64,000 nucleotides of DNA from Ariolimax columbianus (taxonomy: Eukaryota > Mollusca > Gastropoda > Stylommatophora > Arionidae), in NCBI GenBank assembly GCA_036924085.1, contig JAVGWX010000011.1, positions 27,828,317 to 27,892,316 on the forward strand, given 5' to 3'. The notes below the pieces were generated by a model. It worked only from the letters and a program-made list of their open reading frames with translations. It was not told the origin of the DNA and did not search any database. This document shows positions 1 through 64,000 of the stretch, piece after piece. Numbering within the stretch: position 1 is the first letter of the stretch; every line of letters starts with the position of its first letter. Both the position numbers and the translations under genes were made by a program.

Positions 1-128
1 CAATGAGTTTTGTTGTTTACCTGACCGTCAACTCTAAATATAGACGTTTAGTGTACAAGTGGCTGGCAATATCTGATAAACGACCGAGTGTTTCCAATAT
101 CATACAGAATAGGACCGCTGCTTGCTAA
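1..128 (+). CDS. C-terminal fragment of a chemosensory-type GPCR (cut by window edge)
   Basis: The frame enters at base 3 and stops at 126-128. It gives about 41 residues: the end of TM7 and a short cytoplasmic tail. The segment VYLTVNSKYR is shared with the intact receptors at 19548-20630 and 58242-59324, where it is the TM7/tail junction. The tail is longer and different from theirs (about 18 extra residues after LAIS), so this is a third paralogue, not an extra copy of either. Its presence shows that the receptor cluster extends to the left of the window. Family assignment rests on this short but nearly identical stretch. Whether the rest of the gene is intact cannot be seen. Confidence 0.75.
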   Translation, partial: MSFVVYLTVNSKYRRLVYKWLAISDKRPSVSNIIQNRTAAC

Positions 129-329
129 CCTGCCTGTCGTAAGTGGTGTCTGTGATATCTTGTGCATTCGGTCGACAGCATCATAATGTAAAAACCATTG
201 CTATAAAACCATACTTCAAATGACCGGTTTTACGCTTTCATAAGAAAGATCTTCTTGATCTTGATCTTGATGACCCGTGTCTCAGCTTAGCTTATTCTCC
301 AGCGGAACGCTGGATTTGACCACTGAAGT

Positions 330-640
330 CCAGTACGTGGTAAGTACTCCCACAGAGGCATCCTGGATGTTGCAGCGTACAGCAATGGAATCTGACCAAC
401 GTATTTCGTCTTTGAGGTCTTTCCCGCGGTCTCTACCCAGAGGGTATCAGACTGCTATCGCTGTGCTCCATCGACCATTGTTTCGTCGTAACATGTGACC
501 TGCCCATCTATGCTTTGCCTTGTCTGCATGGATTACCGCATCCTTTACCAAGGACAATCGTCTTATGTCAGAATTGTGGAGACCTCGCATACGGTGGTTC
601 CAGGGAGTGATTTCGATCAACTGTCTCTCAAGGGTAGGCC
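330..640 (-). pseudogene. Non-LTR retrotransposon RT C-terminal relic
   Basis: Read on the minus strand from about 640, the region encodes a degenerate tail typical of LINE reverse transcriptases: ITPWNHRMRGL, then DAVIHADKAKHRWAGHM, then LRRNNGRWSTAIAV. It then meets an in-frame stop and continues with DLKDEIRWSDSIAV. In intact elements this RWAGHxxRR.DGRW block lies downstream of the RT palm and thumb. The stop shows it is dead. It appears distinct from the other LINE fragments in this window. Confidence 0.7.
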
Positions 641-664
641 TGGGTCATTCTCAATAAAAGGTAA

Positions 665-790
665 ATTAGAGTAAAATTCAGTATTTCATCATCTCCTCCT
701 CTTCCTCATCTTTCTTCTTTTTCTTCTTCTTCTTCTTCTTCTTCATCGTCTTCTTCTTCTTCTCATTCTTCTTCATTTTCTTGTTCTTTT
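665..790. repeat. CTT-rich low-complexity tract
   Basis: A pyrimidine tract dominated by cttctt units. On the minus strand it reads (GAA)n, the type of 3' tail that ends the LINE families in this window (for example at 5276-5297 and 48540-48560). It could therefore be the 3' tail of the minus-strand LINE relic immediately to its right, but that is inference. Confidence 0.6.
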
Positions 791-1310
791 TCTTTCTACA
801 ATTTGAGCAGAGTGTGTGATGCTAGCTCGCTAAATGGAACAGTTATCTGCAAAGAACTCACAGGAATGGACTATTGAAGCTTTTTTAGAGACACTGTCAA
901 GTAGTATCTTATGTCCCCAGGTGAGCTTGTGTCTGTTCTGAGCTCACCATGTAACAGTTGCTTGGGCATGCGATCAACATGTCCAGTCCATCTTTGCTGA
1001 TCTTCTTGCAGCACCGTATGGCTGCTCAACATGTTAGTCTTTCTAAGAATTCCAGTTAATTACCTTGTCCTGCCACTTTGTCCTCCCACTTTGTCCTGCC
1101 ACTTTGTCCTGCCACTTTGTCCTGCCACCATTTCATGAGCAGACTACCCAGACAGTGAAAACGATTGTTTTGTCCGACATTTACACTATACACTGTCCAT
1201 GTTTCGCAAGCATGCAGGAGCATGGTTAATAATATAGCAGGATACACGTTTAACTTGGTGGAGACACTGATACACTGATTGCTCAAGCCGTTTGCTTGCA
1301 GCTTCACAGA
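790..1310 (-). pseudogene. Non-LTR retrotransposon (family delta) RT C-terminal relic
   Basis: On the minus strand the region encodes, in broken frames, the classic C-terminal part of a LINE RT. First comes VSTKLNVYPAILLTMLLHACETWTVY, cited here only by its key residues (LL.ACETWTVY). Next is a fragment resembling the usual FHxxCLRxLLxxKWQDKV segment, then TNMLSSHTVLQEDQQRW and GHVDRMPKQLL. A 13-bp tandem repeat interrupts it right after the KWWQDKV codons (about 1062-1135). Stops and the repeat make it non-functional. The same family occurs on the plus strand at 17560-18110 and 56770-57305. Confidence 0.75.
1062..1135. repeat. 13-bp tandem repeat inside a LINE relic
   Basis: About five tandem copies of a 13-bp unit (minus strand tggcaggacaaag). 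The unit is the sequence encoding the end of the conserved WQDKV motif of the surrounding LINE reverse transcriptase, so the array arose by local amplification of LINE coding DNA. Thirteen is not a multiple of three, so the array shifts the frame. Confidence 0.8.
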
Positions 1311-2149
1311 CGCAGAGCTCGCTTTTGTAATCCTGTTGTTGACCTTACAGTCGATATTCGTCTGGTTGGGTCAAGCTATCGGCTACCTGGAGACTGGTTA
1401 TGTACGGTAATGTTCGCTTCAATTAGTATTTGCCCAGGAGTAGGCTGGAAGAGTACCTCAGTTTTTTTTCTAAGTGTTGATCATGTGACAAAAGTTACTG
1501 CAGACCCCCAAAAACTCCATAATGTTGCATGGCGTATCTTGTTTCATAGAGGTGTTAAGACCGCAGTCGTCTGTAAGCCGGCGATTAAAGATAGTGATCT
1601 CACTCACTTTGGTGTGAGACTTCCGGATTCTCTGATTGATGAACCGACCTTGGGTTCTGTGCTAGATATGCATGTCAGTAGTAGCATTGTGTACATCATC
1701 AGAGAGCACTGCTGCAAAAACTACACTAAACAATAACGATGCCAGCACACCTCCTTGGACTACACCGTTTTTCACTGGGAATGCTATAGACAATTCTTCA
1801 TCATGAAGTATCCATCATGGCGGTCAATCCCAATGGATCTGCCGGGACAACCACATTGCGCTGTGTCATTTGCGTTGAGCCAATAACTATGTACACGAGT
1901 CTTATGTCCCAAACATTACGTTGCAGAGAGGTGGATTTCATCCACGAGAAAGGCGCATGTATCTTCTACAGTACTCATTGGGGGGGGGTGGGGGTGGGGG
2001 TGGTAAGGGGGCTGATCTCTCGTCAGACGACCGCTGTTGAACCTACTAACAAGTTTCCGTTCCCGATGGTGACGCATATGCTCCACATGATTGTTGAACT
2101 TAAAATGAATGAGCCTGTGGTCGTTCTGGCACTCAGCGCCACATATGAC

Positions 2150-2320
2150 CTTAGCCCCACCCTCGTCTCGTCTTTCCACCACTTAGCGCCACATATGACC
2201 TTAGTGTCCTCGTGCCGTCTGTCCAGCACTCAGCGCCACATATGACCTTAGTCACACACTCGTCCCGTATTTCCACCACTCAGCGCCAAAAATGACCTTA
2301 GTCCCACCACCACGTCTCGT
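2150..2320. repeat. Imperfect tandem repeat of about 55-60 bp (four units)
   Basis: Four successive units share the core cagcgccacatatgacctta, followed by variable sequence such as cgtctcgtctttccacca. The counterpart in copy B lies at about 49165-49320 with three units. No coding content is recognised. Region 1536-2850 otherwise holds no gene I can support. Confidence 0.7.
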
Positions 2321-2854
2321 CTACCCCTCCGCCGAGAGATAACGTAGTCGATGAGATGCCACTGCTTATATCAAAAATGTGGTTTGTTTGTTTTTGGGTG
2401 GACAGACAGAACATGGTGTCCTTGATGGAGAGGCCATTAAAAGCACAGAGGATCAGGAATAGTTGGCCATCACTGTTACACTCTCATGTGCCGTGTGCAC
2501 CAATTGCTCCGTCCCACAGCCCCACTAATGATGGTCAAAGCCGACTCTAGCTTTGCAGACCCCACGGATAACGAACTTGTTGAACTGGTGGACGGACATA
2601 ATAAGGATGTGGATATTATCGTTGATGATTCCTTCGTCACCTCCGGGCTGGTCACTGTCGGGGCACACGCTGATTACAGCGTAGCACATTGCCCTCGACT
2701 CAAAGGGAGCAGAAGAATCATTAGCCAATCATTAACAGCCTTAGTAAGCACAGCAAGCTGTCGGACCAGACGGGACCTAACCATGAGTCCAACACCAGAC
2801 TAAAGTAGTTCTGTCCTGGTACGGTCACTCTATACAAATGTGTAGCCGCCCCCT

Positions 2855-3150
2855 GTCTCTGTAAGCCGACATTCAATCTTGTCTCTGTAAGCCGACCTTC
2901 AATCTTGTCTCTGTAAGCCGACCTTCAATCTTGTCTCTGTAAGCCGACCTTCAAGCTTGTCTCTGTAAACCGACCTTCACTCTTGTCTCTGTAAGCCGAC
3001 CTTCAATCTTGTCTCTGTAAGCCGACCTTCAATCTTGTCTCTGTAAGCCGACCTACAATCTTGTCTCTGTAGGCCGATCTTCAATCTTGTCTCTGTAAGC
3101 CGACCTACAATCTTGTCTCTGTAAGCCGACCTTCAATCTTGTCTCGCTAA
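2855..3150. repeat. 26-bp minisatellite, about 11 units (copy A)
   Basis: Tandem units share the core ctctgtaagccgaccttcaa. Most are 26 bp with point changes. Copy B has the same array at about 49845-50060 with about 8 units. The taagccgac word also occurs singly near 47390. Confidence 0.9.
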
Positions 3151-3159
3151 AGGCAGCAT

Positions 3160-3819
3160 CATCCACACGGTAGCGTGCTAGCTCTCTGGCTATAACTGAT
3201 GTTCTGACAGAACGTTGTGTTTCTCATAGCTTGGGTTGACTTCGTTCGTTCTCAATCTCTCACTACCAAGTCCACAGAGGGATTTAAGTAGCAGAATGTA
3301 GTCCAGTGAACGGAATGCAATGTGTCGATTGACTGCAATATTTGCACTTTCCGGTCTGGCACATCAGGTTCTTTTTTGGGCTGGCATATTTTGAGTACTT
3401 GTTAGTCTTCCCTCTTAAATACATTCTCCTTTGAGTGTCTGCTCTGTTACGGCCTGCTATTCAGGATCACCGCGTGGAGGTTTAGAAAAGTCTGGGCAGC
3501 TCTGGTTTGCTGGCCCTGACGCTAGCAGTCAGCTATGGGTCGCTGACCGCCACAGCTCATGCGTTGCTCAGAGTCTTGACCTAGTGTTCAATTCGTGTTC
3601 AATGAGCAAACGATGTAATAGAATTTATATAATCTGATTGATTGATTGATTCACATGTTCGTTCTAAATGAAGGATATGGTCACCATTAAAACTGGCATT
3701 TTTACAGGAAGCCTGAAGCTGCGTAGTATGATGTCAAATATGAATGGTTTAACAAAATATGAATGTTTGTAATCATGGCAACCATCTTTAGAGGTCTTTC
3801 AGAAAATGTCTAGATGTTA
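3160..3819. other. Unique sequence without a recognisable gene (copy A)
   Basis: About 660 bases between the 26-bp array and the LINE insertion. It is closely matched by copy B 50060-50731. Short open frames occur in both copies but show no recognisable domain. A small gattgattgattgattc tract is present near 3636. Confidence 0.5.
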
Positions 3820-5297
3820 CACATTTGATCGGCGCATGACATGGAAAAGTCAGATCGAGAGAAACCGAATGAGAGCCAGAGAAAGAATTGCAATCATGAG
3901 AAAACTTGCTGGCACAAGCTGGGGAGCAGACGAAAGTATACTAAAGAAACTGTACACTGGAAGAGTGAGACCAGTTTTAGAGTATGGCATTGCGGCATGG
4001 ACAGCAGCAGCAAAGGCTAACTTCGATAAAGTTAGCAAACTCCAAAACCAAGACATGAGAGTTATAACAGGAGGCATGAAGTAACGCCAATTGTAGAACT
4101 TGAAAAGATTACAAAACTGCAATCCATGGCCGACAGAAGAGATTGCAGAGCCCAGCTGCAATCAGAGAAACTCAGAAGACTGACTGACCACCCAATGCAC
4201 CAGAGACTAAACAATTTCGGAAGTGGGAAACTAAAGCGAAGAAACTTTGCAGAAATAGCCAAAGCAAAGATGCACGAAAACCCCATGAACGCACTAACAA
4301 CACCAAAGCCCATCCCTACTGTACGAAAACCTACCTGGAGGCAGCATATATTTCCAGAGGTGGTAGAAAATATACCAAATATTAGAAACAAAAACTGCCA
4401 GTATGAAAAAGAAAGAAGAGATACTACCCTGAGTTACATTAAGGAAAACTACCCAAGCATGAACTGGACCCATGCATTCACCGACGGTTCCGTAACAAAT
4501 ACAACACAGAACGGAGGGGCAGGAGCATTCCTGAGCCTACCAAATGGCAGAAAAATTACACTGTCATTCGCTACTGGAAAATACACAAGCAATTTCAGAT
4601 CGGAGGCAGAGGCACTGAGGGCGGCAGTGGAAGAAATGGTGACAGGTAAAAGGAATGAAAGCCACATAGTTCTGCTTACAGATGCCCTGGCCGTAGTCAC
4701 AGCTCTGAAAAGCCAGAAAAATACTGAACTTAACGATTTAAGAGCAGTACTCTGTCAACTATGCCAGGAGGCCGCACCAAAAAAGAGTTGCGATGCAGTG
4801 GGTCCCATCTGACTGCAACATCCAAGGCAACGATTAGGCAGACAGACTGGCAAAAGAAGGTGCAAAACTACCACAACCTGATACTAGTATGACATACGAA
4901 GAGTCAAAACGACTTATTAGAGCTAGAAACATGACCAAATGGGAAACCGAACATACTGGCTACACCAAAAACGATGCCTATTGCCAGTTGAACAGAAAAG
5001 AGCAGGTCGTGGTCTTCAGACTTCGCACTGGCCACAATAGACTCAGGTACCACCTATTCAACAAATTGAAAATAGGTGGCACAGACGAATGCCCGTGTGG
5101 TAGCGTGAAAATGACCGCTGAGCATTTGCTGCAAAACTGCCCGACATACGAGGATCAGAGAGAGCAGATGTGGCCATCACCAGTGGCAACACTAGACAAG
5201 CTCTATGGCAGTGTCGACAGCCTCAGGATGACGGCTGCTTTTTTCGAAACAATAATGGTTACTGTCTGACTGCGTACGACGAAGAAGAAGAAGAAGA
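3820..5297 (+). mobile_element. 5'-truncated LINE, family alpha (RT thumb, RNase H, C-terminal domain)
   Basis: Starts abruptly in the RT segment TFDRRMTWKSQ. It continues through a connection region (RPVLEYGIAAWT), then an RNase H domain with TDGS near 4480, SEAEALRAA near 4600 and LLTDAL near 4675. A C-terminal domain has a CPCG...EHLLQNCP cysteine motif near 5090-5140, and the element ends with a (GAA)n tail. At least two frame disruptions are visible: one between the connection and RNase H parts near 4080, and one after LLTDAL near 4800. There is also a stop in the last RNase H block (ND*AD). Copy B has the empty site at 50731/50732, so the insertion postdates the duplication or is polymorphic. 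No target-site duplication is evident. Confidence 0.9.
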
Positions 5298-6150
5298 AAT
5301 TCAACTGATTCTTGTCAATCCGAGTACCCCTAACGACGCTATCGTCATTGTAAAAACGTGCTAAGGTAACACAATACATTAGTCCTACCAGCTCTCTGCT
5401 GTAGAGAGCCAGCTGATAACAACACGAGCATCACTTGAAAGACGTCTTGTGGATCTAATACCCAGGAAACATCGCAAAGAGGTCAACATAATAAGGGCAT
5501 CAGAGAAATGACTTACATCAAATATATGCTGCAATACGTAAACAATTCCAAACACGGCCCAGCAGGTCACGTAGGTTGATGAAAGGACGGGAGATTGAGA
5601 ATTGCAAGTACTCTATCGTACCAGCGTGACAAACAGACAGAACATTGTGGCAGCGTCATAAAATGCATTAGGAAAGTGTACTGAAGACTGCAGACAGATC
5701 TAAGCATCTAAGCACAACATGAGAGTAAAGACATAATCAAGTAGAGAACACCTTCAGTAAACTGAATAGAGGACAAACAAATCAGACAACAGATCGACCC
5801 ACTCAATGCGCAAACAGCATAACAAGAAATATTTACAAGTTTCTAACAATCCTATGAAAAGAATGAACACTGTCTCATCAACTGTTCACAACTTTCTAGC
5901 TGCATGTAACGGTAACACAGTCACAAAACAGTACAGACGTTAAACAGTGTACACTAATAAAGTAAAGCCTTCTCGTTAAATATCTAGAACGGTCTAGTAT
6001 CGTATCAAGTCAACATGTTCATAAACTATAAAAGGCCAATGACAGATTATAGTAAACACAAGATAAACATCAGACCGATCACCCAGAGCGAACTAACAAC
6101 ATCTCAATACACGCCAGCCACACTGAACTGGTGATTACATAAAGACTACT
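5298..6150. other. A+T-rich sequence with no gene seen
   Basis: About 850 bases, matched by copy B at 50732-51590 with few differences. Only short frames occur, and none has a recognisable motif or shared protein signature. Confidence 0.5.
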
Positions 6151-6154
6151 AACA

Positions 6155-7400
6155 GTTTAGACCCGAGATTTGAACCATCTGCTACCATCAGTCGAGACTA
6201 AATGTCTGAACCATCTGCCACCATTAGTCCAGACCAAAGATTTAAACCATCTGCCACCATCAGTCCAAATCCAAGATTTGAACCATCTGCCACCATCAGT
6301 TCAGACCCGAGATTTAAACCATCTGCCACCATCAGTCCAGACCCACGATTTGAACCATCTGCCACAATCAGTCCAGACCCAAGATTTAAATCATCTGCCA
6401 CCGTCAGTCCACACCCAGGATTTGAACCATCTGCCATCAGTCCAGACCTAAGATTTAAATCCTCTGCCACCGTCAGTCCAGACCCAGAATTTGAACCATC
6501 TGTCACTAACAGTCTAGACGCAAGATGTGAACCATCTGCCACTAATAGTCTAGACCCGAGATTTGAACCATCTGCCACCATCAGTCTAGACCCAAGATTT
6601 GAACCATCTGCCACCATCAGTCTAGACCAGAGATTTGAACGATCTTTAACCATCAGTGCAGACCTAAGATTTGAACCATCTGCCACCAACAGTCTGGATC
6701 CAAGATTTGAACCATCTGCCACCATGAGTCTAAACCCGAGATTTGAACCATCTTTAACCATCAGTCCAGACCCGAGATTTAAACCATCTGCCACCACCAG
6801 TCTAAACCCGATATTCAAGCCATCTACCAATAACAGCCTAGACCCAAAACTTGAACGATCTATCAAAAACAGTCCAGACCGAAAATTTGAACAATATGCC
6901 ACTAACAGTCTAGACCCGAGATTAAGACTATCCACAATCAACAATCCAAACCCGTGGTTTGAACCATCTGCCATCAACATACTAGACCCTAGATTTGAGC
7001 CATCTGTCACCACAGTCTAGACCCGAGACTTGATTCATCTGCCATCAACAGTCTAGACCCGAGACTTGATTCATTTGCCATCAACAGTCTAGACAAGCGA
7101 TTTGGACCATCTGTCACAAACAGTCTAGACCCCAGATTTGATCCATCTGCCATCAACAGTCTAGAACCGAGATTTGAACCATCTGCCATTAACAGCCTAA
7201 ACCCATAATTTGAGCCATCTGCCACTAATAGCCTAAACCCGAGATTAGGACCATCCACCACTAACAATCCAGACCGGAGATTTGAACCATCTGCCACTAA
7301 CACTATAGACCCAAGATTTTAACTATCTGTCACCGACATTGTAGACCCAAGATTTGAACCATCTACCACTAACAGTCTAGAACAAACATTTAAACAATCT
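6155..7400. repeat. 36-bp minisatellite, about 34 units (copy A)
   Basis: Units share the cores gatttgaaccatctgccacc and agtccagaccca and are about 36 bp long. The period is divisible by three and the unit lacks stops in several frames, so long frames stay open on both strands at once (272 codons on plus, 271 on minus over nearly the same bases). Translations are simple 12-residue repeats (plus: FEPSATISPDPR). That is expected from the repeat and is not evidence of a gene. Copy B has about 22 units at 51590-52400. Confidence 0.9.
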
Positions 7401-7551
7401 ACCAACAACGGTCACGATTTAACTATCCGGAAATTTGTATAACATGTCGCTATGATCTTCCTGCAAACAGCCTGTACACACACATCGCAAAAGGAGGTGC
7501 CTCCCTCGGCGGAAATGCTATTAACCTCCACAACATTCTTGTTTCCTTTAC

Positions 7552-7660
7552 AATTGGTCTCTAAGACAGCATGAGTGTTGGGCTGTTTGCTCTGAAGCGT
7601 ATCAACTATATTCATAAGCAGCGTCTCCTGTTGGATTACAGCCATGGCCTCAGGAAGAAG
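7552..7660 (+). pseudogene. Chemosensory GPCR relic (copy A)
   Basis: Two short blocks match the intact receptor at 19548-20630. The block tctaagacagcatgagtgtt at about 7559 continues into gggctgtttgctct and corresponds to the loop/TM2 start (KDSMSVGL.AL). The block tgttggattacagccatggc at about 7632 corresponds to CWITAM of TM3. The roughly 130 bases that normally separate them are collapsed to about 35, so the TM2-loop-TM3 stretch is deleted. The same relic is in copy B at 52543-52655 with a further small deletion, so the decay predates the duplication. Confidence 0.7.
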
Positions 7661-7784
7661 TTAACGGTTAAACTAATGGTCCTAAGGTGTTGGGATATTT
7701 TAATTACAAACCGCTCACTTTGAAATGTTCTTAGATGTAACAGTTAGTGTCACGTGACTACTTTTGTTTGGTGTTGGCCATATG

Positions 7785-8085
7785 TGCTCAGTAAGGGTCG
7801 GTTACTCTGTAAGGGTCGGTTACTCAGTAAGGGTCGGTTACTCTGTAAGGGTCGGTTACTCTGTAAGGGTCGGTTACTCAGTAAGAGTCGGTTACTCAGT
7901 AAGGGTCGGTTACTCTGTAAGTGTCGGTTATTCAGTAAGGGTCGGTTACTCTGTAAGGGTCGGTTACTTTGTAAGGGTCGGTTACTCTGTAAGGGTCGGT
8001 TACTCAGTAAGGGTCGGTTACTCTGTAAGGGTCGGTTACTCAGTAAGGGTCGGTTACTCAGAAAGGGTCGGTTACTCAGTAAGAA
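7785..8085. repeat. 18-bp minisatellite, about 17 units (copy A)
   Basis: Tandem unit gtaagggtcggttactca with ca/ct variants. It opens frames in several registers (VGYSVR on plus, LLSNRP on minus) because 18 is divisible by three. Copy B has expanded the same array to about 42 units at 52785-53555. Confidence 0.92.
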
Positions 8086-8089
8086 CAAA

Positions 8090-9355
8090 AACACACGTCA
8101 GGTATAACGTTACTGTGACACCACAATCGGAAGGCAAGGTCAAGGGAAGGTCAAGCCACGAGCGTTTATTTTTAGTTCAGGAGACTTATACACAGAGTAT
8201 ATATGCTGACTGCAGTCTTCTAAACGAGACGTTAAGTCACGTTAACTTATATGCGCTGTACAGATACTGAAAGTCATATGACTGCTATGTAGACATAAAT
8301 AATACTGAAACTCAGGCAACCAGCACCTGAATTAAAATATGGAAAGAAAACTACAAATGTATATGAAGTAAAGAAATCGTATACTGTTCATAACGATAGA
8401 CAACCAGGACTGTTATGTTGTGACTCGTTTTTTACAGCGAGGATCATTCATTCAGTTAGTGGTTCTTGTTTATAATCTCCATTGCATTTACTTTACTTGT
8501 TTTTTTTTCTTCCGGGTTCTGATGTGTGCGTGCGTATGTGTGTGTGTGTGTGTATGTGTTCTACGAGTGCTTGCAATACACTTGTCTTTACTCTTGTAAT
8601 GAATGCATGTTTATTTAGCCTTAATGTAGATTTACCCACTGCACATGATCAGAGACAGATAATCGGTACCAAAATTACCACTGCGCGTCTACTGAATTAG
8701 TTCGCACACAGAAACAGAGTAAATTCACATCCACTCCACTTTTCTAGATACTCCCTGCACAATGTCAACAAAAAAGATGTTTTGATTAGGTCAAAGCCGG
8801 ATAATCGCTTTAACAAGAAATAACATATCTCCAAACACGAGATCGCGTTATGTAAACAGACAAGTCATCAAATCGATTATTTGGTTCCAGGAAATGTTCA
8901 AACATGTTGACAGTCAGGTATTAGTTATTGGTCGAAAGAGCTAATGTGGCTAAAGGGACTGAGTGCAGTTAGGGATGAAGTGTTCAAACATGCTGCTTTT
9001 CAGGTATTAGTTATAAGACGAAAGAGCTAATGTAGCTAAACGGACTAAATGTAGTCAGGGATGAAGTGTTAAAGCCTTAACATTGTACGACGTCTCAGCT
9101 GTGCGGGTTGGCAGGTGCGCCTCCACGATTTATCAAACTGTATGTCTGGTGTACTTTAAAGCGGAGCAGACTGACGGTGCCCCATCCGACGATCGAATAC
9201 AATACCTTTTTCGATAAAGGCTGGTTAACCACCCAGACGCTAATTTGACTGTGGAAGTACTGTACAAACAAGATGGATGTGTGGTAACGGGGACAACTTT
9301 ACACCGTCGTGTTACCATTGTTAGTCTTCGCCTAGGAGAGGGATGGGGTAAGGCG
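8090..9355. other. Unique sequence with no confident gene; TG microsatellite at 8526-8552
   Basis: Closely conserved in copy B (53560-54900), apart from a 40-bp segment present only in B near 54225. A 61-codon minus-strand frame at 9133-9318 translates identically in both copies, and its two nucleotide differences are synonymous, but it matches no family I know. No coding call is made. A short TG/TA tract lies near 8526-8552. Confidence 0.45.
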
Positions 9356-9361
9356 ATGTTT

Positions 9362-9465
9362 GAATAGAGAGAGAGAGAGAGGGAGAGAGAGGGAGAGAAA
9401 GAGGGGGAGAGAGAAACAGAGAGAGAGGGAGAGAGAAACAGAGAGAGAGGGAGAGAGAGAAAGCA
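9362..9465. repeat. GA-rich microsatellite (copy A)
   Basis: Tract of (GA)n with aaa and cag interruptions. Copy B has the corresponding tract at 54905-55012 with a different internal pattern. Confidence 0.85.
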
Positions 9466-9875
9466 TTAGGCCGAGAAATAAATGCCGCTTGTCGCCTGCA
9501 GTTAGCACGCAATGTGCAGGATAATATTTATTTCATCACTATAGAAAATGTTCTTGAACTTAGCGGAGTTTGAACCTGTGTCCTTGCCGCTGTACAATAG
9601 ACATTCTTCCTGTTTGGGCACGCACTGTGCATTGTTAGAATGAAAACCAAATCAAAGAACAAAAAGGGATCATGTTTTGATAAAAGCTTAAACAAACGTT
9701 TTGTTGATAATTTTGTCAAACGATATAAAACAGCATGGATGTCCATTTTAGGACCTGTGTGACTGAAACTAGCCACATAAGGTGCTCAGACCCGTCAATC
9801 ACTTACTGGATGGCCAGCCCAAACAGGTAAGTGCTTCAGATGCTCTGCACCTTGGTACGTATTAGGTTTATGTTT

Positions 9876-10118
9876 CTAACAATCGACGTCATTGCACTCT
9901 GGGCACACCCATAGGGGCTCAGTCTCTCTCATCAAATGGCGTAGGGTATGGATGCAGATGGTCCATGTAGATCGCTGGTTGTACACTCTCATGCGCTGTC
10001 CTCTCATGCGCCCAACTCCGCTCGAACCTCGTTTAATGTCGAAACTTTGCAGTCTGGATTGCTGCTTCATCTATTGCGGTGTCCTCATCAAGCAGGCGGT
10101 CATTGATTGATTTCAAAA
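9876..10118 (-). pseudogene. LINE family gamma C-terminal relic, right part of a split element
   Basis: On the minus strand this encodes ILKSINDRLLDEDTAIDEAA and then a degraded tail. It continues, across the chimeric insertion at 10119-16295, with the minus-strand family gamma RNase H and RT relic at 16296-17040. Copy B carries the undivided relic at 55440-56250, and a third diverged copy lies at 39060-40790. The element was already inactive when it was split. Confidence 0.75.
10106..10118 (+). other. Left target-site duplication of the chimeric insertion
   Basis: Sequence attgatttcaaaa, preceded by g. The 18S-derived sequence begins at the next base. The target lies within a family gamma LINE relic. 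Confidence 0.88.
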
Positions 10119-10965
10119 CGGGGAATATGGGTTCGATTCCGGAGAGGGAGCATGAGAAACGGCTAGCACATCCAAGGAAGGCAGCAGGCGCGCAACTTAC
10201 CCACTTCCGGCACGGGGAGGTAGTGACAAAAAATAACAATACGGGACTCTTTCGAGGCCCCGTAATTGGAATGAGTACACTTTAAACCCTTTAACGAGGA
10301 TCTATTGGAGGGCAAGTCTGGTGCCAGCAGCCGCGGTAATTCCAGCTCCAATAGCGTATATTAAAGTTGTTGCAGTTAAAAAGCTCGTAGTTGGATCTCA
10401 GGCGCAGGCGGGCGGTCCGGCTCGCGCCGGTTCACTGCCCGTTGTCTCCTGCCCTACCGTCTGCCGGCTCTCTTTCACGGGTGCTCTTCGCTGAGCGTCC
10501 TGGGTGGCCGAGCGTTTACTTTGAAAAAATTAGAGTGTTCAAAGCCTGGCCTCGGCTGCCTGAATAATGGTGCATGGAATAATGGAATAGGACCTCGGTT
10601 CTATTTTGTTGGTTTTCGGAACTGGAGGTAATGATTAACAGGGACAAACGGGGGCATTCGTATTGCGGCGTTAGAGGTGAAATTCTTGGATCGCCGGGAG
10701 ACGAGCTACTGCGAAAGCATTTGTCAAGAATGTTTTCATTAATCTAGAACGAAAGTCAGAGGCGCGAAGACGATCAGATACCGTCGTAGTTCTGACCATA
10801 AACGATGCCGACTAGCGATCCGCAGGAGTTGCTTCGATGACTCTGCGGGCAGCTTCCGGGAAACCAAAGTGTTTGGGGAAGTATGGTTGCAAAGCTGAAA
10901 CTTAAAGGAACTGACGAAGGGCACCTCCAGGAGTGGAGCCTGCGGCTTAATTTGACTCAACACGG
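10119..10965 (+). pseudogene. 18S rRNA-derived segment (internal part of the gene)
   Basis: Carries hallmark eukaryotic 18S words: ttcgattccggagagggagc, ggtgccagcagccgcggtaa, ttaaaaagctcgtagttgga, ttaatttgactcaacacgg. It starts well inside the 18S gene, shortly before the ttcgattccggag helix, and stops just after the ttaatttgactcaacacgg helix, so both ends of the gene are missing. It has changes at normally invariant sites (for example ggaactgacgaagggcacct in place of ggaattgacggaagggcacc) and a small deletion after aaagtgtttgggg. It is thus a pseudogene fragment and not part of an rDNA unit: there is no spacer or 5.8S around it. Confidence 0.92.
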
Positions 10966-11833
10966 ACAACACTGAAATGACTGACATGCGGAGACCACTT
11001 TCGTTGGGTCTAATATGGAACGGGTGCTGGATCTAGACCCTCGGAAAACTGGGGTAATGCTCTCTGTGGCTCGGTTGGTCTGCATTCAGTGTTTAACAAA
11101 GGAATTGACGGAAGGGCACTAATGAGATGAGCCTGCGGCTTAAATTGACTTAACACGCCAATATTGTAGAACGACTGTCAAATAGAGAGACTTTCGTTGG
11201 GTCAAATAGTGAACATGTGCTGGTATTAGACCCACGGAAGACAGGTCAGTCTCTTAACCCCCTATTGAAAGAACGTCTGCTATGGTAATCTGGTCTTAGC
11301 CCTGCGGAAATCGCAGGTTCCTGAAACTTGGCCATTGACAAACAAAAAGCCCTCTATTGATACGTCTGGTCAAATAGTGAACGTGTGCTGGAAATAGACC
11401 CTAGGAAGACAGGTCAGTTTTATCCTACTAATGACAGGGCGTTGCTACGGTAATCCTGCTCAACTCGAGAGGAGCCGCAGACATCTGGTTCATGTACTAG
11501 GCTGATAAGCGAACGGCGCGAGGCTACCATGATAAGGATTACGGCTGAACGCCTCTAAGCCAGAATCCCACCCAAAATCACAGCACTATTGCAATGGGAG
11601 GCTTCGACAGGGTGGGGATCTGGGGCTCACGCTGCAGCCCCGCCCGGTCGAGCCGCAGAAAGAGGTCCTTGCCGCCCGCCGATCAAAGCGGGCGGGAAGC
11701 TGCTCGATATTCACCCCATGCGGCGATGAGGTGCGAAACAACAAACAGAAGTCTTAGTTCTGGGTCGGGGTGTCGTAAACAGTAGAGCAGCCACCTCACT
11801 GTGAACTGTCGAGACTCAGCCCCTGGCCATGAG
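10966..11833 (+). pseudogene. Rearranged 18S/28S segment ending at the 28S rRNA 3' end
   Basis: From about 11190 the sequence follows the 28S 3' domain: agtgaac.tgtgctgg, agacaggtcagttttatcct, cggtaatcctgctcaa, ctgaacgcctctaagccaga, and finally ttctgggtcggggtgtcgta and agcccctggccatg near the mature 28S end. The 28S word (gaac.tgtgctgg... tagaccc) appears three times, near 11010, 11208 and 11380. The 18S word ggaattgacggaagggcac reappears near 11101. This implies an internal duplication of an 18S-28S junction module of about 190 bp. ITS1, 5.8S and ITS2 are absent. Boundaries are approximate. Confidence 0.8.
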
Positions 11834-12352
11834 ATATGCCCGCACACCAGGCGAACAACATCTCGGTGACATTTCCAGGCTCTTCCCCTGGTTAAATGCA
11901 CTCCTGCTTCTATCTTCCCCTCCTCTATCTGCTATCAGCCATACCAATGGACGCAGAAGAGATGCAGGCTATCGGACATTGCACATCTGCCCTACTGTGT
12001 CAACCTCCAAGGTGGCGGGGAATGCTAGGCGTACTATCACTGCAGATGTGCCGAGCAAAGAGATACCCCACCCACATGCACATGATACGTTTCTGGCAGG
12101 ACGTGACGATCCTGAGATACAGACACACTGGACTGCCTCTCTTCTGGGTTAGTACAAACCAGTACATAGTCCATATCATATAACAAATCTCATATATCAT
12201 CACCGCACCCTATAGACACGAGTAGTGAAGACTCGTTAGTCTGGTAAGACAACTTCCATAAGAGAGACAACTCTGATCACAAACAACTGCTGCCTTGCAG
12301 ATAGGCTGGGGACAGCCAAAGGCTAAGGAGGGCATCCGTACAGAAACGCCTG
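11834..12352 (+). other. Unassigned 5' segment of the chimeric element
   Basis: Lies between the 28S 3' end and the endonuclease frame. A frame of 107 codons (11829-12152) and an overlapping one of 95 codons exist, but neither shows an esterase, coiled-coil, RRM or CCHC motif typical of LINE ORF1. It may be the LINE 5' UTR, a degraded ORF1 or 28S-flanking spacer. I cannot tell which. Confidence 0.4.
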
Positions 12353-15300
12353 TTGAAATCGGATGCACTGGGCCACAAGCTTAACATACAGTGCAACGTA
12401 AATCGCAGTATAATGACAGTACAACTTATCAGAAAAACGTATGGCGCTCATCCTGCGGAGTCCCGCCAGGCAGCGAGAGTGCCGGGCCTCATGCCTCGAA
12501 GGGGCCCACCCTTGACTACTGGTGGTCACCCACCCATATGTTGTGGAGTCAAGGCACATGGCTATGGGGCAATTCCTATTGAAAAAAAACTCAAGACCCT
12601 CAAAATACTACAGTGGAATGCGGAGGGAGTCATTAACAAAAAGCTATCCCTAACACATCACTTGCATGAAGGTAAGATTGACGTGGCATGTATCAAAGAA
12701 ACGCACATCAACAGCAACCATACATTCTCAATCAGAGGATACCAGGCCTTCCGCCTGGATAGAGAAGGTCACAAAGGAGGGGTTCTGATACTGACCAGAA
12801 ACTGCATACCGAGTAGCGCGGTATTTGTCAACCACACCGGACAAGCAGAAATTGTAGGAGTAGACATAATGGCTCAAGAGACGAAGATCCGCATCTTCAA
12901 CCTGCACGGACCACCAAATAAAGACCTATCGCTCTTGAGTATGGAAGTCAAGGACTCCAACTGCATAGTAGTTGGAGACTTCAACAGCCACTCGGAGAGA
13001 TGGGGATACTCGCACACAGACAGCAGAGGTGACGAAGTGAAAGATTGGGAGATAGACACGAATCTCCATCTAATCAATGGGCCGGAGGATAGCCCTAGTT
13101 TATATTCTAGAACATGGCATACCACCTCGACTCCAGATTTGGCCTTCTCCACAATGGACATTCACCATAAAATAGACCGCCAGGTGCTAAACCAATTGGC
13201 AGGTAGCGACCACAAGCCAATTAGGCTAGAAATTAATATGGAAGTAGGCCCACAGGAAACAAAACTGCTCCCACGTTGGAATTACAAACGAGCCGACTGG
13301 GACAGATTTGCAAGCCTGACAGATGGGCTGTGTGAAACCATCAACACACGGAACAACAAAATGAAGTCCATGGTGGAAAGCCTAAGCAAAGCAATAATGC
13401 AAGCTGCCACTGAAACCATCCCAAGAAGGGCAAGGAAAAACTTTAAGCCCTATTGGAATGATGACTTGCAAAAAGCGGAAGACACAGTCACAAATGCTAG
13501 GAACATGGCAGAGCGAGAACAATCTATGGAGGCAAACATCGCCCTCAAAGTCGCCACGGGGAAATACAAATACACTCTAAAGCAAACAGCAAGAGAAAGC
13601 TGGAAAAACAAAACGGAAAGACTCAACCTAGACAAAGAAGGGAACAAACTATGGAAGTTAGTCAGAGCCATGAATGACGAAACTCCGTCAAACAAACAAA
13701 TTACCATCAAGCAAGGCGAAAACTTGCTCACTGAAAAAAAAGCCGCAAACGCCTTTGTTGAACACTATGCCAAAGCGAACCACATAGATGTCCCTGCAGA
13801 TAGGCATACAGACATTAATGATGAGCAAAAGGGGCACGACACCATCAATATGGCACCAGAAGAGCATATGATGGCAAAGTTAACAATGAATGAAATGGAA
13901 GAGGCCATGTGAACATTAAAGAAAAGGAAATCTCCCGGAAAAGACGGGATAACAAACGAAACGCTGATGGGGCTGGGCCAATCAGCAAAAACGAAACTGC
14001 TATCAGTCCTAAACGAAAGCTGGAAAAGGGGTATTGTACCCCAGGCATGGAAAGGCGCAGTACTTGTACCAGTACCAAAGAAAGGAAAAGATAAAACAGA
14101 TCCAAATGGATACAGGCCTAACAGCCTACTGAGCTGTGTCGGCAAACTGATGGAAGGTATGATAAACCCCAGACTGATGTGGCATCTGGAAGAAAAACGG
14201 ATACTAATTCCACAGCAAGCTGGCTTTAGACAGCACAGATCCACTGAGGATCAGGTCATCCTCATAGGCCAGGAAATAGAAGACGCCTACCAGGAACAGA
14301 AACACACAGTAGCGGTCTGGGTGGACCTGGAAAAGGCATTTGACAAAGTCTGGAAAAATGGACTGAGAGTCAAGCTAAGAAGAAGTGATGTTTGTGGGAA
14401 AATGTACAAGTGGATCAACCACTACCTCAAAAAAAGAACGGCCAGAGTCCAAGTACAAGGGCAGATGAAAAAAAGGTGACACTCGAGCAGGGAGTACCCC
14501 AAGGAGGAGTACTGTCACCTACACTCTTCCTGGTGTATATAAATGACATTATAGAGAATATACCAAGAAGAGTTCATAGCTCAATGTTTGCAGACGATCT
14601 GGCTATGTGGACCTCTGAAAAGAATCTCACCATAGCAAGAAATCGGATGCAGCAGGCCCTAACATCGCTGGAAGAGTGGGCGAACTCATGGCTGGTCAAA
14701 ATAAACGAGGACAAAACCACATGTACAATATTCTAGCTATCAATCAAACCCCAAAACACCAAATTAAGTCTAAACAGCAAATACCTTCAGCCAAACGACA
14801 ACCCAAACTATCTGGGAGTCACATTTGATCGGCGCATGACATGGAAAAGTCAGATCGAGAGAAACCGAATGAGAGCCAGAGAAAGAATGGCAATCATGAG
14901 GAAACTTGCTGGCACAAGCTGGGGAGCAGACGAAAGCATACTAAAGAAACTGTACACTTGAAGAGTGAGACCAGTTCTCGAGTATGGCATTGCGGCATGG
15001 ACAACAGCAGCAAAGGCGAACTTCGATAAAGTTAGCAAATTCCAAAACCAAGCCATGAGAGTTATAACAGGAGGCCTGAAGTCAAGGCCAATTGTAGAAC
15101 TTGAAAAGATTACAAAACTGCAATCCATGGCTGACAGAAGAGACTGCAGAGCCCAGCTGCAATCAGAGAAACTCAGAAGACTGACTGACCACCCAATGCA
15201 CCAGAGACTAAACAATTTCGGAAATGGGAAGCTAAAGCAAAGAAACTTTGCAGAAATAGCCAAAGCAAAGATGCACGAAGACCCTATGAACGCATTAACC

Positions 15301-16297
15301 ACACCAAAGCCCATCCCTACTGTTCGAAAACCTACCTGGAGGCAGCATATATTTCCAGAAGTGGTAGAAAATATACCAGGTATTGGAAACAAAAACTGCC
15401 AGTTTGAAAAATAAAGAAGAGATACTACCCTGAGTTTCATTACGGAAAACTACCCAAGCATGGACTGGACTCATGCATGCACCGACGGTTCCGTAACAAA
15501 TACAACACAGAACGGAGGGGCAGGAGCATTCCTGAGCCTACCAAATGGTAGAAAAATAACGCTGTCATTCGCTACTGGAAAATACACAAGCAATTTCAGA
15601 GCGGAGGCAGAGGCACTGAGGGCGGCAGTGGAAGAAATGGTGACAGGTAAAAGGAATGAAAGCCACATAGTACTGCTTACAGATGCACTGGACGTAGTCA
15701 CAGCACTGAAAAGCCAGAAAAATACTGAACTTAGTGAATTAAGAGCAGTACTCTGTCTGTCAACTATGCCAGCAGGCGGCACCAAAAAGAGTAGTGGTGC
15801 AGTGGGTTCCATCTCACTGCAACATACAAGGCAACGAGGAGGCAGACAGACTGGCAAAAGAAGGTGCAAAACTACCACAACTTGATACTAGTATGAAATA
15901 CGAAGAGTCAAAACGGCTTATTAGAGCTAGATACATGACCAAATGGGAAACCGAACATACTGGCTACATCAAAAACGATGCCTATTACCAGTTGAACAGA
16001 AAAGAGCAGGTCGTGGTCTTCAGACTTCACACTGGCCACAATAGACGCAGGTACCACCTATTCAACAAATTGAAGATAGGTGGCACCGACGAATGCCCGT
16101 GTGGTACCGGGAAAATGACCGCTGAGCATTTGCTGCAAAACTGCCCGACATACGAGGATCAGAGAGAGCAGATGTGGCCATCACCAGTGGCAACACTAGA
16201 CAAGCTCTATGGCAGTGTCGACAGCCTCAGGATGACGGCTGTTTTTTTTCAAAAAAATAATGGTTACTGTCTGACAGCGTACAAAGAAGAAGAAGAT
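12353..16297 (+). pseudogene. LINE family alpha polyprotein: AP endonuclease, reverse transcriptase, RNase H
   Basis: Near-complete ORF2-type protein in pieces. The first frame (519 codons from 12353) holds the AP-like endonuclease. It has QWNAEG (about 12611), KETH (about 12698), VVGDFN (about 12971) and GSDH (13202-13213). An in-frame TGA at 13910 interrupts it, and the same frame resumes with the RT: motif 2 AGFRQHRSTEDQ, motif A VDLEKAFDKVW (14321-14353). A one-base shift in an A-run near 14470 moves to motif B GVPQGGVLSP and motif C FADD (14587-14598). Stops occur at 14734 and near 14959. RNase H follows with TDGS (15481), AEAEALRAA, LLTDAL and, after another shift, HCNIQGNEEAD (about 15810). 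The C-terminal domain has CPCGTG...EHLLQNCP. This domain order fits I-group, nimbus-like LINEs (inference). It inserted as part of the chimeric block but is now inactive. Confidence 0.9.
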
Positions 16298-16308
16298 TGA
16301 TTTCAAAA
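16296..16308 (+). other. Right target-site duplication of the chimeric insertion
   Basis: Sequence attgatttcaaaa immediately after the agaagaag tail of the LINE. It is followed by tgacatttcctttcgg, which matches copy B 55662 onward. Confidence 0.88.
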
Positions 16309-17045
16309 TGACATTTCCTTTCGGTACTTTCTGAAGTACGGTTTGCGCGTCTGTCTCGATGACTGCCCTTGTTATAGAAGTCTGAGATATCCATTTCAAT
16401 GCTGAGGTCACTGATTCCGTCTCAATTCTCATACTGGAGGTTCTTGACATGTATGCCCTACCGCGCTCAGCAACGACCTCGCCTCCCACTCTAGCCTAGA
16501 AACCGTAGCCTGATGTCGCACTGCGTACGACTGATCCGTCGGTGTATATGGCAGCATCATTCTTCTGGGTGTTCTCAGTTATTAGCTGGTTTACCTCGTG
16601 CTCTGCTCTCCCGTTGCTCCGTTCTCTGCATTCCTTGCCTAAGGTTATGATGACTCTTTTGTACTCTATCGTTCTATCACCAGTGTGGACCCATTCTTCC
16701 CCTTTGGCTATCGTCTCAGCTGGAGTGAACAGGAGACGTTGTTCCAAGTCCGCAGCAGCCATGGTCTTGAGTGCTCCTAACCCTCTCTTGCATCTTTGTA
16801 CGATGTGGTTAACATGGCAGTTATAGGAAAGACTGCGATCAAAAGTCACTCCGAGGTATTTCACCTGTCCCACCTGTCAATGGTGCAACCATCAAAAGTG
16901 ATGCCCGTAAGTTCAGCCTTACTATGGAATTATTCAAAGAGCACCACATCATGCAGGCCTTGTTCGGATTGATCTTGGAGCTTGAGTCGCCGCACCACTG
17001 TGAGATTGCTTGCAAGGTTTCCTGGCAGTGCGTCTTTTAGGACAG
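16296..17045 (-). pseudogene. LINE family gamma RT/RNase H relic, left part of the split element
   Basis: On the minus strand: KYLGVTFDRSLSYNCHV (end of RT), IVQRCKRGLGALKTMA, then a deletion to TIAKGEEWVHTGD and AAIYTDGSVV (RNase H start). The RNase H continues with YMSRTSSMRIETESVTSALK and IETDAQTVLQ, in shifted frames. TDGS, ETE and TDA are the expected acidic positions of RNase H. Copy B lacks about 155 bases of this RNase H (A 16338-16495). Confidence 0.8.
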
Positions 17046-17229
17046 TGTGCGATCTAACTTCACGCCTAGATATTTTGGAGCCGTGAATTGTTCAAGCTCC
17101 TACATGTGTCACCTGATCAGAAGTTTTCTTTGTGCTTCTCTGTTTCTGAGGTGGTAAGTACATACCTAGGTTTTACTGGGATTTGGTTTAAAGTGATTCT
17201 TGTGCTAATGTTCTGGAAGGACATTGAGA

Positions 17230-17485
17230 GAGCTTGTTTTCAATGTCCTCTTTTGTGCGCTCTGAAAAGGGCGTTAAAGTGGCAAATTGTAGTTGCTTTC
17301 CTCACATCCCGAGCGTGCTGATGATGTTGGACCGTGGTTCTCCAGGCGGTTGTGCTATGCTTGGTTTCATCTGCTTGACGCTTACTGCTACCTGAATTAC
17401 GTCGATCCATATTTCGCCATCCATACTTCCTTGAAAACATCTGTTTCAAGGAAAGGCTACATAGAAGAGAGACAGTAGTCTTGAT
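17230..17485. repeat. Dispersed repeat, copy 1 of 3
   Basis: The sequence around gtagctttcctcacatcccg and ttgtgctatgcttggtttca recurs at about 56440-56645 (duplication copy B) and, more diverged, at 27310-27480 outside the duplication. The unit must therefore be dispersed on its own account, probably as a transposon fragment. Its minus-strand translation (QADETKHSTTAWRT) is shared with the 27-kb copy (HADESKHSTTTWRT). I cannot name the element. Confidence 0.6.
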
Positions 17486-17559
17486 CAGCATGTTGGGCCT
17501 GACGACTAGAGTCTCAGTTTTCCTCAGTTTTAGATGAATTTCCTTATGTCTGTGTCCAT

Positions 17560-18110
17560 GGATTAGTCATTAGTATAAATGTTTTATAGAATATGTGCTA
17601 GGACAATTCATTGTGCCTGGCCGCTGTATTTCTGTGCTGTAGTGATATCCACTCTTCTGAATTCCTATGAAACATGGACAGTCACAACAGACAGTTAAAT
17701 CGTTTTTACTTCTGATATCCGCGTATGCTGCTCAGGATTAGGTGGTTGGACAAGGCGTCTTACTCTGAAATTCTTGGTCAAACTCACATGTTGAGTATCC
17801 ATACGTTTCTGAGAAAAGCTTGAATAAGATGGACAGTACATGTAGTTCGGATGTCCGATGAGATCCTCCCCAAGTAGTTATTATACGGTGAGCTGAGAAC
17901 ATCCTAACGTTCAATAGTAGAAGAGAAAAAACCTTTTAAAGGCTCATTGAAAGTGTCTCTGAAATGCTTCCACGTTGATGTCATCACCTGAAAGTTGCTT
18001 ACAAAGAACCGCTCTACCTGGCGTACTTGCATCACGCAAGGTGCTCAGATCGCAGAGCGTAACCGAATTTGCCGAGACTCAGAGAAGGTGTACCACAAAA
18101 GAAAAAAACA
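17560..18110 (+). pseudogene. LINE family delta RT C-terminal relic (copy A)
   Basis: Broken frames encode a diverged SYETWTVTTDS (canonical LL.ACETWTVY), then LSIHTF..KA, RWTVHVVRMSDE and LLYGELRTS-like pieces. These are followed by SLKVSLKCFHVDV, NRSTWRTCITQGAQIAE and RDSEKV. This order matches the usual end of such LINE RTs. It is conserved in copy B at 56770-57305. Confidence 0.7.
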
Positions 18111-18424
18111 TTACGCATGACGCTTACACAGCCGACTCATCACACGAGTACCCATTGTGCAGAAAAGTTTGCGTACTAGGATTGGTTTCTATAGCCATAT
18201 GAGAACACAGCTACCAGCACTAGTCTGATGCTGCCGCCACTTTCACTTGCGATGAGCAACAATTAATATTATTTTTATTATTATTGTTATTACTGTTAAT
18301 TCATTTAATTGTTTAATCAACTTTCCGAACTGCACAATTTCAAATTTTGCTCAATTATATTAGCAACTGATTTATTCTTCGGTGTTTTCGTTTTGTGAAA
18401 ACCGTGCAAAGAAAATATTGGTGC

Positions 18425-19365
18425 AAAGATATGTTGTCTACTGTTGCTGTTTTAATGTAAAACAGCGTTATGTCGTCTACTGTTTCTGTTATAATGTAAA
18501 ACTGTGTTATGTTGTCTACTGTTGCTGTTATAATGTAAAACAGCGTTATGTCGTCTACTGTTTCTGTTATAATGTAAAACTGTGTTATGTTGTCTACTGT
18601 TTCTGTTATAATGTAAAACTGTGTTATGTTGTCTACTGTTTCTGTTATAATGTAAACCTGTGTTATGTTTTCTACTGTTTCTGTTATAATGTAAACCTGT
18701 GTTATGTCGTCTACTGTTTCTGTTATAATGTAAAACTGTGTTATGTTGTCTACTGTTTCTGTTATAATGTAAACCTGTGTTATGTTTTCTACTGTTTCTG
18801 TTATAATGTAAACCTGTGTTATGTTTTCTACTGTTTCTGTTATAATGTAAAACTGTGTTATGTTGTCTTCTGTTTCTGTTATAATGTAAAATTGTGTTAT
18901 GGTGTCTACTGTTGCTGTTATAATGTAAAACAGCGTTATGTCGTCTACTGTTTCTGTTATAATGTAAAACTGTGTTATGTTGTCTACTGTTTCTGTTATA
19001 ATGTAAAACAGCGTTATGTCGTCTACTGTTTATGTTATAATGTAAAACTGTGTTATGTTGTCTACAGTTTCTGTTATAATGTAAAACTGTGTTATGTTGT
19101 CTACTGTTTCTGTTATAATGTAAAACTGTGTTATGTTGTCTACAGTTTCTGTTATAATGTAAAACTGTGTTATGTTGTCTACAGTTTCTGTTATAATATA
19201 AAACAGCGTTATGTCGTCTACTGTTAATGTTATAATGGAAAACTGTGTTTTGTTGTCTACAGTTTCTGTTATAATGTAAAACTGTGTTATGTTGTCTACT
19301 GTTTCTGTTATAATGTAAAACTGTGTTATGTTGACTACAGTTTCTGTTATAATATAAAACAAGTC
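18425..19365. repeat. 39-bp minisatellite, about 24 units (copy A)
   Basis: Units contain tgttatgttgtctactgttt and ctgttataatgtaaaac. The period is 39 bp and free of stops, giving a 281-codon plus frame of 13-residue units (YCFCYNVKLCYVV) and an opposing minus frame. Copy B has about 8 units at 57655-57975. The array ends about 180 bases before the GPCR start. Confidence 0.92.
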
Positions 19366-19547
19366 TGCTTGTTTCTGGCGCCACGCCATCAAAAAGAAAC
19401 GTATGCATAAAACCAACATTTGCTGGATTGATTCCCACAGAGCAAGAGAATAACGGAGAGTCAATAAACAGCATCGTGAAAAGCGGCAGAGAAACGCTTT
19501 GTCGTCTGCGATTAAACGATTTATGTAACCAGACACCTGACTACAGA

Positions 19548-20630
19548 ATGGCACGTACCAACTCAAAATCGAGATTGGAACCACCCACCACCGACGATCA
19601 AGATAGAGCTCTCTCACAGATTTTAGAAGACGATACAATGGAATCCATAAACATTTCTATAACAATTTTTGTTACAGGATGTGTTTCCTTGTGGGGAATT
19701 GTTAGTAACCTCGTTAATATCGTTGTTTTCTCCAAGCTTGGTCTCAAAGACAGCATGAGTGTTGGCCTGTGTGCTCTCTCGTGTGTAGACTGTCTTCACG
19801 GACTTCTACAACTGGTAAGCTGTGCTCTTTATGCCCTGGACATCTCATATCCAAAAAGCTCTATTGACTTCTGGTCTCTGGGAACTATTACAGTTGGCTT
19901 GGCGATCAACGTCATCTACCGTATCTCGTGTTGGATTACAGCCATGGTCTCAATAGAAAAATGTCTCTGTGTGGTTTCTCCATTTAAAGTTAAGCTGATC
20001 TTCACAAGGTTTCGTTGCGTCCTCGTCATATTGACAATCTATGCTGTACACATCGCTTTACTTATTCCCATAAACATTATAGAAAACATTAAATGGACAA
20101 GAGAGGCCCAAGTTTCAAAAAATCTTAACTTTACAGTAGTGTTTCGTGAGGTATTAACAATAGTTTTGGACGAAAACACGGCCAACTTTGAGATGATCTA
20201 CGATATAACAATTAGTGTGATTTGGCTACTTCTGTCACATGCTGTTGTCACTGGGTGCGCAATATGGATGGGCTACTCACTAAAGTCATCAACAAAGGTA
20301 AGAAACAACGGGTTGCGGAAAGGTCCACGGGAACGCAACGGAAGGCCTCAGACATCCAACTTGACTTATCGAGAAAGAAGACTTGTAAATGTTGTCTTAC
20401 TTTTAGCAGCTATATTAATAACTTGTAATATACCCACGTATTTAGCCATAGTGGTATACCATACAGTTCTAGATATGAACATTGGAAGTCAAAGAAAGCT
20501 GAGCAGTATTTTGTGGGTAGTGGCGTCAATCAGTTTAATTTTGGGATCCTCGATGAGTTTCTTTGTCTACCTGACTGTCAACTCCAAATATAGACTTGTG
20601 GTACATAAGTGTCTAGCGTTATTTAACTAA
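19548..20630 (+). CDS. Chemosensory-type 7TM GPCR (copy A)
   Basis: Intronless frame of 360 codons. Start chosen at 19548 because the paralogue at 58242 has a stop just upstream of the same ATG; 19638 (MESIN) is an alternative. Predicted TM1 38-62 (GIVSNLVN holds the conserved Asn), TM2 71-97, TM3 118-142, TM4 155-178, TM5 217-246, TM6 278-304, TM7 318-343. The TM3 end reads EKCLCVVSPFKVK in place of DRY, and the TM7 end reads FFVYLTVNSKYR in place of NPxxY. Both are typical of gastropod chemosensory receptor families, which act at the plasma membrane of sensory cells through G proteins; ligand unknown. NIS (residues 35-37) and NFT (194-196) are possible glycosylation sites. About 96% identical to the copy B protein. 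Confidence 0.88.
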   Translation: MARTNSKSRLEPPTTDDQDRALSQILEDDTMESINISITIFVTGCVSLWGIVSNLVNIVVFSKLGLKDSMSVGLCALSCVDCLHGLLQLVSCALYALDISYPKSSIDFWSLGTITVGLAINVIYRISCWITAMVSIEKCLCVVSPFKVKLIFTRFRCVLVILTIYAVHIALLIPINIIENIKWTREAQVSKNLNFTVVFREVLTIVLDENTANFEMIYDITISVIWLLLSHAVVTGCAIWMGYSLKSSTKVRNNGLRKGPRERNGRPQTSNLTYRERRLVNVVLLLAAILITCNIPTYLAIVVYHTVLDMNIGSQRKLSSILWVVASISLILGSSMSFFVYLTVNSKYRLVVHKCLALFN

Positions 20631-20721
20631 GAAGAAGATAAACAACAAAGGTATGTCCCCTCGCACTAACTCTCTTTCTGATTTCTTTTTCACATCTGCA
20701 TTCTTCCGTTATTATTTGACC

Positions 20722-20757
20722 GGGGGGGGGGGGGGGGGGGAGGAAGGGGGGGGGGAG
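20722..20757. repeat. Poly-G tract
   Basis: Runs of G broken by aggaa, absent from copy B at the equivalent place (after 59368). It may be a real indel or an assembly artefact; homopolymer calls here are unreliable. Confidence 0.6.
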
Positions 20758-20879
20758 GTGTCAATGATACATTATCATCATCATTAAGTGTTCTGCCAAT
20801 TGGCGTTGGTGGTCATGGACCTCCGCCCGATTCTATCACGGGTGTCGTTTTCCAAATATGTTGTTGATTGTCACTCTTG

Positions 20880-23800
20880 CCTGTCTCAAGCTGTCAGACA
20901 TCTTCTCTCTCGGCGTTCCTCTGTCTCTCAAGCTGTCAAACATCTTCTCTCTCGGCGTTCCTCTGTCTCTCAAGCTGTCAAACAAAATCTTCTCTCTCGG
21001 CGTTCCTCTGTCTCGCAAGCTGTCAAACATCTTCTCTCTCGACATTCCTCTGTCTCTCAAGCTGTGAAACATCTTCTATGTCGGCCTTCCTCTGTCTCTC
21101 AAGCTGTCAAACATCTTCTCTCTCCGCGTTCCTCTGTCTCTCAAGCTGTCAAACATCGTCTTTCTCGGCGTTCCTCTGTCTCTTAAGCTGTCAAACATCT
21201 TCTCTCTCGGCGTTCCTCTGTCTCTCAAGCTGTCAAACATCTTCTCTCTCGGCGTTCCTCTGTCTCTCAAGCTGTCAAACATCTTCTTTCTCGGCGTTCC
21301 TCTGTCTCTCAAGCTGTCAAACATCTTCTCTCTCGGCGTTCCTCTGTCTCTCAAGCTGCCAAACATCTTCTCTCTCGACGTTCCTGTCTCTCAAGCTGTC
21401 AAACATCTTCTCTCTCGGCGTTCCTCTATCTCTCAAGCTGGCAAACATCGTCTTTCTCGGCGTTCCTCTGTCTCTCAAGCTGTCAAACATCTTCTCTCTC
21501 GGCGTTCCTCTGTCTCTCAAGCTGTCAAACATCTTCTCTCTCGGCGTTCCTCTGTCTACAGCTGTCAAACCTTATCTCTCGGCGTTCCTCTGTCTCTCAA
21601 GCTGTCAAAGTCAAACATCTTCTCTCTCGGCGTTCCTTTGTCTAAAGCTGTCAAACCTTATCTCTCGGCGTTCCTCTGTCTCTCAAGCTGTCAAAGTCAA
21701 ACATCTTCTCTCTCTGCGTTCCTCTGTCACAAGCTGTCAAACATCTTCTCTCTCGGCGTTCCTCTGTCTCTCAAGCTGTCAAACAACTTCTCTGTCGGCG
21801 TTCCACTGTCTCTCAAGCTGTCAAACATCTTTTCTCTCGGCGTTCCTCTGTCTCTCAAGCTGTCAAACATCTTCTCTCTCGGCGTTCCTCGTTCTCAAGC
21901 TGTCAAACATCTTCTCTCTGGGCGTTCTTCTGTCTCTCAAGCTGTCAAACAACTTCTCTCTCGGCGTTCCTCTGTCTCTCAAGCTGTCAAACATCTTCTC
22001 TCTCCGCGTTCCTCTGTCTCTCAAGCTGTCAAACATCGTCTTTCTCGGCGTTCCTCTGTCTCTTAAGCTGTCAAACATCTTCTCTCTCGGCGTTCCTCTG
22101 TCTCTCAAGCTGTCAAACATCTTCTCTCTCGGCGTTCCTCTGTCTCTCAAGCTGTCAAACATCTTCTTTCTCGGCGTTCCTCTGTCTCTCAAGCTGTCAA
22201 ACATCTTCTCTCTCGGCGTTCCTCTGTCTCTCAAGCTGCCAAACATCTTCTCTCTCGACGTTCCTGTCTCTCAAGCTGTCAAACATCTTCTCTCTCGGCG
22301 TTCCTCTATCTCTCAAGCTGGCAAACATCGTCTTTCTCGGCGTTCCTCTGTCTCTCAAGCTGTCAAACATCTTCTCTCTCGGCGTTCCTCTGTCTCTCAA
22401 GCTGTCAAACATCTTCTCTCTCGGCGTTCCTCTGTCTAAAGCTGTCAAACCTTATCTCTCGGCGTTCCTCTGTCTCTCAAGCTGTCAAAGTCAAACATCT
22501 TCTCTCTCTGCGTTCCTCTGTCTCAAGCTGTCAAACCTTCTCTCTCGGCGTTCCTCTGTCTCTCAAGCTGTCAAACATCTTTTCTCTCGGCGTTCCTCTG
22601 TCTCTCAAACTGTCAAACATCTTCTCTCTCGGCGTTCCTCTGTCTCAAGCTGTCAAACATCTTCTCTCTCGGCGTTCTTCTGTCTCTCAAGCTGTCAAAC
22701 AACTTCTCTCTCGGCGTTCCTCTGTCTCTCAAACATCTTCTCTCTCGGCGTTCCTCTGTCTCTCAAGCTGTCAAACATCTTCTCTCTCGGCGTTCCTCTG
22801 TCTCTCAAGCTGCCAAACATCTTCTCTCTCGACGTTCCTGTCTCTCAAGCTGCCAAACATCTTCTCTCTCGGCGTTCCTCTGTCTCTCAAGCTGTCAAAC
22901 ATCTTCTCTCTCGTCGTTACTGTGTCTCAAGCTGTCAAACCTTATCTCTCGGGGTTCCTTTGTCTCTCAATCTGTCAAACATCTTCTCCCTCGGCGTTCC
23001 TCTGTCTCTCAAGCTGTCAAACATCTTCTCTCTCGGCGTTCCTCTGTCTCTCAAGCTGTCAAACATCTTCTCTCTCAGCGTTCCTCTGTCTCTCAAGCTG
23101 CCAAACATCTTCTCTCTCTGCGTTTCTGTCTCTCAAGCTGTCAAACATCGTCTCTCTCGGCGTTCCTCTGTCTCTCAAGCTGTCAAACATCTTCTCTCTC
23201 GGCGTTCCTCTGTCTCTCAAGCTGTCAAACATCTTCTCTCTCGGCGTTCCTCTGTCTCTCAAGCTGCCAAACATCTTCTCTCTCGGCGTTCCTGTCTCTC
23301 AAGCTGTCAAACATCTTCTCTCTCGGCGTTCCTCTGTCTCTCAAGCTGCCAAACATCTTCTCTCTCGGCGTTCCTCTGTCTCTCAAGCTGTCAAACATCT
23401 TCTCTCTCTGCGTTCCTCTGTCTCAAGCTGTCAAACCTTCTCTCTCGGCGTTCCTCTGTCTCTCAAGCTGTCAAACATCTTCTCTCTCGGCGTTCCTCTG
23501 TCTCTCAAGCTGTCAAACATCTTCTCTCTCTGCGTTCCTCTGTCTCAAGCTGTCAAACCTTCTCTCTCGGCGTTACTCTGTCTCTTAAGCTGTCAAACAA
23601 CTTCTCTGTCGGCGTTCCTCTGTCTCTCAAGCTGTCAAACATCTTCTCTCTCGGGGTTCTTCTGTCTCTCAAGCTGTCAAACATCTTCTCTCTCGGCGTT
23701 CCTCTGTCTCTCAAGCTGTCAAACATATTCTCTCTCGGCGTTCCTCTGGCTCTCAAGCTGTCAAACATCTTCTCTCTCGGCGTTCTTTTGTCTCTCAAGC

Positions 23801-24000
23801 TGTCAAATATCTTCTCTCTCGGCGTTCCTCTCTCTCAAGCTGTCAAACATCTTCTCGCTTGACGTTTCTCTCTCTCTCAAGCTGTCAAACATCTTCTCTC
23901 TCGATGGTCCTCTGTCTCTCAAGCTGTCAAACATCTTCTCTCTCGGCGTTCCTCTGTCTCTCAAGCTGTCACACATCTTCTCTCTCAGCGTTCCTCTGTC
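20880..24000. repeat. 42-bp minisatellite, about 74 units (copy A)
   Basis: Units run aagctgtcaaacatcttctc then tctcggcgttcctctgtctc. The modal period is 42 bp, with shorter variants that shift register. All three plus frames and the minus frame (FDSLRDRGTPREKM) stay open for long stretches; the longest is 523 codons. It contains a higher-order duplication of period 880 bp (about 21100-21600 repeated at 21980-22480). Copy B has about 11 units (59480-59945). I read it as non-coding satellite DNA. Confidence 0.92.
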
Positions 24001-25085
24001 TTGTCTTCCTGGTTACACCGATGAAAATACAATGAATTCCGTCGTTCCGCATTCTGTCTGTCATGGTAACACCGAAGACCTTCCTCAACCACTTCCTTCC
24101 ACACGTCGAAATTCTGCTCTCACGTGCCCTGGACAGAGGTCATGTTTGGCACTAGTAGCACAGAGTCGGCATAACTATACTGTTTATCAGCTGTTGCTTT
24201 ATTGCCAAACTAATGCTGGGGCGTCTAAGCAGTAACGACAGCTGATAAGTCACCGCAGATGCTTTCTGATACAGTCAAGATTTCCCTGTCGATACTACCG
24301 TCTACCGAAAAAATCTTGCTCAAATACTTGAATTCATGGACCTGTTGAAGACAGTACATTTTCATGATGGTACAGCAGAGACTGATCATCTACAGAGTAA
24401 TTCGTGTATTGAGTTCTGTTCTGCTTCAGATGTCTAAATGTATGACCTATCAAGAATCAAAAGGTTAGCATAGAGTTATCAGATTGACTTTAAAATTCCA
24501 CAAAATAGTTATTATTGTTGGCCAAATTGAACTTTCAACTAAATTATTTATTACTGTTAGGATTTACCGAACTATTACCATATTAGGGTCACGAAAGGGC
24601 TATCATGCATCATGTCGCCGGTCATCGCCAGAATAACCGAGCAATGTTACCCAATAAAGTTAGTGGTCAAACCTATTACAGACCGCCAGTCAAGGCGACA
24701 ATAACATACGGGAAAGACGAGTTATATAGAGTTAAAAGTAGGGACAACACATCAATTAAAAAGTTAATTCACTTCATGCCGAAAATAAGAATCAAGCTCT
24801 GTCAAAATTTGCACACGTGATAGAACCATGACAGTCGCAGACAAGTAGAGCGAGAAATAGAACCTACTACTTAAGTGATTGCCCCTCTAAAATCACTCCC
24901 TTGAATATTCCATGCTCAGACACGAGATTTGCGACTTTGACTTGAGCGGAAGTTTGTTCACTTACGACCGACCAACTGGACAACAGATTTAACAGAAAAT
25001 CAGCCAAGTCGACGAGACCTGATTTGTAAGTAAATTAAACAGGAACAACTGTGTAAACAAAGTTATCAATGTGAAAAACACTATT
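24001..25085. other. Unique sequence downstream of the 42-bp array (copy A)
   Basis: Matched by copy B 59946-60631 and 61634-62035, with a sequence of about 1 kb inserted in B between them. Short frames such as 24605-24820 are not conserved as protein between copies, and no domain is recognised. Confidence 0.5.
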
Positions 25086-25089
25086 ACCA

Positions 25090-25490
25090 AACACATTCTC
25101 CAGAAGATCAGAGAATCATTGTTACCGAATGAAGACCTAAAGGAGATCAGAGAATCATTGTGTTCGAACGAAGACCTCAAGGAGATCAAAAAATCATTGT
25201 GTTCGAACGAAAACTTCAAGATCAGAGAATGATTGTGTCTGAACCAAGACATCAAGGAGATCAGAGAATCATTGTATCCGATCCAAGACCTCAAAGTGAT
25301 CAGAGAATCATTGTGTCTTAAGAAAGACCTCACGGTGATCAGAGAATCATTGCGTCTGAACTTAAACCTCACGGTGATCAGAGAATCATTGTGTCCGAAC
25401 GAAAACCTCTAGGAGATCAGAGGTTCGTTGTGTCCAAACAAAGATCTAAAACAGATCAAAGCAAGCACTGTTAATGAATAAACATATCAA
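25090..25490. repeat. 39-bp minisatellite, about 10 units (copy A)
   Basis: Units share gagatcagagaatcattgtg and cgaacgaagacctca. Copy B carries about 12 units at 62035-62525. Open frames on either strand are repeat-driven. Confidence 0.9.
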
Positions 25491-26125
25491 GAAGACCAAA
25501 GAAAACAGTTTTCGAAAAGCAGATCTGAAAGTCCAATTATCAAGCAGTAGACCTGAAAACTGAGACGAACCTACAAGCATCCATGAGGACGCTATCAATC
25601 CAGCAGCTGCAAATTGAGAACTGGCTTCAGTAGATTTTTAGTTTGTGTTAAGAGCAGAAATAATTCAGATCAGTTAGACCGACGGAACGTACATGGACAA
25701 AAGATATAACGTTGAATAATGTGTACGACAGCACGTACACCCTGAACATTGTAATTGTGTAATACATTGAAAGTCTAACATAATCGTGTGTAGAGAGAAG
25801 TAGGAATACTTACCATATATAATGAATCCATTGTTGGGTTTGAAACATAATATTTGATTTGTGTAATTTGTCATGGTTTTTTAAAAATATAAATGTATAT
25901 GTGAAATAAATATGTTAATTTATATAGCAGCCTGAAATTGTTAAATGGTGTTGAATAGAGGAGATAGGGATAAAAAAAACAGAAATATAATAAACGGTAA
26001 CTCTTTCAAACAAATAATAATATCGTCCCGTTGACCAGGACAAACAGGTAACGCTGCTACATGACAGTACACGTTGGTTTCAGTGATCAGAGAATACAAG
26101 TAAAGTAATAAACAACATATCTATT
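25491..26125. other. A+T-rich unique sequence; right end of duplication at 25681
   Basis: The first part matches copy B up to 62745, after which homology stops. The rest is A+T-rich with no gene seen. Confidence 0.5.
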
Positions 26126-26129
26126 ACAT

Positions 26130-27240
26130 ACACCCTATGGCAGAAGACTCTACACCTGATTTTGACGATTACACTTATGGTAGATGACTCTATAACTCAT
26201 GATAGATGACTACACCAACTGTAGTTCCCTTTACACCCTTTGGTAGATAACTCTACACCCCATTATATGTAAGTATTCACCCCATGGTAGATACCTCTAC
26301 CCCTCATGGTAGATAACTCTACACCTCATGGTAGATACCTCTACCCCTCATGGTAGATAACTCTACACCTCATGGTAGATAACTCTACCCCTCATGGTAG
26401 ATAACTCTACACCTCATGGTAGATAACTCTACACCCCATTATATGTAAGTATACACTCCATGGTAGATACCTCTACACCTCATGATAGATATTTCTACCC
26501 CTCATGGTAGATACCTCTACACCTCATGGTATATACCTCTACCTCTCATGGCAGATAACTCTACACACCATGGCAGCTACCTCTACACCTGATGGTAGAT
26601 AACTCTACCCACCACGGCAGATACCTCTACACCTCATGGTAGACAACTCTACCCCTCATGGTAGATAACTCTACCCACCATGGCAGATACCTCTACCCCT
26701 TGTGTAGACAACTCTACCCCTCATGGTAGATAGCTCTACACACCATGGCAGATACCTCTACACCTCATGTGGACAACTCTACACCTCATGGTTGACAACT
26801 CTACATCTCATGGTAGATAACTCTACACCTCATGGTAGACAACTCTACACCTCATGGTAGATAACTCTACACCCCATGGTAGATAACTCTACCCCACATG
26901 GTAGATAACTCTCCCCCCCCCCCACGGTAGGTAACTCTACCCTCCATGTAGATAAATCTCCCCCCCCTCCCATGGTAGATAACTCTACACTCATGGTAGA
27001 TAACTCTACATCTCATGGTAGATAACTCTACACCTCATGGTAGATAACTCTACACTCTCCCCTCCCCCCAATGGTGGATAACTCTACACTCATGGTAGAT
27101 ATCTCTACACTCATGGTAGATAACTCTACATCTCATGGTAGATAACTCTACACTCTCCCCTCTTCCCCCCCCCCTTCCCAATGGTGGATAACTCTACACT
27201 CATGGTAGATAACTCTACATCTCATGATAGAAGGCTACAT
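26130..27240. repeat. 22-bp minisatellite, about 50 units
   Basis: Units share tggtagataactctacacct and are mostly 22 bp, with c-run and deletion variants. The array lies outside the duplication and has no counterpart elsewhere in the window. A single stray unit (gatagaagactctacacacc) lies at 27590, about 350 bases past the array. Confidence 0.92.
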
Positions 27241-27289
27241 CCAGCGGTTGTTGTTATTTAATACACACAATGAGTAAGTTTACTCTTTT

Positions 27290-27490
27290 GTGATACCAGA
27301 AAAAAGCGTTGTCGTTTTTAGTAGCTTTCCTCACATACCAAGCGTCCTGATGAGGGTGTATCGGTGTCCTCCACGTGGTTGTGCTATGCTTTGATTCATC
27401 TGCGTGATGCTCACTACTAAGGGGATCACATCGATCCACATCTCTTCAGCCAGGCTGCCTTGACAACAGCCTGTTTCCAGGCAACTCTAC
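27290..27490. repeat. Dispersed repeat, copy 2 of 3 (diverged)
   Basis: Matches 17230-17485 and 56440-56645, for example gtagctttcctcacata and ttgtgctatgctttgattca. It lies outside the segmental duplication, so the element has moved independently. Confidence 0.6.
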
Positions 27491-27499
27491 ATAGTGGTC

Positions 27500-28085
27500 T
27501 TGGTCTGTATATTGTGCCTGACCCTGACGCGATGTCCTGGTCAGTATAATGGACCTGACTGGACTAGCGTCTCAGTTCCTCACACCCAAGGATAGAAGAC
27601 TCTACACACCATGGGAAGAGAGAACCAAATAATTGAAGTCAGTCACAAAGTATTTTGTCTTTATTAAAGTGTAACATAGAAGGCTTCGTGGCCTAGGACT
27701 GAAACTCGCTGCCCGGTTTTTACAAAGCCCAACGCACCAGGTTCGACAACCATCGTGTTCAGTTCGACCAGAACTAGAATTTTTCTTGGGCGATTGCTCC
27801 ACCACGTACGGGAAGGAAGGGCAATCTACCGTACTGCACACTTGCCTAGAAACTTAAAACAGATGGCGGTTGTAAGAAGCCACGTTCTGTAAAGGACCCA
27901 AACGACCTGCAGAAATTGGGATGCTTATCCCATATGAGGAGCCAATCTGCAATACAACAACAATGCAACACGTACAGAAATCACATAAATCAAAAGAACA
28001 GACTAATACAGCACCTACAAGCTAAAAACTATGGCACAAGTGATGACTGAGAAGAAATATAAGGAATAGACACAACTCTACACAG
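27500..28085. other. Sequence without a recognised gene
   Basis: A 79-codon minus frame (27602-27841) has no motif I can name. The rest is short frames only. Confidence 0.4.
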
Positions 28086-28089
28086 ATGA

Positions 28090-28790
28090 TGTTATAACAA
28101 AAGAGGCTTTCTCAACCGTCAAATCGTCCGCAAACATTCTCATCTGCGAGTACTAAGAATACTTAAGAAAGAAAAGCAATTACCAATAAAAATAGTTGTC
28201 TTCCCAGACTACATATATATATATAATAGAGGCAATACAATACAAGCAACGAATCACTGTTATCAGAAATCAGAGCAGAACAATGAAAACTCCAGAGATC
28301 TTCAACAATTGCCCTACAATGGCTACACTAAGGACTCACGGTAAATGAGAGAGCCGAAGCTTTATCAAAAATTGCAGTAAAAAGGCACAATTTCAGAATC
28401 TAGTACCATACAGAGAGATCGAGAACATCGCCAGAAATCAATTTAAACACCAATAGAGAGATGGCATGAATATAAGCAGAAGAACAGACCCAATTCACCA
28501 ACTCAAAGGAAACCAACAAACTACTTTATTTCCTACGATAACTGCTCACTGAAGACTACTAGAACATCGACTAAAGATCTCACACACAGATGAATACCCA
28601 AGTGAAATAGTTGGCCAGAAACCTGAACACATTCCACAGGAACGCCCAATCTATGGGGAAATTAGATTGGAGATCTGGCCAGAGAATGCGGACGTTAGGG
28701 ACAGTCACTCCGACCTGGGGACAACTACAGACTTCGTCATGGCAACTGGCCTGCAGATATAACATGATCAAAGGAACCTGAACGCAAATA
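28090..28790 (+). pseudogene. Highly diverged RNase H-bearing LINE C-terminal relic
   Basis: Pieced across frames on the plus strand, it gives LLSEIRAEQ, LTVNERAEALSKIAVK (compare GNERAD.LAK) and VPYREIENIARNQFK. These are followed by HRLKISHTDEYPSE and PEHIPQERPIYGEIRLEIWP, then a final block ending TTDFVMATGLQI. This order (end of RNase H, then the SHTDECPCG...EHILQ.CP...IWP tail) is characteristic of I-group LINEs. Cysteines have mutated (ECPCG to EYPSE) and many stops are present. Confidence 0.6.
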
Positions 28791-29250
28791 TATATATAAA
28801 GATAGATATGAAAATAAATATTGCAATACTGAATCACGTGACCCTTGGCACTAAACAGGTTGTCCTAGCCTGATCAACAAAACTTTCTTCTCTGAGTTAT
28901 TTGGTATATTACACTGGTTGCTAACCATTCTACACCCGTTAGTAAAAAACATATGGTATTCTCTCTTTTCTATGCAAGGGTATTTAACAAAGGAACGTGC
29001 TTTCAAAAATGGGGAACAACTGCAGAAATTATGATCTCAAATCAATTAATTCTCTGGGCAGTGCACGTAAACAAATGCCTCATTGTATAAATACAATTTG
29101 GGATCAAGATGCTGAGAGGCAGCGTCACGCCAACGAACCAGAACTGTTAACACACTACTACACCTCCACCTGGTGATCCTGGATAACAGACTGCAACAGA
29201 GCAGACTGGCTAAGTAGAATGAATCGAAGAGGGAAGGCTAACCCGGTATT
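28791..29250. other. Unassigned sequence
   Basis: About 460 bases between two LINE relics. No domain, repeat or shared block was recognised. Confidence 0.4.
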
Positions 29251-29252
29251 CT

Positions 29253-31130
29253 TCTTCATCGATCAACTGATGCTACGCTTCTAGTCCAGCGAGGTTTAAG
29301 AAGGATACTGCGTTTCTGGTCTTCGCCGGTCCCTCACACCTTTCCGAGCATGGTCGCTCCCCCAGACCAGACTGCCTTTCTTTGGTATGCATAGGTAGGG
29401 CATTCTTGCAGAATATGTTCCGGTGTTTGTTTTGGTGCTCAACAATCGCACGTGGCAGTGTCTCTGAAACCCATTCTGTGGAAATGTGTCTTGGATCTGC
29501 AATATCCCGTTCTAAGTCTGAAGTTATTTGTCTGTCCATCTCTGCCAAGTTTGTCTATGCTGTCATTTTCTGGCTTGTATTCTTTGTGCTGTTCTCCATT
29601 CTGTCCTCATGGATCGTTTGATGAGCGTCTTTGCCTCTTTATAGCTCTGAGCTCTGCGGATGGGGAATCTGCTTGCCGCCAGTTCCAGCTTTTGCGAGCT
29701 CATCTGCTTTCTCGTTTCCAGGGATCCCACAGTGGGCCAGAATCCATTGTAGGACTAAATCTGTTTGTTGAGACAGCAACCTTGTGTTGTTTTTGATTTC
29801 ATGTGAGAGTCCATCTTGTTTGTGGCTTGAGATGGCTTGGAGTACACTCCTGGAGTCCATCTTGTTTGTGGCTTGAGATGGCTTGGAGTACACTCCTGGA
29901 GTCCATCTTGTTTGTGGCTTGAGATGGCTTGGAGTACACTCCTGGAGTCCATCTTGTTTGTGGCTTGAGATGGCTTGGAGTACACTCCTGGAGTCCATCT
30001 TGTTTGTGGCTTGAGATGGCTTGGAGTGCACTCCTGGAGTCCATCTTGTTTGTGGCTTGAGATGGCTTGGAGTACACTCCTGGAGTCCATCTTGTTTGTG
30101 GCTTGAGGTGGCTTGGAGTACACTCCTAGAGTCCATCTTGTTTGTGGCTTGAGATGGCTTGGAGTACACTCCTGGAGTCCATCTTGTTTAAGGCTTGAGA
30201 TGGCTTGGAGTACACTCCTGGATTCCATCTTGTTTGTGGCTTGAGATGGCTTGGAGTACACTCCTGGAGTCCATCTTGTTTGTGGCTTGAGATGGCTTGG
30301 AGTACACTCCTGGAGTCCATCTTGTTTGTGGCTTGAGATGGCTTGCAGTACACTTCTGGAGTCTGTTAGAATGACCGTTTTTCTTGTATTTATGTTTTGG
30401 CTGATAAGAATCTGAGTTGCCGCATGAACAGCTATTGCTTTAGCTCTGAAATTAGTACAAGTCTCTCCTGCTGGTATGGAGTGATTTTCTCTTTCGCCAT
30501 TGGAGTGTTCGATGTAGATTCCACTGCTGCCCTATTTATCGCTCCCCTAGGCAGATCCATCTATGTACACGTGTGTCGAAGAGTTGATAGAGTACTGCCC
30601 CTTCAGCTCCTGTAGAACGTGGATTTTTTTCTCCTCTGTTGCCACTGCTCACTTTTCCTCGTTAACCCTGGAACCTCCAAGATTATTTTGAACTGGTCCT
30701 GGCTCCGTGTCTTGGGTTCTGGAATGATTGCTTCGCACTTTTTTCTGCGTGTTTTCTGTAGATTTCTCTGGCCAGATGGTTGGAGCTTTTCGTTAGTAGT
30801 CTGTTTTTTAATTCTCTCTTGGAACATCTAGACCAGAGAATGATCAGATAACTTCTTTAGTTTTTGAAACTGAGTAGAGGATTTATATTTTTTCCTGTAT
30901 TCAAGGGGCTCAATTTTTGCTGTTTTTCCCAGCTCTGTAATTTGAGTGTTTTTCAATGCTTCGAGGGTAATTCTGAGACAAATATTTTGAACTCGATCTA
31001 GTTTTCCTTTGTTTATTTTTGCCGCTGTTGACCAAGTGCTAGAGGCATTTTCCCTGATTAGTCTGATTGCACCAGTGTAGACTTGCTTGAGATCATTTTT
31101 TGTTGCCCCCCCCCCCCTCCCCACACGATG
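29253..31130 (-). pseudogene. LINE family beta relic: RT thumb, RNase H, C-terminal region
   Basis: Read on the minus strand from 31130. The RT thumb and connection come first: LKQVYTGAIR, STWSTAAKINKGKLDRVQNI, LSDHSLV. A degraded RNase H follows: ITPYQQERLVLISELK, VILTDSRSVLQAISSHKQDG, WILAHCGIPGNEKADELAKA. The element ends with a cgatgaagaagaa tail at about 29253. The TDSRS and HCGIPGNEKAD blocks carry the expected catalytic positions. A 46-bp minisatellite (29810-30365) has grown from the TDSRSVLQAI segment. Several frameshifts show it is inactive. Confidence 0.8.
29810..30365. repeat. 46-bp minisatellite, about 12 units, grown inside a LINE RNase H domain
   Basis: The unit (cores gtttgtggcttgagatggct and tggagtacactcctggagtc) is, on the minus strand, the coding sequence of DSRSVLQAISSHKQDG from the surrounding family beta RNase H. 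Flanking RNase H sequence enters from one side (VILT) and leaves on the other (SHEIKNNTRLL). Forty-six is 1 modulo 3, so successive units are read in rotating frames, and all three minus frames stay open. Confidence 0.88.
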
Positions 31131-31184
31131 TACAAGCGAGTTATTTCATCACTGAGAGTCTTTTTATGGCCCTTGTCTGGCTGT

Positions 31185-31235
31185 TCTCTATATTTGGTTT
31201 GGTAGCGGCAGATTGAGAACGAACGAAGAAGAAGA
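31185..31235 (+). other. Possible LINE 3' tail (GAA)n
   Basis: Sequence gaacgaacgaagaagaagaa on the plus strand resembles the 3' tails of the other LINEs here. The preceding bases are too short and diverged to assign a family. Confidence 0.3.
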
Positions 31236-31304
31236 ATATAATGTCAGAACATTGGATGCACATTTAAATCCCGGCACTATATGTTAATTTGAAATCCAAA
31301 TTTA

Positions 31305-31398
31305 GTATACATGAAGATACAACCAGTGTTATTTATTATACATGAAGATACAACCAGTGTTATTTGGTATACATGAAGATAGAACCAGTGTTATATGA
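31305..31398. repeat. Short tandem repeat, three units of about 37 bp
   Basis: The phrase tatacatgaagatacaacca followed by gtgttatttg is present three times in a row with small changes. Confidence 0.75.
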
Positions 31399-31399
31399 A

Positions 31400-32585
31400 A
31401 AAAAATAATTTTAAAATATCATTATTCTCACACATTCCCTTTTGTCAAACTAGTGAACAAAAATCCATGAATAAAGCGCACAAAAATGTTCATTTATGTC
31501 TGAAGATAACTGACACATTTCTTCTTGATATCCTCTGTTGCGCTAATTTAAATCATTTCTTCATTTCGTGTTCACAATAAAAAGGGTCTTAGTCGTAGTG
31601 GACCTGTACTTCTACCGAGGCGCAATCTCGTGTGCAGGCCCAGCTTTGGCGTGATCGGGGGGAGGATTACTGCTTAGCCGGCTAGGCTTGAGAAGCTTAT
31701 TACTCCACTGTGGAGGGTTGTTAACTGATATACAAGTTCATCTTAATAGACTCAAACACTAGAGCATAGTAGACCCGCAGCCTGTTAGGCGCCATCTATG
31801 CTGCTCTTAACAAACGACCTAACCACGGTCGTTGTTATGACATGTATTTGGGTAGATTTATCAATATCATTTTTGTCACGGCAAAGGCCGTTTATCATAC
31901 TATTTTCGATTTGTAACTGCCAAGCAATTTCTAACTGCCAAGCGATTTCTAACTGTTTAGCGATTTCTAACTGCCAAGCCATTTTTAACGTGCTTGACAT
32001 TGAACACGGGGATCAGGGGAATTTTTACCAGAAGATTCAGGTGAAAACAAAATCAAAGTCTAATCTGTGATTCGATTCCGCGACCTCCGGAACCAAAGGC
32101 AGAAACCTTACATCAAGACCACTGAGCCCTTCAATCAAAATGGGACGATACAAAATCTTCGTCGTCCTTATTATCAAGGACCTTTACCGTTGCTTACAGA
32201 ACTGACATTCCCTCCATTTTCCCACATGTTTTCATCATGCATACACCAAGTTATTTAAGCTCCTGCTTTGTCGGCCGCTAACAGATTTTAACACCTTTAC
32301 AAAAAAAGCATCAACAGTATTCATTTGGTCTGCTGTAGCGTCCTTAGTTGCAACACATCTAAATATCATGTGCCTTTATATCTTATTCTTCTACCTCGCT
32401 CGCCACCAGACACTCACATCAATGTCCCAGACAGAGACATCTCGCTGCCTTTAGGATGCGGGGTGTGCTTTTGCAATTTGTTCAGCCTCCTAGGCGTAGT
32501 GCAGACCTTTTCAGTGTGCATGTGTGTGGTCCTGTTTACCAAACCCTTGTCTGTCCCCAGTCTACCTGCTAGTCAATATCTGGTT
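31400..32585. other. Unassigned sequence with a short 19-20 bp repeat
   Basis: At 31905-31985 the phrase ttctaactgccaagcgat occurs about four times in tandem. No gene is recognised. Frames of up to 95 codons (32325-32612) have no identifiable domain. Confidence 0.45.
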
Positions 32586-32587
32586 TG

Positions 32588-33475
32588 TTTTAGTCAGAGC
32601 AGTCTCCAATGAAAGATATGTTAGTCAGAGCAGTCTCCCATGAAAGCCGTGTTAGTCAGAGCAGTCTCCCATGAAAGCTGTGTTAGTCGGAGCAGTCTCC
32701 CATAAAAGCCGTGTTAGAGCAGTCTCCCATGAAAGTTGTGTTAGTCGGAGCAGTCTCCCCTAAAAGCCGTGTTAATGCAGTCTCCCATGAAAGCTGTGTT
32801 AGTAAGAGCAGTCTCCCATGAAAGCTGTGTTAGTCAGAGCAGTCTCCCATGAAAGCTGTGTTAGTCGGAGCAGTCTCCCATGAAAGCCGTGTTAGTCAGA
32901 GCAGTCTCCCATGAAAGCTGTGTTAGTCGGAGCAGTCTCCCATTAAAGCCGTGTTAGAGCAGTCTCCCATGAAAGCTGTGTTAGTCAGAGCAGTCTCCCA
33001 TGAAAGTTGTGTTAGTTGGAGCAGTCTCCCATAAAAGCTGTGTTAGAGCAGTCTCCCATGAAAGCTGTGTTAGTAAGAGCAGTCTCCCATGAAAGCTGTG
33101 TTAGTCATGGCAGTCTCCCATGAAAGCTGTGTTAGTCAGAGGAGTCTCCCATGAAAGCTGTGTTAGTCAGAGCAGTCTCCCATGAAAGCTGTGTAAGTCA
33201 GAGCAGTCTCCAAGGAACGATGTGTTAGTCAGAGCAGTCTCCCATTAAAGCCGTGCTAATCAGAGCAGTCTCCTATGAAAGCTGTGTTAATCAGAGCAGT
33301 CTCCCGTGAAAGCAGTGTTAGTCAGGGCAGTCTCCCATGAAAGCTGTGTTAGTCAGAGCAGTCTCCCAGGAAAGATGTGTAAGTTAGAGCAGTCTCCCAT
33401 GAAAGCTGTGTTAGTCACAGCAGTCTCCCATGAAAGCTGTGTTAGTCAGAGCAGTCTCCCAGGAAAGATGTATTA
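32588..33475. repeat. 31-bp minisatellite, about 28 units
   Basis: Units share ttagtcagagcagtctccca and tgaaagctgtg. Some lack the gtcagagc part, giving 24-bp-type variants. The period is not divisible by three, and no long frame results. Confidence 0.92.
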
Positions 33476-33479
33476 GTGG

Positions 33480-34292
33480 ACAACATGATCTTATAATATG
33501 ACAATAGAATCTTATACCGTGAATGGCGAGGAAGTTCAACTTTTCTGGATCATATTGCCCGTGGCACTGAAGAAGGTCGACCAGCTTGATATATGCAAGT
33601 CTCACAAACGAGCGGTAATTTCCCGGTTGTGTGGTGAATTACTCCATCTTTCCCATGGAAGGGTACGAACGATTTTCTTGAAAACAGTCTCTTAATGGAT
33701 AGTAAACATTACCAAGCTAAGTCTCACACACTTCAAAGCTGTCATTGATTATTGGAGGCTGAAGAATTTACGGGAACAGAGAGTTACCTTGTTTGACAAA
33801 CAGTCTGTCCTCTAATGGTTCTAGTCTAATTGTAAAGATACCTTGGCGACTGATGCTATTGGGAACCATGTTGCCGGCGAGCTGTAAATTAGAATTGTAA
33901 ACGTTTGGCTTTGAAGCTCAGTTTACAAATAATTATAGACATAATGTCAGGTGTTACAAAACAAATAATTAAGACGAATACATGGACGAGTCACGTGATA
34001 TACTTTTCTTAGTACAGACACGATTATTGTATTAGTCAAATAAGGCAAACCCAATTAAGTTTCAGATGTTAAAGTTTAGTGGCTACAACGCCAGCGAAGC
34101 ACAATAATTGTATGCTTATTTTTCACTGCCGAGAATTTCCATCGACAAATCCATTGATTATATGCTGTTGGCGCGCGCACGCGGAATGGTTGCTAATTGT
34201 CATCATACGATGTGGCTTAGTACTGACATCTCTAACACTTCATGCCTGACCGATGGCTAGGTCTGTAGAAGGCCACCCTTGATCCTGACTTT

Positions 34293-34295
<3 letters not shown>
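33480..34295. other. Unassigned A+T-rich sequence
   Basis: No repeat or gene recognised. Overlapping short frames at 33411-33695 have no recognisable domain. Confidence 0.4.

Positions 34296-34372
<77 letters not shown>
34296..34372. repeat. (TA)n microsatellite
   Basis: About 37 uninterrupted TA dinucleotides. Such tracts are prone to length error in assembly. Confidence 0.95.
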
Positions 34373-34374
<2 letters not shown>

Positions 34375-34499
34375 TATCTCGTGTAAGCAATTTATTACGT
34401 AGATTGCATAATGTACTTACATATTACTAAAAATAAACTTTGTGAATTGTTTCCGATGTTCTGAAGGTAACCTTGGATATAATGATTACTTGTCTTACA

Positions 34500-34785
34500 T
34501 GAAGCGCTTTCTTATGTTCTATAGGTTATGTTCAATCTCGGCTCATACTGTAGCCATTTCCTTTGATCTATAGAATATGATTACTACCCTCTCATGATGT
34601 AGCCAATCCCTATGTTCTATAGATTATTACTATCCCCTCTTGATGTAGCCAATCCTTTTGTTCTATAGATCATGTTCACTGTCTCTATTGATGTAGCCAA
34701 TCCCGTTGTTCTATAGATTACATTCACTATCCTCTCATACTGTAGCCAATCCATTTGTTCTATCATCAGCAAAGACTGAGATTCC
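34500..34785. repeat. Imperfect tandem repeat of about 49-53 bp, five units
   Basis: Units share gttctatagattatgttcac and tgatgtagccaatcc with variable joins. The array lies about 500 bases upstream of the GPCR at 35300. Confidence 0.75.
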
Positions 34786-35079
34786 GGCACAGTGACTGCC
34801 ATTGTTATAGAGGTCTCAGATTACTGTCTCAAACTCATTCTGAAACTGAAAGTTCTTGTCATCTCGGCGACGACCTTTCCTCTGACACTATCAGAAAAGA
34901 CCCTACCTGATTTCCCACATTCCCCCACAGATCCATCGGTGTATACAACATCTGATTATCCCAAGTACTGTCACTTATCCTCAAATCCCACTTATCCGTT
35001 AAACAGCTCTCTCCATTCTCTGCGTCAAGCGATGATAACTGGGTGGTAGTGTATATTTTGTGGACAGTTGAAGAGATTT

Positions 35080-35299
35080 GTGAACGTCATTCTGGCTGTA
35101 TAAGATATCGACATTGTTTACTGTCGTTAGAACTGACACCTGGCGTATCTTATAAGAATTCATGACATGTTTTTGTAGAGGAATAACTTGAAGCTCGTGA
35201 ATACTGTTTCTGAGGATTGAAACTGATTCAATAAATGTATTATGTTTGTGCAGTTTAACGAGCATCTCAACGGACCTAAGCGCAGACAGTTTTGTAGGA
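35080..35299 (+). promoter_or_regulatory. Conserved upstream block of the 35.3/41.6 kb GPCR pair
   Basis: The 200 bases before the ATG closely match 41440-41623, for example gattgaaactgattcaataa and tattatgtttgtgcagttta. The run tatgtttgtgcag before tttaac could be a 3' splice acceptor for a 5' UTR intron. Conservation may simply reflect recent duplication, and no promoter element is identified. Confidence 0.4.
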
Positions 35300-36354
35300 A
35301 TGGCCGGACAGAACCTGGGACAGAAAGAAACTGCTACCAACGATACGCTAGAGAATTGTTCAATACACCTAGGATACGATGTTCTGTTCTTCATCAATAT
35401 CTCGTTGTACTTTACTCTCCAGGCATTCTCAGCTGTTGGTGTTGTTGCTAACATCATCAACATGGTCATCTTCTCAAAGCTTGGTATCAAAGACAGTTTG
35501 AGTGTTGGTCTGTTTTCCCTCTCATTTACCGACGTTGTTGTGTCAGGTATCCAGTTCTACAGTTTACTCCACGACACAATGAAGATCCTAAACCCAACCA
35601 GTCCATTCAGGGCTTCATCTTTGAGCGACAATGTGTTCAGCTGGACAGTCTCCGCTATTTATACAATATCGAATTGTATCACCGCGATGATATTAATGGA
35701 CATATGTGTATGTGTGGTTTCTCCATTTAAAGTCAAACAGATCTTCACAAGATTCCGCTACGTCATCGCCATACTGACCATCTACGGCATACACATTGCT
35801 CTCTACATTCCTGTATACGTCATAGACGAAATGTACTGGACAGATACAGCGACTCTCTATAGGAACGACACTTCTACAGAGAAATCAGTAAACGATTTGA
35901 AAATAATATTTAATGAAGATCTGTATTACCGTCGAAGTGTTTTTAGTATCGTTGTGTTTGTTCTGTCATTACTACCACAGGTTGTAGCGATTGTTTTTGC
36001 TCAGTTTGGATGGGACGTTCGCTAGCATCCACTTCCAGAATCCGACAGAATCTCTCTTCTTCATCTAGGTCCAAGTTATCCTATCGTGAGAGACGGCTTG
36101 TGAAAGTTTTCTTGATTATTGGTATTTTATTAACAGTTTGTAGCCTACCAAAAGTTGCCGCTGTGATTGTGTTTTACTCTTTGCTACCCAGAACTACTGG
36201 CGGAGAGTCTATTCTCAGCACTTCCTGGCTGATATTTGTGGCATCTTGTAGTCCTATAAGAAGCTGTAGTACTCTCGTGTACATAACGCTGATGACCGAC
36301 TACAGGCAGCTTCTCTTGCAGTGTTTTTGTGTTCGTCATTGTCAGATTAATTGA
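35300..36354 (+). pseudogene. Chemosensory-type GPCR, second subfamily, with one frameshift
   Basis: Starts MAGQNLGQKE, matching the ATG context of its paralogue at 41624. TM1 contains VGVVANIINMVIFSKLG, TM3 ends MDICVCVVSPFKVKQIFTRF, TM4 IAILTIYGIHIALYIPVY, and TM6 LVKVFLIIGILLTVCSLP. In TM5, after VVAIVF, the frame is lost and continues one base out of register (CSVWMGRSLAS) to a stop at 36354. Comparison with VTGCAIWMGYSL of the 19.5 kb receptor shows that one missing T in the five-T run near 35992 explains it. A sequencing error in this homopolymer is therefore possible, in which case the gene would be intact at about 351 residues. NDT and NIS sites near the N terminus suggest glycosylation. 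TM7 is present (LVYITLMTDYR). Confidence 0.8.
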
Positions 36355-36487
36355 TAAAACAAGTATTTTAGAAAATCTATGTTTTACTTGTCTTTGCTTA
36401 TATTTTCTCCATCTGGAACATGGAATAATAACTGTAACAGTGCTTTTTTTTACATAAACCTTGCACCAGAAAATGTTTCCTGTTTTT

Positions 36488-36548
36488 CTTTTGCAGTGTT
36501 TTTGTATTCGCCATTGTCAGATGAATTGATACAACAAGTATTATATTA
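36488..36548 (+). other. Duplicated terminal segment of the 35.3 kb GPCR, preceded by an acceptor-like tract
   Basis: The last codons and following bases of the GPCR (36310-36370) recur here after about 175 bases. The copy is preceded by gtttttcttttgcag, a good match to a 3' splice acceptor, and would encode CFCIRHCQMN and a stop, nearly the same tail as the gene itself (CFCVRHCQIN). It could be an alternative last exon or simply a small duplication. Confidence 0.45.
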
Positions 36549-36549
36549 A

Positions 36550-36995
36550 AACATATATATGTACATGTATATTAGAACAAGGCAGAAGCTGTGTTCGATC
36601 TTGAATGCACATAAGTAAGAGATCGTTTGTCACGCCACCAGCCATCAGCCATCAGCCATCACGACAGTCACAAATGACGCTATTATAGACCATTCAGGTC
36701 AAGGCCACTGATACCAGGACAACACGTCCTAGCCATGTGTGTAAGTTCGGTATAAAACCTTGTGATTAATTATCTATTCCAACCATTCTTTGTGGATAGG
36801 AATATTATGACTAGAGAAGGATGCTTGTTAAATCCACAACCTACCAAAGACAGACACGATCTGACTAGTTATTTACGTTATTAGCCACAGGACAGCAACA
36901 CACAAATAGAACAAGGATGAATCGACTAGAGGTGGGGCTTAGAGCATGGGATTCCGGTCTCCATGAGATAATGTCAATTTACAATTCTTTGTTCT
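36550..36995. other. Unassigned sequence
   Basis: Contains a small repeat of ccatcagccatcag near 36640. No gene recognised. Confidence 0.4.
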
Positions 36996-38035
36996 TCATT
37001 TCTGATTTGATCCTTGCACATGTGTCTGGCTAGTAATATTGTGAAGGTAATTGAGCACCTTGATGAGAAACCGCCAAGTTCAGTTTCTGTAGACGGAATA
37101 CTGGGCGAATGGTTCCGCAGATTTGGTGGGGTGAGAAAGGGTTATATACTTTATCCAACACGCTTCAATGGATTCTTGGTAAGAATAATGGAGGCGGCCC
37201 TGAGGGACATGTTGGTACGGTCAAAATAGGTGACCTACGATTTGCAGATGATATAGATGGTATGAAAGGGACGGAGACTGAACTCCAGGAGCTGATTAGT
37301 AGATTGGACAGTACGGCGCAGGGTTATAGCATCGAGATAAATGCAGAGAAAACAAAGCTGATGACTAATGACATGAAAGAGTTTACATCTGTGATAAAAG
37401 CAAATGATCAGGAACTCAAAGTTGTACACCGGTTCAAGTATCTGAGATCACTGATCAGTGACGAGGGCTCGCAGCCTGAGATAGTTGCCAGAATATCATA
37501 GACAACAGCGGCGCTTACGTGTAAGAAAGCCATATAGAAGGATAAGCGACTCGCCCTCAGCATAAACGTTAGATTAATGCGCTCATTGGTGCTCTCAATA
37601 TTTGTGTATGCCTGTGAGACGGACCATTACTGCGGATATACGGTGCAGAATACATGCAATGGAAATGAAGTGCTTTAGAAGGCTCCTAAATGTTACATAT
37701 AAGGATCATGTTACTAACGTAGAAATACGACATATAGTGGAAAACCCAATTGGGCCTTTTAATGCTACGAAAAGGCGAAAGACGACATTAGTATGGGCAT
37801 GTCACGAGGTCCAGCGGAATTACAATTTCGATGCTGCATCGTTGCGTACCAGGAAAGAGACGTCCAAGCAAAAGATTGGCATACATCACCGAGTGGTCAA
37901 ACCTTTGTCCCTGTGATGCACGACTGGATGCAGTGAACAGAGAGAGATGGTGTTTGATTTTATGGGAGTGTCTTCAAGTGTTCCCCAACGACCTGAGGGG
38001 TTGCGGGATGAACTGAACTGAACACATGTCTCGAG
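36996..38035 (+). pseudogene. LINE family epsilon relic: RT palm to 3' end with (CTGAA) tail
   Basis: Broken frames give LRFADDIDGM (motif C, about 37232), then KGTETELQELISRLDS and SIEINAEKTKLM (motif D). FKYLRSLISDEGS follows, then RRTITADIRCRIHAMEMKCF, NVTYKDHVTNVEI, and a C-terminal region ending in a ccccaacgacctgagggg block and gaactgaactgaac. The same 3' end is at 46245-46485 and 57416-57521. Stops and shifts are frequent. Confidence 0.78.
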
Positions 38036-38039
38036 AGCA

Positions 38040-39055
38040 ACGTTTGGGCTGAGAGTAGAGCCGGTAACTGGACACATGACCAACAACGTTGACAATATAC
38101 ACTACAGAAACCAACTTTACGTAAACAAGATGAAGTCCTAAACTAGTCCTAGAACTAAAATATTCTCGAAGCTTTGTATATTAACAGATCTTACGAAACA
38201 GATATGAAAGTATGATGTCCAAACAGATATAGCGAGTAGGTCTGAAAGCCTTATGTACGAATAGAATACACGAAACAGATCTGAAGGTAGGATGACCTAT
38301 TCAGTCTGACGAGTAGATCTGAACGCTTTGTGTACGAATAGATGTCTCCAAGAGATAAGAAAAAAATCGTTATATAGCAGCCATGAGCTATACCAGAAGA
38401 CGCTGAACGATCCAAGAAATGTGATATAATAATTAACGTATAAGTTAGACTGAGTTAAAGTAGAATAAACCAGACTAGTGAGACCGAATTAAAAAATCTG
38501 GGTAAAAGTATAACAGTGAAAACGTATGTAAGAATCCATGACACCCCGGACACAGCGAATGTGTCATAGCTAATTGCATTAAACCAGAATTCGGTATGCA
38601 GATAGAAGAATGAGGCCGGTAGGGAAATTTCTCATATATAGGTGTGCCATTGTTTGGTTAGTAATTACAGCTCTTTTATTATGTAATGTAAATATAGCTC
38701 TTTTCGTCTTTACATTTTTAAGCCTGTAGAAGTATCCTTTGACAGCTTATATGTAAGGAATATATGAATATATATCCAAAATAATAATTACATTAATAAT
38801 AATAATAATTATACATGTAGCGCTATAAATAAAAACATATGAATGAGAGGATTATACAAAGAAGCATACATAAAGATAGGGGATGGTATAGAACATTGTT
38901 TTTTAAAGCATCCCATCAGGAAGAATAAATTATTCTCAAACACAAACCAGTGTCGTTCATCAGGGAAGAGGGAGATCATCCTTGTGATCCTAACATCAAA
39001 TTCAGTGGAGTGTCCATGACTATTAAAATTTCTGTTTTTGTTTCTGTTTCTAAGA
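38040..39055. other. A+T-rich unassigned sequence
   Basis: Contains a loose repeat near 38200-38350 (gaaacagatatgaaag-type phrases) and an aataataataata tract near 38795. No gene recognised. Confidence 0.4.
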
Positions 39056-39059
39056 ATCG

Positions 39060-40790
39060 ACGTCACTGCACTCTGTGCATACCCATAGGTGCTCAGTCTG
39101 TCTCATCAAATGCGTAAGGTATGAATGCTGATGGTCCCTGTAGCTCGCTGGTTGTACACGCTCCTGCGCCGTCCTCTCATGCGCACCACTCCGTTCGAAC
39201 CTCGTTTAATATCGAATCTTTGCAGTCTGTGGATTGCTGCTTCATCTATTGGGGTGTCCACATCCAGCAGGCGGTCATTGATTGATTTCAAAATGTCACT
39301 TCTGTCCATCACCAATGTGCCCATGATGGGAGCCCGTGTAGCCAACATGTCAGCTCTTTCATTGCCCTGAACCCCGGCATGAGCAGGACAGTAGATCCAG
39401 GTCAGCGCGCCTGGAGGTTTGAGGCCTCAACAGCAGCTATCCACTCATACCTAAGCCATCCCTTCTGTACTTTCTGAAGTACGGCTTGCGAGTCTGTCAT
39501 GATGACTGTCTTTGTTATAGAAGTCTCAGATATCCATTTCAGTGCTGAGGTCACTGCTTCCGTCTCCATTCTCATACTGGAGGTTGTTGACATGTATGCC
39601 CTACTGCGCTCAGCAACCACCTCTCCTCTCACTCTAGCCTCACTCTCCTCTCCTCTCACTCTAGCCTCACTCTCCTCTCCTCTCACTCGATGTATATGAC
39701 AGCTTCACTCTCCTGGGTGTTCTCAGTTATCAGCAGATTTACCTCGTGCTCTGCATTCTCGTTGTTCCGTTCTCTGCATTCCTTGCCTAAGGTTATGATG
39801 ACTCTCTGGTACTCTATCATTCTATCCCCAGTGTGGACCCATTCTTCCCCTTTGGCTATCGTCGCAGCTGGAGTGATGTGTCCGATTGTTGTCTCCGCCT
39901 GTGCCATCAATGACGACCCTCTCTTGATTCTTGATCCCTTGGTGTCTGAGATACTACTGTGCAGAGGGTGCCGCGTGGCTTTGACTTGTGCCAGTTTATG
40001 TCTGGATGTCACCGATAACAATCCCAACATGTACCTCATCATCATTCGGGGTATCTCTAGTGCAGCCCAGTACCAGACGCATACCTTCATTCTGGATGCG
40101 GTCCAACCTTACACACTGTGTTCTTGATAGTGTGAGGATGCCTAGTCCGTAATCGATGACAGACAACACGACCTGACGAAATAGGATGTGAACAGGAGGC
40201 GTTGTTCCAAGTCGGCAGTGGCCATGGTATTGAGTGCTCCTAGCCCTCTCTTGCATCTTTGTACGATGTGGTCAACATGGCAGTTATAGGAAAGACTGCG
40301 ATCAAATGTCACTCCGAGGTATTTCAACCTGTCACACCTGTCGATGGTGCAACCATAAAAAGTGATGCCCGGGAGTTCAGCCTTTACTATGGAATTATTC
40401 AAAGAGCACCACATCATGCAGGCCTTGTTCGGATTCATCTTGGAGTTTGAGTCGCTGCACCACTGTGAGATTCCTTGCAAAGTTTCCTGGATGTCTTTGA
40501 CCAACTCTTGCCTGTCTGAGCCAGTCCTGTACGTTAGGATGTCAGCGGCGAATGTCAACGTTCGCCCTGTCCCTGTGGGTTGAATATTGGCCACTTTTAT
40601 TGTATAAATGTTGAACAGCACCAATGAGACCGGAGACCCTTGAGGCAGCCCTGGGCATATTCACCTCAGTTCTGATGTCCACGATCCCACGCGTAGTACA
40701 ACTGTTTTTTCTATCAGGGCAGCTGATATCCAACTAACTAGCCACGGGTTTAAACCACACTGCTGCAGACAAGTAATTACGAGAAATGGA
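39060..40790 (-). pseudogene. LINE family gamma relic: RT and RNase H (third, independent copy)
   Basis: Minus strand from about 40790: CGLNPWLVSWISAALIEKTV, then GAVQHLYN-type motif B remains in a shifted frame, TFAADILTYRTG (motif C, one D altered in FADD), and KMNPNKACMM (motif D). RLKYLGVTFDRSL and IVQRCKRGLGAL follow. A connection region includes SVIDYGLGIL and RLDRIQNEGMRLVLGC. The RNase H is marked by YMSTTSSMRMETEAVTSALK and IMTDSQAVLQ. The end is DVDTPIDEAAIHRLQRFDI. It retains the 33-bp and 27-bp repeats listed separately. It is not part of the A/B duplication. Confidence 0.8.
39625..39690. repeat. 27-bp repeat (about 2.5 units) inside family gamma RNase H
   Basis: Minus-strand units encode ARVRGEESE in tandem just upstream of VVAERSRAYMS. 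The equivalent site in the 16.4 kb copy has one unit (RARVGGEVVAERGRAYMS), so this is local amplification within LINE coding DNA, keeping frame. Confidence 0.75.
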
Positions 40791-40940
40791 GCTATTAAAG
40801 TGGTTGTTGACGAGAGAGATGGAGCTATTAAAGTGGTTGGCGACAAGAGAGATGAAGCTATTAAAGTGGTTGACGACGAGAGAGATGGAGCTAATAAAGT
40901 GGTTGGCGACAAGAGAGATGGAGTTATTAAAAAGAAGTTG
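40785..40940. repeat. 33-bp repeat, about 4.5 units, abutting family gamma RT
   Basis: Units share gagagatggagctattaaag and tggttg.cgac. On the minus strand they encode an 11-residue repeat (SLLSPTTLIAP), which runs in frame into the RT segment CLQQCGLNPWL. Confidence 0.8.
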
Positions 40941-41214
40941 AAGGAACGGTCTTTGAGTTCAAGGCCTGTTTTCCCAGTGTATTTCAATATTGCAGTGATG
41001 GTAAATCAAAGCTTAGACCAGATAACTTAGACCAGAATGCGTTACCAACATATTGTTGTTTGCGAATGCCCACAATGAGTAGTAAGCTGGTATTTTAACT
41101 TAGCGTCACGTGAACCAACCAGACTTGCTGTTGCAGGTCAAGGTTCGTGGTGGTTCATGAGATGAGTTTTGGGTCGGCTTCCGACTAACAGGTCAGACAC
41201 GTTTCGATCACGTC

Positions 41215-41360
41215 GGTACATACTTTACCGTACAGAATACTTTACCTTGTGTACATACTTTACTGTACAGAATACTTTACCTTGTGTACATACTTTACTG
41301 TACAGAATACTTTACCTTGTGTACATACTTTACTGTACAGAATACTTTACCGTGTGTATA
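41215..41360. repeat. 35-bp repeat, about four units, upstream of the 41.6 kb GPCR
   Basis: Units share tactttactgtacagaatac and tttaccttgtgtaca. It lies about 260 bases before the GPCR ATG. Confidence 0.85.
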
Positions 41361-41623
41361 CATTACAAGATGTACGCTTTGTGGACGATTGAAGATATGC
41401 TAAAATGTGGCTCTGCCTAAATGAAATATTGGAATAGCGTTATGTAGTTAGGACTTGATCCTTCCGTATCTTACACTAATTGATGATATGTTTTTGTAGA
41501 GTGAAAACTTAAAGTTGGTGATACCCTGTTTCTTAGGATTGAAACTGATTCAATAAATGTATTATGTTTGTGCAGTTTAACTTGAGTATCTAAACGGACC
41601 GTAGTCCAGACAGTTTTGTAGGA

Positions 41624-42547
41624 ATGGCCGGACAGAACCAGGGACAGAAAGAAGCTGCTTACAACGATACACTAGAGAATTGTTCAACAAACCTTGTTAA
41701 CAATAAATATGATGTTGTGTTCTTAATCAACATCTCGTTGTACTTTACCGTCCTGATAGTTTCAGCTGTTGGTGTTGTGGCTAACATCATCAACATGGTC
41801 ATCTTCTCAAAGCTTGGTCTCAAAGACAGTTTGAGTGCTAGTCTGTTCGCTCTCGCCATTACCGACCTGCTCATGTCAGTAGCTCAAATATTCAGCTCAT
41901 TCAATTTCATAACAGACATCTTGATCGTAAACGGTCCTGTTAAGGCTTCATCATTTGTGGGTAATGTGTTCAACTGGACAGTTTCCGCTATTTATGGAAT
42001 ATCGAGTTGGATCACCACCATGATACTAATGCAAGTATGTCTCTGTGTGGTTTCTCCATTTAAAGTCAAACAGATCTTCACAAGATTCCGCTGTGTCATC
42101 GCCATACTGACCATCTACGTCATATACATGGCTATCCACATCCCTTTATACGTCATTGAAGAACAATTCTGGACATATACGGTGACTCTATATATAAACG
42201 AAACGTCTACAGAGACCACAAAACAAGACTTGAGAATAATGTTTAATCAAGAACCACCTTACCGTCAATTTGTTTATATTATTGTGGTTTTTGTTCTGTT
42301 CTTTCTGCCACATCCTATATCGATTCTGTGTTCAGTTTTGATTGGACATTCCATAGTATTGAGTACCAGAATCCGACACAATTTCTCTTCTTCATCTCCG
42401 CCCAAATTATCATATCGTGAGAGACGGCTTATGAAAGTTTTCTTGATTGTGTCTGTCAAACTAACAGTTTGTAGTCTACCTAAAATTGTAGACCTGATTG
42501 TGTATTACTCTTTGCCGCTCACGACCACTGATGGGAAGTCTCTTTAG
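41624..42547 (+). pseudogene. Chemosensory-type GPCR truncated before TM7
   Basis: Frame of 307 codons starting MAGQNQGQKE, paralogous to 35300. TM1 has VGVVANIINMVIFSKLG, TM2 SLFALAITDLLMS, TM3 ends VCLCVVSPFKVKQIFTRF, TM5 IIVVFVLFFLPHPISIL, and TM6 MKVFLIVSVKLTVCSLP. After YYSLPLTTTDGKSL the frame stops, exactly where a 24-bp minisatellite begins (42538). TM7 and the tail are missing and are not found in the next 800 bases. The reading frame up to that point is intact, so truncation by the repeat looks recent. A six-TM product is unlikely to signal. I call it a probable pseudogene. Confidence 0.82.
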
Positions 42548-42965
42548 TAATGTCCTCTATAGTACGTTTAGTAATGTCCTCTATAGTACTTTTAGTAATG
42601 TCCTCTATAGCACTTTTAGTAATGTTCTCTGTAGCAATTTTAGTAATGTTTTCTTTACTACTTTTAGGTATGCCTTCTGTAGTACGTTTAGTGATGTCTT
42701 ATGTATAACCTTCAGTGGTGTATTCTGTTGCACTTTCAATTATGTCTTCAGTAGCACTTTTAGGGATGTCTTCAGTAGCACTTTTAGGGATGTCTTCTGA
42801 AGCACTTTTAGTGATGTCGTCTGTAGCTAGTTTAGCGATGTCTTCTGTAGTACGTTTAATGATGTATTCTGTAGCACTTTTGTGATGTCTTCTGAAGCAC
42901 TTTTAGTAATGACATTTCTAGCTTTTTTAGTGATGTCTTCTGTAACTTTAAATGATATCTTCTAA
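42538..42965. repeat. 24-bp minisatellite, about 18 units, replacing GPCR TM7
   Basis: Units share agtaatgtcctctatagtac followed by ttt; later units read gatgtcttctgtagcac. The first unit begins at the last codons of the truncated receptor. The period is divisible by three, so a 100-codon repeat frame (SNVLYSTF) overlaps it. Confidence 0.9.
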
Positions 42966-42969
42966 ACCA

Positions 42970-43315
42970 TATACAGTTTACCACGTGATACTTTGTTCAG
43001 CCTGAAACAAGCCACTATTTCATCTCTGTTACGAGACACACAATAGAAGGTAGTAACCATATGTGTTTCTTATAATTAGAATAAGTATAAAACCACAAAG
43101 GATAAAGATGACATGATATTTCTCATTTCTGTCCAAGAAGTAAACGTCTTTCACTTGACTATGTCAGCTTGTAAATTCGCACATTCGGAGATGCCAAAGC
43201 GAAATCCATCTTTGGTTCTACGTTCCCCAACATTTGGTAATGTTGGAGCAATTTTGTGGATGGGCAAATTGTTGGTCGGGTAGTGGTTTAGCAGGTAAGT
43301 TCGTTAGTTCGGATG
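42970..43315. other. Unassigned sequence
   Basis: No gene or repeat recognised, and no TM7-like coding was found here. Confidence 0.4.
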
Positions 43316-43317
43316 GC

Positions 43318-43760
43318 ATATATAGACAGAAGATGACATATATAGACAGATGATGGCGTATATAGATATAGGATGGCGTTGTTTAATTACATATAGACAG
43401 ACGGAATGACGTTGTTTCGTGATGTATAGACATAGCATAACGTTGTTTCCTGATATAAAGACAATCACAGAATAACGTTGTTTCCTGATATAAAGACAAT
43501 CACAGAATGACGTTGTTTCGTGATGTATAGACATAGCATAACGTTGTTTCCTGATATAAAGACAATCACAGAATGACGTTGTTTCGTGATGTATAGACAT
43601 AGCATAACGTTGTTTCCTGATATAAAGACAATCACAGAATGACGTTATTTCGTGATGTATAGACATAGCATAACGTTGTTTCCTGATATAAAGACAATCA
43701 CAGAATGACGTTGTTTCGTGATTTAGACGGGCATAAAATGAAGGTATTTCGTGATATACA
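43318..43760. repeat. Compound repeat of about 66 bp, five units plus degenerate ends
   Basis: Each unit alternates gatgtatagacatagcataa with cctgatataaagacaatcac, separated by acgttgttt phrases. The units before 43390 and after 43740 are degenerate. A minus-strand frame (CDCLYIRKQRYAMSIHHE) is repeat-driven. Confidence 0.85.
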
Positions 43761-43869
43761 GACAGGCCTTTAATGACCTTCTTTTGTGTTATATAGACAG
43801 GCATATAATGAAGTTGTTTGGTAATGTATAGACATAGAATGACGTTGGTTCTGTACCCCCTGTAATAAC

Positions 43870-45330
43870 GCAAAGCCAAATCCTGGGTCAAACCTACCCG
43901 ATATTAATATGTAAGAACGTGACAATGGATACACAAAGAACACTATACAACACAATACTCATACCCGCATTGTGCTATCAGTCCCAGAATTGGACATTAT
44001 CAAACATCGATATAAGAAATAGCGTGATAACAGAGATGAAATGCCTGCTCAGAAAGCTTGGCGTAACAAGAATGGATATAATCAGAAACGGAGATATTAG
44101 TAGACAAGTAGTTACAACACCAGTGCTAGACCTCATCAAGAGACAGGTTGTTACAACAACAGTGCTAGACCTCATCAAGAGACAGGTAGTTACAACACCA
44201 GTGCTAGAGCTCATCAAGAGACAGGTAGTTACAACACCAGTGCTAGACCTCATCAAGAGACAGATAGTTACAACACCAGTGCTAGACCTCATCAAGAGAC
44301 AAGTAGTTACAACACCAGTGCTAGACTTCATCATGAGACAGGTAGTTACAACAACAGTGCTAGACCTCATCAAGAGACAGGTAGTTACAACACCAGTGCT
44401 AGACCTCATCAAGAGACAAGTAGTTACAACACCAGTGCTAGACCTCATCAAGAGACAAGTAGTTACAACACCAGTGCTAGACCTCATCATGAGACAGGTA
44501 GTTACAATACCAGTGCTAGACCTCATCAAGAGACAAGTAGTTACAACACCAGTGCTAGACCTCATCAAGAGACAAGTAGGTACAACACCAGTGCTAGACC
44601 TCATCAAGAGACAAGTAGTTACAACACCAGTGCTAGACCTCATCAAGAGACATGTAGTTACAACACCAGTGCTAGGCCTCATCAAGAGACAAGTAGTTAC
44701 AACACCAGTTCTAGACCTCATCAAGAGACAAGTAGTTACAACACCAGTGCTAGGCCTCATCAAGAGACAAGTAGTTACAACACAAGTGCTAGACCTCATC
44801 AAGAGACAAGTAGTTACAACACCAGTGCTAGACCTCATCAAGAGACAGGTAGTTACAACACAAGTGCTAGACCTCATCAAGAGACAAGTAGGTACAGCAT
44901 CAGTGCTAGACCTCATCAAGAGACAGGTAGTTACAACACCAGTGCTAGACCTCATCAAGAGACAGGTAGTTACAACACCAGTGCTAGACCTCATCAAGAG
45001 ACAAGTTGTTACAACACCAGTGCTAGACCTCATCAAGAGACAGGTAGTTACAACACCAGTGCTAGACCTCATCAAGAGACAGGTAGTTACAACACCAGTG
45101 CTAGACCTCATCAAGAGACAGCAAACTAAATGGCTCGACCACGTGACAAGTCACACACCAGATAGTATCCCCCAGAAAGCAATGCTATACAGATGCAATG
45201 GATACAAAGCCAAGGGCCGACCACGAAAACGATGGATAGGAGAAATAGCAGAAGCATTAAAGCTCCCAATTTACGAAGCACATACTGAGGCTCGGTCAAG
45301 AAGTGTGTTCATAACCTGGAGATGAAAAAC
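43870..45330 (+). pseudogene. LINE family zeta RT C-terminal region carrying a 39-bp array
   Basis: The frame opens with LYNTILIPALCYQSQNWTLS, then MKCLLRKLGVTRMDIIRNGD, enters 26 copies of a 13-residue unit (RQVVTTPVLDLIK), and leaves with QQTKWLDHVTSHTPDSIPQK, LYRCNGYKAKGRPRKRWIGE and ALKLPIYEAHTEA. The two flanks are the usual consecutive parts of a LINE RT C terminus, in which one RxxxxxPVLxxIKRQQ segment is normal. The whole is one 468-codon frame. It is unlikely to be a functional protein but remarkable in having stayed open. Confidence 0.82.
44100..45120. repeat. 39-bp minisatellite, about 26 units, inside LINE coding sequence
   Basis: Units run gtagttacaacaccagtgct then agacctcatcaagagacaa. 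Units are highly uniform, with point changes only and no length change, so the LINE frame is preserved throughout. The minus strand is also open for most of the array (MRSSTGVVTTCLL). Confidence 0.92.
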
Positions 45331-45479
45331 ATAATAAGGTAGAATAGCGACAAGAATTAAGATACATGAAGGATTCCATAATTGCTTGGGATTTATCTCC
45401 CAAAGCTATCGCATTGTTGTTTAGTAACATCAATTCTCATAATCTTAGATTTCTCTCTGAATATTCTCAATGACCATTT

Positions 45480-46240
45480 CTGTGATCTCTCATAAAGTTT
45501 GCTAAATTTAGTTTGCTTATGACTTTCACAATGTACCTCACCTATGCTGAAGACATAGTCCTAGTGGACCCATATAACGCGGCTCTACAACAATTTCTGA
45601 AGAAACTTGATCTTAAAATTCAAACCAGAGCCTATTAATATCTTCGGCCAAGACAAAATTCAGAACTTTGACTCCGACACTGGTCATCACAGCATTGTTG
45701 TCCATGGTCACATGATGGAGTGCACCAATGAATTCACATATCTGGGTAGTTTTTGTTCATCCGATGGACTCAGTGCTCCTGAAATGTAAAGGCGTATCAG
45801 ACTTGCTGCCTCTGCTATGAACCCCTTCGCCGGGTGTAGAATAATGGCAGACTCTTTTGGATTCAAAATGATAATTTATCAGACGTGTGTGATTCCTGTC
45901 CTCCTGTGTGGCTCAGAAACGTGACCCTTCTTAGACGGGACATATCAAGACGTGTTGCCTTTTATATGCACAACCAGCGACGCATCCTCGGTATCCGGTG
46001 GTTTGATCTCGTTTGTAATGTCGAGGTGTCTGCAAAGACGAGTCTTCTTTCCATCTCGGACACTCCGGTCCGTCGCCGCCTGTCTGTGTTTGTTCATGTG
46101 GTCCGACTGGATCGGGAAGTTCCGGTTTATCAGATAGTGTCCAAGTCTGCTATGTGTAACAACGGTCTCCCACGGGTGGGCTGGAGGCGTGGGAGAGGGC
46201 CGCCTGAAAGCAGCCTGACCTTCGACATTATACGAGGTTT
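45480..46240 (+). pseudogene. LINE family eta RT relic
   Basis: Plus-strand pieces: LTYAEDIVLV (motif C, diverged), then a broken FTYLGSF.SSDG. A long frame (45885-46622) follows with LLRRDISRRVAFYMHNQRRI, LGIRWFDLVCNVEVSAKTSL, PVRRRLSVFVHVVRLDREVP and GWRRGRGPP. This is the standard RT C-terminal order (ETWTLLRxD...RRILGIRW...RRRLxxFGHVxRxD). Confidence 0.8.
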
Positions 46241-46485
46241 GGCTACGAGGTCCAGCGGAATTACACATTCGATTCTGCATGGTTCCATACCAGGAAAGAG
46301 AGGGCGGAGTCGTCCAAGGAAGAGATCCGCAGACAACATTACTGAGTGGTCAAACCTTGGTCCCGGTGAAGCACGACTGGCGGGAACGGACAGAGAGAAA
46401 TGGCGTGGGATGGTGGGAGTGTCTTCAAGTGTGCCCCAACGACCTGATGGGTTACGGGCTGAACTGAACCGAACTGAACAGAAGG
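46241..46485 (+). pseudogene. LINE family epsilon 3' end fused to the eta relic
   Basis: From gaggtccagcggaattacac onward the sequence matches 37806-38030. It carries the accaggaaagagag block, the tgccccaacgacctgatggg block and the ctgaactgaac tail. It directly abuts the eta relic and shares its open frame by chance, giving a 245-codon chimeric frame. Confidence 0.75.
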
Positions 46486-46599
46486 CCAGTTCATCAATTT
46501 GTTTTGCCAAATTCCATTGCGTTCCGTTTTGTTGGTTGATGTTGCTGTCACCATTATCTAAAAAAATACCAGCAGACGTAGAAATGGTTTTAAGAGGTT

Positions 46600-46850
46600 C
46601 ATCGTTATCATCATCATCATGATCATCTGAGATCTGGTTGAAGAGTCCTTGGACTGGTTGTAAGGTTTGCCTGAGCACGTCTCTGCATTTGACCATGTTC
46701 TCTGGTTGGCCAGTGCTAAGACTGATTACAAGGTAGTCTGACCACGTATGCCCATTTGACCCTGTTCTCTGATTGGTCAGTGCTAACACTGGTTACAAGG
46801 TAGTCTGACCAAGTATGTCAATTTGACCCTATTCTCTGCAGCTCTCTTAA
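46600..46850. repeat. 67-bp tandem duplication
   Basis: The block containing ctggttggccagtgctaaga and acaaggtagtctgaccacgt is repeated about 2.5 times with small changes. A tcatcatcatcat tract lies near 46605. Confidence 0.75.
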
Positions 46851-46859
46851 TTTTTGATT

Positions 46860-47350
46860 CAGCTCTTTCTTTAATAACTCTGCTTGCCTTGAAGGTGAGT
46901 CTTGGTCGTTCCCTTAGTCGTGTTCCCCTTTCCCGTTTCTATCTTCTGTAGAAGACGTGCATGTCTTATAAATATAGTCCAACCAACGCAATATTTGTTA
47001 CTGTATCAGTTTCAATATGCGTGCTTTTACGCCTGCTCCAGTGAGGACATTGCCCTTGTATCTTCTTTATGTCCCACTAACTCTATCCATTCTACGTGTA
47101 GCACCACGTTTTAAACGCCTCCCAGCTTTTCCATCCTTTCTTTGTTAGAGGCCATGTCTCAGGTACATACAGTAGAACTGGAGCGTATGTCAGTGGCGAT
47201 TATTATTTGACTTTGAGGTTAGCGATTTCTATTTTTCTCTGGAGCCAGTTTTTGCCAGTGCAATCTTTGTCTTAATCTCTGTCTCACTGAGAGCATCTTT
47301 TGTTATGGCCTGTCCTAAATATGAAACATCTCTACAATCACACTCGGACC
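46860..47350 (-). pseudogene. Probable LINE RT relic (minus strand)
   Basis: Minus-strand pieces: SYLGQAITKDALSETEIKTK and IALAKT, resembling the FKYLGS.IT.DG...EIKxRIAxAK segment after the RT palm. Degraded frames follow. The assignment rests on this one block. Confidence 0.5.
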
Positions 47351-47677
47351 ACACACACAATAAAACCTCACTGTATAAGCCGACATGAATATGTCTTTAA
47401 TTGATCATCATAGCAGGGGAGGTAATATAAATATAACTCCTGCTTAAATAATACTTACACGAGCTCACTACCTTTTTACAAGCTCGATAATTATTTCCGC
47501 TGCACAATTACAAGCAAATTTCTGAACCGAACGTTTGAATAATGATGGGTACATATCGAGTAAAAGCTACTCCTTATACACATATAATGACCATGTCCAA
47601 CTCAGATCTGGACTACGACAGACGTCGTTAAACTTGGGCGTTCTAGCAAGTTTCGAGTGTACATTAACCTCATTTTT
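47351..47677. other. Unassigned sequence
   Basis: Contains one isolated ctgtataagccgacatgaat word related to the 26-bp minisatellite. Nothing else recognised. Confidence 0.4.
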
Positions 47678-48560
47678 GGACTGAAAAAGAAAGACGAGAC
47701 ATAACCCTGAGGTACATATCGAAAAACTACCCAAGCATGGACTGGACCCATGTATACACCGACGGTTCTGTAACAAACACAACACAGAATGGAGGGGAAG
47801 TGGTATTCCTGGGCCTAACAAATGGTAGAAAAATAACACTGTCAGTGGCAACTGGAAAATTCTCGAGCAATTTCAGAGGCACTGAGGGCTGCAGTAAAAG
47901 CAATGCTGACAGGCGAAAGCAACGAAAGCAAGATAGTCCTGTTTACAGATGCCCTGGCCGTGGTTACAGCACTAAAAAGCCAGAAAAATACTTAACTTAA
48001 TGATTTAAGAGCAGTACTCTGTCAACTATGCCAGCAGTCCGCACCAAAAAGAGTAGTGAGTTCCATCCCACTGTAGCATCAAATGAAATGAGGAGCCAGA
48101 CAGACTGGCAAAAGAAGGTGCAAAACTACCACAACCTGATACTAGTATGACATACGAAGAGTCAAAACGGCTTATTAGGGCTAGATACATGACCAAATGG
48201 GAAACCGAACATACTGGTTACACCAAAAACGATGTCTATTACCAGTTGAACAGAAGAGAGCAGGTCTTGGTCTTCAGACTTCGCACTGGCCACAATAGAC
48301 TCAGGTACCACCTATTCAACAAATTGAAGATAGGTGGCACCGACGAATGCCCGTGTGGTACCGGCAAAATGACCGCTGAGCATTTGCTGCAAAACTGCCC
48401 GACATACGAGGATCAGAGAGAGCAGATGTGGCCATCACCAGTGGCAACACTAGACAAGCTCTATGGCAGTGTCGACAGCCTCAGGATGACGGCTGCTTTT
48501 TTCGAAAAAATAAGGGTTACTGTCTGACTGCGTACGATGAAGAAGAAGAAGAAGAAGAAG
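47678..48560 (+). mobile_element. 5'-truncated LINE family alpha copy at the left edge of duplication copy B
   Basis: Begins near the RNase H start (DWTHVYTDGSVTNTTQNGG at about 47740). A deletion shifts frame at FRGTEGCSK. The element then resumes with the C-terminal domain (YEESKRLIRARYMTKWETEH, TDECPCGTGKMTAEHLLQNC), and ends in (GAA)n at 48560. Homology between copies A and B begins two bases after the tail, so this element sits exactly at the duplication boundary or was inserted there. Confidence 0.88.
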
Positions 48561-49164
48561 GATCTTGTTTTATGGAGGTGTTAAGACCGCAGTCGTCTGT
48601 AAGCCGGGCGATTAAAGATCGTGATCTCACTCACTTTGGTGTGAGACTTCCGGATTCTCTGATTGATCAAGCGACCTTGGGTTCTGTACTAGATATGCAA
48701 GTCATTAGTAGCATTGTGTACGACATCAGAGAGCATTGCTGCAAAAACTACACTAAACAATAACGATGCCAGCACACCTCCCTGGACGACACCGTTTTTT
48801 GACTGGGAATGCTATAGACAATTCTTCATCATGCAGTACTCGATCCATCATGGCGGTCAACCCCAATGGGTTTGCCGGGACAACCACATTGCGCTGTGAT
48901 ATTTGCGTTGAGCCAATAACTATGTACACGAGTCTTATGTCCCAAACATTACGTTGCAGAGAGGTGGATTTCATCCACGAGAAAGGCGCATGCATCTTCT
49001 ACAGTACTCATTGGGGTGGGGAGGGGGGGGGGGTTGTGGGGAGGGGGGCTGATCTCTCGTCAGACGACCGCTGTTGAACCTACTAACAAGTTTCCGTTCC
49101 CGATGGTGACGCATATGCTCCACATGATTGTTGAACTTAAAATGAATGAGCCTGTGGTCGTTCT

Positions 49165-49320
49165 GACACTCAGCGCCACATATGACCTTAGTCACACTCA
49201 CGCTTCGTCTGTCCAGCACTCAGCGCCACATATGACCTTAATCACACACTCGTCCCGTATTTCCACCACTCAGGGCCAAAAATGACATTAGTCCCACCAC
49301 CACGTCTCGTCTTTCGCTCC
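49165..49320. repeat. Imperfect tandem repeat of about 55-60 bp (copy B)
   Basis: Three units with the cagcgccacatatgacctta core; one unit fewer than copy A (2150-2320). Confidence 0.7.
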
Positions 49321-49844
49321 GTCGAGTGATAACGTAGTCAATGAGATGCCACTGCTTATATCAAAAATGTGGTTTGTTTGTTTTTGGGTGGACAGACAGA
49401 ACATGGTATCCTTGATGGAGAGCCCATTAAAAGCCCAGAGGATCAGGAATAGTTGGCCATCACTGTTACACTCTCATGTGCCGTGTGCACCAATTGCTCC
49501 GTCCCACAGCCCCACTAATGATGGTCAAAGCCGACTCTAGCTTTGCAGACGCCACGGATTGCGAACTTGTTGAACTGGTGGACGGACATAATAAGGATGT
49601 GGATATTATCGTTGATGATTCCTTCGTCACCTCGGGGCTGGTCACTGTCGGGGCACACGCGCTAATCAGCGTAGCAAATTGCCCTCGTCTCAAAGAGAGC
49701 AGAAGAAACATTAGCCAATCATTAACAGCCTTAGTAAGCACAGCAAGCTGTCGGACCAGACGGGACCTAACCATGAGTCCAACACCAGACTCGCGTCGTT
49801 CTGCCCTGGTACGGTCACTCTATACAAATGTGTAGCCGCCCCCT

Positions 49845-50060
49845 GTCTCTGTAAGCCGACCTTCAATCTTGTCTTTGTAAGCCGACCTTCAATCTTGTCT
49901 CTGTAAGCCGACCTTCAATCTTGTCTCTGTAAGCCGACCTTCAAGCTTGTCTCTGTAAACCGACCTTCACTCTTGTCTCTGTAAGCCGACCTTCAATCTT
50001 GTCTCTGTAAGCCGACCTACAATCTTGTCTCTGTAAGCCGACCTTCAATCTTGTCTCGCT
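49845..50060. repeat. 26-bp minisatellite, about 8 units (copy B)
   Basis: Same unit as 2855-3150, contracted by about three units relative to copy A. The flanking sequence 50060-50731 has no recognised gene. Confidence 0.9.
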
Positions 50061-50731
50061 AAAGGCAGCCACATCCACACGGTAGCTTGCTAGCTCTCTG
50101 GCTATAACTGATGTTCTGACAGAACGTTGTGTTTCTCATAGCTTGGGTTGACTTCGTTCGTTCTCAATCTCCCACTACCAAGTCCTGAGAGGGATTTAAG
50201 TAGCAGAATGTAATCCAGTGAACGGAATGCAATGTGTCGATTGACTGCAATATTTGCACTTTTCGGTCTGACACATCAGGTTCTTTTTTGGGCTGGCATA
50301 TTTTGAGTACTTGTTAGTCTTCCCTCTTAAATACATTCTCCTTTGAGTGTCTGCTCTGTTACGGCCTGCTATTCAGGATCACCGCGTGGAGGTTTAGAAA
50401 AGTCTGGGCAGCTCTGGTTTGCTGGCCCTGACGCTAGCAGTCAGCTATGGGTCGCTGACCGCCACAGCTCACGCGTTGCTCAGCGTCTTGACCTAGTGTT
50501 CAATTTGTGTTCAATGAGCAAACGATGTTATAGAATTTATATAATCTGATTGATTGATTGATTCACATGTTCGTTCTAAATGAAGGATATGGTCACCATT
50601 AAAACTGGCATATTTACAGGAAGCCGGTAGCTGCGTAGTATGATGTCAAATATGAATGGCTTAACAAAATATGAATGTTTGTAATCATGGCAACCATCTT
50701 TAGAGGTCTTTCAGCAAATGTCTAGATGTTA

Positions 50732-51590
50732 AATTCAACTGATTCTTGTCAACCCGAGTACCCCTAACGACGCTATGGTCAGTGTATACAACGTGCTAAG
50801 ATAACACAATACATTAGTCCTACCAGCTCTCAGATGTAGAGAGCCAGCTGATAACAACACGAGCATCACTTGAAAGACGTCTTGTGGATCTAACACTCTG
50901 GAAACATCGCAAAGGGGTCAGCATAATAATGGCATCAGAGAAATGACTTACATCAAATATATGCTGCAATACGTAAACAATTCAAAACACGGCCCAGCAG
51001 GTCATGTAGGTTGATGAAAGGACGAGAGATTGAGACTAGCAAGTACTCTATCGTACCAGCGTGACAAACAGACAGAAAATTGTGGCAGCGTGATAAAATG
51101 CATAAGGAAAGTGTACTGAAGACTGCAGACAGATCTAAGCATCTAAGCATAACATGAGAGTAAGGACATAATCAAGTAGAGAACACTTTCACTAAACTGA
51201 ATAGAGGACAAACAAATCAGACAACAGATCGACCCACTCAATGCGCAAACAGCATAACAAGAAATATTTACAAGTTACTAACAATCCTATGAAAAGAATG
51301 AACACTGTCTCGTCAACTGTTCCCAACTTTCTAGCTGCATGTAACGGTAACACAGTCACAAAACAGTACAGACGTAAAACAGTGTACAACAATAAAGTAA
51401 AGCCTTCTCGTTAAATATCTAGAACGGTCTAGTATCGTATCAAGTCAACATGTTCATAAACTATAAAAGGCCAAGACAGATTATAGTAAACACAAGATAA
51501 ACATCAGACCGATCACCCAGAGCGAACTAACAACATCTCAATACACGCCAGCCACACTGAACTGGTGACTACATAAAGACTACCAACAGT
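50732..51590. other. A+T-rich sequence with no gene seen (copy B)
   Basis: Counterpart of 5298-6150. The junction gatgttaaattcaact at 50724-50739 is the empty site for the LINE found at 3820-5297 in copy A. Confidence 0.5.
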
Positions 51591-52400
51591 TTAGACCCGA
51601 GATTTTAACCATATGCCACCATCAGTCGGACTCAAGGTCTGAACCATCTACCACCATTAGTCCAAATCCAAGATTTGAACCATCTGCCACCAATAGTCCA
51701 GACCCAAGATTTGAACCATCTGCCACCATCAGTCCAAATCCAAGATTTAAACCATCTGCCACCATCAGTCCAAATCCAAGATTTGAACCATCTGCCACCA
51801 TTAGTCCAGACCCAAGATTTGAACCATCTGCCACCATTAGTCCAGACCCAAGATTTGAACCATCTGCCACCATCAGTCCAAATCCAAGATTTGAACCATC
51901 TGCCACCATTAGTCCAGACCCTAGATTTGAACCATCAGCACCATCAGTCCAGACCCAAGGTTTGAACCATCTGCCATTAGTCCAGACCCAAGATTTGAAC
52001 CATCTGCCACCATCAGTCCAGACCCACGATTTGAACCATCTGCCACCGCCAGTCTAAACCCGATATTTGAACCATCTACCAATAACAGTCCAGACCCAAA
52101 ATTTGAACCATATGCCACCAACAGTTTAGACCCGAGATTAAGACCATCCACAATCAACAAACCAAACCCGTGATTTGAACCATATGCCATTAAAAGCCTA
52201 GAACCGAGATTTGAACCATCTGCCATCAACAGTCTAGAACCGAGATTTGAACAATCTGCCATCAACAGCCTAAACCCAAGATTTGAACCATCTGCAACTA
52301 ATAGCCTCAACCCGAGATTAGGACCATCCACCACTAACAATCCAGACCCGAGATTTGAACCATCTGCCACTAACAGTCTAGAAACAATATTTAAACAATC
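51590..52400. repeat. 36-bp minisatellite, about 22 units (copy B)
   Basis: Same unit as 6155-7400, about 12 units shorter. Overlapping plus and minus frames are repeat-driven. Confidence 0.9.
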
Positions 52401-52542
52401 TACCACCAACCGTCACGATTTAACTATCCAGAAATTTGTATAACATGTCGCTATGATCTTCCTGCAAACAGGCTGTACACACATATCGCAAAAGGAGGTG
52501 CCTCCCTCGGTGGAAATGCTATTAACCTCCACAACATTCTTG

Positions 52543-52655
52543 CTCTAAGACAGCATGAGTGTTGGGCTGTTTGCTCTGAAGCGTGTCTACTTTATTCATG
52601 GGCATGCATAAGCAGCATCTCCTGTTGGATTACAGCCATGGCCTCAGGGAGAAGT
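52543..52655 (+). pseudogene. Chemosensory GPCR relic (copy B)
   Basis: Same two GPCR blocks as 7552-7660 (ctctaagacagcatgagtgt and tgttggattacagccatggc). About 16 bases just upstream are missing relative to copy A, and the spacer between the blocks is slightly different. Confidence 0.65.
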
Positions 52656-52784
52656 TAACGGTTAAACTAATGGTCCTAAGGTGTTGGGATATTTTAATTA
52701 CAAACCGCTCACTTTGAAATGTTCTTAGATGGAACAGTTAGTGTCACGTGACTACTTTTGTTACATGTTGTTGGCCATATGTGC

Positions 52785-53555
52785 TCAGTAAGGGTCGGTT
52801 ACTCTGTAAGGGTCGGTTACTCAGTAAGGGTCGGTTACTCAGTAAGGGTCGGTTACTCAGTAAGGGTAGGTTACTCAGTAAGGGTAGGTTACTCAGTAAA
52901 GGTCGGTTACTCAGTAAACGTCGGTTACTCAGTAAGGGCCGGTTACTCAGTAAGGGTCGGTTACTCAGTAAGGGTCAGTTACTCAGTAAGGGTCGGTTAC
53001 TAAGTAAGGGTAGGTTACTCAGTAAGGGTCGGTTACCCAGTAAGGGTCGGCTACTCAGTAAGGGTCGGTTACTCAGTAAGGGTCAGTTAGTTAGGGTCGG
53101 TTACTCAGTAAGGGTCGGTTAATCAGTAAGGGTCAGTTAGTAAGGGTCGGTTACTCAGTCAGGGTCGGTTAATCAGTAAGGGTCAGTTAGTAAGGGTCGG
53201 TTACTCAGTAAGGGTCAGTTAGTAAGGGTCGGTTAATCAGTAAGGGTCGGTTAATCAGTAAGATTCGGTTACTCAGTAAGGGTCGATTACTCAGTAAGGG
53301 TCGGTTACTCAGTTTGGGTCGGTTACTCAGTAAGGGTCGGTTACTCAGAAAGGGTCGGTTACTCAGTAAGGGTCGGTTACTCAGTTAGGGTCGGTTACTC
53401 AGTAAGGGTCGGTTACTCAGTAAGGGTCGGTTACTCAGTAAGGGTCGGTTACTCAGTTTGGGTCGGTTACTCAGTAACGGTCGGTTACTCAGTAAGGGTC
53501 GGTTACTCAGTAAGAGTTGGTTAGTAACGGTCGATTACTCAGTAAGAACAAAAAC
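52785..53555. repeat. 18-bp minisatellite, about 42 units (copy B)
   Basis: Unit gtaagggtcggttactca, expanded about 2.5-fold relative to copy A (7785-8085). Truncated variants (ggtcagttagtaagg) appear only here, between 53080 and 53230. Confidence 0.92.
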
Positions 53556-53559
53556 ACTG

Positions 53560-54900
53560 GTCAGGTATTACTTTACTGTGACACCACAACCGGAAGGCAA
53601 GGTCCAGGGAAGGTCAAGCCACGAGCGTTTATTTTTAGTTCAGGAGACTTATACACAGATTATATATGCTGACTGCAGTCTTCTAAACGAGACGTTAAGT
53701 CACGTTAACTTATATGTGTTGAACAGATACTGAAAGTCATATGACTGCTATGTAGACATAAATATTACTGAAACTCAGGCAACCAGCACCTGAATTAAAA
53801 TATGGAAAGAAAACTACAAATGTATATGAAGTAAAGAAATCGTATCCTGTTCATAACGATAGACAACCAGGACTGTTATGTGGTGACTCGTTTTTTACAG
53901 CGAAGATCATTCATTTAGTTAGTGGTCCTTGTTTATAATCTCTATTGCATTTACTTTACCTGTTTTTTTTTTTTTCCGCGTACTGATGTGTGCGTGCGAA
54001 TGTGTGTATGTGTGTGTGTGTTTGTGAGAGTATGTGTGAGTGTGTGTGTGTGTATGTGTTCTACGAGTGCTTACAATACACTTGTCTTTACTCTTGTAAT
54101 GAATGCATGTTTATTTAGCCTTAATGTAGATTTACCCACTGCACGTGATCAGAGACAGATAATCGGTACCAAAATTACCACTGCGCGTCTACTGAATTAG
54201 TTCGCACACAGAAACAGAGTAAATTACTGCACAAACAATTAACTATACAACAAAGCCATCCTAAAATCCACATCCACTCCACTTTTCTAGATAGTCCCTG
54301 CACAATGTCAACAAAAACGATTTTTTGATTAGGTCAAAGCCGGATAATTGCATTAACAAGAAATAACATATCTCCAAACACGAGATCGCGTTATGTAAAC
54401 AGACAAGCCATCAAATCGATTATTTGGTTCCAGGAAATGTTCAAACATGTTGACAGTCAGGTATTAGTTATTGGTCGAAAGAGCTAATGTGGCTAAAGGG
54501 ACTGAGTGCAGTTAGGGATGAAGTGTTCAAACATGCTGCTTTTCAGGTATTAGTTATAAGACGAAAGAGCTAATGTAGCTAAACGGACTAAATGTAGTCA
54601 GGGATGAAGTGTTAAAGCCTTAACATTGTACGACGTCTCAGCTGTGCGGGTTGGCAGGTGCGCCTCCACGATTTATCAAACTGTATGTCTGGTGTACTTT
54701 AAAGCGGAGCAGACTGACGGTGCCCCATCCGACGATCGAATACAATACCTTTTTCGATAAAGGCTGGTTAACCACCCAGACGCTAATTTTACTGTGGAAG
54801 TACTGTACAAACAAGATGGATGTGTGGTAACGGGCACAACTTTACACCGTCGTGTTACCATTGTTAGTCTCCCCCTGGGAGAGGGATGGGGATAGGGCGA
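53560..54900. other. Unique sequence with no confident gene (copy B)
   Basis: Counterpart of 8090-9355. TG/GA-rich microsatellite at about 53985-54060 is longer than in copy A. The 61-codon minus frame at 54676-54861 is identical in protein to 9133-9318. Confidence 0.45.
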
Positions 54901-54904
54901 TGTT

Positions 54905-54905
54905 T

Positions 54906-54982
<77 letters not shown>

Positions 54983-55012
54983 AAGAGACATAGAGAGAAA
55001 GGGAGAGTGAGA
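54905..55012. repeat. GA-rich microsatellite (copy B)
   Basis: Long (GA)n with aaa interruptions; counterpart of 9362-9465. Confidence 0.85.
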
Positions 55013-55439
55013 AAGCATTAGGCCGAGAAATAAATGTCCCTTGTCATCTGCAGTTAGCAGGATAATATTTATTTTATCACTATATAAAATGTTCTCGTAC
55101 TTAGCGGAGTTTGAACCTGTGTCCTTGCCGCTGTACAATAGACATTCTTCCTGTTTGGGCACGCACTGTGCATTGTTAGAATGAAAACCAAATCAAAGAA
55201 CAAAGAGGGATCATGTTTTGATAAAAGCTTAAACAAACGTTTTGTTGATAATTTTGTCAAACGATATAAAACAGCATGGATGTCCATTGTATGACCTGTG
55301 TGACTGAAACTAGCCACATCAGGTGCTCAGACCAGCCCGTCAATCACTTACTGGATGGCCAGCCCAGGTAAGTGCTTCAGATGCTCTGCACATTGGTACG
55401 TATTAGGTTTATGTTTCTAACAATCGACGTCACTGCACT

Positions 55440-56250
55440 CTGGGCACACTCATAAGTGCTCAGTCTCTCTCATCAAATGGCGTAGGGTATGGATGCAGAT
55501 GGTCCCTGTAGATCGCTGGTTGTACACTCTACTGCGCCGTCCTCTCGTGCGGCCCACTCCGCTCGAACTTCGTTTAATGTCGAAACTTTGCAGTCTGTGG
55601 ATTGCTGCTTCATCTATTGCAGTGTCCTCATCCAGCAGGCGGTCATTGATTGATTTCAAAATGACACTTCCTTTCGGTACTTTCTGAAGTACGGCTGAGA
55701 AACCCCAGACTGATGTCCGACTGCGCATGACTGATCTGTCGGCGTAAATGGCAGCGTAACTCTCCTGGGTGTTCTCAGTTATCAGCTGATTTATCTCGTG
55801 CTCTGCTCTCTCGTTGTTCCGTTCTCTGCATTCCTTGCCTAAGGTTATGATGACTCTCTGGTACTCTATCGTTCTATCACCAGTGTGGACCCATTCTTCC
55901 CCTTTGGCTATCGTCTCAGCTGGAGTGAACAGGAGACGTTGTTCCAAGTCGGCAGCAGCCATGGTCTTGAGTGCTCCTAACCTTCTCTTGCATCTTTGTA
56001 CGATGTGGTTAACATGGCAGTTATAGGAAAGACTGCGATCAAAAGTCACTCCAAGATATTTCACCTGTCGCATCTGTCAATGGTTCAACCACAAAAAGTG
56101 ATACCTGGGAGCTCAGCCTTTACTATGGAATTATTCAAAGAGCACCACATCATGCAGACCTTGTTCGGATTGATCTTGGAGCTTGAGTCGCTGCACCACT
56201 TTGAGATTGCTTGCAAGGTTTCCTGGCAGTGCGTCGTGTAGGACAGTGTG
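55440..56250 (-). pseudogene. LINE family gamma relic, undivided (copy B)
   Basis: One minus frame of 207 codons runs through KYLGVTFDRSLSYNCHV, IVQRCKRRLGALKTMAA, ECRERNNERAEHEINQLI, AAIYADRSV, and KSINDRLLDEDTAIDEAA. The RNase H is shortened internally by about 155 bases compared with copy A, yet the join stays in frame. At 55649-55661 it contains the single attgatttcaaaa that is duplicated around the chimeric insertion of copy A. Confidence 0.8.
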
Positions 56251-56439
56251 CGGTCTAACTTCACGCCTAGATATTTTGGAGCCGTGTATTGTTCAAGCTC
56301 CTACATGTGTCACCTGATCAGAAGTTTTCTTTGTGCTTCTCTGTTTCTGAGGTGGTAAGTACATACCTAGGTTTTACTGGGATTTGGTTTAAGGTGATTC
56401 TTGTGCTAGTGTTCTGGAAGGACATTGAGAGAGCTTGTT

Positions 56440-56645
56440 TTCAATGTCCTCTTTTGTGCGCTCTGAAAAGGGCGTTATAGTGGCAGATTGTAGTAGCTTT
56501 CCTCACAACCCGAGCGTGCTGATGATGTTGGACCGTGGTTCTCCATGTGGGTGTGCTATGCTTGGTTTCATCTGCTTGATGCTTACTGCTACCTGACTTA
56601 CGTCGATCCATATTTCGTCAGCCAGACTTCCTTGAAAACATCTGT
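56440..56645. repeat. Dispersed repeat, copy 3 of 3
   Basis: Counterpart of 17230-17485 within the duplication; also related to 27290-27490. Confidence 0.6.
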
Positions 56646-56769
56646 TTCAAGGAAACGCTACATGGAAGAGAGATAGTAGTCTAGATCAGTATGTTGGGCC
56701 TGACGACTAGAGTCTCAGTTTTCCGCAGTTTTAGATGAATTTCCTTATGTCTGTGTCCATGGGTTAGTC

Positions 56770-57305
56770 ATTAGTATAAATGTTTTATAGAATTCGTGCT
56801 AGAACAATTCATTGTGCCTGGCCGTTGTATTTCTGTGCTGTAGTGATATCCACTCTGCTGAATTCCTATGAAACATGGACAGTCCCAACAGACAGTTAAA
56901 TCGTTTTTACTTCTGATATCCGCGTAGGCTGCTCAGGATTAGGTGGTTGGACAAGGCGCCTTACTCTGAAATCTTTGGTAAAACTCACATGTTGAGTATC
57001 CATACGTTTCTTAGAAAAGCTTGGTTAAGATGGACAGTACATGTTGTTCGGATGTCCGATGAGATCATCCCCAAGTAGTTATTATTCGGTGAGCTGAGAA
57101 CATGCAAACGCTCAATAGGAGAAGAGAAGAAACCTTTTACAGACTCATTAAAGTGTCCCTGAAATGCTTCCACGTTGATGTCATCACCTGAAAGTTGCTT
57201 ACAAAGAACCGCTCTACCTGGCGTACTTGCATCACGCAAGGTGCTCAGATCGCAGGGCGTAACCGCATTTGCCGAGGCTCAGAGAAGGCGTACCACTAAA
57301 GAAAA
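56770..57305 (+). pseudogene. LINE family delta RT C-terminal relic (copy B)
   Basis: Counterpart of 17560-18110. It keeps SYETWTV, RWTVHVV..SDE and the STWRTCITQGAQIAG-type end in broken frames. Confidence 0.68.
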
Positions 57306-57415
57306 AAACATTACGCATGACGCTTACACAGCCGACTCATCATCACACGAGTACCCATTGTGCAGAAAAGTTTGCGTATCAGGATTGGTTTCTATAGCCA
57401 TTTGAGATCACAGCT

Positions 57416-57521
57416 CGCAGGCGGCGACACACAGTGAGGGATGGCGTGGGATTTGGGGAGTGTCTTTGTGTGTGCCCCAACGACCTGATGGGTTACGGGA
57501 TGAACTGAACTGAACTGAATT
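57416..57521 (+). mobile_element. LINE family epsilon 3'-end fragment present only in copy B
   Basis: Carries the tgccccaacgacctgatggg block and a gaactgaactgaactgaat tail, as at 38000-38030 and 46440-46485. Copy A has about 85 unrelated bases here (18203-18290), so either B lost those on insertion or A gained them. Confidence 0.75.
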
Positions 57522-57654
57522 ACTGTTAATTCATTGAATTGTTTAATCAACTTTCCGAACTAAACAATTTCAAATTTTGCTCAATTATATTAGCAACTGA
57601 TTTATTCTTCGGTGTTTTCGTTTTGTGGAAACCGTGCAAAGAAAATATTGGTGC

Positions 57655-57975
57655 AAAGATATGTTGTCTACTGTTTCTGTTATAATGTAAAACTGCGTTA
57701 TGTCGTCTACTGTTTCTGTTATAATGTAAAACAGCGTTATGTCGTCTACTGTTTCTGTTATAATGTAAAACAGCGTTATGTCGTCTACTGTTTCTGTTAT
57801 AATGTAAAACAGCGTTATGTTTTCTCCTGTTTCTGTTATAATGTAAAACTGCGTTATGTTTTCTCCTGTATCTGTTATAATGTAAAACTGCGTTATGTCG
57901 TCTACTGTTTCTGTTATAATGTAAAACTACGATATGTTGTCTACTGTTTCTGTTATAATGTAAAACTGCGTTTTA
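57655..57975. repeat. 39-bp minisatellite, about 8 units (copy B)
   Basis: Same unit as 18425-19365, about one third the length. Confidence 0.92.
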
Positions 57976-58241
57976 ACTTTTTATGTTTTTAAATAACCGT
58001 TGTCCCCTTAAAGTGTTATGTTTTCAGAAAAAAACCAGACCGATCTCTAAAACCAGTCTGCTTGTACCAAGCGCCACGCCATAAAAAAGAAACGTATGCA
58101 TAAAACCAACATTCGCTGGATTGATTCCCACAGAGCAAGAGAATAACGGGGAGTCAATAAAACAGCATCGTGAAAAACGGCAGAGAAACGCTTTGTCGTC
58201 TGCGATGAAACGATTTATGTAACCAGACACCTGACTACTGA

Positions 58242-59324
58242 ATGGCACGTACCAACTCAGAATCGAGATTGGAACCACCCACCACCGACGATCAAGATAG
58301 AGCTCTCTCACAGATTTTAGAAGACGATACAATGGAATCCATACATATTTCTATAACAATTTTTGTGACAGGATGTGTTTCCTTGTGGGGAATTGTTAGT
58401 AACCTCGTTAATATCGTTGTTTTCTCCAAGCTTGGTCTCAAAGACAGCATGAGTGTTGGCCTGTGTGCTCTCTCGTGTGTAGACTGTCTTCACGGACTTC
58501 TACAACTGGTAAGCTGTGCTCTTTATGCCATGGACATCTCATATCCAAAAAGCTCTATTGACTTCTGGTCTCTGGGAACTATTACAGTTGGATTGGCCAT
58601 CAACGTCATCTACCGTATCTCGTGTTGGATTACAGCCATGGTCTCAATAGAAAAATGTCTCTGTGTGGTTTCTCCATTTAAAGTTAAGCTGATCTTCACA
58701 AGGTTTCGCTGCGTCCTCGTCACATTGACAATCTATGCTGTACACATCGCTTTACTTATTCCCATAAACATTATAGAAAACATTAAATGGACAAAAGATA
58801 CAAGCATTTCAAAAAATCTTAACTTTACAGTAGTTTTTCGTGAGGTATTAACAATAGTTTTGGACGAAAACATGGCCAACTTTGAGATGATCTACGATAT
58901 AACAATTAGTGTGATTTGGCTACTTCTGTCACATGCTGTTGTCACTGGGTGCGCAATATGGATGGGCTACTCACTAAAGTCATCAACAAAGGTAAGAAAC
59001 AACATTTTGCGCAAAGGTCCAAGGGAACGCAACGGAAGGCCTCAGACATCCAACTTGACTTATCGAGAAAGAAGACTTGTAAATGTTGTGTTACTTTTAG
59101 CAGCTATATTAATTACTTGTAATATACCCACGTATTTAGCCATAGTGGTATACCATACAGTTCTAGATATGAACATTGGAGGTCAAAGAAAACTGAGCAG
59201 TATGTTGTGGGTAGTGGCGTCAGTCAGTTCTATTTTAGGATCCTCTATGAGTTTCTTTGTCTACCTGACTGTCAACTCAAAGTATAGACTTGTGGTACAT
59301 AAGTACCTAGCGTTATTTAACTAA
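58242..59324 (+). CDS. Chemosensory-type 7TM GPCR (copy B)
   Basis: Intronless frame of 360 codons. The codon before the ATG is a TGA, so 58242 is the first possible start in frame. Same topology as the copy A receptor: TM1 38-62 with GIVSNLVN, TM3 ending EKCLCVVSPFKVK, TM6 278-304 with NIPTYLAIVV, TM7 ending FFVYLTVNSKYR. The two proteins differ at about 15 of 360 positions, clustered in the loop after TM4 (KDTSISKN versus REAQVSKN) and in TM7. That loop is an outer loop in a 7TM model and could bear on ligand recognition. Likely a plasma-membrane chemoreceptor coupled to a G protein, by analogy to gastropod families; ligand unknown. Both copies being open argues that both may be functional. 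Confidence 0.9.
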   Translation: MARTNSESRLEPPTTDDQDRALSQILEDDTMESIHISITIFVTGCVSLWGIVSNLVNIVVFSKLGLKDSMSVGLCALSCVDCLHGLLQLVSCALYAMDISYPKSSIDFWSLGTITVGLAINVIYRISCWITAMVSIEKCLCVVSPFKVKLIFTRFRCVLVTLTIYAVHIALLIPINIIENIKWTKDTSISKNLNFTVVFREVLTIVLDENMANFEMIYDITISVIWLLLSHAVVTGCAIWMGYSLKSSTKVRNNILRKGPRERNGRPQTSNLTYRERRLVNVVLLLAAILITCNIPTYLAIVVYHTVLDMNIGGQRKLSSMLWVVASVSSILGSSMSFFVYLTVNSKYRLVVHKYLALFN

Positions 59325-59479
59325 AAAGAAGATAAATAACAAAGGTATATCCTCGCGCACTAACTCTCTTTCTGATACATTATCATCATCAAGTGTTCTG
59401 CCGGTTGGCGTTGGTAGTCATGGACCTCCGTCCACTTCTATCACGTTTGTCGTTTTCCAAATATGTTGTTGATTGTCGC

Positions 59480-59945
59480 CCTTGCCTCTCTCTCAAGCTG
59501 TCAAACATCTTCTCTCTCGGCGTTCCTCTGTCTCTCAAGCTGTCAAACATCTTCTCTCTCGGCGTTCCTCTGTCTCTCAAGCTGTCAAACATCTTCTCTC
59601 TCGGCGTTCCTCTGTCTCTCAAGCTGTCACACATCTTCTCTCTCGGCGTTCCTCTGTCTCTCAAGATGTCAAACATCTTCTCTCTCGGCGTTCCTTTCTC
59701 TCAAGCTGTCAACCATCTTCTCTCTCGGCGTTCGTCTGTCTCTCAAGCTGTCAAACATCGTCTCTCTCGGCGTTCCTCTGTCTCTCAAGTTGTCGCACAT
59801 CTTCTCTCTCGGCGTTCCTGTCTCTCAAGCTGTCAACCATCTTCTCTCTCGGCGTTCCTGTCTCTCAAGCTGTCAACCATCTTCTCTCTCGGCGTTCCTC
59901 TGTCTCTCAAGCTGTCAACCATCTTCTCTATCGGTGTTTCTCTGT
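59480..59945. repeat. 42-bp minisatellite, about 11 units (copy B)
   Basis: Same unit as 20880-24000, without the 880-bp higher-order duplication. The modest array here may approximate the ancestral length. Confidence 0.92.
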
Positions 59946-60631
59946 CTCTCCTTCCTGGTTACACCGATGACAATACTACGAATTCCGTCGTTCTTCATTC
60001 TGTCTCTCCTGGTAACACCGAAGACCTTCCTCAACCGCTTCAGTCCACACATCGAAATTCTCGTCTCACCTGCCCTGGACAAAGGTCATGTTTGGCACTA
60101 GTAGCACAGAGTCGGCATAAATATACTGTTCATCCGCTGTTGCTTTGTTGCCAAACTAATACTGGGGTGTCTAAGCAGTAACGACAGCTGATAAGTCACC
60201 GCAGATGCTTTCTGGCAGTCTAGATTTCCCTGTCGATACTACCGTTTACCGAAAAAAATCTTGCCTAAATACTTGAATTCATGGACCTGTTGAAGACAGT
60301 ACATTTTCATTATGGTACAGCAGAGACTGATCATCTACAAAGTAATTCGTGTATTGAGTTCTGTTCTGCTTCAGATGTCTAAATGTATTACCTACCAAGA
60401 ATCAAAAGGTTAGCATAGAGTTATTAGATTGACTTTAAAGTTACACAAGAAAGTTATTATTGTTGGCCAAATTGAATTTTCAACTAAATTATTTATTACT
60501 GTTAGATTTACCGAACTATTACCATAATAGGGTCACGAAAGGGCTATCATGCATCATGTCGCCGGTCATCGCCAGAATAACCGAGCAATGTTACCCAATA
60601 AAGTTAGTGGTCAAACCTATTACAGACCACT
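59946..60631. other. Unique sequence downstream of the 42-bp array (copy B)
   Basis: Counterpart of 24001-24685. No gene recognised. Confidence 0.45.
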
Positions 60632-60633
60632 TG

Positions 60634-61632
60634 TGTAACAGACCCACTGTTTGCCCTAGCCGTTATTCTGACTTAGAACATTATCACACTCATCCACATC
60701 ATCTTGACCACACACTTCAAATAATATAGCACACATCAGATGGCATATTTATTACATAACACTCATATCATAAAAATGAGTAGTGGAATTACAAACACAA
60801 TTCAAATCATCTTAACTAAGTATTCTATTATTATATATATGTTAATATACATATTACTAAAGCGGAAAGTTTAAGCATTAGCTCTTGATGGAATTCCCAA
60901 CTATCTAAACCCAGTTCTATTGCCTTGCAATTACATCACACACACCTCGCCTTAACTGCGTCCTCAACACACCTTATCAAATACTCTTCCTCACTCAAAT
61001 CCTCTCAGGCGGGCGATCTAGACATACCTCGTTCACAAATTGTCCTGCTTACAACACAACGTTCAGATTATCTATTAATTCAAAACTCACACACCTATTT
61101 GAGAGATCCTGTTCTATCACTAACATTCGTCTAACAGTCTATCAATCGCTCCTCTACCTAAGTCGGTGAGTTAAACATACTATCTACACTCAGTCTCTCC
61201 CTCTCTCTCTCTCTCTCTCGCTCTCATCTCCCTATCCAGCCTCCTCTCCATCCAGCCTCCTCTCCATCCAGCCTGCTGAGCCAAACTTTCTCTCAAGTTA
61301 TATACACTCAAGCAAAGTCCGAGCTCGACAAATGGATTTCAGGGAATGACTATATTCAGTCTTATTGGAACGAAACACTTTTCACACCTGTCACTCATTC
61401 TCTCGCAGCAAACCCCGCTTCCAATCCGTCTGTCAATCACTCTCCCCCTATCCAAATCGGCAGGCCAGCGGTCAGTTTCCACCTGTCCACACTCCTTACC
61501 CCAACTCTGTTCTCCTTTGTTGAGACGGTGAGTGATCTTGACACGCATTCAGGTAGCTTTAAGCTTTAACATGTTCAGGTATCAGCATCACCCCTGCCCT
61601 AAGCTCCCCTTGCTCCGGTGGGAATTGTTACA
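60634..61632. mobile_element. Candidate solo LTR (about 999 bp) present only in copy B
   Basis: Interrupts sequence that is continuous in copy A (24685-24690). It begins tgtaacagacccac and ends gggaattgttaca, so the ends are TG...CA with 7-base inverted termini (tgtaaca/tgttaca), as in LTRs. No coding region, primer-binding site or second LTR is seen, which fits a solo LTR left by recombination. Clear target-site duplication is not visible (left flank acttg or similar, right flank ttagt). It contains a CT microsatellite at about 61192-61230 and three tccagcctcctctcca-type units beside it. Confidence 0.5.
61192..61275. repeat. CT microsatellite and short ccagcctcctctccat repeat
   Basis: (CT)n followed by three tandem units of about 16 bp within the candidate LTR. 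Confidence 0.8.
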
Positions 61633-62034
61633 TTAGTCAAGGCCACTATAACATCCGGGGATGACGAGTTATCCAGAGGTAAAAGAAGAGAAAACACATC
61701 AATTAAAAAGTTAATTCACTTCTTGCCGAAATTAAGCATCAAGCTCTGTAAAAATTTGCACACGTGATAGAACCATGACCGTCACAGATAAGTAGAGCGG
61801 GACTTAGAACGTAAGTGATTTCTTCTCTGAAATCACTCCCTTGAATATTCCATGATCAGACACGAGATTTGCGATTTTGACTTGAGCGGAAGTTTGTTGA
61901 CGGAAGTTTGTTGACCGACTAGACAACAGACTTAACAGATAATCAGCCAAGTCGACTAAACCTGATTTGAAAGTAAATTATACAGGAACAACTGTGTAAA
62001 CAAAGTTATCAATGTGAAAAATATTATTACCGAA

Positions 62035-62525
62035 CACATTCTCCAGAAGATCAGAGAATCATTGCTACCGAACAAATTCTTAATGAGATCAGAGAATCAT
62101 TGTGTTCCAACGTAGATCTCAAGGAGATCAGAGAATCATTGTGTCCGAACGAAGACCTCAAGGAGATCAGAGAATCATTTTGTCCAAACTAATACCCCAA
62201 GGAGATCAGAGAATCACTGTGTTCGAATACATTCTTAAAAAAGATCAGAAAATCATTGTGTTCCAATATAGATCTAAAGGAGATCAGAGAATCATTGTGT
62301 CCGAACGAAGACCTCAAGGAGATCAGAGAATCATTGTGTCAGAATGAAGACCTCAAGGAGATCAGAGAATCATTGCGTCTGATCTCAAACCTCAAGCAGA
62401 TCAGAGAATCATTGTGTCTGAAGGAAGACCTCAGGGAGATCAGAGAATCATTGTGTCTGAAGGAAGACCTCACGGAGATCAGAGAATCATTGTGTCTGAA
62501 CAAAGATCTAAAACAGATCAGAGCA
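62035..62525. repeat. 39-bp minisatellite, about 12 units (copy B)
   Basis: Same unit as 25090-25490. Repeat-driven frames read KEIRESLCLKEDL. Confidence 0.9.
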
Positions 62526-62745
62526 AGAACTGCTAATGAATAAAGGTATCAAGAAAATTAAATAAAACATTATGTGCGAAAATTAGGTTTGAAAGTCAAA
62601 TCATCAAGCAGTAGACCTGAAAACTGAGACGAACCTACAAGCATCCATGAGGACGCTATCAATCCAGCAGCTGCAAATTGAGAACTGGCTTCAGTAGATT
62701 TGCAGTTTGTGTTAAGAGCAGGAATAAATCAGACTAGTTAGACCG

Positions 62746-64000
62746 CTCATTGTTAATTTTGCCATCATGTGCTCTTCTGGTGCCATATTGATGTTGTCGT
62801 GCCCCTTTTTCTCTTCACTAATGTCCGTATGCCTATCTGCTGGGATATCAATGTGGTTCGCTCTGGAATAATGTTCAACAAAGGCGCATGCAGTTTTTTT
62901 TCCAGTGAGCATGTTGTCACTATGTTTGATTGTAATTTGTTTGTTTGATGGAGTTTCGTAATTCATGGCTCTGACTAGTTTCCATAGTTTGTTCCCTTCT
63001 TGTCTAAATTGAGGCTTTCTGTTTTGTTTTTCCAGCTTTCTCTTGCTTTTTGGTTTAGAGTGTATTTGTATTTCGCCGTGGTTGCTTTGAGGGCGATATT
63101 TGCCTCCATAGATTGTTCTCGCTCTGCCCTGTTCCTAGCATTTGTGACTGCGTCTTCCGCTTTCTGCAAATCATCATTCCAATAGGGCTTATAATTTTTC
63201 CTTGCTCCTCTTGGGATGGTTTCAGTGGCAGCTTGCATTATTGCTTTGCTTAGGCTTTCCACCATGGGCTTCATTTTGTTATTCCGTGTGTTGATGGTTT
63301 CACACACCCCATCTGTCAGGCATGCAAATCTGTCCCAGTCGGCTCGTTTGTAATTCCAACGTGGGAGGGTTTTTTTTTCCTGTGGGCCTACTTCCATATA
63401 AACTTCTAGCCTAATTGGCCTGTGGTCGCTACCTGCCAATTGGTTTAGCACCTGGCGGTCTATTTTATGGTGAATGTCCACCGTGGAAAAGGCCAAAACT
63501 GGAGTGGAGGTGGTATGCCATGTTCTAGAATAGAAGCTAGGGCTATCCTCCGGCCTATTGATTAGATAGAGATTTGCATCTATCTCCCAATCTTCCACTT
63601 CGTCAACTCTGCTATCTGTGTCAGAGTATCCCCATCTCTCCGAGTGGCTGTTGAAGTCTCCAACTACTATGCAGTTGGAGTCTTTGACTTCCATACCTCG
63701 AGAGCGATAGGTCTTTGTTTGGTGGTCCGTACAGGTTGAAGATGCGGATCTTCGTCTCTTGAGCCATTATGTCAACTCCTACAATTTCTGCTTGTCCGGT
63801 GTGATTGACAGATACCGCGCTACTCGGTATGCAATTACGGGTCAGTATCAGAACCCCTCATTTGTGACCTTCTCTATCCATACGGAAGGACTGGTATCCT
63901 CTGATTGAGAATTTGTGGTTGTTGTTGAGGTGCGTTTCTTGGATACATGCATTGTCAATCTTACCTTCATGCAAATGATGTGTTAGGGGAAGCTTTTTGT
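62746..64000 (-). mobile_element. LINE family alpha endonuclease region, 3'-truncated, running off the window
   Basis: Minus strand. Contains VVGDFNSHSERWGY (near 63665), a GSDHRPIRLE block (near 63430), the linker KPYWNDDLQKAEDAVTNARN, and MAPEEHMMAKLTM, all collinear with 12900-13890. It stops at 62746, just before the RT would begin, and joins copy B sequence. Loss of the 3' half is not what 5'-truncating target-primed insertion produces, so a later break or rearrangement is likely. Several frameshifts are present, for example near 62970, 63700 and 63860. Its 5' end lies beyond the window. Confidence 0.88.

Follow-up and report, generated by a model that had tools for sequence, protein, structure and literature searches.

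Structure of the insertion

Positions 10119-16295 of the analyzed 64,000-nucleotide stretch of Ariolimax columbianus DNA (the window) are occupied by one insertion with a 13-bp target-site duplication (TSD). As the original prediction of a single insertion had claimed, identical 13-mers (attgatttcaaaa) border the block on the left (10106-10118) and on the right (16296-16308), and the sister copy B carries the target once without an insert (55649-55661). The same is true of a third copy, copy C (39281-39293), and these features all read on the + strand. The block itself, likewise on the + strand, had been described as passing from 18S rRNA to the 28S rRNA 3' end and on to a LINE with a GAA tail, and each of these parts was recovered: Rfam matched 18S and LSU, Pfam matched an APE-type endonuclease, and GAA repeats are present at the end.

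The copy is 5'-truncated within 18S and opens with an 18S rRNA-derived leader (10119-10965), which corresponds to 18S ~380 to 1237. Rfam places the start of 18S at ~10119, with pieces scoring 320 and 120 bits. Alignment of 10117-10965 to the genome's own rDNA (L050:2004-2861) gave 97.1% identity, with 14 substitutions in 846 positions and 10 gap positions over 10119-10965; the array unit L050 consists of N from L050:3402 onward. The tail of unit 1 follows (10966-11095, extent judged by eye), where the 18S runs on in diverged form with 15 nt deleted, before a short 28S-like piece. Unit 2 (11096-11367) combines a decayed second 18S piece (~1175-1236) with a 28S piece recognized by eye; it is 75.7% identical to 10904-11052 and 87% identical to 18S, and its Rfam match is weak (16.4 bits). 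Unit 3 (11368-11840) is a degenerate 28S 3' end that reaches the 28S 3' terminus, the Rfam LSU match at 11436-11837 covering model positions 3005-3399 of 3401. The 18S comes first and the 28S 3' end later, as predicted, but the arrangement is not a plain 18S-then-28S: a decayed 18S/28S unit lies between them, and the 28S part is strongly degenerate. A spacer of ~0.46 kb (11841-12304), in which the single frame tried has three stops, leads from the 28S 3' end to the ORF.

The element has a single ORF. Its 5' part (12305-13909) encodes an APE-type endonuclease at ~12608-13225 (Pfam Exo_endo_phos and Exo_endo_phos_2), a region that matches LINE endonucleases in the PDB. The remainder (13910-16270), with reverse transcriptase, RNase H and a C-terminal Cys/His motif recognized by eye, is broken in the window copy and is followed by the GAA-repeat 3' tail (~16284-16295). 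Of the endonuclease, reverse transcriptase and RNase H expected for this LINE, the endonuclease was found in the window copy; RVT_1 and RNase_H were obtained by search in copy L038, where the ORF is open as one stretch of 1,048 codons, and not in the broken window copy. Between the window copy and L038, the endonuclease, reverse transcriptase and simple-repeat tail expected of a LINE are all present. The region upstream of the endonuclease showed no ORF1 among frames of at least 230 codons in 17 sequences, a threshold that a shorter ORF1 would escape, and Rfam listed no HDV-like ribozyme at E ≤1 in 10000-12700.

Other pieces of the same LINE are present in the window. A 5'-truncated copy at 3820-5296 (+ strand, 94.7% identical to 14820-16296) is missing from copy B, and a search found RNase_H in a fragment of the LINE at 4036-4812. 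A 3' fragment lies at 47682-48556 (+ strand, 88.5% identical to 15405-16296), and an endonuclease-region fragment at 62747-64000 (- strand, 91.8% identical to 12636-13889) is cut by the window end.

Database comparisons of the block gave no match to phages by megablast. The 18S part had no match among phages and no exact match among viral contigs; against plasmids, 24 of 25 records gave no more than short 11% matches, those listed being haloarchaeal, and the remaining record was a mislabelled 18S entry.

A high-copy family with a shared rRNA leader

A 36-nt pattern of the 18S/LINE junction, searched with at most one mismatch in the 2.29 Gb host genome, was found at 4,345 places (2,183 + 2,162), and the reversed control at 0. 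The best 40 genomic matches listed for the query 11436-12600 were all 88-100% identical. Twenty copies were cut out, the window copy included, and 17 of them include over 100 nt of the 18S part, with differing truncation points; L041 and L043 are near duplicates of one locus. The proposed check, whether copies elsewhere in the genome carry the same 18S/28S leader, thus gave a positive answer, and these shared leaders together with the 4,345 junctions strongly support the suggestion of a LINE lineage whose 5' region derives from rRNA. Subfamilies exist, a copy on C296 being 87.8% identical to L036.

Target-site duplication and variable 5' truncation were both observed, the duplication being clear in the window copy. 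Among 10 other copies checked, TSD-like repeats occur in L034, L042 and L046 and possibly in L036, each of them inside or close to local repeats; a clear TSD was absent in L030, L032, L035, L038 and L047, and the 3' end of L039 was not found. Copies lie on chromosomes with unrelated flanks and, unread rDNA units aside, not at a fixed rDNA insertion site of the R1/R2/R8 type. The APE-type endonuclease is located upstream of the reverse transcriptase, unlike the restriction-like endonuclease of R2, which lies downstream of it.

The 5' end of the full element

The full element measures ~7.2 kb and consists of external transcribed spacer (ETS), 18S 1-1237, the 18S/28S mosaic, the degenerate 28S 3' end, ~0.46 kb of spacer, the ORF and the GAA tail; longer copies continue past the 18S 5' end through ~0.64 kb of ETS. 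All four copies readable at the 5' end (L036, L039, L042 and L046) start at the same base, AT(A/C)TGGG, and the leader matches rDNA from L050:1005 onward. The rDNA at this common first base reads TATATTATCTGGGGTAG, the presumed RNA polymerase I (Pol I) start. L039 has an extra unit upstream of its 5' end.

A search for the rDNA promoter upstream of these four copies gave chance matches only; they are the informative ones among seven, L040, L044 and L047 being cut short inside the ETS. With a query starting 6 nt above the L036 end, 38 of the best 40 matches listed, L036 among them, reach the common 5' point, and the fixed 5' end is taken from the four copies and not from this listing by itself. 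When the rDNA promoter was used as query, the best 40 matches listed were all 100% identical and all in C50, C67 and C86, and weaker matches, possibly from dispersed copies that carry promoter sequence, could rank below these. The spacing of the units in C67 is unusual. A 5' end at the presumed Pol I start with no promoter upstream in four of four copies would be consistent with a Pol I cotranscript.

Divergence of the leader and the LINE

Family sequences were compared with rDNA in an alignment of 15 copies, from which L034 was dropped as too short there, to which L043, L031 and L049 were added, and which left out L033, L037, L041, L045 and L048. The 18S majority sequence is identical to that of the genome (0 differences in 1,237 positions), and the match to rDNA is lost abruptly beyond 18S 1237: directly past this boundary 41 of 79 positions of the family majority differ, deleted ones counted. 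The majority ETS of eight copies differs from rDNA at 63 of 615 positions (~10%) and carries a common ~33-nt stretch missing from the rDNA arrays; two of the assembled arrays from which it deviates agree with each other over 671 bp. In the 28S part of unit 3, the family majority differs at 40 of 186 conserved columns (~21%), the age being scored on columns conserved in other eukaryotes and not on host 28S, with five of eight LSU loci as 28S reference (L002, L003, L004, L005 and L007; L001, L006 and L008 were left out). Judged by their sequence divergence, the 18S and 28S parts of the leader differ in age.

Trees and site counts were based on seven of the 20 extracted copies, those that reach the ETS; the larger alignment comprised 13 sequences. 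Parsimony-informative sites made up 1.0% of 18S, 3.5% of the spacer, 2.9% of the ORF and 8.6% of the ETS, and singletons 17.8%, 17.8%, 19.1% and 29.2%, respectively, the ETS value being 20.6% without L040. Post-insertion decay is alike for 18S, the 28S part, the spacer and the ORF, but not for the ETS. The scarcity of common changes in 18S compared with the 28S part alone was not significant (Fisher 0.13). The topology of L046 differs between the ETS tree and the LINE tree.

Origin and expression of the element

Taken together, these sequences show a dispersed high-copy LINE with a front end from the host rRNA transcript, and it may move on the ribosomal gene promoter. With a joint probability of about 0.58, we consider the block to belong to a high-copy LINE family as a copy truncated at its 5' end and placed by one ordinary target-primed reverse transcription event, and the LINE RNA to arise by Pol I cotranscription with rRNA from masters linked to rDNA, where we infer both the Pol I step and the location of the masters. 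The full-length family RNA would begin where Pol I presumably starts on the host rRNA gene, and it would then span the ETS, 18S to 1237, the mosaic, the degenerate 28S 3' end and the single endonuclease/reverse transcriptase/RNase H frame. Pol I would transcribe it together with rRNA from a master copy linked to rDNA, which would supply the promoter that the LINE itself does not carry. Through contact with rDNA the 18S would stay the same as in the working gene, with the remainder drifting, and the majority of dispersed copies would be dead on arrival. Full contact with the assembled arrays would have refreshed the ETS too, so that the ~10% divergence of the family ETS counts against cotranscription. 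Among the matches listed, no master copy was found in an assembled rDNA unit on C50, C67, C86, C190 or C222, arrays that are incompletely assembled; this search covered the best 40 matches listed for each of three queries (11436-12600, the LINE 3' half and the element 5' end). At somewhat less than even odds, the family would represent a LINE lineage that has lost ORF1 and its own promoter and travels with the rRNA gene as its passenger, with a Pol I start, a leader of ~2.7 kb, an 18S kept by rDNA and thousands of dispersed copies.

Alternatively, the LINE could be autonomous, with a promoter inside its captured rRNA leader and perhaps an internal ribosome entry site as well, with active dispersed copies and selection keeping the 18S. 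The first base common to four of four copies and the thousands of copies are usual for autonomous LINEs, and the existence of subfamilies fits as well, but an 18S majority without a single change over 1,237 nt would be extreme for a functional UTR when the adjoining ETS varies most, and the 5' end of the element matches the rDNA sequence found at the presumed Pol I start; we regard this explanation as rather unlikely. Still less probable is a renewal by copy choice, in which the reverse transcriptase often switches to abundant pre-rRNA and thereby replaces the 18S, and sometimes the ETS, at insertion. The identity of family and genomic 18S would follow from it, and the deviating topology of L046 speaks for it, as does a relative (L052/L055) that is joined to pre-rRNA elsewhere, in apparent ITS1. 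This relative of the window LINE, with 12 mismatches in 640 in the ETS, ~99.6% identity in 18S and a junction found once in the genome, looks like the product of a one-off fusion with pre-rRNA. A single switch, however, would renew the ETS too, and the family ETS is ~10% off and contains the ~33-nt stretch that the arrays lack.

The original prediction had also offered a template switch at this very insertion, from LINE RNA to 28S and 18S rRNA. Chimeras of human L1 with 28S rRNA are known (PMC13174262), and L052 resembles such a chimera, but the junction of the window copy is not private to one locus as in a one-off chimera: its recurrence at 4,345 places and the same leader, common to 17 of 20 copies and truncated at different points, refute this origin for the window copy and leave it a very small probability. 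The lowest probability of all falls to an assembly artefact or to separate insertion of the rRNA and LINE parts. rDNA is frequently misassembled, but one TSD encloses the whole block, two empty sites exist, and the same structure recurs at many places with its own flanks, which refutes both; separate insertion, named beforehand as an outcome that would speak against a single event, was not borne out.

Relation to known elements and implications

Several known elements share single traits with the Pol I-cotranscribed LINE proposed here. Internal promoters are frequent in LINE 5' UTRs, and mouse L1 carries tandem monomers in its 5' UTR; the window LINE also has repeated 5' units, but its units 1-3 are 18S/28S mosaics. 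SINEs are short and non-coding. R2 has, like the window LINE, a single ORF, yet it targets rDNA with a restriction-like endonuclease, whereas the window LINE combines an APE-type endonuclease with dispersed targets and its own rRNA 5' leader. To our knowledge, the LINEs known to rely on rDNA transcription sit within rDNA. R2 RNA arises by processing of a 28S cotranscript with a promoter supplied by rDNA, a source of transcription that the window LINE may share, and a fish R2 lineage acquired 28S-derived sequence in its 3' UTR (PMC5035012, PMC3414825). The human L1/28S chimeras resemble the window LINE in that the rRNA piece is mostly sense, lies at the LINE 5' end and arrived in one insertion event, but they were found at 18 loci, with 28S stretches of 50-482 nt, whereas the window family has a fixed ETS + 18S + 28S leader in thousands of copies (PMC13174262). 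The same report names rRNA-derived SINEs (5S, 28S), in which the rRNA part also belongs to a LINE-spread family; in the window LINE it heads a protein-coding LINE (PMC13174262).

The RNA of this dispersed protein-coding LINE appears to begin where the rRNA does, and the LINE may therefore use Pol I although rDNA is not its target. If made by Pol I, this RNA would be uncapped, which raises the question of how an ORF behind a ~2.7 kb rRNA-derived leader is translated. Earlier forms of the host ETS survive in the family copies, and partial 18S copies that number thousands in one genome can mislead rRNA annotation as well as barcoding.

A single insertion in the window

The 6,177-bp block at 10119-16295 is flanked by identical 13-bp repeats (10106-10118 and 16296-16308), a target-site duplication. 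It lies in copy A (about 1536-25681) of a duplicated segment, of which copy B (about 48562-62745) and the shorter copy C (about 39040-40490) each hold one target without the insert. The block thus entered the genome as one unit, as the original prediction had claimed from the duplication and the empty site in copy B. Rfam places the start of 18S at 10119 and the 28S 3' end at 11436-11837, stopping two model positions before the 28S terminus. Both rRNA parts of the predicted order, 18S to 28S 3' end to LINE, were recovered, but the stretch between them is occupied by diverged repeats built from pieces of both rRNAs.

Copy A, but not copy B, holds a further copy of this LINE at 3820-5296, truncated at its 5' end; no obvious target-site duplication was found there. 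Another, reversed LINE remnant (16400-17300 and 55450-56076, minus strand), RNase H-like as read by eye, adjoins the target site in the duplicated segments. The window also holds long minisatellite arrays, several common to copies A and B, e.g. 18274-19470 (39-bp units), 20845-24001 (42 bp), 43985-45259 (39 bp) and 6081-8215 (36 and 18 bp).

A LINE family with an rRNA-derived leader

Window 11436-12600 (28S part and spacer) was used to query the 2.29-Gb host genome and gave at least 40 matches, with 88-100% identity among those listed. Twenty loci, window included, were cut out with 1.5-kb flanks. Of these, 17 contain over 100 nt of the 18S part, while L014, L015 and L029 begin at or past window position 10950; 5' truncation points vary among copies (10119 in the window, 10178, 10180, 10214, 10701, 11273). 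A 36-nt pattern spanning the 18S/LINE junction (at most one mismatch) occurred at 2,183 places on the forward strand and 2,162 on the reverse, counts that take in segmental copies such as a cluster on contig C1 near 103-105.6 Mb, and its reversed control at 0 places genome-wide. The rRNA leader is not private to the window copy. The original prediction had weighed an rRNA-LINE template switch at this insertion against a LINE lineage with an rRNA-derived 5' region, and proposed inspecting the 5' ends of other copies. There, the 18S/28S leader recurs genome-wide with a common 18S/LINE junction; recurrence at thousands of places, with 18S reached in most loci read, strongly supports the lineage and refutes a switch at the window insertion.

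On C1, about 103.2-105.6 Mb, at least 28 element junctions point the same way, with many of them spaced by about 57 kb; this cluster is a large tandem segmental array bearing the LINE.

The endonuclease part of the window copy is open (12305-13909) and the remainder of its ORF broken, and copy L038 has a 1,048-codon frame with RVT_1 and RNase_H, open to the tail region. No ORF1 candidate upstream of the endonuclease was found among frames of at least 230 codons in 17 sequences.

Among top-ranked matches in open-access PMC texts, no LINE family with an rRNA-derived leader was found; the family may already be catalogued in Repbase-type libraries, its leader uncommented. Among these matches, the nearest reported cases are human 28S/L1 chimeras (PMC13174262) and R2, with cotranscription and, in fish, a 28S-derived 3' UTR (PMC5035012; PMC3414825).

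A common 5' end upstream of the 18S

Seven of the 20 copies have a leader that extends above window position 10119, beyond the 18S 5' end and on into sequence resembling the ETS. The extension measures about 960-1,025 bp in six copies; in the shortened L040 it comes to about 820 bp. L036, L039, L042 and L046 share a common first base, AT(A/C)TGGG; L047 and L044 start slightly inside it. A 5'-region query gave at least 40 genome matches, and 38 of the 40 listed, L036 included, extend to the L036 5' end. L036, whose length from the 5' end to the tail is about 7.2 kb, sits within a (TATTG)n stretch. L042 is flanked by 13-mers with one mismatch and L046 by identical 12-mers; since both sites are locally repetitive DNA, these duplications are less sure than that of the window. 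In L039 (oriented 1186-1653), an 18S/28S mosaic unit stands immediately upstream of the long copy's 5' end, as if tandem addition of units were possible.

An 18S 3'-end pattern (up to 3 mismatches) marked 56 genome places, and its reversed control 0; the places include sets on contigs C50, C190 and C222 spaced near 12.2-12.3 kb or multiples. One unit, L050 (N from 3402 on), served as rDNA reference. The element leader aligns with it from L050:1005 onward, where the rDNA reads TATATTATCTGGGGTAGTTG. This is a putative Pol I start, judged from the shared 5' end of the copies and from features of such starts. Upstream of L036, L039, L042 and L046, comparison with the 710 bp of rDNA ending at the start gave chance matches only. 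When the start and the 500 bp of rDNA before it served as query, all 40 matches listed were 100% identical and lay in C50, C67 and C86; these are the best 40, and weaker dispersed matches could fall outside. On C67, spacings computed by hand from these matches are often about 12,150 bp. Others are near 11.2, 16.3, 17.0 and 18.6 kb, which would fit insertions or deletions in part of the units; gaps longer than these may be units outside the list.

Leader parts of apparently different age

Fifteen copies, eight of them covering the ETS, were aligned to L050. The majority letter equals genomic 18S at 1,237/1,237 positions, with individual copies 0 to 5% off (0/274 in L030, 61/1,200 in L044), and the match to rDNA ends abruptly beyond 18S 1237. 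The ETS majority (8 copies) differs from L050 at 63/615 positions and the family ETS carries an additional stretch, about 33 nt long and variable among copies. By eye, this stretch is partly found in L055, a further rRNA-LINE fusion, and may therefore be an older state since lost by the rDNA arrays. In the 28S part the family differs at 40/186 conserved columns, with one gap besides; left-out 28S controls (L002, L003, L004, L005, L007) differ at 16/204, 10/205, 18/204, 29/220 and 15/201, gaps apart. Because the 28S part departs at conserved columns and the 18S majority equals the genomic gene, the alignments make the former look like a long-standing part of the family and the 18S of its masters, the presumed source copies, like the present-day gene.

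L002-L008 are eukaryotic rDNA on seven contigs from six bacterial MAGs. The 1,764 bp of L009 (NZ_CP050525.1), recorded as 'Acinetobacter plasmid', are eukaryotic 18S rRNA (Rfam 1657 bits) and probably a contaminant.

Changes were counted in seven ETS-reaching copies and compared with 18S by uncorrected Fisher tests. Per site, singletons are about as frequent in 18S (17.8%) as in the 28S part (18.3%), spacer (17.8%) and ORF (19.1%), so that dispersed copies give no sign of constraint on 18S; the mosaic is higher, not significantly (22.6%), and the ETS stands at 29.2%, or 20.6% without L040. Parsimony-informative changes are fewest in 18S (1.0%); the other parts have 2.1% (28S part; 0.13, not significant), 2.9% (ORF; 0.005), 3.5% (spacer; 0.002), 5.0% (mosaic; 5e-4) and 8.6% (ETS; 2e-13). 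On these shared changes, 18S seems to have been held fixed in the masters while most other parts drifted. The simplest explanation would be renewal of the masters' 18S by supply or conversion from rDNA, with selection on 18S in the masters, which would likewise keep it fixed, as the main rival. Under renewal, the ETS differing from the assembled arrays speaks against full contact of the masters with those arrays.

Other rRNA-LINE fusions

Of the places matching the 18S 3' end, three that lie outside the array sets were read. In L052 (with L055), ETS (12 mismatches in 640 plus 20 gap positions versus the array), 18S (about 99.6%, 131 nt being deleted) and apparent ITS1 are fused to unit 3 of a LINE relative that is 84% similar to the window; the junction occurs at one place in the whole genome (up to 3 mismatches). 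L053 reads as a dispersed 18S-ITS-28S piece, and the part of it that was read contains no LINE. In L051, 18S near position 1708 is fused to units 2 and 3 before exiting into other sequence. The fusions thus point to contact between this LINE group and pre-rRNA on more than one occasion.
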